From Pseudonocardia sp. (GTDB taxonomy: Bacteria; Actinomycetota; Actinomycetes; Mycobacteriales; Pseudonocardiaceae): 34,272 bases of DNA. Positions 1 through 34,272 of the stretch are shown one piece after another. The notes below the pieces were generated by a model. It had not been told where the DNA came from. It saw nothing but the letters and a program-made list of their open reading frames with translations, and ran no database searches. Both the position numbers and the translations under genes were made by a program. Within the stretch, counting starts at the first letter, position 1, and each line of letters starts with the position of its first letter. The DNA lies in NCBI RefSeq assembly GCF_025965585.1, contig NZ_JAOPWR010000332.1, positions 1-34,272 on the forward strand, in the 5' to 3' direction.

Positions 1-119
1 AGCAGGGTGAGGGCGAAGGCCCGGCCCTCCCAGGGCTCGGCGAAGACCGGTTCCTGCGGGTCCGGGGCGTGGACGGCGCCCCAGCCGTCGGTACCTCCGA
101 TGTCGGCGATCCCGTCCAT
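1..119 (-). CDS. Nitrile hydratase beta-type subunit, N-terminus only (runs off the left edge)
   Basis: Only the first 39 residues are in the window. They begin MDGIADIGGTDGWG and continue to an EPWEGRAFAL segment. This is the characteristic start of nitrile hydratase beta subunits (MDG-x-x-D-x-GG-x-x-G-x-G, then an E-x-W-E motif). In the family the beta subunit pairs with an alpha subunit carrying the Co or Fe centre, and the enzyme hydrates nitriles to amides in the cytoplasm. In Pseudonocardia-type nitrile hydratases the beta gene comes first, then alpha and the activator, so the rest of the operon would lie left of the window. Thiocyanate hydrolase and stand-alone beta-like accessory proteins share this N-terminus and cannot be excluded. 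The ATG is divergent from larE, 133 bases away. Identity of the domain is fairly sure; exact substrate is not. Confidence 0.75.
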   Translation of the reverse strand, partial: MDGIADIGGTDGWGAVHAPDPQEPVFAEPWEGRAFALTL

Positions 120-132
120 CACACCACTTCCC

Positions 133-196
133 TTGACGATGAGAGACGACTTTCCACGATAGTAGATCCCGCGGGCAAGTCATCCGGATCCGCGGG
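133..196. promoter_or_regulatory. Divergent control region between the nitrile hydratase-type gene and larE
   Basis: A TTGACG box at 133-138 is followed by GATAGT at 158-163. The 19-base spacer is longer than ideal, so this is a weak candidate promoter toward larE. Downstream, GATCCCGCGGG (165-175) and GATCCGCGGG (187-196) form a near-identical direct repeat offset by 22 bases, about two helical turns, and could bind a regulator. CCCGCGG at 168-174 can also pair with CCGCGGG at 190-196. All of this is pattern only; no regulator is assigned. Confidence 0.3.
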
Positions 197-252
197 AGGC
201 CGTTCCCGAGCAGGCTTTCACTATGGTGGAGCCGCTGACGAGGGGAGAGGCC

Positions 253-1113
253 ATGCCGCGCAACGCCGTGACGGACGGGCCCGAGGGGCGCACCGCCGGG
301 CAGGCGTACGAGGATCTCTGCGCGCGCCTCGGGCAGGAACGCCGGGTGCTCGTCGCCTTCTCCGGCGGGGCCGATTCCGCCCTGCTCGCCGTGGCCGCCC
401 ACCGCGTGCTCGGCGCGGCGGCGGTCGCGGTGACGGCCGTGTCGGCCAGCCTGCCGGCCGAGGAACGCCGGGCGGCCGCGGCGCTGGCCCGGCGCCACGG
501 GCTCGCCCACGTCGAGGTGTGCACCGACGAGCTGACCCGCCCCGAGTACGTCGCCAACGCCGGTGACCGCTGCTACCACTGCAAGAGCGCGCTGTTCGAC
601 GCCGTCGCCCCGCTCGCGACGCTCTCCGGCGCGGTGGTCGCGCTCGGCACGAACCTGGACGACCTCGGTGACCACAGGCCGGGACAGCGCGCCGCGGCGC
701 AGCGCGGGGCGATCGCCCCGCTGGTCGATGCGCGGCTGACCAAGGCCGCCGTGCGGGACATCAGCAGGCTGATCGGGCTGGACACCGCCGACAAGCCGGC
801 CGCGGCCTGCTTGTCCTCCCGCATCGCCTACGGCGACCCCGTCACGGAGGAGGTGCTGGCCCGCATCGAGGTCGCCGAGGACGGGCTGCACCGCCTCGGC
901 TTCCCCGTCTGCCGGGTGCGTGCCCACGCGGCCGGCACGGTCGCGCGGCTGGAGCTGCCAGGCCCCGACCTGGACCGGGCGGCCGGCCTGCGCGACGAGA
1001 TCGACGCCGTGCTGCGATCCGCCGGCTTCGAGTTCTGCACCCTGGACCTGCAGGGTTTCCGCAGCGGGCGGATGAACGTGCTGCTGGGTGTACCCGCGGT
1101 GGCGGGGCGGTGA
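253..1113 (+). CDS. larE: LarE, ATP-dependent sulfur transferase for nickel-pincer nucleotide (NPN) cofactor synthesis
   Basis: LarE adenylates the pincer precursor and inserts sulfur to form the thiocarboxylates that hold nickel in the NPN cofactor. The PP-loop SGGADS lies at residues 37-42 and the conserved CLSSRIAYG block near residue 186. Besides C186 (equivalent to the single sacrificial cysteine of Lactobacillus plantarum LarE) there is a CYHC motif giving C107 and C110. Three cysteines in this arrangement are known from LarE enzymes that bind a [4Fe-4S] cluster and can act catalytically; that assignment here is inference. Start: the ATG at 253 has GAGGGGAG five to six bases upstream; an in-frame ATG at 223 lacks such a site. 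At 286 residues it has normal family length. It overlaps larB by four bases (GTGA), so the two are translationally coupled. Confidence 0.93.
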   Translation: MPRNAVTDGPEGRTAGQAYEDLCARLGQERRVLVAFSGGADSALLAVAAHRVLGAAAVAVTAVSASLPAEERRAAAALARRHGLAHVEVCTDELTRPEYVANAGDRCYHCKSALFDAVAPLATLSGAVVALGTNLDDLGDHRPGQRAAAQRGAIAPLVDARLTKAAVRDISRLIGLDTADKPAAACLSSRIAYGDPVTEEVLARIEVAEDGLHRLGFPVCRVRAHAAGTVARLELPGPDLDRAAGLRDEIDAVLRSAGFEFCTLDLQGFRSGRMNVLLGVPAVAGR

Positions 1114-1793
1114 CCTCCCGCCCCGGCGACGGGTACACCGATCTCGGCTACGCCCGCCCGGACACCGGCCGGGAGGCCCGGCTCGGCCTGCCCGAGGTGG
1201 TCTACGGCCCTGGTAAGGAGCCGGACCACGTCGCCGGCATCGTGGCCAGCCTGCTGGCGGCGAACGACGGGCCGGTGCTGGTGACGCGGATCGACGCCGA
1301 CGCGGCCCGCCACGTCCTCGCCGCCGTGCCGGGAGGGTCCTACGACGAACCGGCGCGGCTGCTCTGCTGGCGGCCCGCCGCGCGCACCGGCTTCCGGCTC
1401 GCGGTGGTCGCGGCCGGCACCTCCGACGCCCCGGTGGCCGCGGAGGCTGCCGCCGTCGCGTCCGCCGCCGGGCTCGACGTCGACGCCGTCAACGACGTCG
1501 GGGTGGCCGGGCTGCACCGGCTGCTGGCGGTCCGTGACCGGATCGCGGCCGCCGACGCGGTGGTCTGCATAGCCGGGATGGAGGGGGCCCTGCCCAGCGT
1601 CGTGGCCGGTCTGGTGGGCTGCCCCGTCATCGCCGTCCCCACGTCGGTCGGCTACGGCGCGGCCCTGGAGGGGGTGACGGCGCTGCTGGCGATGATGAGC
1701 TCGTGCGCCGCGGGTGTGACGGTGGTGAACATCGACTCCGGTTTCGCGGCCGCGATGGCGGCGCACCGCATCGCCCGGGCCCGGCTCCGGTGA
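1110..1793 (+). CDS. larB: LarB, nicotinic acid adenine dinucleotide carboxylase/hydrolase of NPN synthesis
   Basis: LarB carboxylates C5 of the pyridinium ring of nicotinic acid adenine dinucleotide and releases AMP, giving pyridinium-3,5-biscarboxylic acid mononucleotide, the first step of NPN synthesis. The C-terminal half is PurE-like: a VVAAGTSDAPVAAEAA segment, then AGMEGALPSVVAGLVGCPVIAVPTSVGYG, recognisable by its GMEGALPSVV and PVIAVPTSVGYG motifs. The N-terminal part has the family's RxGLPEVVYGPGK sequence. Length (227 residues) is a little under the 240-260 usual for the family, mostly at the N-terminus. The GTG start overlaps the larE stop. The gene is in one operon with larE and larC. 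Confidence 0.93.
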   Translation: MTSRPGDGYTDLGYARPDTGREARLGLPEVVYGPGKEPDHVAGIVASLLAANDGPVLVTRIDADAARHVLAAVPGGSYDEPARLLCWRPAARTGFRLAVVAAGTSDAPVAAEAAAVASAAGLDVDAVNDVGVAGLHRLLAVRDRIAAADAVVCIAGMEGALPSVVAGLVGCPVIAVPTSVGYGAALEGVTALLAMMSSCAAGVTVVNIDSGFAAAMAAHRIARARLR

Positions 1794-1827
1794 CCGCCGA
1801 CGTGATCCCTCCCGCGGAGGCGGAATC

Positions 1828-3015
1828 GTGATCGTCTGGTTCAACCCCGTCAGCGGGGTCTCCGGCGACATGCTGCTCGGCGCGCTGCTCGAGCTCGGCG
1901 CTCCGCTCGACGACATCCGGGCGGCCGTCGCGGCCACGGGACTGACCGGCTGGACGCTCGACACGGAGCGCGTCCGCCGCGGGGCACTCCTGGCCACGCG
2001 GGCCCGCGTCAGGGTGGCGGACGACGTCCCGGCGCGCCGGGCGGCCGAGCTGCGGGAGCTGGTCGGGCGCGCCCGGCCCGCGCCGGTCGCGGAGCTGGCC
2101 GGGCGCGCGATCGAGGCGATCGCGCAGGTCGAGGCTGGCCTGCACGGTGTCCCGGTGGCCGAGGTGCACCTGCACGAGATCGGCGGGGTCGACACCGTGG
2201 TCGACACGGTCGGTGTCGCCGCCGCGCTGCACCTGCTCGACGTCGCCGAGGTGGTGTGCGGCCCACTGGCGCTCGGCTCCGGCGTGGTGGGTGGCAGCCA
2301 CGGACTCCTGCCGCTGCCCGCGCCTGCCACGGCCGCGCTGCTCGCGAGGGCCGGGGCGTCGGTCACGTCCACCGGGCTGCCGGGGGAGACGGTCACCCCC
2401 ACCGGCATCGCCCTGCTGCTGGCCGCGGGCGCACGCTTCGGCCCGGTGCCGGACATGACCGTGCGCGCCGTCGGCTACGGGGCCGGTGGGCGCGACGTGC
2501 CCGAGCGTCCCAACGTCCTGCAGGCGCTGCTCGGCGCGGCCGCCACCGCACCGGCGGCGGGCGACGTGCGGCCGATGACGGTGCTGGAGACCACCGTCGA
2601 CGACGTGACGGGCGAGGTGCTCGGGTACGTGATCGAGCAGGTGCTCGCCGCGGGCGCCGCCGACGCGTGGATCACCCCGGCGGTGATGAAGAAGTCCCGG
2701 CCGGGGCACACCCTGGCCGTGCTCGTCACTCCCGAACGTGCCGCGGACATCGAGGCGCTGGTGCTCCGCGAGACGGGCAGCCTCGGGTTGCGCAGACGGA
2801 CGGTGGACCGCGTCGCCCTGCCGCGGCGCACCACCACCGTCGACGTGGACGGGCACCCGGTGCGGCTCAAGCACGGGCCGTGGGGGGCCAAGCCCGAGCA
2901 CGACGATGTCGCGCGCGCGGCGGCGGCGCTGGGCCTGCCGCTGCGCGAGGTGGCCGCGCGGGCGCGGTCGGCGGGCTCAGCCTTGGTCGACGACGAACTC
3001 GATCTCGGGCGGTGA
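1828..3015 (+). CDS. larC: LarC, nickel insertion enzyme (CTP-dependent cyclometallase), single uninterrupted ORF
   Basis: LarC inserts nickel into pyridinium-3,5-bisthiocarboxylic acid mononucleotide using CTP, finishing the NPN cofactor. The N-terminus FNPVSGVSGDMLLGALLELG is the family signature; the HLHEIGGVDTVVDTVG histidine/acid motif lies near residues 112-127; the C-terminal LarC2-type region carries TTVDDVTGEVLGY and PVRLKHGPWGAKPEHDD. In L. plantarum larC1 and larC2 are joined by programmed frameshifting; here both halves are in one 395-residue frame. Start: GTG at 1828 with GGAGG at 1816-1820, seven bases upstream. It lies 34 bases after larB. Its last 39 bases overlap the 3' end of the convergent OsmC gene. 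No larA or other NPN-using enzyme is in this window. Confidence 0.93.
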   Translation: MIVWFNPVSGVSGDMLLGALLELGAPLDDIRAAVAATGLTGWTLDTERVRRGALLATRARVRVADDVPARRAAELRELVGRARPAPVAELAGRAIEAIAQVEAGLHGVPVAEVHLHEIGGVDTVVDTVGVAAALHLLDVAEVVCGPLALGSGVVGGSHGLLPLPAPATAALLARAGASVTSTGLPGETVTPTGIALLLAAGARFGPVPDMTVRAVGYGAGGRDVPERPNVLQALLGAAATAPAAGDVRPMTVLETTVDDVTGEVLGYVIEQVLAAGAADAWITPAVMKKSRPGHTLAVLVTPERAADIEALVLRETGSLGLRRRTVDRVALPRRTTTVDVDGHPVRLKHGPWGAKPEHDDVARAAAALGLPLREVAARARSAGSALVDDELDLGR

Positions 3016-3381
3016 GGCCAGGGTCCGGGTCACGTAGCAGACCCGCTTGGCCGCGGTGATCAGCTCGTCGAGCTCGGGACCCCGGGGGGCCGCGGCCCGG
3101 ACGGTGATGCGGAAGGCGTCGAAGCGCGGCCCGTCGTAGCGACCCGTGACGTCCACCCCCAGGCCCTCGAGCGGCACATCGCGCTTCCCCGCGCTGTAGG
3201 CCAGGGCGAGCGTGAAGCAGGACGCGATGGACGCCAGCAGCAGCTCCGTCGGCTGGGGTCCGGTGCCGGTTCCCCCGGATGACTCCGGCTCGTCGGCGAC
3301 CACGGGGAAGCCGCCGGCGTCGACCGTCGCCCTGAGGCCGCCGGTCCAGCTGGCCGACACGCTGCGTTCGGTCGCGGTCAC
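2977..3381 (-). CDS. OsmC/Ohr-family peroxiredoxin-like protein
   Basis: OsmC/Ohr proteins reduce organic hydroperoxides with a pair of cysteines in a cytoplasmic homodimer. This 134-residue protein has the family layout: an N-terminal beta-rich part with GPQPTELLLASIASCFTLAL containing the peroxidatic cysteine (C55), and a second cysteine (C115) in the AKRVCYVTRTL helix. The segment TELLLASIASC is typical of OsmC rather than Ohr. It starts at a GTG with AGGAG nine bases upstream. Its 3' end overlaps larC by 39 bases tail to tail. It is divergent from the 115-residue gene at 3540. Whether it protects the NPN, sulfur or nitrile enzymes around it is unknown. Confidence 0.88.
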   Translation of the reverse strand: MTATERSVSASWTGGLRATVDAGGFPVVADEPESSGGTGTGPQPTELLLASIASCFTLALAYSAGKRDVPLEGLGVDVTGRYDGPRFDAFRITVRAAAPRGPELDELITAAKRVCYVTRTLASPPEIEFVVDQG

Positions 3382-3432
3382 GGTCGATCACTCCTAGGTT
3401 CGATTCCTGCTGGTCCGCCGGCCGGAGCTGTG

Positions 3433-3475
3433 GTGCAACACCTGTGCAACGGCGGTGCGACACAGTGCCGATCAT
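3433..3475 (+). promoter_or_regulatory. Three phased heptamer repeats and -10 box, SARP/PhoB-fold type promoter
   Basis: GTGCAAC occurs at 3433-3439 and 3444-3450, and GTGCGAC at 3455-3461. They are exact 11-base-period direct repeats with 4-base spacers (ACCT and GGCG). A -10-like GATCAT (3470-3475) starts exactly 8 bases after the last repeat. Heptamers with 4-base spacers, the last one 8 bases before the -10, is the architecture described for Streptomyces SARP activators; OmpR/PhoB-type regulators also use 11-base direct repeats. The motif itself is not the classic TCGAG SARP heptamer nor the GTTCACC PHO box. The site faces the gene at 3540. The regulator is unknown; the SARP-like protein at 10916-14089 is one candidate. 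Confidence 0.45.
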
Positions 3476-3539
3476 CACAGTGCGCCGACACGTCGAGCGC
3501 ATTGTGGCCCGCCTGCCGGAAGACCCGAGGGAGCCGTCG

Positions 3540-3887
3540 ATGACGACCGTCGCCCCAGTCCCAACCCGTCTGGCCAGCTGCGGAGGTGAGTGCGGCGCGG
3601 CTCTCCATCGCGAGCACCACGACCGCCTGCTGACGGTGGACACCGATCCCGACGTGCTGCTGGGGCTCATGGAGCTCGCGGTGACGTGGCACGAGCTCGA
3701 CTACTCGGCGGAACCGGTGGTCGGACCCCGCCAGTGGTTGACCTTCGCGGACCGCCACCAGTGGATGTTCCCCGACCGGGCCGCGTGGGCGTTCGCACTG
3801 GCCGTCGACATCGTCGGGCGTCGCGTGGTCGGCGCGCCTCCCTCCGAGCTCGACCGGAGGGTCGTCCTCGATCTCGTGCGTGGCTGA
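3540..3887 (+). CDS. Hypothetical 115-residue protein ahead of the coenzyme M-type operon
   Basis: I do not recognise this protein. It begins MTTVAPVPTRLASCGGECG, with two cysteines four residues apart, and has a middle part rich in Trp, His and acidic residues (VTWHELDYSAEP, WLTFADRHQWMFPDRAAWAF), followed by a short helix-like end. No membrane span or signal peptide is seen. The ATG at 3540 has GAGGGAG six bases upstream; an upstream in-frame ATG at 3444 would fall inside the phased repeats and is unlikely. The gap of 77 bases to the phosphosulfolactate synthase gene is AT-richer than its surroundings and may hold a separate promoter. Existence of the gene is supported by the ribosome site and the promoter-like repeats, but not by homology. 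Confidence 0.5.
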   Translation: MTTVAPVPTRLASCGGECGAALHREHHDRLLTVDTDPDVLLGLMELAVTWHELDYSAEPVVGPRQWLTFADRHQWMFPDRAAWAFALAVDIVGRRVVGAPPSELDRRVVLDLVRG

Positions 3888-3964
3888 CGGCGGCACGGTG
3901 GGCCACGACGAGATCACGTGTCGCATAGTAGAAGAAAATCCATCATCAGAACTAGGGTGGCGCC

Positions 3965-4750
3965 GTGCCGGCTGCTGATTTCCTCGATCTGCCGACCCGC
4001 CGCCCGAAACCGCGGTCGGCCGGACTGACACACGTCCTCGACCCCGGCGCGGGTCCCGCGGCCGTGGCCGACCTGCTCGCCGGTGCCGCCGACCACGTCG
4101 ACATCTGGAAGATCGGCTGGGGCACCGCCTACGTCGACGCCGCACTGGCGGAGAAGATGGCGCTGCTCGCCGGCCACGGCATCGCCGCGTGCCTGGGCGG
4201 CACGCTGCTGGAGATCGCGTGGGCCCAGGGCCGGGCCGCCGAGTGCCTCGCCTGGGCGCGGGACACGGGCTTCGACCGCGTCGAGGTCTCCAACGGGACG
4301 GTCGCGATGTCCCCGGCCGAGAAGCGCGCGCTGATCGTGCGGGCGGCCCGGGACTTCGTGGTGCTGGCCGAGGTCGGTTCGAAGGTGCCGGGGGAACAGC
4401 AGGCGGCGCGGCGCTGGCCCGCCGAGTGCCGGGCCGACCTCGACGCGGGTGCTTCGCTGGTGGTCACCGAGGGGCGCCAGAGCGGCACCGTCGGCACGTT
4501 CGACGACCAGGGCCGGGTGCGTCCCGACGTCGTGGAGGCCGTGGCCGCGGCGGTCGGGGTGGAGCGCGTGGTCTTCGAGGCGCCGCGGTCGAGCCAGCAG
4601 GCCTGGTTCGTGCGCCGGTTCGGCCCGGACGTCAACCTCGGCAACGTCGCGCTGTCCGACGCCCTGTCGGTCGAGACCCTCCGACTGGGCCTGCGCTCGG
4701 ACACCGCTGCCGTGGCGCGCCCGGACGCCGTCGTCGCGGACACGGCGTGA
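3965..4750 (+). CDS. comA: Phosphosulfolactate synthase (ComA/XcbB type)
   Basis: The ComA family adds sulfite to phosphoenolpyruvate to give (R)-2-phospho-3-sulfolactate, the first step of PEP-dependent coenzyme M synthesis. The 261-residue TIM-barrel sequence has the family landmarks in order: THVLDPGAG, DIWKIGWGTAYV with the conserved lysine, a CLGGTLLEIA strand, VEVSNGTVAMS, LAEVGSKVPGE, SLVVTEGRQSGTVG, and VVFEAPRSSQQAWFVRRFG. The GTG start has AGGGTGG just upstream. Its stop overlaps the next GTG by four bases, opening a five-gene overlapping operon. In Bacillus the homologue YitD makes sulfolactate, but the neighbours here (two aspartase/fumarase-superfamily lyases and a D-cysteine desulfhydrase-like enzyme) match the bacterial coenzyme M cluster xcbBCDE, where XcbB is the ComA homologue. 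Confidence 0.9.
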   Translation: MPAADFLDLPTRRPKPRSAGLTHVLDPGAGPAAVADLLAGAADHVDIWKIGWGTAYVDAALAEKMALLAGHGIAACLGGTLLEIAWAQGRAAECLAWARDTGFDRVEVSNGTVAMSPAEKRALIVRAARDFVVLAEVGSKVPGEQQAARRWPAECRADLDAGASLVVTEGRQSGTVGTFDDQGRVRPDVVEAVAAAVGVERVVFEAPRSSQQAWFVRRFGPDVNLGNVALSDALSVETLRLGLRSDTAAVARPDAVVADTA

Positions 4751-5679
4751 CCACCTCGGCTCGCGTGATCAGCGGCCCGAACTTCGTGCCCCTGCGCTAC
4801 CGCGGCGTCGCTGTGGCGACCGTCCCGCCGGATGTCCCGCTCGAGGAGGACTCCCTCCGCGACCACCTGCTGGGCCGTGACTCCTACCGGCGCACGCGGT
4901 TCGTCGTCGCCCGGCGGGACCCTTATGCGCCTGGTCCCACCGCCCTGCTGCAGGTGACGCGGGAGTCGGACACCGCGCTGCTGTCACCGGTGACGGACGT
5001 GAAACTGATCGCCGCTCCCGACGAGTGCGCCTACGTCGTGGAGCCCGACGCCGACACCGGGATCCCGTCGACGCTGGCTGCGGTCGCGCGGACGCGCGCG
5101 CCCGGCGTCCGTGCCGTGGTGGTGGAGGGCCGCTACGCCCACGTCAACTTCATCATCGAGCCGCGGCCGATGCGGGTCATCGTCCAGGAAGTGGTGCCAC
5201 CGCACCCCGCCAAACTCGCCGACCAGGTCCGCCGGATGGTCGACGTGATCGAGGACCTGCCTCCCCTGGAGATCGTCGAGAACGTCGTCCGGCTCGACGA
5301 GCTCGCCGCGCGGCGCGAGGCCGCGCACTACCTGCTGCCGTGCCGCGGCTCCGGGGGAGAGGTTCCCGGTGCGCAGGTGTCGTACCTGGACGAGCATCCC
5401 GAGCGCTCCGACTGGACGCTGCTCGGCTGCACCCGCTCGTTGCAGATCCACCGCGCGTTCTACGGCGACGAGCCGCCGACCGTGGACTTCTGCCCCAAGC
5501 GCGCCGTCGGCGCCGGCCGTCCGGCGGAGCCGACCCTCACGAAGTGCTGCCTGCAGGAGGAGCACGTCGAGTCCGGCGACGGGTGGGTGTCGCTGCCCTG
5601 GGGCTCATCGCTGGAGCACGTACGCGAAGCACTGCGCCGCATCGTGGAGAAGGAGGCCCCGGCATGGGAACCCGGCTGA
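4747..5679 (+). CDS. Unrecognised six-cysteine protein within the coenzyme M-type operon
   Basis: I do not recognise this 310-residue protein. It is clearly a real gene: its GTG overlaps the comA stop by four bases, its end overlaps the next gene by 16 bases, and base usage matches its neighbours. The N-terminal half alternates beta and polar segments (VTDVKLIAAPDECAYVVEPD, AVVVEGRYAHVNFIIEP). A helical stretch follows around residues 155-190. The C-terminal third holds five of six cysteines: C199, C228, C249 and the pair C267-C268 (TKCCLQEE), besides C94. Such clustering could bind a metal or iron-sulfur centre or act as thiol donor or acceptor; this is inference. No membrane span, nucleotide-binding loop or PLP motif is seen. 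Placed between comA and the first lyase, it is a candidate for a step of coenzyme M synthesis not covered by the other four. Confidence 0.85.
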   Translation: MTTSARVISGPNFVPLRYRGVAVATVPPDVPLEEDSLRDHLLGRDSYRRTRFVVARRDPYAPGPTALLQVTRESDTALLSPVTDVKLIAAPDECAYVVEPDADTGIPSTLAAVARTRAPGVRAVVVEGRYAHVNFIIEPRPMRVIVQEVVPPHPAKLADQVRRMVDVIEDLPPLEIVENVVRLDELAARREAAHYLLPCRGSGGEVPGAQVSYLDEHPERSDWTLLGCTRSLQIHRAFYGDEPPTVDFCPKRAVGAGRPAEPTLTKCCLQEEHVESGDGWVSLPWGSSLEHVREALRRIVEKEAPAWEPG

Positions 5680-7025
5680 GCTCCTCGACGCTGTACGCCC
5701 ACCTGTGGGGCACCTCCGCGACGGACGCGATCTTCGACGAACCCGCCATGGTCCAGTCCTGGCTCGACATCCTCGTCGCGCTCGCCAGGGCGCAGGCCTC
5801 GCTCGGCATCATCCCCGCCTCGTCGGCCGATCAGATCGCCACCGGCGCCCGGGTCGAGAATCTCGATCTCGACTTCGTGGCGAAGCAGACGCAGCTCACG
5901 TCGCACTCGACGTTGGGTCTGATCCGCGGCCTGCAGCAGGTGCTGCCCGGGGAGGCGCGCGAGCACGTCTACGTCGGGGCGACCGTGCAGGACCTGACGG
6001 ACACCTGGTTCGGCACTGTCCTGCGCGACGTCGGCTCACTCGTGTGGGTGGAGCTGCGAGCCTGCGAGGAGCGGCTGCTCGCGCTCGCCGCCGAGCACCG
6101 CGACACGGTGATGGCCGGGCGCACGCACGGCCAGCCCGGCTCGCCGATCACCTTCGGCTTCAAGGTCGCGTCCTGGGCCGACGAGGTCCGGAGGCACCTC
6201 GACCGGCTCCGCGAAGCCCGCGACCGGTGGTGCGTCGGTCAGCTCGCGGGAGCAGTCGGCGCGCTCGCCTTCTTCGGCGCCGACGGACCCGAGCTGCGCC
6301 GCCGCTTCTGCGCCGAGGTCGGCCTGGCGGACCCGGGCATCTCCTGGCTCACCGCCCGGGACCGGATCGCGGAGTTCGGTGGCGTGCTGGCGATGGTCTG
6401 CGGCACGCTCGCCCGCATCGGTGTGGAGGTCTACGAGCTCGCGCGCCCGGAGATCGGCGAGCTGAGCGAGCCCGCAGCACAGGGTGCGGTCAGCAGCATC
6501 ACGATGCCGCACAAACGCAACCCCGAGATCGGCGAACACCTCGACACGCTCGCCCGGCTCGCCCGCGCATCATCAGGGGTGCTGCTGGAGGGCATGGTGG
6601 CAGGCCACGAGCGGGACGGCAGGGCGTGGAAGGCCGAGTGGATCGCGCTGCCCGAGGTCTGTCAGCTCACCGCAGCGGCGCTGCACCTGGGCCGCGGACT
6701 GCTCGAGGGCCTGGAGGTGCACCCCGACGCCATGGCGGCCACGCTCGACAGCTTCGGTGGCCTGGCCTCGGAGCGCGTCCTCGCCGGACTGTCCGGCCGG
6801 ATCGGGAAGCACCGCGCCCAGCAGGTCCTGCACGAACTGCTCCGCGAGGGCGGTACGGACAGCGCGAACCTGGCGGCAAGCCTGGCCGAACGTGGACTCG
6901 CCACCGTGGAGGACGTGCGTTCCTGGAGCTCCGGAGCGGCCGTGAACGCCGCCGCCGGCATGGTCGACACGGTGCTGGCCCGCGCCGAGGCGGCTCGCGC
7001 CGCCGAGCCGGCGCTGTGGACATGA
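5664..7025 (+). CDS. Aspartase/fumarase-superfamily lyase, adenylosuccinate-lyase-like (XcbC/XcbD-type candidate)
   Basis: This 453-residue protein has the three conserved regions of the superfamily: HSTLGLIRGL plus GATVQDLTDTW, AGRTHGQPGSPITFG, and the flexible signature loop SSITMPHKRNPEIGEHL. The overall pattern is closest to adenylosuccinate lyase and carboxymuconate cycloisomerase (PcaB). Known members do beta-elimination through a carbanion, usually releasing fumarate. In bacterial coenzyme M synthesis XcbC is a superfamily member that instead eliminates phosphate from phosphosulfolactate to give sulfoacrylate; directly after comA, that is a sensible role here, by inference. In the loop the usual GSS-x-MP reads SSITMP: S278 is kept while the following serine position is isoleucine, depending on alignment. 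ATG at 5664 has AGGAGG seven bases upstream. It overlaps both neighbours. Confidence 0.85.
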   Translation: MGTRLSSSTLYAHLWGTSATDAIFDEPAMVQSWLDILVALARAQASLGIIPASSADQIATGARVENLDLDFVAKQTQLTSHSTLGLIRGLQQVLPGEAREHVYVGATVQDLTDTWFGTVLRDVGSLVWVELRACEERLLALAAEHRDTVMAGRTHGQPGSPITFGFKVASWADEVRRHLDRLREARDRWCVGQLAGAVGALAFFGADGPELRRRFCAEVGLADPGISWLTARDRIAEFGGVLAMVCGTLARIGVEVYELARPEIGELSEPAAQGAVSSITMPHKRNPEIGEHLDTLARLARASSGVLLEGMVAGHERDGRAWKAEWIALPEVCQLTAAALHLGRGLLEGLEVHPDAMAATLDSFGGLASERVLAGLSGRIGKHRAQQVLHELLREGGTDSANLAASLAERGLATVEDVRSWSSGAAVNAAAGMVDTVLARAEAARAAEPALWT

Positions 7026-8071
7026 CCACGATGGGCACGACCGACGCGGGGATGGGCGACGGCGCGCCGCGGTTCCCGCTGTGCGTCCGTCCGACTCCGC
7101 TCGTGCGCGCCCTCCGGCTGGAGTCCGCGCTTCGCAGCGGCCCACTGCTCGTGAAGCGCGACGACCTCATCGGCTTCGCCGTCGCGGGGAACAAGGCGAG
7201 GCCACTCGAGTACCTGATCGGTGCGGCGCTCCAGCACGGCGCCGAGGTCCTCGTGACGGGAGGTGGCCCGGGGTCGAACTTCGTCGCGGCGGCCGCGGTC
7301 GCCGCGAGGACGGCCGGGTTGGACTGCGAGCTCGTGATCTGGGGTGACCCCAGGGGTGCCCCCAACATCGCCATCGCCGAGGCGGCCGGCGCCCGGGTGC
7401 TGCCCACCGGCGGGAACGACCGCTCCGAGATCGACATCCTCGTCGCCGAGCGCGCGGCCGAGCTCACCGTCGCCGGCCGACAGGCGTTCGCGGTGCCGAG
7501 GGGTGGCTCGACCGCCCTCGGCGCGCTCGGGTTCGCCGACGCCGCCGTCGAGCTCACCGCGCAGCTGGGCCGGGACGCGGGTGAGACCACGCTCCCCTCG
7601 GCGATCGTGCTGCCCGTCGGGTCCGGCGGAAGTTGCGCCGGGTTGCTGGCCGGGCTGGCGGGATGCGGCGTGGACATCCCGGTCGTCGGCGTGTCGGTGA
7701 GCCGGCCACCCGCGGAGATCCGAGCCACGGTCCTCGCGCTGGCCGCCCAGTGCGCCGCGCTGCGAGGAACGCCGGCGCCGCGCCCGGACCTGCTCGAGAT
7801 CATCGACGCGCGCGGCCCCGGCTTCGGCAACGTCACGCCACTGGAGACCGAACGAGCTCGACTCGCCCTGCGCACGGAGGGGTTCCTGCTCGATCCGACC
7901 TACGGAGCCGAGGCGTTCTCGGTCGCCGTCGATCGTGTCCGCGGCCACGAGACCGGGCCCGTCCTGTGGTGGCACACCGGCGGAGTGGTCCCGGCCAGTT
8001 CGTGGGTCTCCAGACGGAACACGACTTCCCTACGCGAGGCCGCCACCTCCGGTGGACGAGGAGAACTATGA
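7022..8071 (+). CDS. PLP enzyme of the D-cysteine desulfhydrase/ACC deaminase family (XcbE-type candidate)
   Basis: This is a fold-type II PLP enzyme of 349 residues. After LLVKRDDLIGFAVAGNKARPLEYL comes the family's GNKxR motif; K58 should form the internal aldimine. VTGGGPGSNFVAAAA matches the glycine/serine/asparagine substrate loop of D-cysteine desulfhydrases, and LPVGSGGSCAGLLAGL the phosphate-binding loop. The C-terminus has LDPTYGAEAF and VLWWHTGG, also typical. D-cysteine desulfhydrases release sulfide and ammonia from cysteine; in the Xanthobacter coenzyme M cluster the homologue XcbE is linked to forming the thiol. Start ATG overlaps the preceding stop (ATGA), and its own stop overlaps the next ATG in the same way. 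Family is sure; the exact substrate is inference from the operon. Confidence 0.87.
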   Translation: MTTMGTTDAGMGDGAPRFPLCVRPTPLVRALRLESALRSGPLLVKRDDLIGFAVAGNKARPLEYLIGAALQHGAEVLVTGGGPGSNFVAAAAVAARTAGLDCELVIWGDPRGAPNIAIAEAAGARVLPTGGNDRSEIDILVAERAAELTVAGRQAFAVPRGGSTALGALGFADAAVELTAQLGRDAGETTLPSAIVLPVGSGGSCAGLLAGLAGCGVDIPVVGVSVSRPPAEIRATVLALAAQCAALRGTPAPRPDLLEIIDARGPGFGNVTPLETERARLALRTEGFLLDPTYGAEAFSVAVDRVRGHETGPVLWWHTGGVVPASSWVSRRNTTSLREAATSGGRGEL

Positions 8072-9600
8072 GCGATCTTTCGAGCGGATCACCCACCCGC
8101 CGTACGCGTCCGGAGGGCTTCCCGCAGAGCGGCCCGGCACCCGAGCTGATCGAGTCCGGCTTCGCGCTCGAGAACGCCGACGCGAGCTTCCTGCACCGCG
8201 GGCTCAACCTGGCCGATCTCGCCCACGTGCTCGACCTCGCGCGGCGCGGCATCGTCCCCCCGGACGCCGAGCGCGCGCTGCTGGCCCTGCTGCTCGAGGT
8301 CACCGGGATCGCGCCGGAGGACTTCCCGTACGACCCCGAGTTCGGCGAGCCCTACAACTCCCGGGAGCGGTTCTTCGTCGCCCGGATCGGCGACGTCGCG
8401 GGCTGGCTGCACGCGGGGCGCCCGCGGCGGGAGGCCGCCCGGGTCGCGCTGCGGCTGCACCTGCGCCGCCAGCTGACCGAGCTCGTGACCGAGGCCGTCG
8501 CCACCGCGCTGGACACCGTCGCCAGGGCCGAGGAGCACGCCGACACGCTGCTCCCGGACCAGACCTACCTCCAGCAGGCGCAGCCCTCCACGTTCGGGCA
8601 CTACCTGCTGTCGTTCGTCTACTCGACCGTCCGGGACGCGCGGCGCCTGCTCGACGAGCTGGACCTGCTCAACACGAGCCCGGGGGGCGCCGGCTGTGTG
8701 AACGGCACCCGGCTCCTGGAGGACCGCGGCCCGATCGCCGCGGCCCTGGGCTTCGACGGGGTCATCCCGCACACCCGCGACGCGATGTGGCAGGTCGACG
8801 GCCTGATCCACATCCTGGCCACGGTCGCCAGCCTGCTGTCGAACTTCTCCAAGCTCGCCGAGGACCTGGAGATCTTCTCCTCCAGCGAGTTCGACTTCGT
8901 CGACCTCGCCGACGCCTACAGCCGCTCGAGCATCCTCATGCCGCAGAAGCGCAACCCCTACGCGCTGTCGATCGTGCGCGGCGCGTCCGGGGTCGTCATC
9001 GGGAGGCTCACGGGCTTCCTCGCGGTGACGAAGAGCCCGTCGGCCCGCAGCGACAACCTGATCTTCGCCTACGGTGAGGTCCCGCGGGCGCTGGACCTGA
9101 GCCTGCGCATCACCCGGCTGATGGGCGGCGTCGTGCGCACGCTGCGGGTCAACCCGGACCGGATGCGGCAGGAGCTCGACCGCGGCTACACCCAGGCCAC
9201 GGACCTCGCCGAGCACCTCGTGCAGCTGATGGATGTCGATTACCGGACCGCGTACGTGGTGGTCGGCAACACCGTGCGAGAGGCGGCGCGGCTCGGGATC
9301 CCCGGCAGCGGTATCACCGGCGCGATGGTCGACGAGGCGGCGCTCGCCCACACCGGGCGGTCGTGGGGGCTCGCCGACACGGACCTCTCGGCGGTGCTGG
9401 ACCCCCGTGCGATCGTCGCGTCCCGCCAGGCGGAGGGCGGCGCGGCCCCGGAGGCCCTCGTGCAGATGACGACGACCCTGCGCACGCAGCTGCGGGAGCT
9501 GGCCGGGCAGGCCGAGCAGCGGGCCACGGCCTTCGACGATGCCGAGGCGGCGCTGCTGGAGACGGCCCGCGCCGTCGCTGCGGGCGAGGCCGGCGGGTGA
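8068..9600 (+). CDS. Second aspartase/fumarase-superfamily lyase, argininosuccinate-lyase-like (XcbC/XcbD-type candidate)
   Basis: At 510 residues this is longer than housekeeping argininosuccinate lyase (about 460-470). It has the ArgH-type order of motifs: ALENADASFLHRGLNLADL at the start, PYNSRERFFVARIG, TYLQQAQPSTFGHYLLSF, SPGGAGCVNGTRL, and the loop SSILMPQKRNPYALSIVRG with S287/S288 and K294. Like the first lyase, the loop reads SSI-x-MP rather than GSS-x-MP. A housekeeping role in arginine synthesis is unlikely: no arg genes are near, and it is last in the sulfonate operon. In Xanthobacter both XcbC and XcbD belong to this superfamily, so two such genes in one operon fits the coenzyme M pathway. 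Which of the two eliminates phosphate cannot be read from sequence. GAGGAG lies just before the ATG. It ends seven bases from the convergent regulator. Confidence 0.85.
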   Translation: MSDLSSGSPTRRTRPEGFPQSGPAPELIESGFALENADASFLHRGLNLADLAHVLDLARRGIVPPDAERALLALLLEVTGIAPEDFPYDPEFGEPYNSRERFFVARIGDVAGWLHAGRPRREAARVALRLHLRRQLTELVTEAVATALDTVARAEEHADTLLPDQTYLQQAQPSTFGHYLLSFVYSTVRDARRLLDELDLLNTSPGGAGCVNGTRLLEDRGPIAAALGFDGVIPHTRDAMWQVDGLIHILATVASLLSNFSKLAEDLEIFSSSEFDFVDLADAYSRSSILMPQKRNPYALSIVRGASGVVIGRLTGFLAVTKSPSARSDNLIFAYGEVPRALDLSLRITRLMGGVVRTLRVNPDRMRQELDRGYTQATDLAEHLVQLMDVDYRTAYVVVGNTVREAARLGIPGSGITGAMVDEAALAHTGRSWGLADTDLSAVLDPRAIVASRQAEGGAAPEALVQMTTTLRTQLRELAGQAEQRATAFDDAEAALLETARAVAAGEAGG

Positions 9601-9607
9601 GCCGGGA

Positions 9608-10195
9608 TCAGTCCTCGGGGACGGTCACCCAGATGACCTCGGCGGGGACGTCTCCCACGTTCGCACTGCGATGGTCGAGGTTCGTCCGGAAGTGCAGTGC
9701 CTCCCCGGCCCCGACGGTGTACTGCTCGTCGCCGATCTCCATGTCGAGGCGGCCTTCCAGGACGACGAGCAGGGTCTCGCCCGCCCGGCGCAGCCCCGTG
9801 TGGCCGTCACCCGGCGCGACGCGGGAGACGGTGCCGTTCACCCGGAGCGAGTCGCCTTGGCCGGTGATGGGCACGGGCCCGCTCACGGTGGCTCCGGCGA
9901 AGCGGGTGTGCACCGCGCCCGGCCCGGGTTCGGCGTCCTCCACGAAGTGCCGGATGGGTGCGTCGAGCGCGCCCGCGATCTTGAGCAGCGTGGTGATCGT
10001 GGGGACCATGTCCCCCCGCTCGACCTTGTGCACCGCCGCGGTCGAGACGTCGGCGAGGTGGGCGAGCTGCTGCAGCGTCATACCGCGCTCGCGGCGCAGG
10101 GCGTGCACCTTGGGGCCGATCGAGCTCACCACACCTTCCCAGGTGCCGGGCGCATCATGGGCGGGCTCGGGTGCGGGCCGAGCGGAGCTGGGCAT
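9608..10195 (-). CDS. XRE-family regulator with C-terminal cupin sensor domain
   Basis: A 195-residue transcription factor. A helix-turn-helix of the XRE/Cro type spans about residues 30-85 (LRRERGMTLQQLAHLADVS, then STAAVHKVERGDMVPTITTL), and a single-domain cupin fills about 125-190 (GETLLVVLEGRLDMEIGDEQYTVGAGEALHF, with a DHRSANVG strand). Regulators of this XRE-cupin type sense a small ligand or metal in the cupin barrel; E. coli SutR, which controls sulfur-use genes, is one example. Start: ATG at 10195 with GAGGAG five bases upstream. It faces the coenzyme M-type operon tail to tail (seven bases apart) and is divergent from the 215-residue gene at 10259. A role controlling the sulfonate operon is plausible from position only. 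Confidence 0.9.
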   Translation of the reverse strand: MPSSARPAPEPAHDAPGTWEGVVSSIGPKVHALRRERGMTLQQLAHLADVSTAAVHKVERGDMVPTITTLLKIAGALDAPIRHFVEDAEPGPGAVHTRFAGATVSGPVPITGQGDSLRVNGTVSRVAPGDGHTGLRRAGETLLVVLEGRLDMEIGDEQYTVGAGEALHFRTNLDHRSANVGDVPAEVIWVTVPED

Positions 10196-10258
10196 CGGGT
10201 CTCCTCGGCGGGCTGCGACAGCTGGGGTCGACTGAGTATGGATGACGGAGGGATCAGG

Positions 10259-10906
10259 ATGGACACACCCGCGTACCCGGAAGCCCGCCCGGCGGAGAGC
10301 GGAGGTAGGACGTCGACGGAGGTGGCCACGGCCAGGATGCGCTGGCGGGCGGCGGCCGAGTCGCTGTTCCCCACCCTCGTCGCCGACCCCTCCGGCTACG
10401 CCGGTGCGGTGGAGGCCATCGGCGCTGTGGCGTCCGCGCTCGGTCGGCGCAACGCGGATCTCGACGATCTGGTCGACGCCGTGGCCGCGCCGGAGCGCCT
10501 GGTGGCGGAGCTGGAGGTACGCGTCCCGCCGAGCGTGCCCGTCGCGCTGCTGGTGGCCGTGGCCTGCGGCATGCGGGAGCGGGACCTGATCACCGAGCAG
10601 GTGCGCAGGGACCGCAGCGCCGCCGTCGCGCGGGCCCGCGCCACCGGGTCGCAGTGGGCCGTGCTGGAGGGACCCGAGCGGATCGAGGACCTCACCGGCG
10701 GCGATGCCGGAGGCCCCGCCGGGTGCATCCATCTGCATCTGCCGTCCGGCACCGAGCTGCGGGCCACGGTCGACGCGTGGTCGCGCGAGCCGTTCCGGGT
10801 CGACGTGATCCCGTCGGGCGGCACGACCCCGACCGGCCGTTCGTTCACAGAGCGCGGGGCCTGGTTGGACGAGTTCCACCGCGCCCGCGCGGACCTGGAG
10901 GCCTGA
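10259..10906 (+). CDS. Hypothetical 215-residue cytoplasmic protein divergent from the XRE-cupin regulator
   Basis: I do not recognise a family. The protein is soluble: a helical N-terminal half (residues about 25-130, including ALRRRNADLDDLVDAV-like segments and VAVACGMRERDLITEQVRRDRS) and a beta-rich C-terminal part from about 140 (WAVLEGPERIEDL, GCIHLHLPSGTELRATVDAW, FRVDVIPSGG). The C-terminal part could be a small ligand- or substrate-binding domain. ATG at 10259 has GGAGGG at 10247-10252, six bases upstream; another ATG at 10238 is less well placed. It shares its 63-base promoter region with the XRE-cupin gene, so it may be a target of that regulator. It is convergent with the large SARP-type gene, nine bases away. 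Confidence 0.7.
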   Translation: MDTPAYPEARPAESGGRTSTEVATARMRWRAAAESLFPTLVADPSGYAGAVEAIGAVASALGRRNADLDDLVDAVAAPERLVAELEVRVPPSVPVALLVAVACGMRERDLITEQVRRDRSAAVARARATGSQWAVLEGPERIEDLTGGDAGGPAGCIHLHLPSGTELRATVDAWSREPFRVDVIPSGGTTPTGRSFTERGAWLDEFHRARADLEA

Positions 10907-10919
10907 GCGAGCGGCTCAG
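10903..10919. terminator. Short hairpin covering the stops of two convergent genes
   Basis: CTGAGC (10903-10908) and GCTCAG (10914-10919) pair perfectly around a five-base loop. The arms contain the stop codon of the 215-residue gene and lie at the stop of the SARP-type gene. There is no T-run on either strand, so it is at best a weak bidirectional terminator. Confidence 0.3.
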
Positions 10920-13900
10920 CGCGTCGCCGTGCGGGGCGTGCTGAGCCGCCCGGACGCGGCGAACGTGTGGCGCAGCTCGGCCGGCAGGGCCGTGGCGATG
11001 CGGTCGCGTGCGGCCGACTGCTCCGCAGGCGCGCCGAGCTGGGCGAGGAGCAGATCCGACCGGGTCGCCGACGCGATCCCGGCGGCCTCCTGCGGTCTGC
11101 CGAGGTGCGCCAGCGCGAGCGCCTCGTACTTGGGCGAGGAGTACCGCCGAGCCTCGATCAGCAGGTGCTCGGCCTCGGAGGCGTCCCAGCGGGCGCGCAT
11201 CTCCAGCAGTCGCATGGCGGCCCGCGGGCGGAACGGCAGCGAGCGTTCCAGCATGGGGGTAGCGGTCTCCACGGCCACGGCGGCGTCGTCGGGGCGGCCC
11301 TGCATCAGGTCGCAGTCGGCGACGGCGAGAAGCGCGTGCAGCTCCTGCTCCAGCTCCAGGGCACCCCCGCCGCGGTGAGCCAGCTCCACCGCCCGGACGG
11401 CGTGCTCGCGGGCCCGGTCGACCTGGCCGAGCTCCTGCCACATCCACGACGTCGTGGTCTCGATCCCGGCGCGGTAGAAGCCGAGGTTCTCGGCGTCGAC
11501 GAGCCTTCGGGCGTTGTCCAGCGCGCGCAGGGCACCGGCGAAGTCGCCGATGTCGCCCCGGGCGAGTGCGGTGAAGAACAGCGTCTGCAGCAGGGGCCGG
11601 AACTCACCTGTCCGGCGGCAGAGCACCGCCGCACGGGCCAGCACGCTCTGGGCCTCGGCGAAGCGGTCCTGGTGCTGCAGCAGCGCGCCGCGGTAGGCGA
11701 GTGCGAGTGCGGTGGTGGTGTCTGCCGGGGCGCTCGCGAGGACCTGGTCGTAGGCGGTCTCGGCGCCGCTGTAGTCGCCGTCCCAGTGCCGGACCCGTCC
11801 CAGCAGGAGAGTGGCGCTGGGCAGAGCACCCGGAGCGGCCGCGGCGGACTCCGCCAGCTGGGTGGCCTGCTCGGCGAGGTCCACCGCGACGAGCGCGTCG
11901 CGCGCGTACAGCGCTGTCCAGCCCAGCTGCTCGAGTGCGCATGCCTCGAGCGCGAGGTCACCGAGCTCCCGCGCGAGGCCGAGCGCGTGCTCGTGGTCCT
12001 CGCGCGCGCTCGCGTGCCGCCCGAGATCACACCGCACCTGGCCTCGACGGAGGTACGCGCCGACGGTCTGCACGCCGTCGCCACCCCGGGTGGAGTACTC
12101 CACGGCCAGGTCGAGCAGGCGTTCCGCGTCGGTGTGGGCGAAGGACACGTGCGCCGCCTCCGCTGCCGCGAGCCAGGCGTCCGCGGCACCACGCGCGTCA
12201 CCCGCCGCGGCGAGGTGCTGGGCGGCGGCTTCCGGGCGGCTGTCGAACAGCCGGGCGGCGCGGCGGTGTCTACTGATCCGGACGGGTTCGGGGACGGACG
12301 CGTAGGCGACCTGCCGGACGATGTCGTTCGCGAACCGGAAGCTGTCGCCGTGGGCCATCAGCAGCCCGGCCCGGATGGCCCGGCCGGCCTGCGTGGCGGC
12401 GTCCTCGACGTCGACATTGCTGAGCGCCGCCACGTCGTCGAGGGAGAAGGTCGTGCCCAGCACCGCCCCCTGGGACAGCAGTCGGGCCACCGCCTGCCCG
12501 GCGTGCTCGATGCGAGCGGCCACGGCATCGTGCAGCGAGTGCGGTATCACGGGCCTGCTGCCGTCGGTACCGGGTTCGGGGTGCCGGAGCACCTCGGTGA
12601 GGAACAGCGGCGAGCCACCGGTCCACGACCAGATCCGGTCCGGGTCGTGGGCCAGCCCGGACCGCTCGACGAGCATCGCCACCTCGCCGGCCGACAACGG
12701 GCCGAGCTGCAGGCGGGATCCGACGTCGAGCAACGGCCCGGTGACATCGGCGTCCTCGGACGTGCGCTCGGTGAGCACGACCATCCATCGGCTGCCCGCC
12801 CCGTGCCCGGCCAGCACGTGCAGCGCTTCCACGGTGGACTGTCCGGCGTGCTGCATGTCCTCCACGACCAGCAGCAGCGGCCGCCGGGCGCCGACGCGCG
12901 CCACGAACTCGGCGACCGCGTCGAGGCTGCGCCGGTGCTCCACCTCGGGACCCGCGCGTTCGTACTCGACGGGCCCGACGACGTCGGCCAGCTCGGGCAG
13001 CAGCTCGGTGAGGGTGCCGAGCCGGGTGGCGGCGAGCTCGCGGACGTCGCGGGCGGTCATCCGCTGCACGACGGCGCGCACGGCCTCGACGAGTGGTTGC
13101 AGGTAGAGCGAGCGCTCCGCCTCGTAGCACGCGACCTGCACGACCAGGGCGCCCGTCCGGAGCGGCTCCTCGACGAACGCCGCGACGAGCGCGCTCTTGC
13201 CGATACCCGCCTCGCCGGTCACCACCGCCAACGCCGGTGTGCCCGCCACCGCGGCGGCCCACATCTCCTGCAGCCGGGCCAGCTCCACGTCGCGTCCCAC
13301 CATCGGTCCGGTGGTGGGGCTGGTGGCCGACGACGGGTCGGGCGCGACGTTCTGCTCGGAGCGCAGCACCGCCAGGTGGAGGGCCTGGGTGGCCGGCGAA
13401 GGGTCGATGCCGAGGTGCCGGACGAGCGTCTCCCGCAGCGCGCGGTACGCCAGCAGGGCCGCGCCGGACCGTCCGGCCTGCTGGTGGGCGAGCATCACCG
13501 TGCGGCAGGCGTCCTCGTCGAAGGGATCGGCCTGCATCGCCGCCGATCCGACCTGTACCGCGGTGTCGTAGGCCCCCAGCTGGAGCGCGGCCGCGCTCCA
13601 GGCGATGCGAGCCCGGCGGAGCTGGGTGCGGACGTGTTCGCGCAGTGCGCGCACCCACTCGCCGTCGCGTTCGTCGCCCATCGGGGTGTCGGCATCGAGG
13701 AGCTTGGCGGCCTGCTCGCCGCTGGTGGAGGCGAGCGCTGGATGACCGTGCGCCAGCTCGAACTCGGCTGTCCCCACCAACTCGCACGCCTCGTGCAGGT
13801 CGACGTCCACCTGCGGGCTGAGCCGGTACCCGACCGCCGACCCGTCGATGAGATCCCGGCCGAGCGCTTTGCGCAACCGGCTGACGAGGGCAGCCACGTT

Positions 13901-14089
13901 GCGGTCGGCGCGCTCGGGCGGATCCCCCTCCCACAGCGCGTCGATCAGGGCGTGGACCGTGACGAACTCTCCACGCCGTTCGGCGAGGGCCGCGAGGGCA
14001 AGCCTGGCTTTTCCGGTCGGCAGGGGTGCCGACAGCTCACCCTCAACGGTGAACGGACCGAGCAGACACAGCCGCATCGCCGGTCTCAT
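10916..14089 (-). CDS. AfsR/SARP-type regulator: winged helix-BTAD, STAND-like ATPase, TPR repeats
   Basis: This 1057-residue protein has the layout of large actinobacterial SARP regulators. Residues 1-90 form an OmpR-like winged helix (LCLLGPFTVEGE, VHALIDALWEGDPPERADRNV, VSRLRKALG). Residues about 95-245 form the bacterial transcriptional activation domain, ending in LVRHLGIDPSPATQALH. An AAA/STAND ATPase starts at MVGRDVELARLQEMW, with Walker A GEAGIGKS (K298) and a Walker B-like LLLVVEDMQ. From about residue 600 on, the sequence is helical TPR-type repeats. Such proteins activate secondary metabolism or specialised operons by binding phased direct repeats; ATP binding gates oligomerisation. 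There is no LuxR domain at the C-terminus. The ATG at 14089 is used; 14077 is possible. It is transcribed away from the CoA-transferase and toward the 215-residue gene. Targets are unknown. Confidence 0.88.
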   Translation of the reverse strand: MRPAMRLCLLGPFTVEGELSAPLPTGKARLALAALAERRGEFVTVHALIDALWEGDPPERADRNVAALVSRLRKALGRDLIDGSAVGYRLSPQVDVDLHEACELVGTAEFELAHGHPALASTSGEQAAKLLDADTPMGDERDGEWVRALREHVRTQLRRARIAWSAAALQLGAYDTAVQVGSAAMQADPFDEDACRTVMLAHQQAGRSGAALLAYRALRETLVRHLGIDPSPATQALHLAVLRSEQNVAPDPSSATSPTTGPMVGRDVELARLQEMWAAAVAGTPALAVVTGEAGIGKSALVAAFVEEPLRTGALVVQVACYEAERSLYLQPLVEAVRAVVQRMTARDVRELAATRLGTLTELLPELADVVGPVEYERAGPEVEHRRSLDAVAEFVARVGARRPLLLVVEDMQHAGQSTVEALHVLAGHGAGSRWMVVLTERTSEDADVTGPLLDVGSRLQLGPLSAGEVAMLVERSGLAHDPDRIWSWTGGSPLFLTEVLRHPEPGTDGSRPVIPHSLHDAVAARIEHAGQAVARLLSQGAVLGTTFSLDDVAALSNVDVEDAATQAGRAIRAGLLMAHGDSFRFANDIVRQVAYASVPEPVRISRHRRAARLFDSRPEAAAQHLAAAGDARGAADAWLAAAEAAHVSFAHTDAERLLDLAVEYSTRGGDGVQTVGAYLRRGQVRCDLGRHASAREDHEHALGLARELGDLALEACALEQLGWTALYARDALVAVDLAEQATQLAESAAAAPGALPSATLLLGRVRHWDGDYSGAETAYDQVLASAPADTTTALALAYRGALLQHQDRFAEAQSVLARAAVLCRRTGEFRPLLQTLFFTALARGDIGDFAGALRALDNARRLVDAENLGFYRAGIETTTSWMWQELGQVDRAREHAVRAVELAHRGGGALELEQELHALLAVADCDLMQGRPDDAAVAVETATPMLERSLPFRPRAAMRLLEMRARWDASEAEHLLIEARRYSSPKYEALALAHLGRPQEAAGIASATRSDLLLAQLGAPAEQSAARDRIATALPAELRHTFAASGRLSTPRTATR

Positions 14090-14377
14090 CTGTCTGATCC
14101 TACCGGCGGGGAACCCGCTTCGTGACGAGTCGGTGTGTCGGCAGGGATGGGCGCCGACGCGCCCTGCCGTCGCTTCCGCGGGAGCACGCGGGAGATCCCT
14201 TCGTCAGGCCCTGGACGACACACCGTGACGGCGGCCGCCGGCTCCGTTCCTCGTGGTCGGTCCAGGAGTGTCGCGCGTGCGGCGGCGGGGAGGTCGGACG
14301 GGTCGAGCCCGGGACCATCGGGCAGGCGGAGCCGGAACTGCGGCTCGACGCCGCCGTCCGACCCTGGATCCGGGTTC
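14090..14377. other. 288-base interval with no convincing gene
   Basis: Between the SARP-type regulator start and the stop of the CoA-transferase, the open frames on both strands are arginine- and serine-rich, have no ribosome sites and resemble no family. It presumably holds the regulator's promoter, but I see no clear boxes. Confidence 0.5.
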
Positions 14378-15535
14378 TCACGGCGTCGCAGGGTCGCAGC
14401 CGGGCCCGAACTCCGCCCTGATCGCCGCGTTGTGCTCACCGATCCTCGGTAGCGGGCCCATGGAAGCGGAGTAGCGGTCGCTGCCGACGGGCGGCAGCAA
14501 GGCGCGCACGGGACCGCCGGGAGTCGCGACGCTGCGCCAACGGTCGCGCGCTTCGAGCTGGGGATGTGCGGCGAACTCGGCAGGATGCCGCATGCGCGCG
14601 TTGGCGATACCGACACGATCGAGCAGCTCGACGACGTCGTCCACGTTCGAAGTCGCGAACTCGGCCTCCAGGATGGAGGTGATCTCGTGGTCGTTCGCCA
14701 CGCGTTCGGTGTTGCGCGCGAAACGGACGTCGTCGACGAGCTCCGGGCGCCTGATCACCTGTTCGCAGAGGACCGCCCACTCGCGGTCGTTCTGGATGCC
14801 GATGAACACCGTGGCGCCATCGCCGACGGCATACGGCCCGTAGGGCGCGATGGAGGCGTGCCGGGCGCCGGTGCGACGGGGCTGCTGTTCTCCGTAGACG
14901 GAGAACAGGGTGGGCTGGCTCATCCATTCGCCGAGCGCGTCCAGCATGGACACCTCCAGGACGCTGCCCGAGCCGGTCCGTTCACGGTCGTAGAGGGCCG
15001 TGAGGATCCCCGAGTACGCGTACATGCCCGCGGCGATGTCGGCGATCGAGATGCCGGCTTTGGCGGGGCTTTCCGAGGTGCCCGTCACCGCCAGCAACCC
15101 CGCCTCGCACTGCACCAGCAGGTCGTAGGCCTTCTTCGACCGGTACGGCCCCGATCGGCCGTATCCGGATATCGAACAGTGGATCAGCCGGGGGAACCGT
15201 GCTCGAAGGGTCTCGCCGTCCAGGCCGAGCCGTTCGACCGCTCCGGGGGCCAGGTTCTGCACGACGACGTCGGCGCGAGCCACGGCGGCCATGAGGACGG
15301 CCCTGTCCGCCTCGTCCTTCACGTCGAGCTCGACGCTCTCCTTGCCACGGTTGAGCCACACGAAGTAGCTGGCCTGGCCGTGGACGGTCCGGTCGTACTC
15401 GCGAGCGAAGTCGCCGGTCCGAGGGCGCTCGACCTTGATCACCCGCGCTCCGAGATCGGCGAGCTGGCGCGTGGCGAAGGGGGCCGCGACCGCCTGTTCC
15501 AGAGCGACCACCGTGATGTCGTCGAGCGGTCCCAC
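14378..15535 (-). CDS. CaiB/BaiF family (class III) CoA-transferase
   Basis: Class III CoA-transferases move CoA between carboxylic acids through an aspartyl intermediate. At 385 residues this has family length and sequence: ITVVALEQAVAAPFATRQLADLGARVIKVERP at the start, YFVWLNRGKESVELD, ADVVVQNLAPGAVERLGLD, ISGYGRSGPYRSKKAYDLLVQ, and GISIADIAAGMYAYSGILTAL with the catalytic aspartate (D166). The GTG at 15535 is chosen because AGGAG sits five bases upstream and family proteins begin here; a further upstream start would run almost into the divergent lysR. It is divergent from a LysR regulator, which very likely controls it. The acyl substrate cannot be inferred: no dehydrogenase or hydratase is alongside. 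Confidence 0.92.
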   Translation of the reverse strand: MGPLDDITVVALEQAVAAPFATRQLADLGARVIKVERPRTGDFAREYDRTVHGQASYFVWLNRGKESVELDVKDEADRAVLMAAVARADVVVQNLAPGAVERLGLDGETLRARFPRLIHCSISGYGRSGPYRSKKAYDLLVQCEAGLLAVTGTSESPAKAGISIADIAAGMYAYSGILTALYDRERTGSGSVLEVSMLDALGEWMSQPTLFSVYGEQQPRRTGARHASIAPYGPYAVGDGATVFIGIQNDREWAVLCEQVIRRPELVDDVRFARNTERVANDHEITSILEAEFATSNVDDVVELLDRVGIANARMRHPAEFAAHPQLEARDRWRSVATPGGPVRALLPPVGSDRYSASMGPLPRIGEHNAAIRAEFGPGCDPATP

Positions 15536-15572
15536 GCAAGCTCCTCCCACGGTTTCCGGTCGGTCTCGGCCA

Positions 15573-15622
15573 TCATGCTTCGCGATGACATGAGCTGTAA
15601 AATAGCGAAACTTGATGGTTTC
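15573..15622. promoter_or_regulatory. LysR-type operators and promoter between the CoA-transferase gene and lysR
   Basis: TCATG (15573-15577) and CATGA (15589-15593) form a perfect inverted repeat with an 11-base centre, the T-N11-A layout of LysR recognition sites. A second perfect inverted repeat, GAAAC (15607-15611) and GTTTC (15618-15622) with a 6-base centre, follows. TAAAAT at 15598-15603 is a strong -10 toward lysR; no good -35 accompanies it, and the first palindrome lies over the -35 position, as expected for autoregulation. The local AT content is well above that of its surroundings. Confidence 0.5.
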
Positions 15623-15648
15623 ATTCCGTGGCGGCATGAAGGGCTTCG

Positions 15649-16653
15649 ATGAATCTCAAGCAGCTGAACGCCGTCGTCGCGGTGGCGGAGACGGGGAGCG
15701 TCACGCGTGCCGCCGAGCTGCTGCACCTCGTTCAGCCTGCGGTCACCCGCCAGATCCTCTCCCTGGAGCAAGAGCTCGGGGTGACGCTCTTCGAGCGAAG
15801 CAGGGCCGGCATGAACCCGACCGACACCGGGGCGCTGCTCGTCCGTCGCGCTCGCCGTGCCCTGACCGAGCTCGAACGGGCGCGGGCGGAGATCCGGCCG
15901 GAGGACCCGGGTGCCATCTCCGGCCTCGTCACCGTCGGACTGCTGGAGAGCGTTGCCACCGCCGTGGCCGAACCACTCGTGTCCGCGGTGGCTCGCCGTT
16001 ACCCGGGCATCAGGTTGCGCCTGCTCACCGGATATTCCGGCCACCTGCAGGAGTGGCTCGACGCCGGAACGGTGGAGATCGCTCTGCTGTACAACGTGAC
16101 GACCACCACCTCGCTGCACGTTCGGCCCCTGCTGGACGAGAGCCTGTGGGCCGTCGCCCCGGTGGGGGTGTGGCCCGACCGCGAGCTTCCCGTTCGCGTC
16201 GCTGAGCTCGCGCGGCAGCCGATGGTGATGCCGGCGGCGCCGCACGGTCTTCGCACCCTGATCGACGGGGCCGCCGCGCGTGCCGGCGTGAGTTTCGACA
16301 TCGCTGCCGAGGCGAATGCGATGAGCGTGCAGAAACAGCTGGTCGCAGCGGGGGTCGGGTGGTCCGTCCTACCTGCTATCGGCGTGGTCGACGACATCGC
16401 CGACGGGGTGCTCAGCGGCGCGCCTCTGAGCGAACCGGATGTGCGGCGTTCGATCGTCCTGGCGAGGTCCGGTTCGGGTGATACGCCCCCGGCCGTGGCC
16501 GCCACAGCCCATGAGCTCACCCGTCGGCTGCACGACGTCGTGGCGCACGGCGGCTGGCCCTCCGCACGTCTCACCGGGCGGATGAAGGCGACCTCGTCGA
16601 CCCTGGATGGCCGGCGAGTGCTTCCTCGACCTGTGGTGGCGGACCCCTGGTGA
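15649..16653 (+). CDS. LysR-family transcriptional regulator
   Basis: A 334-residue LysR regulator. The N-terminal helix-turn-helix reads LNAVVAVAETGSVTRAAELL, then VQPAVTRQILSLEQELGVTLFER, as in the whole family. The effector domain begins near residue 90 (GLVTVGLLESVATAVAEPLV) and contains the usual two-lobed substrate-binding pattern (LRLLTGYSGHLQEWLDAGTVEIALLYN). It is about 30 residues longer than average at the C-terminus, from an Arg/Pro-rich tail. LysR proteins usually activate the divergent gene when a pathway metabolite binds, and repress themselves; here the divergent gene is the CaiB-type CoA-transferase. The tail past about residue 305 may be poorly conserved. Confidence 0.93.
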   Translation: MNLKQLNAVVAVAETGSVTRAAELLHLVQPAVTRQILSLEQELGVTLFERSRAGMNPTDTGALLVRRARRALTELERARAEIRPEDPGAISGLVTVGLLESVATAVAEPLVSAVARRYPGIRLRLLTGYSGHLQEWLDAGTVEIALLYNVTTTTSLHVRPLLDESLWAVAPVGVWPDRELPVRVAELARQPMVMPAAPHGLRTLIDGAAARAGVSFDIAAEANAMSVQKQLVAAGVGWSVLPAIGVVDDIADGVLSGAPLSEPDVRRSIVLARSGSGDTPPAVAATAHELTRRLHDVVAHGGWPSARLTGRMKATSSTLDGRRVLPRPVVADPW

Positions 16654-16865
16654 CGGCCGATGAGGACGCGTGCTCGGACGGCTCGGTCGTCGGTCGACCC
16701 CACACGCATCCCTGTTAGTCTCGGGCAATCCCCATGGTGGCCCGGGGTCGATATCGGACGGTCATGACATGCTCCGGACGCTGGGCCCCACGACCGAACC
16801 GCGGCGCTGCGCAGCAGCGCGGACACCATCTCGTCCCCGCGGTGATCCGGAAAGGCAACCGCACC

Positions 16866-17876
16866 GTGCCTCGACCTTCGCCGGTGACGCTGGCGCAGAT
16901 CGCCAGGCGCGCGGGCGTCCATGTGTCGACGGTGTCGCGGTCGCTGGCGGCGAACTCGACGGGGGTCGGCAGCAGCACGGTCGCGCGTGTTCGAGCGATA
17001 GCCGCCGAGATGGGCTACTTCCGCGATCCGGCGGCGACGACCCTGCGTACGGGCCGCAGCGGCGTCCTGGGCATCCTCATGCCGAGGCTGACCGACTACG
17101 TGCTCGCCCGGATCTTCGAGGGCGCCGACGAGGCCGCGCACGGTGTCGGTTACACCACCGTGGTGGCCAGTACCAACGATGATCCCGGGCTCCGGATCGA
17201 GCGTCTGGACAACCTGCTCGCCCGGCGGGTCGAGGGGCTGATCATCGGTGACGCGCGGTTGGACGGCGACGAGCTCGTGAAGTCCCTCGACCGGCGCGGC
17301 GTGCCGTACGTCCTGGTCAACCGTCGGCTACGGGGCCACCTGTCCGTCACGACCGACGACGTCCTGGGTGGGCAGCTCGCCGGCGAGCACATGCTCGAAC
17401 TGGGGCACACGGCGATGGGGGTCGTGGCCGGACCGGACTACGCCAGCACGTGCGTGGAGCGCACCCACGGCTTCGTCGGCCGGGCCCTCTCGGCCGGCAT
17501 CCCCTTTCCTGACAGCTGCGTCCAGACATCGGGTGCGGACGTGGAAGGCGGACATGAAGCGGCGAACGCGCTGCTGACCCGACACCCCGAGCTCACCGCC
17601 ATCTTCGCCATCAACGACTTCGCGGCGATCGGAGCGATGGGTGCCGCTCGCGAACACGGCCGCACCCCGGGACGAGACATAGCGATCATCGGTTACAACG
17701 ACATCCCGCTCGCCCGGTTCCTGCCGGTACCGCTGAGTTCGGTGAGCTCGCCGATGGCGGAGATGGGGCACCGAGGAGCGCTCGCCCTGAACGAGCTCAT
17801 AGCCGGGAGGCCGGCCGAGCCCGAGCTGCTCACTCCGAGGCTGTGCCCTCGTGACTCGACTGTGGCTGTGCGGTAG
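16866..17876 (+). CDS. LacI-family transcriptional regulator
   Basis: A 336-residue LacI/GalR regulator. The N-terminal DNA-binding part reads VTLAQIARRAGVHVSTVSRSL, followed by a hinge near VRAIAAEMGYFRDPAATTLRTGRSG. The periplasmic-binding-like core follows, with VLGILMPRLTDYVLARIFEGAD, GVPYVLVNRR, and IFAINDFAAIGAM plus IAIIGYNDIPLARFLPVPLSSV near the end, all diagnostic. GTG at 16866 puts the helix-turn-helix at the usual distance from the start; ORF sequence upstream of it is unlike the family. Three copies of a CG-centred palindrome occur downstream (17918, 19263, 19370), the kind of site LacI proteins bind, so its likely targets are the CxxC-COG0523 pair and the deacetylase-asparaginase-MFS genes. 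The effector is unknown. Confidence 0.9.
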   Translation: MPRPSPVTLAQIARRAGVHVSTVSRSLAANSTGVGSSTVARVRAIAAEMGYFRDPAATTLRTGRSGVLGILMPRLTDYVLARIFEGADEAAHGVGYTTVVASTNDDPGLRIERLDNLLARRVEGLIIGDARLDGDELVKSLDRRGVPYVLVNRRLRGHLSVTTDDVLGGQLAGEHMLELGHTAMGVVAGPDYASTCVERTHGFVGRALSAGIPFPDSCVQTSGADVEGGHEAANALLTRHPELTAIFAINDFAAIGAMGAAREHGRTPGRDIAIIGYNDIPLARFLPVPLSSVSSPMAEMGHRGALALNELIAGRPAEPELLTPRLCPRDSTVAVR

Positions 17877-17916
17877 GCAGCTCGCCCGACGAGCCTGCGC
17901 AGCGATAGGGTCCGCA

Positions 17917-17930
17917 CGCAAACGATTGTG
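17917..17930. promoter_or_regulatory. Candidate LacI-family operator before the CxxC-COG0523 genes
   Basis: CGCAAACGATTGTG differs at two of 14 positions from the perfect palindrome CGCAATCGATTGCG found before the deacetylase gene at 19370. It lies 17 bases before the ATG of the CxxC protein and about 40 bases after the lacI stop. Confidence 0.5.
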
Positions 17931-17947
17931 TGGGTTCGGAGGGCGCC

Positions 17948-18274
17948 ATGTGCGGTCAGTGTCGGTCGATCAGTACGGGCCTCGACTGGTTCGCTGCCGG
18001 CACCGACGGGTCCCTGGCCGGTCGGCGTCACGCGCGAGCCGCACTGGCCCGCGCATCGAGCGTGCTCCTGTCGGGCATCGGTGTGCGTGTGGTGGCACAT
18101 CCGGGAGCGTTGACGCTCACCGTCCGGACGGCGACCGGCAGGTCCCGCACGGTGTCGCGACTCGACGAGATCGCCGACGCTGCCGCCACGCTGACCGGGC
18201 GCAGGGTCGACCCACTTGCCGCCGATGTCGTGGATGCCGTACTGGCGGCTCGGGTGAACCCCGCTGCCTCGTGA
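17948..18274 (+). CDS. Small protein starting with a CxxC motif, coupled to a COG0523 GTPase
   Basis: I do not recognise this 108-residue protein. It starts MCGQCRSISTGLDW, so cysteines 2 and 5 form a CxxC at the very N-terminus, as in small metal-binding or thiol proteins. The rest is an alpha/beta sequence without membrane spans (HARAALARASSVLLSGIGVRVVAHPG, RTVSRLDEIADAAATLTG). GGAGGG sits four bases before the ATG. Its stop overlaps the GTG of the COG0523 gene (GTGA), so the two proteins are made together and may act together, for example as a metallochaperone and a metal-binding partner. That partnership is inference. A candidate LacI-family operator lies just upstream. Confidence 0.7.
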   Translation: MCGQCRSISTGLDWFAAGTDGSLAGRRHARAALARASSVLLSGIGVRVVAHPGALTLTVRTATGRSRTVSRLDEIADAAATLTGRRVDPLAADVVDAVLAARVNPAAS

Positions 18275-19236
18275 TCGAGCTGACGCTCGTCTGCGGATTT
18301 CTCGGCGCCGGCAAGACCACATGGCTCGACCACCACCTGCGAGGCTCGTCCGAGCGCCTCGACCTGCTGATCGTCAACGACTTCGCGGAGGAGGGGATCG
18401 ACCACCTCACCCTTCGTGACGCGGGCGGGACCGGCGCCCGTGTCGAGGCGATCGTCGGCGGATGCGTGTGTTGCAGCAAGCTCGAGGAGCTGCGCGCCGC
18501 GCTGTCAGGAGCGGTGGACCGCAGTCATCGGGACGGTGTCGCGGGTCGTACCCGCGCAGTGGTCGAGACCTCCGGGCTCGCCGAGCCGCACAACGTCGTC
18601 CGGTTGCTCTCCGAGGACCCGGTGCTGCGGACGAACGTCATGCTGCACGATCTCGTCGTCGTGCTCGACGGCGTCGGCGGCCGACGCACCCTCCGACACC
18701 GAGCGGCGGCACGGGCCCAGGTCGGGCTCGCCGACCGGGTGGTGATCGCGCGCGCCGACCTCGTCGACGCCGCCGAGCTGGCCGAGCTGGCGGGGATCGT
18801 CCGCGTCCTCACCGATTCCGCCACGATCACCGTCGCCGACCACGGGATCGAGACGCCCATCGAGGCCGTCGCGCCCACGGACCCGCAGCCCTTCGACGAT
18901 GCGGCCGACGATCTACCGATCCGATCGTTGACGACATCGCTCCGCCAGGGAACCTCCTGGGCCGAGTACGCCGTGTGGCTGGACGCCGTCTGCCGGGCCC
19001 ACCCGGACGGGTTGCTGCGGAGCAAGGGGCTCGTCCCCACCTCGGACGGCCCGCTGCTGGTTCAGTCGATGGGCGCTGACGTGGCACTGCCCGTCGCCGC
19101 CGACGCGACCGCCGGCTCATCGATGGTCTTCATCCTGAGCGGGATCGACCCCGATGACCTTGCGCGGTCCCTCACGACCTTCGTGCCCAGTGCCGTGGCG
19201 ACCGACACGAGCGTTCCGGGGCGGTCCGCGGACTGA
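18271..19236 (+). CDS. COG0523/CobW-family GTPase, putative metallochaperone
   Basis: COG0523 GTPases deliver or insert metal ions (zinc, cobalt, iron or nickel) into client enzymes. In this 321-residue protein the Walker A GFLGAGKTT is at residues 9-17, the family's metal-binding CxCC motif is at C65-x-C67-C68 (GGCVCCSK), and the Walker B-type ETSGLAEP is present. The usual NKxD guanine-specificity motif is altered to ARAD (VVIARADLVD), so nucleotide preference may be relaxed. The C-terminal domain is shorter and less histidine-rich than in many members. It is coupled to the CxxC protein and lies just before the metal-dependent deacetylase-fold hydrolase, a likely client by position. Some relatives serve nitrile hydratase, and a nitrile hydratase-type gene starts at the left edge of the window. 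Confidence 0.88.
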   Translation: MIELTLVCGFLGAGKTTWLDHHLRGSSERLDLLIVNDFAEEGIDHLTLRDAGGTGARVEAIVGGCVCCSKLEELRAALSGAVDRSHRDGVAGRTRAVVETSGLAEPHNVVRLLSEDPVLRTNVMLHDLVVVLDGVGGRRTLRHRAAARAQVGLADRVVIARADLVDAAELAELAGIVRVLTDSATITVADHGIETPIEAVAPTDPQPFDDAADDLPIRSLTTSLRQGTSWAEYAVWLDAVCRAHPDGLLRSKGLVPTSDGPLLVQSMGADVALPVAADATAGSSMVFILSGIDPDDLARSLTTFVPSAVATDTSVPGRSAD

Positions 19237-19261
19237 TCTCCGTCGGCAGGCGATTCGATCA

Positions 19262-19275
19262 TGCAATGGATTGCT
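19262..19275. promoter_or_regulatory. Candidate upstream LacI-family operator of the deacetylase operon
   Basis: GCAAT and ATTGC arms (19263-19274) flank a GG centre. The 14-base site TGCAATGGATTGCT matches the perfect copy at 19370 at 11 positions. It lies 108 bases upstream of that copy centre to centre, close to ten helical turns, and could allow looping by a tetramer. Confidence 0.45.
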
Positions 19276-19336
19276 CTCCGCTGTGCAGGGCCATGAGGTC
19301 CGTTGTAGCGCTCTGATCTCGGTAAACATCCGATCG

Positions 19337-19366
19337 TTGACGATTCTGACGGTCTCGTCGTATGGT
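19337..19366 (+). promoter_or_regulatory. Promoter of the deacetylase-asparaginase-MFS genes
   Basis: TTGACG (19337-19342) and TATGGT (19361-19366) are separated by 18 bases. Transcription would start at about 19373, inside the operator at 19370-19383, leaving a leader of about 78 bases. Confidence 0.55.
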
Positions 19367-19369
19367 CTG

Positions 19370-19383
19370 CGCAATCGATTGCG
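19370..19383. promoter_or_regulatory. Perfect LacI-family operator overlapping the predicted transcription start
   Basis: CGCAATCGATTGCG is a perfect 14-base palindrome with the central CG typical of LacI/GalR sites. It begins four bases after the -10 box, the classic position for repression. A LacI-family gene lies 1.5 kb upstream on the same strand. Confidence 0.65.
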
Positions 19384-19450
19384 TGACTTGCCTTTTGACG
19401 CGCCGCAAACAGGTCGGCGCGCACACGCATGACGAGGGTGAGGAGACGGC

Positions 19451-20365
19451 ATGGCCAAGGAGATCAAGGTCTGCATCGGCGCCGACATCGATGCGGTCGC
19501 CGGATGGCTCGGCTCGTACGGCGGGGAGGACTCGCCCGCGGACATCCAGCGCGGCATGTTCGCGGGCGAGGTCGGCATCCCGCGGTTGCTGAACCTCTAC
19601 CGCAAGTACGACCTGAAGACGACGTGGTTCGCGCCGGGACACTCCATCGAGACGTTCCCGCACCGCATCGAGCAGATCGTCGCGGCGGGCCACGAGGTCG
19701 CCGCGCACGGCTATTCGCACGAGAACCCGATCCTGATGAGCCCGCAACAGGAGGAGGACGTCCTCAACAAGTCGATCGAGCTGATCGAGCAGTTCTCCGG
19801 CTTGCGGCCGCGCGGCTACATCGCACCGTGGTGCGAGCTCTCGGAGGTCACGGCGGATCTGTTGCTGAAGAACGGATTCCGATACGACCACAGCCAGGCG
19901 TTCCACGACTTCCAGCCGTTCTACGCCCGCACCGGCGACTCCTGGACCAAGATCGATCTCAGTGGCCCGGCGGCCTCGTGGATGAAGCCGCTCGTCCGTG
20001 GCGAGGAGATCGACCTGGTCGAGATCAACTTCAGCTGGTACATCGACGACCTGCCGCCCATGATGTTCATCAAGGGCAGCCCGAACAGCCACGGCTTCGT
20101 CAACCCGCGTGACATCGAGCAGATGTGGCGTGACCAGTTCGACTGGGTCTACCGCGAGTACGACTACGCGATCTTCCCGATCACCATCCACCCGGACGTC
20201 TCCGGACGCCCGCACGTGCTGCTGATGCTGGAGCGTCTGATCGAGCACATCCTCGGCCACGACGGCGTCACGTTCGAGACGTTCGAGACCATCGCCGAGG
20301 ACTTCCGGGCCCGCTTCCCCTTCGCCGAGAACAAGCGCTACCCGTTCGACCGCGAGCTGCCCTGA
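19451..20365 (+). CDS. Polysaccharide-deacetylase-fold hydrolase, HpPgdA/cyclic imidase type
   Basis: This 304-residue protein is a carbohydrate-esterase-4-like hydrolase of the subgroup containing Helicobacter pylori peptidoglycan deacetylase HpPgdA, allantoinase PuuE and bacterial cyclic imide hydrolases. Shared landmarks are AKEI at the start, [68 protein letters not shown], and [12 protein letters not shown]. The metal triad is D14, H86 and H90, as in HpPgdA. There is no signal peptide, so it should act in the cytoplasm, which fits a small-molecule imidase better than a wall deacetylase. Its neighbours, an asparaginase-family enzyme and an MFS transporter, point the same way: imide ring opening, amide hydrolysis and uptake. 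That pathway is inference. A GGTGAGGAG ribosome site precedes the ATG. Confidence 0.85.
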
Positions 20366-20375
20366 CCGTCCTGGG

Positions 20376-20406
20376 CACGACGGTGTGCCGCCGGCACACC
20401 GTCGTG
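20376..20406 (+). terminator. Strong hairpin between the deacetylase and asparaginase genes
   Basis: CACGACGGTGTGCC (20376-20389) pairs perfectly with GGCACACCGTCGTG (20393-20406) around a three-base loop, ten bases after the stop. There is no T-run (TTCCG follows). It may act as a partial terminator or a transcript-stabilising element that sets the ratio of the first enzyme to the next two, or as a factor-dependent terminator. Confidence 0.5.
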
Positions 20407-20455
20407 TTCCGCCGACGTCAGTTCGAACCCGCCGCAAGGAACCGAAGGAACCATC

Positions 20456-21451
20456 GTGCACAGCCCATTGCCGCGCGTCCTCGTCCTCACACTGGGAGGC
20501 ACGATCGCGTCGGTCCCTGATGCGAAGGGACACCACGCAGTCCCGCGGTTGAGTCCGGCCGAGCTCATGGCCTCGGTGCCGGGGGCTGCAGAGGTGGCGG
20601 ACGTTCGGCTCGAGTCGTTCCGCCAGTACCCCTCGGGCGACCTCTCGATCACCGACATGATCGAACTCGCACAGCTCGTCGGCAGGCGGGCCGACGAGGT
20701 GGACGGGTTCGTCATCACCCAGGGCACCGACACCCTGGAGGAGACGTCCTACGCCCTCGACCTGCTTCTCGATGAGAACGGGCCGCCCGTCGTGGTCACC
20801 GGCGCGATGCGCAACGCCGGGCTGCCGGGAGCCGATGGTCCCGCGAACATCCTCGCCGCGATCCGTGTCGCCGTGTCGCGCGAGGCTCGTGGGCTCGGCC
20901 CGCTGGTGGTGTTCGCCGACGAGATCCACCTCCCGCGCTTCGTTCGCAAGATCCACAGCTCCAGCGTCGCGGCATTCAGCTCACCGAACGCCGGCCCGGT
21001 TGGTTGGGTGACCGAGGAGCGGGTGCGTATCCCGCTGCTCGCGCGCGACCGCGGACCGACGCTGCAACCGGACGCCGTCCGCGTGCCGCCGCCGGCGGTC
21101 GGCATCGTCAAGCTCGGCCTGGGGTCCGGTCCGCTCCTGCCGGAGCACACGGCGGGGTTCGAGGGCCTGGTGGTCGAGGTGTTCGGCGGCGGCCATGTGC
21201 CCAGCTCCGTCGTGCAGTCCCTGGCCGAGGTGAACGATCGGATCCCGGTCGTGATGGCCACCCGAACGGGCGCCGGTGAGCTCTACCGGTCCACCTATGC
21301 ATTTCCCGGGTCCGAACAAGACCTGCTCGACCGGGGAATGATCAGTGCCGGCGCACTCGACGGCGCGAAAGCACGGCTGCTCCTGGTCCTGCTCCTCGCG
21401 TCCGGCGCCGGTCGGGCAGACATCAGTGCCCGCTTCGCAGCAGCACCGTAG
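20456..21451 (+). CDS. Asparaginase/glutaminase-family amidohydrolase
   Basis: A 331-residue member of the bacterial asparaginase family, which hydrolyses side-chain amides through threonine nucleophiles. LTLGGTIAS holds the first threonine (T16) and FVITQGTDTLEETSY the second (T91, next to D92). PVVVTGAMRNAGLPGADGPANILAAIRVA and VRKIHSSSVAAFSSPN also match. The segment where E. coli AnsB has its catalytic K162 reads VSREARGLG, with no lysine; this may mean a different proton relay or a substrate other than asparagine. No signal peptide, so cytoplasmic. GTG start with AAGGAA upstream. In this operon it could hydrolyse the half-amide made by the imidase-type enzyme before it, giving a dicarboxylate; this is inference. 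Confidence 0.88.
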   Translation: MHSPLPRVLVLTLGGTIASVPDAKGHHAVPRLSPAELMASVPGAAEVADVRLESFRQYPSGDLSITDMIELAQLVGRRADEVDGFVITQGTDTLEETSYALDLLLDENGPPVVVTGAMRNAGLPGADGPANILAAIRVAVSREARGLGPLVVFADEIHLPRFVRKIHSSSVAAFSSPNAGPVGWVTEERVRIPLLARDRGPTLQPDAVRVPPPAVGIVKLGLGSGPLLPEHTAGFEGLVVEVFGGGHVPSSVVQSLAEVNDRIPVVMATRTGAGELYRSTYAFPGSEQDLLDRGMISAGALDGAKARLLLVLLLASGAGRADISARFAAAP

Positions 21452-21591
21452 ACCGGGTCGCCCCGCCACCCGGAGCTCTCCGAGCAGTCCACGCCCGGTA
21501 CGTGTCGTCGTCGGGCGATGAACCGCCCTGTCCGTTTCCCCGGACCGGGCCTTCCCCTGATTGCGCCCATGGCGCAGCGAGGAGTTCCGGA

Positions 21592-22998
21592 ATGCCCCTC
21601 ACCACCATGTCGGCCGAGGCCGGCCGCATCGCCAGGAGCGTGACGCTTCCTGACGTGCGACGTGCGACGATCATCTGCTTCTTCGCCTGGACGTTCGCCG
21701 TCTACGACTTCGTGTTGTTCGCGAACCTGCTGCCGGTCATCGGCGCCGAGCTGCACTGGACCGGCGCGCAGTCCACCGGCATCAACACCTGGGTGACGCT
21801 GGGCACCGCGCTCGTCGCGTTGTTCGTGGGTCCGTTCGTGGACCGGGTCGGCCGTCGTGCCGGCATCATCCTCTGTGTCGTCGGAGCAGCAGTCGCGTCG
21901 TTGCTCACCTGGCTCGGCGGCTATGCGGCCGGTGCCCTCGGGTTCGCCGGTCTCATCCTGCTCGTGCTCATCCGCGCCCTCGCGGGCCTGGGATACAGCG
22001 AACAGGCCGTGAACGCGACCTACCTCAACGAGATGTTCGCTCACGTCTACACCGACGAGAGGTCGGTCCGGCGCCGGGGCTTCCTCTATGCGGTCGTGCA
22101 GGGGGGCTGGCCCGTCGGCTCCGTCGTCGCTGCCGCCTCCATCTACATCCTCGAGCCCATCGGGGGCTGGGAGCTGTGCTTCGTCGTCGCCGTGTTCCCG
22201 GCGATCTTCATGTTGCTCGCCGCTCGCCGGCTCAAGGAGAGCCCGGTCTTCGCAGCTCGCCATCGCATCACGGAGCTGACGAGGGAAGGCCGCCCGGAGG
22301 AAGCTCAGGAGCTCGCCCGCCTCACCGGGCAGAACAACGACAAGGGTGGGGCCAGCCTGCCCGCCATCTTCCGCGGCGAGTCACGACGGTCGACGCTGTC
22401 GCTCTCTGCCGCCTTCCTCCTGAACTGGCTTGGCATCCTCGCGTTCGCGTTCCAGGGCACGCTGATCCTGGTCAACGGCAAAGAGGTGTCCTTCTCGGGG
22501 GCTCTGGAGGTCCTCATCGTCTCGAACGTCGCCGGTTTCGCCGGATACCTGTTCCACGGCTGGCTCGGTGATCGCATCAGCCGTCGCACCACCATCTCCG
22601 TCGGGTGGTTCGTCTCGGCGATCTGCTTCACCGTGATGGTCCTGGGGCCGGCAGGGAACTTCGGACTGCTCGTCGGGGCCTACGCCCTCGGGACGTTCTT
22701 CCTCCTCGGCCCCTATGCGGCCGTTCTGTTCTTCAACAGCGAGTCCTTCCCCGTCGAGACGCGCGCGACAGCCGGCACGTTCATCAACGCGCTCGGCCAG
22801 GTCGGCGCGATCGTCGGCGGGGCGCTCTTCACCCTGACGCTGTCGGCGGCGGGACCGAGCGCGGCCGAGCAGGCCGCTGCATGGACCAGGGCCGGGCTGG
22901 TGTGGGGCTGCGTGCCGATCCTGCTGTCGGCCGTCGCCATCCTGTTCGCGCGCAACGTACGGCCTCTCCGAAGCATCCGAGTCGATGACGTGGTGTGA
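21592..22998 (+). CDS. MFS transporter (metabolite:H+ symporter type)
   Basis: A 468-residue major facilitator with about 12 membrane spans. The first span starts near residue 25 (ATIICFFAWTFAVYDFVLFANLLP). Loop 2-3 has motif A (DRVGRRAG), repeated in the second half as GDRISRRT. A longer polar central loop (residues about 210-265) separates the two bundles, and PVETRATAGTFINALGQ near span 11 resembles sugar- and aromatic-acid/metabolite-type symporters. The ATG at 21592 has GAGGAG seven bases upstream. It is the last gene of the LacI-controlled group and should carry the group's substrate or product. The substrate is not readable from the sequence; an imide, amide or dicarboxylate is suggested by the neighbours only. 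Confidence 0.88.
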   Translation: MPLTTMSAEAGRIARSVTLPDVRRATIICFFAWTFAVYDFVLFANLLPVIGAELHWTGAQSTGINTWVTLGTALVALFVGPFVDRVGRRAGIILCVVGAAVASLLTWLGGYAAGALGFAGLILLVLIRALAGLGYSEQAVNATYLNEMFAHVYTDERSVRRRGFLYAVVQGGWPVGSVVAAASIYILEPIGGWELCFVVAVFPAIFMLLAARRLKESPVFAARHRITELTREGRPEEAQELARLTGQNNDKGGASLPAIFRGESRRSTLSLSAAFLLNWLGILAFAFQGTLILVNGKEVSFSGALEVLIVSNVAGFAGYLFHGWLGDRISRRTTISVGWFVSAICFTVMVLGPAGNFGLLVGAYALGTFFLLGPYAAVLFFNSESFPVETRATAGTFINALGQVGAIVGGALFTLTLSAAGPSAAEQAAAWTRAGLVWGCVPILLSAVAILFARNVRPLRSIRVDDVV

Positions 22999-23230
22999 CC
23001 GGGATGGTCTGAAGCCGTGATCTTCCAGGCGGTGGCCGGGGTCGCTCGAGTTACAGCTGTCGCCTTCCGGCTGTTCTTCGTGCGCCTCGGTCACTGGGCC
23101 CGAGCCGTACCGCATCTGCCGCCGGGGTTTCCGTGGCTGTCGGTCCTGCCGGGTCGAGCTACACCGCGGGCGATGTGGATGGCCCGCTCCCGGGTGTTGT
23201 CGGGGAGGCGATGGCGGGTACTTCCCCGGC

Positions 23231-25192
23231 GTGACCGACCTGGTGCCGAGTGAGGACGCAGCCGAGGACGGTGTCGCCGACGAGGCGCCTTCCGGTCGGC
23301 GGAGAACCGCCGCCCGCGGCCTGATGCTGGCCGCGCTGGGTGTCGTGTTCGGCGATATCGGGACCAGTCCGCTCTACGCCATGCAGACCGTGTTCTCCCT
23401 GGACAACGGGGTGGTGCGGGCAACGCGGGGAGATGTGTTCGGTGTCGTGTCGCTGGTGTTCTGGTCGATCACGATCGTGGTCTCCGTCAAGTACGTGATC
23501 TTCATCCTGCGCGCGGACAACGACGGTGAGGGCGGGGTGATGGCCCTCGCGGCGCTCGTCCGCTCGGTGCTGCGCAGAGCGGGAAGCCGGCGGACCGGCA
23601 TCGTCATGGGTCTCGGCGTGCTCGGAGCGTCGCTGTTCTACGGCGACAGCGTCATCACCCCGGCCATCTCCGTTCTGTCCGCCGTCGAAGGTGTCGAGGT
23701 CGTGACGCCCCGGCTCAGCGAGTTCGTCGTTCCGACCGCGGCGGCGATCCTGGCACTGCTGTTCGTCGTACAGCGGTGGGGCACGGACCGGGTGGGTAGC
23801 CTCTTCGGCCCGGTGATGCTGCTGTGGTTCGCCGCCATGGCGGCGAACGGCCTGCCGACAGTGGTTCGGCACCCCGACATCCTGCTCGGGCTGTCACCGA
23901 CGTTCGCCGTCGAGTTCGTCGCCGATCACCCGTACACCGCCTTCATCGCGATGGGCGCGGTCGTCCTGGCCATCACGGGTGCTGAGGCGTTGTATGCCGA
24001 CCTGGGCCATTTCGGCCCGAGCCCCATCCGCCGGTCCTGGTTCCTGATCGTCTTCCCCGCTCTGACGATCAGCTATCTGGCCCAGGGCGCGCTCATCGTC
24101 GCCGACCCATCGGCCCGTGCGAACCCGTTCTTCCTCCTCGTCCCCTCCTGGGCCCAGATCCCGATGGTGATAATGGCGACCGCGGCGACCGTGATCGCGT
24201 CCCAAGCGGTCATCTCGGGAGCCTTCTCGGTGTCGAAGCAGGCCGTCCGACTGGGATTCCTCCCGCATCTGCAGATCCGGCACACCTCGTCGACCGCGTC
24301 CGGGCAGGTCTATGTACCGGCCGTCAACGGGATCCTCTTCATAGCTGTGCTCGCGGTGACCTTCGCCTTCGGTTCCTCGACGCGTCTGGCGACCGCGTAC
24401 GGCATCGCGGTCACGGGGACGTTCCTGATCACCACCACGCTGTTCCTCGTCATCGCGAAGCTGTCGTGGCGATGGCCGACCTGGCGACTCGTGGTGATGG
24501 GCATCGTGTTCGGCGGGATCGAGATCACCTTCTTCGCGGCGAACCTGACGAAGGTCCCGCAGGGCGGCTGGTTGACGCTCCTGATCGCCGCCGTGATCTT
24601 CACGATCATGACCACCTGGCAGCGCGGCCGCGAGATCGTCACCGAGCGCCGGATCGAGCTGGAAGGGCGACTGGAGGACTTCGTCGACACCCTGCACAGC
24701 GAACATCTGCCCCGGGTGTCCGGCACCGCCGTGTTTCCGCACCCCACGGAGAGGACCACACCCCTGGCGCTGAGGGTCGGCGTCGACCGTTTCCGGGTGC
24801 TGCACGAACGAGTCGTGATCATTTGCGGACGCACCACGGACGTGCCGCACCTGCCCTGGTCCCAGCGGCTCACCATCGAGCACATCGGCGATCCCGAGGA
24901 GGGGATCATCCACGTGGCCGCTGAGTTCGGGTTCCAGGACCGGACGGACTTCCCCGAAGTGCTCCGCCGCTTGTCGCGAGGCGACGCGCCACCCATCGGT
25001 GGCGTCGTCGATTCCGACGACGCCACGTACTTCCTGTCCGGGATCACGCTGATGCGCAGCCGCCGCCCCGGAATGTCGACGTGGCGCAAATGTCTGTTCA
25101 TCGTGATGGCACGCAACGCCGCCAGCCAGGCCGAAGCGTTCCACCTGCCGCTCGACCGCACCATCGTCGCCGGTGCGGAGATCGACATCTAG
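23231..25192 (+). CDS. kup: Kup-type low-affinity potassium transporter
   Basis: Kup proteins take up K+ with protons. This 653-residue protein has the family signature ALGVVFGDIGTSPLYAMQTVF near residues 35-55, then GEGGVMALAALV, GLGVLGASLFYGDSVITPAISVLSAVEG, TGAEALYADLGHFG, ISGAFSVSKQAVRLGFLPHLQI, and the cytoplasmic C-terminal domain from about 440 (RVSGTAVFP, YFLSG). About 12 membrane spans are expected. The GTG start lies 33 residues before the signature, in line with the family, though no strong ribosome site precedes it. The 232 bases before the gene show no recognisable c-di-AMP riboswitch. It is not obviously part of either neighbouring group. Confidence 0.95.
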   Translation: MTDLVPSEDAAEDGVADEAPSGRRRTAARGLMLAALGVVFGDIGTSPLYAMQTVFSLDNGVVRATRGDVFGVVSLVFWSITIVVSVKYVIFILRADNDGEGGVMALAALVRSVLRRAGSRRTGIVMGLGVLGASLFYGDSVITPAISVLSAVEGVEVVTPRLSEFVVPTAAAILALLFVVQRWGTDRVGSLFGPVMLLWFAAMAANGLPTVVRHPDILLGLSPTFAVEFVADHPYTAFIAMGAVVLAITGAEALYADLGHFGPSPIRRSWFLIVFPALTISYLAQGALIVADPSARANPFFLLVPSWAQIPMVIMATAATVIASQAVISGAFSVSKQAVRLGFLPHLQIRHTSSTASGQVYVPAVNGILFIAVLAVTFAFGSSTRLATAYGIAVTGTFLITTTLFLVIAKLSWRWPTWRLVVMGIVFGGIEITFFAANLTKVPQGGWLTLLIAAVIFTIMTTWQRGREIVTERRIELEGRLEDFVDTLHSEHLPRVSGTAVFPHPTERTTPLALRVGVDRFRVLHERVVIICGRTTDVPHLPWSQRLTIEHIGDPEEGIIHVAAEFGFQDRTDFPEVLRRLSRGDAPPIGGVVDSDDATYFLSGITLMRSRRPGMSTWRKCLFIVMARNAASQAEAFHLPLDRTIVAGAEIDI

Positions 25193-26087
25193 CCTCGTTC
25201 CCAGGCCCGCCACGATCGGACCTGACAGTGGTCCAGGCCGGCTTCGTTCTTCGCGGTCTGTAGGGCGGCCAGAGCGACGGTCACCGGTACCACGAATTCG
25301 TCGGGCGTGGTCGTGGCGATGTCGCGACCTACAGGAGTCGGCAGCGCCTGGTAGGCCCTGTGCGGCTCGTCCTGACGGGGTGGTCCTCGGCCTGCCGAGT
25401 CCATCCTCAGGCGAACTCTTGCAGCCCGGTCCGCACCTGAGTGCACTGTCGTCCCGTGCGGGCAGCAACCCGTCCGAGGTGCTGGCCCTTCCGCCGCCCC
25501 CGACGAGCCAGAGGAAGAGCAATGAGTCAGTGTCTTGTGACGGGCGGCCTGCCGACCGAGCCCTACCGCGGTCGCGGCCGGGTCTCGGGAGCCGGACAGG
25601 CCCTGGGTGCTGCCCCCGGCATGTGCACAGGCAACAGCCGCCCCCCGCCCACGCCGCCCCCACCGCCGCGGCCCGGCTCCAGGGTCTGACGGTTTGCGAT
25701 TGCGGGGTGGAGTGGACGCGACCGGATCGCTACGAATCCGGTCGACGACGCCGACACCGCGGTAGGCGAGGCACAGCAAGCACTCGCCACCAAGGCCGCC
25801 GGCATTCTCCGCCTCCGACCGGGCACGAATCGCATCCATCGTGCTCGGTACGGGTCCGCCGCTGGTGTTCGTGCCGCGGGATGTCGGGTTCGCCGGTCAT
25901 CGCCGGATCACCAGCCGCCCGGTGATGCCGGGCAGAGCCGGGCGCCCGAGCTCATCGGGCTGAACGGCCTCACCACGGACCGGACGGGAAGGCCTGCTCG
26001 CGGTTCGGACTCCTGGCCTTCGGCCCTCGCCCCCACGGCGGGACCGGCGGACACTCAGCTCGGCGAGACCGACGGCGTGGGTGCGCT
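25193..26087. other. About 0.9 kb without a convincing gene, holding a transposase scrap
   Basis: All open frames here on both strands are short or have the proline- and arginine-rich composition of non-coding GC-rich sequence. Apart from the transposase fragment at 25201-25260 I recognise nothing. It looks like a decayed insertion region between kup and the mreB-like gene, and presumably carries the mreB-like promoter. Confidence 0.5.
25201..25260 (-). pseudogene. C-terminal scrap of an IS701-type DDE transposase
   Basis: Read on the minus strand, these 60 bases encode QTAKNEAGLDHCQVRSWRAW. Intact IS701-type transposases end with an AKNE-x-GLDHYQVR-x-x-x-AW motif followed by YRHITL. The similarity stops right after AW, eight bases before the kup stop, and does not extend upstream. 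No terminal repeats are recognisable. It marks an old insertion and deletion event. Confidence 0.65.
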
Positions 26088-27110
26088 GTGAAGGACAAGC
26101 GGCAAGGGGAGACCTTGACTCGGTTGGGTATGGACGTGGGCACCGTCAGCACTGTGGTGTGCGACGCGGACGGGGAGTTGCTCTTCGACGAGCCGTCCAT
26201 CCTCCTGCACCAGCGGACGGGGGGGCGAGGCCAGCGGATCGCCGTCGGCCGGGAAGCCGCGGACCTCGTCGGCCGCCTGCCACCGGGCATGACGGCGATC
26301 CGCCCGGTGCGCCGTGGCGTCATCACCGACCTCGACACGGCGCGCTCTTTTCTCCGGATGGTCGTACGGCAGGTTCTTCCGCGCCCGTGGCAGCGTGGAC
26401 GAGCCCAGGCGGTGGTGGGAGTACCGGCGGGCGCCACGTTGCTCGAACAGCGAGCCCTGCTGGAGGTCCTCGAGGAGTCGGGGATCGCACGGGCGGTGGC
26501 GATCGACGAACCGGTCGCCGGAGCGCTGGGGTGCGGGATCGATCCCATGGACCGGCGCGTGCACATGGTCGTCGACGTCGGCGGAGGCACCGCCGAGGTG
26601 TCGGCGTTCTGCTTCGGGGGGGTGCTGGCCAGCCGGTCGTGCCGCATCGGGGGAGGCGACATGACCGTGGCGGTGAGCCGTCACGTGCGCGAGCACCACC
26701 ACCTCATGATGGGAGAGATCGCCGCCGAGCAGTTGGCGGTCCGGTCCGGTGAGGTTCCCGACAACACGGAGATCGGTATCCACGGGCGCGACTCCGACAG
26801 TGGCAGGCCGCGGTCGGTAACCGTGGAGGCCGGTGAGCTCCAGGCCGCCCTCGCCCCGATCGTCGCGTGGCTGGTCCGCTACCTGGCGGGCTGTCTGGAC
26901 GACCTGCCCGCGCAGGCCATCGACGACCTGGCCGCCGACGGTGTGGTCCTCGTCGGCGGCGCGTCGCGTGTCCGGGGGATCGAACAGGCGCTGGAGAAGG
27001 CCTTCGGGCTACCGGTGAAGCGGGCGGAGAACCCCCTCACCTGCGTGGCGGAGGGGGCCGCCCGGGCCGCGACCGCCCCTGGCGTGCTCACCGCCTACGG
27101 TCGAGGCTGA
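26088..27110 (+). CDS. MreB-like actin-family ATPase
   Basis: MreB forms membrane filaments that steer lateral cell-wall synthesis. This 340-residue protein has the actin-fold ATPase motifs: phosphate-1 GMDVGTVSTVV, the IRPVRRGVITDLD segment matching MreB's PMKDGVIADF, AVVGVPAGATLLEQRAL, EPVAGALGCG, phosphate-2 VVDVGGGTAEVS, and adenosine motif GVVLVGGASRVRGIEQAL. Several family-invariant positions deviate (VSTVV for the usual ANTLV; GGASRVRG for GGGALLRG), so it is a divergent paralogue rather than a standard MreB. The annotated GTG is the longest start; TTG at 26115, preceded by AAGGGGAGA, would begin exactly at family length and may be the true one. It converges with the SEDS-PBP fusion gene, a functional partner of MreB in other bacteria. 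Confidence 0.87.
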   Translation: MKDKRQGETLTRLGMDVGTVSTVVCDADGELLFDEPSILLHQRTGGRGQRIAVGREAADLVGRLPPGMTAIRPVRRGVITDLDTARSFLRMVVRQVLPRPWQRGRAQAVVGVPAGATLLEQRALLEVLEESGIARAVAIDEPVAGALGCGIDPMDRRVHMVVDVGGGTAEVSAFCFGGVLASRSCRIGGGDMTVAVSRHVREHHHLMMGEIAAEQLAVRSGEVPDNTEIGIHGRDSDSGRPRSVTVEAGELQAALAPIVAWLVRYLAGCLDDLPAQAIDDLAADGVVLVGGASRVRGIEQALEKAFGLPVKRAENPLTCVAEGAARAATAPGVLTAYGRG

Positions 27111-27130
27111 CCGCGAAGTCCGGAGCAGGG

Positions 27131-27151
27131 CCGCCGCTCACGGTGCGGCGG
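27131..27151. terminator. Hairpin between the convergent mreB-like and SEDS-PBP genes
   Basis: CCGCCGC (27131-27137) pairs with GCGGCGG (27145-27151) around a 7-base loop that contains the stop codon of the fusion gene. No T-run; possible weak bidirectional terminator for the mreB-like transcript. Confidence 0.3.
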
Positions 27152-30110
27152 GCGGGGCGAAGTACTGGCTGAGCCCGTCGGCGACCACCGCGCTCGCGCT
27201 GTTCGCCCCGGTTCCCGGTCCCTGCACCAGCGCGGTCACGACGACCGTCGGCGCATTCATCGGCGCGGCCGCGGTCGTCCAGTTGTCGTAGCTGTCGGCG
27301 GCCAGGCTCCCGTCTTGGGCCGTGCCGGTCTTGGCGCCCACCGGTACCGGCAGACCCGCCAGCCGCGTCGCGGTACCGCCGGTGACGGCTGCGCGCATGC
27401 CCTCACGGACGGGACCGAGCGCTCCCGCGAACGGCAGCGGCGTCGGTGCGGGAACAGGGAGGGCGGTGAAGCCGCCGCTGCGGGTGCCGGTGGCGAGACC
27501 CAGGCGGGGGGTCACCAGGCTCCCGGTCACCACGCCGGCGGTCCAGAGCGCGTTCTGCATCGGGGTGACCTGGAGGTATCCCTGCCCGATCCCGAGGATC
27601 ACGGTCGACCCCCCGTACCAGGTGCCGCCCTGGGCCGCGACGGACTCGGGCGTGCCCAGGTATCCGGCCGACTCCGCGGGCAGGTCGATCCCGGTCGGTG
27701 CGCCCACCCCCAACGTCCGCGCGACGTCGATGATGGCGCCCGGGCCCATGGCGGCGGCGAGCTTGTAGAAGTAGACGTCGTTGGACCAGGCGATCGCCTG
27801 CACCAGGTCCATCGGTCCCAGGGCTCGCCAGTTGTTGAAGGTGTGGCCGCCGAGGGTGAAGCTCGCCCCCGTCGGCACCACCAGCGCTGGAGGAACCGTG
27901 CCGTGCACGAGGTCGGCCGATCCCATGACCAGCTTGAACGTCGAGCCGGGCGGGACGGCCGCCTGCGTCACGTGCTCGAGCATCGGGTCGCCCGGGCCCG
28001 TCGACGCGGCACGCAGCCCGGCCTCGTCCACCGGCGGCCCGTAGAGGTTGTCGTCGTAGGACGGAAGGCTGGCCATCGCGAGGACCTGCCCGTCGCGCGG
28101 GTCCATCGCGACCGCGGCGCCCACCGCGCGAGGGTTCGACTGGGCGCGCAGCGCGGTCGCCAGGCTCGCGGTCATGCGCTGCTGCAGGCCGAGGTCGAGG
28201 GAGAGCCGCAGGTCCGCACCCCGGACGGGGTCCTGGCGGGGCCCGACGGCCGAGGGGACGCCCGTCGGGGTCACGTACAGGCACTGCTCGCCGTCGATGC
28301 CGCGCAGGACCGCGTCGTACTGCGCCTCGATCCCGGCGCGCCCGACGATCTCGCCCGGTGGGAGGCCCGGGTCCCGGGCCACCTCGGCCGGCGTGGCGAT
28401 CCCGGCGAAGCCGAGCAGCGGTCCCAGCAGCGCCCCCGTCGGGTAGGTGCGGCGGGGGTGTGGGACGACCAGCACGCCGGCGATGCCGGCCCTCCCGATC
28501 GTGTTGCCGGTGGTGGCGGGCACGTCGGCGACCCGGACGGCGAGGGTGGTGTCGGGCACGCCCGCGAGGGTGGTGTCCACCGCGTCGACCCGTTGCCCGG
28601 TCAGCGCCGCGAGCCGGGCGAGGTCGGCGGGGTGGGAGCGCAGCAGCGCCGGTACGGCGTCGACCTCGACGAGCCCCGCCGTGCCGGTGGAGGTGTCGGC
28701 GGCGAGGACCACGCCGTTGCGGTCGGTGATGGTGCCGCGGGCCGGGGGGATCCGGATGCACCGGGTCATCTGCTGCTGGCCGGCCGCGAGCAGCGCGGCG
28801 CCCTGGGTGGTCTGCAGGTTCCAGCCGTAGACGCTGAAGACGACCAGCAGGCCGGTCAGCCCGACGGCGGCCGAGCGGACCAACCGGGGCCGGAGGCCGC
28901 GCCACCGCGGCGCCGCCCACAGCCGGCGGCGCGCCCCGTCGCGCCGGACCCCCAGCACCACGCCGATCGCGGCCAGGTGGGCGACCAGCGCCGTCCCCCC
29001 GTAGCTGACCAGCGGGAACGGGACGCCGGCCAGCGGCAGCACGCCGAGGTTCCCGCCGACGGAGACCACGACCTCGATGCCCAGGAGGATCGCCAGCCCG
29101 CCCCCGACGAGGGCCCCGTGTCCGGTCCGGGCCACCCGCCCCGCCAGCGCCAGCCGCCACACCAGCACGATCGCGGCCAGCAGCACGACCGCTCCCGCGA
29201 CCAGCCCGAACTGCTCGACCAGGCTCGCCGGGGCGAGGTCGGTGTCGCGTTCGGGCAGGTAGCGCTCCATGAGGTCGGTCAGCGGTCGGCCGGCGCTGCC
29301 CAGGAGGCTGCCGGACGCCAGCGCGATCTGCGCCTGGTGCACCGCCCATCCCGTTCCCGACGGCTCCCCCGATGACCCGGCGAGGAAGCTGCCGAGCCGT
29401 TGCACCTGGTAGGGCCGCAGCACCCCGATCGCCAGCGGTGCCGCGACGGCCACACCGGCGAACAGGGGCAGCAGGAAGCGCGCGGGCACACGACCGATCA
29501 CGAGCATCGCGACGGTCAGCACGACGAGCAGCGTGGTGGTGCTGAGGTCCGGTTGCAGCAGCGTCAGCCCGACCGCCGGCAGGGCCAGCCCGATCGCGAG
29601 GACGAACCGCCGCCACGGGGGACGATCCGACCCGAGCACCCCCGCGAGGACCAGCAACAGCCCGACCTTCACCAGCTCCGACGGTTGGAAGGTGAAGGAG
29701 CCCAGGGCGATCCAGCGGGTGGCGCCGTTCGCGGAGACCCCGGCGACCAGCACCGCGCCCAGCAGCGCGACGGCGACGCCGTAGCTGATCCACCCCAGGA
29801 CACCGAGGAAACCCAGACGGACCCGCCACATCGCGGCCAGCAGGCCGATCCCGACCGCCGCGATCACCAGCTGGCGGACCGCTGCGCCGACGCCGTCGAC
29901 GGCCGCGAGGTTGGCCAGACCGGCGCCCACCAGCACCAGCGCGGCGAGCACGGCCACCATGTCGAAGGCGACACCGTGGTCGCGGGCCCGGAGCCGCGGG
30001 GTTCGGGCGTCGTGGCCGGCGCCGTCCCAGGGCGGGGCGGTCCAGCTGCCGTACCGGGTGGATCGCTTCCGGCCGAGTGTGCGGATCCGCACGGTGTTCC
30101 CCCTCGTCAC
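27138..30110 (-). CDS. Natural fusion of SEDS glycosyltransferase (RodA/FtsW) and class B penicillin-binding protein
   Basis: One 990-residue protein joins the two halves of a peptidoglycan synthase normally made as separate partners. Residues about 48-400 are a SEDS polymerase with about ten spans: TFQPSELVKVGLLLV, QPDLSTTTLLV, YLPERDTDLAPASLVEQFG with D291 at the position of the essential SEDS aspartate, and VPFPLVSYGGTALVAHLAAIG. A further span near 425-445 leads into a transpeptidase: RGTITDRNGVVLA (dimerisation region), PPGSTFK with nucleophile S723 and K726, S776-N-D of the S-x-D type seen in PBP2-like elongation enzymes, and K927-TG. No frameshift or stop separates the halves. GTG start overlaps the upstream gene's stop (GTGA). 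Convergent with the MreB-like gene. It should polymerise and crosslink septal or lateral wall; elongation is favoured by the S-x-D motif. Confidence 0.93.
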   Translation of the reverse strand: MTRGNTVRIRTLGRKRSTRYGSWTAPPWDGAGHDARTPRLRARDHGVAFDMVAVLAALVLVGAGLANLAAVDGVGAAVRQLVIAAVGIGLLAAMWRVRLGFLGVLGWISYGVAVALLGAVLVAGVSANGATRWIALGSFTFQPSELVKVGLLLVLAGVLGSDRPPWRRFVLAIGLALPAVGLTLLQPDLSTTTLLVVLTVAMLVIGRVPARFLLPLFAGVAVAAPLAIGVLRPYQVQRLGSFLAGSSGEPSGTGWAVHQAQIALASGSLLGSAGRPLTDLMERYLPERDTDLAPASLVEQFGLVAGAVVLLAAIVLVWRLALAGRVARTGHGALVGGGLAILLGIEVVVSVGGNLGVLPLAGVPFPLVSYGGTALVAHLAAIGVVLGVRRDGARRRLWAAPRWRGLRPRLVRSAAVGLTGLLVVFSVYGWNLQTTQGAALLAAGQQQMTRCIRIPPARGTITDRNGVVLAADTSTGTAGLVEVDAVPALLRSHPADLARLAALTGQRVDAVDTTLAGVPDTTLAVRVADVPATTGNTIGRAGIAGVLVVPHPRRTYPTGALLGPLLGFAGIATPAEVARDPGLPPGEIVGRAGIEAQYDAVLRGIDGEQCLYVTPTGVPSAVGPRQDPVRGADLRLSLDLGLQQRMTASLATALRAQSNPRAVGAAVAMDPRDGQVLAMASLPSYDDNLYGPPVDEAGLRAASTGPGDPMLEHVTQAAVPPGSTFKLVMGSADLVHGTVPPALVVPTGASFTLGGHTFNNWRALGPMDLVQAIAWSNDVYFYKLAAAMGPGAIIDVARTLGVGAPTGIDLPAESAGYLGTPESVAAQGGTWYGGSTVILGIGQGYLQVTPMQNALWTAGVVTGSLVTPRLGLATGTRSGGFTALPVPAPTPLPFAGALGPVREGMRAAVTGGTATRLAGLPVPVGAKTGTAQDGSLAADSYDNWTTAAAPMNAPTVVVTALVQGPGTGANSASAVVADGLSQYFAPPAAP

Positions 30111-30685
30111 GTCGGTGAGCAGGACGCGCGTGCCGGCACCCGGAGCGGGGGACCGGCGGCCGTGGCCGGTGACGAGGTCACCGCTGTCACCGCCAGGGCG
30201 GACCCGGGCGGCAGTGCGACGTTGTCGACGACGTCCGCGCGGTCACCGTTCGGCGGAACCGTGACCGACCCGCCGGCCACCGTCACGGATGCTCGCGAGC
30301 ACAGGTCGTCGATCCGGACGCTCCAGCGCAGCGCTACCGGCGCCGGCCGCGGATGCAGCCCGATGTGCACCCGCACGGCACAGACGGCGCCGGGCGAACA
30401 GAGGCTCATCGCCCGCAGCTCGACCCGGGTGACGTCACCTGCGGCCGCCGGCGCGGGCAGCGCCGGGTCGGGCGCCACCGCCGCCGCGCCCGCGGGTGCC
30501 GAGCGGCCGCTCGCCAGCAGCTCGGACACGTCGGAGCCGATCCGCTCGTGCAGGAACCCGTACTCGATCGCCAGCACGGTGGCCAGGACGATGACGGAGA
30601 CGGCCCATTTCCAGGAGCGGGAGACGATCCGCTCCCTCGCGTGCGCTCGTGGGCGCAGCCCACCAGCGTGTGCGTCGGACCTCAT
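30107..30685 (-). CDS. Single-span membrane protein with an outer domain, coupled to the SEDS-PBP gene
   Basis: I do not recognise a family. The 192-residue protein has an Arg-rich cytoplasmic N-terminus, one membrane span at about residues 25-43 (KWAVSVIVLATVLAIEYGF), then an Ala/Pro-rich linker and a beta-rich outer domain from about 85 (VTRVELRAMSLCSPGAVCAVRVHI, ALRWSVRIDDLCSRASVTV) with three cysteines, two of them possibly a disulfide. Its stop overlaps the GTG of the fusion gene, so both are translated together. By position it may be an accessory or regulator of the wall synthase. ATG at 30685 is used; GTG at 30694 is also possible. Confidence 0.75.
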   Translation of the reverse strand: MRSDAHAGGLRPRAHARERIVSRSWKWAVSVIVLATVLAIEYGFLHERIGSDVSELLASGRSAPAGAAAVAPDPALPAPAAAGDVTRVELRAMSLCSPGAVCAVRVHIGLHPRPAPVALRWSVRIDDLCSRASVTVAGGSVTVPPNGDRADVVDNVALPPGSALAVTAVTSSPATAAGPPLRVPARASCSPT

Positions 30686-30806
30686 GCGCCCCACCCCGAT
30701 CGTCTGCCCCGCGCATGGTCACGTTCCTGGCCGGCGACGACGCTTCGTTCGTCACCGCGCCACGTTCTGGTGGACGGCAGGCGCCGACGTCACGCCCCTG
30801 CAACCG

Positions 30807-31652
30807 TCAGAGCACTTCGAGTGGTCTCTTGTGCCGGGGCGGTGGGAACGCCCCGTCCAGGATGATCATGTCGGCCTGGGTGAGCTGCAGTTCGAGCGCC
30901 GCGGCGTTCTCCCGGACGTGCCCGGCTGTGCCGGCCCGTGGGATCGCGTTGATGTCCTCGGAGCGCAGCACCCAGGCCAGCGCGACCTGGGCCGGGGTGG
31001 CCTCGTGGCGCCGGGCGATGTCGGCCAGTGCGGGGTGGCGCAGCAGCCGGCCCTGCTCCACCGGCGAGTAGGCCATGATCGGCACGCCGTGCGCGCGGCA
31101 CCACGGGATCAGGTCGTATTCGGGGCCGCGCCGGGCCAGGTTGTAGAGGATCTGGTTGGTCGCGACGGCGCGTCCGCCCGGCGCCATCTCCAGCTCCTGC
31201 ATGTCCGCGGTGTCGAAGTTGCTCACGCCCCAGTGGCGGACGAGGCCGGCGTCGATGAGGTCCGTGAAGCCGGCCATGGTCTCCACCAGCGGGATCGGGC
31301 CCCGCCAGTGCAGGAGGTACAGGTCGAGGCGATCGGTGCCGAGGCGGCGCAGGCTCGCCTCGCAGGCCAGCACCGTGCCGCGGCGGGTCGCGTGGTGGGG
31401 GAGCACCTTGCTGACCAGGAACACCTCGTCGCGGCGGCCGGTGATCGCCTCGCCCACGAGTTCCTCGGCCGCGCCGTCTCCGTACATCTCCGCGGTGTCG
31501 ATCAGGTTGAGCCCAAGGTCGAGGCCCAGCCGCAGGGAGGAGATCTCCGAGGCACGGCTGCCCGGTCGCTCCGCGAAGTGCCAGGTGCCCTGGCCCATGG
31601 CCGGGATCGTTTCCCCGGAGGGGAGGTCCACCGAGCGGATCGTCGCGGTCAT
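30807..31652 (-). CDS. Aldo-keto reductase
   Basis: A 281-residue NAD(P)H-dependent oxidoreductase with the TIM-barrel aldo-keto reductase pattern. The catalytic tetrad is visible: D52 and Y57 in LIDTAEMYG, K82 in VSKVLP, and H115 in LYLLHWRG. VRHWGVSNFD and NQILYNLARRGPEYDLIPWCRAHGV also match, and the end (AIPRAGTAGHVRENAAAL) has the cofactor-binding I-P-x-x-G-x-x motif. It belongs near the bacterial 2,5-diketogluconate reductase-like group. ATG at 31652 fits the family start; a GTG at 31679, directly abutting an upstream stop, is the alternative. Neither has a clear ribosome site. The substrate is unknown. Confidence 0.9.
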   Translation of the reverse strand: MTATIRSVDLPSGETIPAMGQGTWHFAERPGSRASEISSLRLGLDLGLNLIDTAEMYGDGAAEELVGEAITGRRDEVFLVSKVLPHHATRRGTVLACEASLRRLGTDRLDLYLLHWRGPIPLVETMAGFTDLIDAGLVRHWGVSNFDTADMQELEMAPGGRAVATNQILYNLARRGPEYDLIPWCRAHGVPIMAYSPVEQGRLLRHPALADIARRHEATPAQVALAWVLRSEDINAIPRAGTAGHVRENAAALELQLTQADMIILDGAFPPPRHKRPLEVL

Positions 31653-31679
31653 GGTGGGCACGTTGGCAGCCGCGGGCAC

Positions 31680-31826
31680 TCAGCGGCACCGGCCTTCGAG
31701 GCGGATTTCTCCCGTGCGGGCTCGGCCCGCGGTGTCCAAGACCGCCATGGGACCGTATGTCCACTGGGCTCGTCCGTCCCTCTCCCGGGGCACACCGCCC
31801 GAGTCGATCTCGGTGCTGTCCGACAT
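31680..31826 (-). CDS. Possible 48-residue small protein abutting the aldo-keto reductase
   Basis: The frame starts MSDSTEIDSGGVPRERDG and ends EIRLEGRCR. Its stop directly abuts the GTG at 31679, an arrangement that would allow translational coupling with the reductase. It has a polar, short beta-like sequence, no recognised motif and no good ribosome site. It could equally be chance. Confidence 0.2.
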   Translation of the reverse strand: MSDSTEIDSGGVPRERDGRAQWTYGPMAVLDTAGRARTGEIRLEGRCR

Positions 31827-31935
31827 CACGAGGTGGATACGTCCGCTCACCTGGTACTGCTGGTGCGGGCCGTGCACAGGCTGGGTCGGGGAGTGAGGTT
31901 CCACCGACCCGGCCCGCGCTGGATCCGGATCCGCG

Positions 31936-32364
31936 CTACGGAAGGACGGTGGCGAGGTCCTTGGGCAGGCTGGCCCGGACGTGCTGCCATTCACCCTCGC
32001 TGATGAACCGTCGCAGGGCGTCGATGACGACCTCGAACAGGCGTTCCGCCCCCCCAGGGACCTCGTAGCGGAACTCCGAGTTGATCCGTTCGAGGAAGTC
32101 GTTGCGGTGCATCTTCATCGGGACCTTCGCCGGGTCCCATCCCTCGAAGTAGATGCCGCGGATCAGCAACGGGAGCTGTGCCGAGAGCTGGGCGGCCTCC
32201 TCGACGGTCAGGCGGTCGCGCAGAGCGTGCAGAACGGTACGGAGCCCGTCGTAGGACTGGTTGCGACGCTCCTTCGGCCAGCCGTAACTCTCCTCGATGC
32301 GCTTGAGGACCCCGTTGGTCTTCTCCAGGGTGGTGTCGAATGTCCTGTATCCCGTGAAACTCAT
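31936..32364 (-). CDS. DUF2267-family protein
   Basis: A 142-residue protein matching the DUF2267 pattern: an N-terminal FTGYRTFDTTLEKTNGVLKRI segment, then HALRDRLTVEEAAQLSAQLPLLIRGIYFEGWDP, FLERINSEF, and a C-terminal ERLFEVVIDALRRFISEGEWQHVRASLP. The repeated L-x-x-RL-x-x-x-EA and LP-x-x-R-x-x-(Y/F)-x-x-W motifs are diagnostic. The biochemical function is not known; members are often found with stress genes. It lies 253 bases from the poxB-type gene on the same strand. The space in between shows no clear gene. Confidence 0.9.
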   Translation of the reverse strand: MSFTGYRTFDTTLEKTNGVLKRIEESYGWPKERRNQSYDGLRTVLHALRDRLTVEEAAQLSAQLPLLIRGIYFEGWDPAKVPMKMHRNDFLERINSEFRYEVPGGAERLFEVVIDALRRFISEGEWQHVRASLPKDLATVLP

Positions 32365-32617
32365 GTGTGTCCACCTTCTCCGGACGTGTCGGTCGAGACT
32401 GAGGCGCGGGTCGACGTCATCCGTCCACGGTGACCGATCTCGCGGCCAACGGCCTGCCCCTGGCAGGTGGGGATTCGGGGCCGCCCCTCCACCCGTCGGG
32501 GCGATCCACGGGTCCGCGTCGCCGGCGCATCGCGGGGTCGTCCGGCAGTGACCGCCCATCGAGAGACAGCCGGCTCGAGTTCGTGGTGGATGGCGGGAGC
32601 CGCATCGGGCGGCGGTG

Positions 32618-34272
32618 TCAGCGGGGGATGTTCCGCAGGTTCTGTCGGGCCAGCTCGTAGATCCTCCCGACCCCGCCGTCCAGAACGGTCTTGCCCAGGG
32701 ACAGGGCGAACCCGCGGGCCTCCTCGACGGTGATGTGCGAGGGCACCTCCAGGGCGTCGGGCGGGTGACGACGTCGAGAAGGGCCGGCCCGTCGTAGGCC
32801 AGCAACTCGGTGACGGCGTTGCGCAGGTCTGCGGGATCGGTCACCCGACGGGTGTGGAACCCGGCGCCGGCGGCGACCGCGGCGTAGTCCACGTGGTCGT
32901 GGTCGGTCTCGAACGGCGGGTCGCCGGCGACCATCATCTCCAGCCGAACCATGCCGAGGCTGGAGTTGTCGAACACCACGACTTTCACCGGAAGCCGGTG
33001 GGTCTCCACGGTCAGGAGCTCGCCCATGAGCATGGCCAGTCCACCGTCGCCGGAGAGCGACACGACCTGGCGGCCGGGTGCGGCGACCTGCGCCCCGATC
33101 GCCATGGGGAGGGCGTTGGCCATCGAGCCGTGCACAAACGAGCCCAGGATCCGGCGCCGCCCGGTCGGGGTGAGGTAGCGGGCGGCCCACGTGCAGCACA
33201 TCCCGGTGTCGACGGTGAACACGGCGTCGTCCGCAGCGGCCTCGTCGAGGATCCGGGCGAGGTACTCCGGTGCATCGGCGTGCGCTGGCCGTGGTCGCGG
33301 GTGTAGGTCTCGACCGCATGCCGGATCGCCTTCTCGTGGCGGTGCAGCATGTCATCGAGGAAGTGCCGGTCGGTGCGTTGCTCCAGCAGCGGGAGCAGAG
33401 CGCGCAGCGTGTGCCCGACGTCCGCGGCGATCCCCTGCACCAGCGGGGTGCGGCGCCCGAGCCGTGCGGGGTCGATGTCGATCTGGATCGTGCGTGCGTC
33501 GGGCAGGAAGTCGTCGTAGGGGAAGTCGGTGCCGAGCAGCAGGACGAGATCGGCCTCGTGCAGGGCGCGGTAGCAGGCGCCGTGTCCGAGCAGCCCGGTC
33601 ATGCCGACGTCGAACGGGTTGTCGTGCTGCAGCAGGTCCTTGCCGCGCAACGTGTGCCCGATCGGGGCGTGCACCCGGGCGCCGAGGGTGAGCACCTCGT
33701 CACGGGCGCCGCTGCAGCCGATCCCGGCGAAGATCGCCACCTTGTCCGCGGTGGCGATGTGCCCGGTGAGCTCGCGCAGCGTCGCGGCGTCCGGGACGGG
33801 GAGTGGTCGGCCGGTGACGAGCGCGCTCGGCGGGACGGCGCCTGCGGACCGGTCGGCGAGGACGTCGCCGGGCAGCACGAGGACCGCCGCCCCCTGCCGG
33901 CCGACGGCGTTCTGCATCGCCAGCCGGGACAACCGCACGAGCTGCTCGGGCCGGGTGACCATCTCGCAGTAGTGGGACGTCTGGGTGAACAGCGCCTTCG
34001 GGTCGGTCTCCTGGAAGAAACCGCTGCCGATCTGCCGGGACGGGATGTGCGAGGCCAGCGCGAGTACCGGCGCGCCGGAGCGGTGGGCGTCCATCACACC
34101 TTGGATCAGGTGGGTGTTGCCCGGCCCGCAGCTGCCCGCGCACACCGCGAGCCGCCCGGTGAGCTGGGCGTCGGGCCGAGGCCGCGAACGACGCGGCCTC
34201 CTCGTTGTGCACGTGCACCCAGTCGATGCCGCCGTTCGCCGCGCCGCCGCTGCGGCGGATCGCGTCGCTGAA
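32618..34272 (-). pseudogene. poxB: poxB-type pyruvate oxidase/dehydrogenase (quinone), broken by three single-base shifts; N-terminus off-window
   Basis: The intact enzyme uses thiamine diphosphate and FAD to oxidise pyruvate to acetate and CO2, passing electrons to quinone. Reading across frames gives the family order: HVHNEEAASFAASA, CAGSCGPGNTHLIQGVMDAHRSG, SHIPSRQIGSGFFQETDP, GIGCSGARDEV, LLGTDFPYDDFLPDA, then FTVDTGMCCTWAARYL, SGDGGLAMLMGELLTVE with a VVVFDNSSLGMV end (the ThDP motif), and DALEVPSHITVEEARGFALS. Three shifts are needed: an extra G in 34173-34175, a missing G near 33269-33270, and a missing G near 32759-32761. Correcting each restores family sequence at once. All three lie in short G/C runs, so sequencing error is as likely as true decay. 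Both cysteine-rich and ThDP regions look otherwise unmutated, which favours error or very recent inactivation. Confidence 0.85.

Follow-up and report, generated by a model that had tools for sequence, protein, structure and literature searches.

A coenzyme M-type xcb operon of Pseudonocardia with a likely link to nitrogen assimilation

The window, a 34,272 nt contig from a soil strain of Pseudonocardia (NZ_JAOPWR010000332.1), carries an operon that would make coenzyme M (CoM) by the Xcb route, and this CoM probably serves the assimilation of nitrogen from nitriles or cyanide and not alkene degradation, a reading to which we assign a probability of around 0.6; that the operon is linked to a nitrogen pathway at all is likely. 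The parts supported by sequence are the five Xcb proteins and the order of their genes, the failure to find the epoxyalkane:CoM transferase EtnE, and the linkage in relatives to genes for NitB, NitD, NitE, NitF, nitrile hydratase, AllFGH, carbamate kinase, a flavoenzyme and OsmC.

Genes and families of the xcb operon

A preliminary description of this DNA had proposed a bacterial CoM-type operon of five genes with overlapping ends at positions 3965–9600. All five frames are open and successive genes overlap by 4, 16, 4 and 4 bases, which confirms the proposed arrangement:

xcbB, 3965..4750, + strand: 261 aa, ComA-type phosphosulfolactate synthase (Pfam ComA, 267.9 bits)
xcbA, 4747..5679, + strand: 310 aa, DUF7714/XcbA family (Pfam DUF7714, 308.3 bits; NF052538, 322.1 bits, cut-off 150)
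xcbD, 5664..7025, + strand: 453 aa, aspartase/fumarase-superfamily lyase (Pfam Lyase_1, 123.6 bits; NF052536, 571.6 bits, cut-off 600)
xcbE, 7022..8071, + strand: 349 aa, PLP enzyme of the D-cysteine desulfhydrase family (PALP, 113.8 bits; NF052537, 222.3 bits, cut-off 450)
xcbC, 8068..9600, + strand: 510 aa, aspartase/fumarase-superfamily lyase (Lyase_1, 125.6 bits, plus ASL_C2; NF052535, 419.1 bits, cut-off 575)

The genes now named xcbB, xcbC, xcbD and xcbE had been rightly recognized, whereas the protein then listed as unknown is XcbA (DUF7714). All five Xcb families (ComA-type synthase, two lyases, PLP enzyme and XcbA) thereby come together in one operon, with their assignment to biosynthetic steps resting on NCBI family names. 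The order xcbB-A-D-E-C is that of three actinobacterial plasmid clusters of alkene degraders, from Mycobacterium chubuense NBB4 (both plasmids) and Nocardioides JS614 (loci L003, L005 and L006), and the synteny expected with known xcb clusters was thus found. The window proteins are 38–55% identical to these copies (XcbB, 55% to that of NBB4 plasmid pMYCCH.02; XcbD, 52%, and XcbC, 42%, to those of NBB4; XcbE, 38% to that of NBB4 and 43% to that of JS614). In Xanthobacter autotrophicus Py2, by contrast, the xcb order is unlike that of the window and the genes are spread over at least two plasmid loci. As in the clusters of NBB4 and JS614, the window has all five proteins encoded in one run, with conserved residues mostly retained. 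Family membership and gene order together support the identification of a putative xcb-type CoM biosynthesis operon, as first claimed.

Four of the five window proteins score below the curated NCBIfam cut-offs and XcbA alone is above; the best model for XcbB is arch_ComA (232.4 bits, cut-off 280), and XcbE is furthest below its cut-off. The NBB4 copies likewise miss three cut-offs (ComA, 230.1; XcbE, 310.4; XcbC, 399.1 bits) and pass two of five (XcbD, 710.8; XcbA, 400.2 bits), whereas the four Py2 copies scored all pass, indicating that the cut-offs favour Py2-like sequences. A housekeeping PurB or ArgH identity for the lyases was ruled out by the model scores: the XcbC model leads argH (273.4 bits) by 145.7 bits; for XcbD, the lead over the next model, an adenylosuccinate-lyase subfamily (406.3 bits), is 165 bits.

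XcbA contains invariant Cys and His residues and its predicted structure has a pLDDT of 94.5. A Foldseek comparison with the PDB gave nothing at E ≤ 0.001 (query-normalized TM 0.09–0.19 across the 50 rows listed), so we dropped the attempt to derive its function from the fold; the search for sequence relatives in the PDB returned one chance-level match only (E 0.92).

The other annotated genes of the window lie on both sides of the operon:

larE, 223..1113, + strand: sacrificial sulfur transferase (LarE, 291.7 bits, above cut-off)
larB, 1110..1793, + strand: nickel-pincer cofactor biosynthesis (LarB, 258.7 bits, above cut-off)
larC, 1828..3015, + strand: nickel-pincer cofactor biosynthesis (Ni_insertion, 387.9 bits; LarC1/LarC2 above cut-offs)
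OsmC-family protein, 2977..3381, - strand (Pfam OsmC, 68.6 bits, above cut-off)
F11, 3465..3887, + strand: small protein upstream of xcbB, conserved there, with no Pfam match
XRE-cupin regulator, 9608..10195, - strand (HTH_3 and Cupin_2)
F3a family protein, 10241..10906, + strand: no Pfam or NCBIfam match; homologues in the Pseudonocardia superclusters described below
F17, 10916..14089, - strand: large BTAD-ATPase-TPR regulator (BTAD, 79.2 bits; AAA_16; TPR)

Two genomic settings of xcb loci

An XcbA search yielded 145 loci, of which the best 80 were kept, so that alkene-type loci are under-sampled. Sorted by their neighbours, these 80 comprise 40 of alkene/epoxide type, 31 of the type found in the window and nine with neither marker set; none has both, and no alkene-type marker adjoins any of the 31 window-type loci. 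The window-type marker families were drawn from the window-type loci themselves, and only their absence elsewhere is the independent part of this count. Six window-type loci are weak, with contigs below 11 kb or a single marker (L030, L034, L035, L038, L053 and L085); L070, on a contig just over 11 kb, is whole in markers, and the alkene-type label of L039, L047, L071 and L082 comes from a single marker. Genes in relatives were called with a simple codon-usage script that missed or fused some of them; in the window, it overlooked the XRE gene.

Within this set of 80, the OsmC gene is found in 24 of the 31 window-type and none of the 40 alkene-type loci, while F11 and the XRE-cupin regulator each occur in 18/31 versus 0/40; a CoA-disulfide-reductase-like gene is present in 22/31 window-type loci and, with OsmC, is among the most constant neighbours of window-type xcb. 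Conversely, EtnE, CoA-transferases, acyl-CoA ligase and dehydrogenases, found near alkene-type xcb, are absent from the vicinity of the window type. The two types also separate in the XcbA tree, where 30 of the 32 window-type rows form one clade (support 100/98); the XcbA row list left out L041, L060, L078 and L085, and the structure alignment took in 53 XcbA rows. Hosts of window-type xcb are Pseudonocardia and a further five named genera with cultured members, Actinomycetospora, Nocardioides, Terrabacter, Sphaerimonospora and Microbispora, together with MAGs.

The classical role of CoM would be to feed an epoxyalkane:CoM transferase and the breakdown of alkenes or epoxides, and the preliminary description had suggested enzymes of this kind, encoded elsewhere in the genome, as possible users of the pathway. 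With a query that is 47% identical to a Py2 gene annotated as 2-hydroxypropyl-CoM lyase, and to which we assigned the name EtnE, matches above 300 bits were obtained in 18/18 alkene-type genomes (317–842 bits) and in 1/30 window-type genomes, covering 48 of the 80 loci; the single exception, G024, is a MAG with an alkene-type locus of its own (L090). In the genome of the window we did not find a true EtnE, only fragments of distant relatives (best 71.7 bits, 32% identity), and the matches on contigs C75 and C180 were rejected as such (28–37% identity over fragments). A monooxygenase had already been noted as missing from the window, and PF02332 (soluble diiron monooxygenases) gives no match there. 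The genome has five PF02332 matches above cut-off: they come in pairs on contigs C51 and C202, accompanied by small-subunit genes, and singly on C540, where the gene adjoins a GroEL-like one. The models compared did not tell alkene from aromatic or propane types. Because these genes leave room for an alkene-oxidizing step, we slightly raised our estimate for the classical role, which also finds support in the gene order shared with alkene degraders and in the fragmentation of the assembly (555 contigs, 98.8% complete). Nevertheless, the EtnE scores and the lack of alkene-type markers beside window-type loci make it very improbable.

The nitrogen-linked supercluster and the product of the pathway

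In Pseudonocardia relatives, window-type xcb lies within a supercluster of ~24–27 kb, contiguous in four relatives with assemblies of 1 to 4 contigs, that contains nickel-pincer genes, OsmC, xcb, a CoA-disulfide-reductase-like enzyme, Nit1C-type genes, a nitrile hydratase, an AllFGH-type carbamoyltransferase and carbamate kinase. Homologues of F17 border the superclusters of G104, G059, G072, G075 and G067. This larger setting could not be seen from the window alone, to which the earlier view of a single contig was confined.

Window-type XcbA (294–335 bits) was identified in 27 of 62 genomes of the genus, with types separated by score; in G071, XcbA lies in two overlapping frames, and we assigned this genome to neither type and counted it among the 35 others. 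AllG is present in all 27 genomes and in 6/35 of the others (Fisher p 4e-12, uncorrected for kinship), and in 22 of the 27 NitB lies on the same contig within 10 kb of XcbA. EtnE occurs in 4/62 genomes, none of them among the 27. The mere presence of nitrile hydratase (56/62) or NitB (50/62) was dropped as evidence, both being too common across the genus, and hence only proximity and AllG were used.

In the genome of the window, module parts 56–82% identical to the superclusters of relatives are found on contigs C114, C122, C50 and C436, the last with a second F17 copy (68% identical). This location of the rest of the module on other, short contigs counts against a connection between CoM and nitrogen. 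Nit genes, some fragmentary, are on C114, C496, C122, C50, C436 and C443, and none is in the window. Of the set AllF, AllG, AllH and carbamate kinase, we found FdrA, AllG and carbamate kinase in this genome, whereas AllH was not seen among these module parts. Two whole nitrile hydratases (C472 and C70) are not of the cluster subtype (61–65% identity in the alpha and 34–42% in the beta subunit), and NitB, present whole in two copies on C443, shares no more than 51–53% identity with cluster NitB. The CoA-disulfide-reductase-like flavoenzyme was not found in this genome (best match 31%), and it may fall in an assembly gap because two contigs end inside nitB.

The superclusters resemble two known systems. 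They share NitB, NitD, NitE and NitF types with Nit1C, as in cyanotrophic Pseudomonas (nitBCDEFGH) and Synechocystis (sll0783–0787). These correspond to NitB MSMEG_0572/Sll0783, the radical SAM protein NitD MSMEG_0568, the GNAT protein NitE and the AIR-synthase-like NitF sll0787 (below cut-off), a matching of letters to NCBI families that we made here and that is in part an assumption. All four are together in G075, with partial sets in other loci. Unlike Nit1C, the superclusters of G075, G104, G072 and G059 show no NitC nitrilase in the stretch of called genes that runs from lar to the opposite cluster end; nitrilase-superfamily genes below all cut-offs lie beside larE in G059, just outside the cluster, and beside NitB on C443 of the window's genome. 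The superclusters have, in addition, nitrile hydratase, AllFGH, carbamate kinase, xcb and the flavoenzyme of CoA-disulfide-reductase type. FdrA/AllF, AllG, AllH and carbamate kinase are likewise clustered in the oxamic transcarbamylase operon allFGHK of Escherichia coli, but in the superclusters the genes are not all adjacent and are accompanied by CoM synthesis and nitrile hydratase; no allantoin genes were seen among the supercluster neighbours read. In Pseudomonas, nit1C is reported to be essential for growth on cyanide (PMC11049912), and allFGHK is described as a carbamoyl-phosphate operon (PMC11326118).

The preliminary description also allowed for a different sulfonate. Diverged Xcb enzymes could make, for instance, a cysteine adduct or another mercaptosulfonate for the nitrogen-linked module, as the low score of XcbE, its 38–43% identity to alkene-type copies and the sub-threshold scores of XcbB, XcbC and XcbD might suggest; the NBB4 copies, however, also miss cut-offs. 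Further, the supercluster of G067 lacks xcbA, xcbD and xcbE, and an alkene-type trio of these genes is on another contig (XcbD, 701.8 bits, above cut-off); the only ComA-type gene genome-wide is the XcbB gene of the cluster, and no EtnE was found. Because an alkene-type trio is here paired with this single XcbB in a genome with no EtnE, we argue that both xcb types would make CoM. A similar displacement occurs in G100, and in L070 an alkene-type XcbA adjoins the nitrogen-linked module. Likewise, among 353 Xcb columns conserved at ≥93% in the alkene type, 279 are the same in ≥90% of the window type, 72 vary and only two are switched (L041, L070, L085 and loci with neither marker set being left out). 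The displacement in G067 and the near-absence of switched residues argue for the same product, and another sulfonate is unlikely.

A proposed role for CoM in nitrogen assimilation

CoM could also act more generally, as a low-molecular-weight thiol or a redox buffer, the nitrogen genes being mere neighbours co-induced by nitrogen starvation. The constancy of the OsmC and CoA-disulfide-reductase-like genes in window-type loci agrees with this, as does the naming of NitB and its relatives as nitrogen-starvation proteins. However, the tight and repeated linkage to carbamoyl-transfer genes, with AllG in 27/27 genomes, fits a shared pathway better, and the patterns of loss and swap retain the module together with an Xcb set; we consider a mere buffer quite unlikely.

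For the preferred role in nitrile or cyanide nitrogen assimilation, we tentatively propose that in aerobic actinobacteria CoM carries both the carbon and the nitrogen of cyanide, by way of CoM-thiocyanate and S-carbamoyl-CoM, although we regard this particular chemistry as doubtful. The cyano group would be carried on the thiol CoM: oxidized CoM would capture cyanide to give CoM-thiocyanate, the flavoenzyme and OsmC would take care of the thiol/disulfide redox state of CoM, and nitrile hydratase would convert CoM-thiocyanate to S-carbamoyl-CoM. AllFGH, whose AllF subunit is kin to CoA-ligases of the succinyl-CoA-synthetase kind (Pfam Ligase_CoA, 106 bits), might then phosphorolyse the thioester-like bond, releasing free CoM and carbamoyl phosphate, from which carbamate kinase would yield ATP, ammonia and CO2.

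A connection of CoM with Pseudonocardia, Nit1C, cyanide, nitrile hydratase, carbamate kinase or actinobacteria is unreported in the titles and abstract openings among the matches listed, and of two papers matched for the Chloroflexi setting, one does not mention it in the passages covered. A whole clade of CoM operons lying beside nitrogen genes, with no alkene genes, points to an undescribed use of CoM in bacteria. If true, this would be a second job for CoM in aerobic bacteria, outside alkyl and epoxide metabolism, and the Nit1C cyanide genes would gain biochemical partners with assayable reactions. With the chemistry proposed, it would also provide a plausible energy-conserving, ATP-yielding route from cyanide or nitriles to ammonia, with enzymes relevant to cyanide clean-up.

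The xcb operon and its synteny

The five overlapping genes at 3965–9600 (+ strand), read in the preliminary description as a coenzyme M (CoM)-type biosynthesis operon, were confirmed by Pfam and NCBIfam assignments as xcbB, xcbA, xcbD, xcbE and xcbC, with xcbB encoding a ComA-type protein and xcbA a DUF7714 protein. The latter had been listed as an unknown protein; it is identified as XcbA by a score of 322.1 bits against an NCBIfam cut-off of 150. For XcbB, XcbD, XcbE and XcbC the top NCBIfam model was ComA or Xcb, each below its cut-off. When copies from Mycobacterium chubuense NBB4 and Xanthobacter autotrophicus Py2 were scored against the NCBIfam models as a calibration, XcbD and XcbA from NBB4 were above the cut-off and its ComA, XcbE and XcbC below, while the four scored Py2 proteins, a set without XcbA, were all above. 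The model of the window XcbA is confident (pLDDT 94.5), and no PDB match to this predicted fold was found at E ≤ 0.001. Residues C199, C228, C249, C267, C268 and H132 are invariant in the alignment of XcbA rows, which suggests a metal or thiol site. The XcbA family search also gave a below-cut-off match in Methanosarcina acetivorans.

Synteny with known xcb clusters also held: the order B-A-D-E-C is that of plasmids pMYCCH.02 and pMYCCH.01 from NBB4 and pNOCA01 from Nocardioides JS614, both alkene degraders, whose Xcb proteins are 38–55% identical to those from the window. The plasmid clusters adjoin CoA-transferases, a CoA-binding or acetate-CoA-ligase-type gene and dehydrogenases, and that on pMYCCH.02 also a gene that we named EtnE (epoxyalkane:CoM transferase), whereas these neighbours are absent beside xcb in the window. 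The EtnE query used below is an NBB4 gene annotated as a methionine-synthase-II family protein, the name EtnE being ours; it adjoins an alkene monooxygenase gene and is 47% identical to the 2-hydroxypropyl-CoM lyase from Py2.

Two kinds of xcb locus

Of 145 loci retrieved by aligning XcbA, the best 80 were typed by tblastn with marker families: 40 contained alkene/epoxide markers (alkene kind), 31 the other, nitrogen-linked set (window kind), nine neither and none both. EtnE or its counterpart XecA itself adjoins xcb in 26 of the 40 alkene-kind loci. The families of the second set were drawn from window-kind loci, so that their presence there is by construction and the test is their absence elsewhere; none was found by tblastn in any of the 40 alkene-kind loci.

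Table. Marker families in the 31 window-kind loci (number of loci)
OsmC: 24
CoA-disulfide-reductase-like flavoenzyme: 22
~85 aa protein (F8): 22
MSMEG_0572/NitB: 21
sll0787/NitF-type protein: 19
XRE-cupin regulator: 18
F11: 18
NitE-type GNAT: 15
AllG: 14
Radical SAM MSMEG_0568: 7
Carbamate kinase: 7
AllH: 6
Nitrile hydratase: beta 6, alpha 5
FdrA/AllF: 5
Glycosyltransferase: 5
Amidohydrolase: 4

Three families conserved in the cluster, labelled here F3a, F11 and F8, had no match in the domain databases:
10241–10906, F3a: no Pfam or NCBIfam match
3465–3887, F11: no Pfam match, and none in NCBIfam (scored from the copy in locus L020 only)
L020:12419–12679, F8, ~85 aa: no Pfam or NCBIfam match

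The XcbA tree grouped 30 of 32 window-kind rows in one clade (support 100/98); L070 nests within alkene-kind rows, and L085, from a 3.3 kb contig with a single weak marker, falls outside the window-kind clade. Seven of the nine loci with neither marker set are on contigs of 3.4–11 kb, and the remaining two are from Chloroflexi (L068:405–10883 and L083:9995–18987). The latter represent a third setting, with xcb beside MtaA/MtbA-like methyltransferases of the URO-D family that match methylcobamide:CoM methyltransferase models, all below cut-off; L068 additionally contains a corrinoid protein, an MtrH-like protein and a RACo-type activator. CoM may be a methyl acceptor in these Chloroflexi. Separately, the NitF-type (sll0787) protein at L051:8099–9133 scores 184 bits against the model of methanogenesis marker 2, below its cut-off of 365, and the NitB family search gave a match in M. 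acetivorans, and from these two matches a tie of cluster genes to CoM-using archaea is possible.

The supercluster in Pseudonocardia

Four Pseudonocardia genomes (G075, G104, G059 and G072) carry a contiguous supercluster of ~24–27 kb, whose content was called with a simple gene caller, so that fused or missed calls may explain gaps. All four share the lar, xcb, nitB and F3a-type genes, together with genes for OsmC, the CoA-disulfide-reductase-like flavoenzyme, the ~85 aa protein, a large BTAD-ATPase-TPR regulator (BTAD), carbamate kinase, FdrA, a glycosyltransferase, nitrile hydratase and AllG. F11, XRE-cupin, a separate GNAT and NitF were each called in three of the four genomes and AllH in two, whereas radical SAM was called in G075 only. 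In G075 the entire set is bracketed by the lar genes on one side and the BTAD gene on the other. The window retains the left-hand portion, with lar, OsmC, F11, xcb, XRE, F3a and BTAD, and much of the remaining module is on contigs C114, C122, C50, C436, C496 and C443 from the same assembly. The supercluster opens in the window with larE, larB and larC (nickel-pincer cofactor; 223–3015); the same three genes open it in eight of the ten nearest Pseudonocardia loci, and no larA was seen within the cluster. To its right, 14378–25192 contains genes for a CoA-transferase III, LysR, LacI, CobW, polysaccharide deacetylase, asparaginase and transporters, none of which was seen in the relatives' superclusters that were read.

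The window is the whole of contig C305 in an assembly of 6.8 Mb and 555 contigs, which has a contamination figure of 5.13%. Nevertheless, the module pieces are unlikely to be foreign, because those on C114, C122, C50 and C436 are 56–82% identical to the modules of same-genus relatives; the ten proteins closest to the window XcbA are all from Pseudonocardia (68–72% identity). The CoA-disulfide-reductase-like flavoenzyme was not found in this genome. The ends of C114 and C436 both fall inside nitB, where the final matching stretch covers family positions 118–159 in each (53.3 bits each), as at a repeat, and contig breaks of this sort may explain why the flavoenzyme is missing. Near-duplicate pieces of the module are present on C114 (L103), C436 (L110), C122 (L105) and C248 (L111): carbamate kinase, FdrA and the end of nitB each occur twice, and there is a second AllG end, reflecting either two copies of the module or a strain mixture.

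Among 62 Pseudonocardia genomes, this one included, XcbA is present in 33: 27 at 294–335 bits (window kind), five at 379–414 bits (alkene kind) and G071, split across two frames and of neither kind. AllG occurs in 27/27 genomes with window-kind XcbA vs. 6/35 others (G050, G067, G069, G078, G087 and G100; Fisher p = 4e-12, with genomes treated as unrelated and kinship uncorrected). EtnE was found in four of the 62 (G087, G097, G100 and G101), all with alkene-kind XcbA, and in none of the 27 window-kind genomes. In 22 of these 27, NitB and XcbA are no more than 10 kb apart (G108 by a partial match), and in the other five, including the genome under study, they are on separate contigs.

Epoxide enzymes, the Xcb product and a proposed role for CoM

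EtnE was also searched for in the genomes of 48 of the 80 typed loci (18 alkene-kind and 30 window-kind genomes). The NBB4 query scored 317–842 bits in 18/18 alkene-kind genomes and above 300 bits in one of the 30 window-kind genomes, the MAG G024, which also carries an alkene-kind locus (L090); G022 gave an intermediate match (154 bits). No EtnE was found in the genome containing the window, where the top match reached 71.7 bits, which argues against the earlier suggestion that CoM serves an epoxyalkane:CoM transferase encoded elsewhere in it. Evidence against a reading without any alkene oxidation comes from five PF02332 matches (soluble diiron monooxygenase genes) in this genome:
L127:7786–11284, contig C51: diiron monooxygenase set, two matches
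L128:7547–10666, contig C202: diiron monooxygenase set, two matches
L129:468–4890, contig C540: diiron monooxygenase set, one match, adjoining a reductase and a GroEL-like gene
The sets on C51 and C202 have the size expected for aromatic/alkene-type monooxygenases, and NCBIfam models name no substrate for any of the three.

Natural swaps bear on the identity of the product. The supercluster from G067 has xcbB and xcbC without xcbA, xcbD and xcbE, and an alkene-kind xcbA-D-E trio is on its contig C33 (XcbD 701.8 bits, above the cut-off of 600; XcbE 294, below that of 450); the only ComA-type gene in this genome is within the supercluster, and a genome search did not find EtnE. The cluster from G100, which is probably the genome of locus L040 because the coordinates of the EtnE match are identical, has a truncated xcbA and no xcbD or xcbE, with alkene-kind copies elsewhere in the genome, and in L070 an alkene-kind XcbA adjoins the module. 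These patterns suggest that Xcb proteins of both kinds make the same product. A residue comparison agrees with this: alkene-kind Xcb proteins have 353 columns with a conservation of 93% or more, and at 279 of these the window-kind proteins keep the same residue in at least 90% of sequences, while 72 are variable and two are switched. In the genome containing the window, a second ComA-type synthase (265.8 bits) on contig C323 (L002; L012:15426–19992) is not accompanied by XcbA; it adjoins a histidine phosphatase, a glyoxalase-fold protein and an efflux transporter, and possibly leads to sulfolactate or another sulfonate.

According to PMC11507031, methanogens and bacteria that use alkenes were the only organisms known to have CoM biosynthesis genes. 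Among the open-access matches listed (titles and abstract starts), no report linked CoM to Nit1C (the nit gene cluster of cyanotrophic Pseudomonas), cyanide, nitrile hydratase or carbamate kinase, or described CoM in actinobacteria or Pseudonocardia with this nitrogen link; most subscription papers and bioRxiv were outside this scope. Growth of Pseudomonas on cyanide requires the nit1C genes, through the nitrilase NitC (PMC11049912), and AllFGH from Escherichia coli, in one operon with carbamate kinase, converts oxalurate to carbamoyl phosphate (PMC11326118). AllF (FdrA) contains a Ligase_CoA domain (106 bits, Pfam) and matches succinyl-CoA synthetase alpha (51–53 bits), and the cluster's nitrile hydratase alpha scores 200.9 bits against the thiocyanate hydrolase model, below its cut-off of 291.5. 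Succinyl-CoA synthetase phosphorolyses a thioester, and cyanide attack on disulfides yields thiocyanates. The PDB relatives of the cluster flavoenzyme include NADH oxidases, CoA-disulfide reductases and CoA-persulfide reductases, and it carries the motif SPCGIP, which we take to resemble the single-cysteine site of CoA-disulfide reductases. From the Nit1C and AllFGH literature, together with the matches of AllF and nitrile hydratase alpha, we infer a chemistry in which CoM-thiocyanate would be formed, would be converted to S-carbamoyl-CoM, and this would in turn yield carbamoyl phosphate and CoM.
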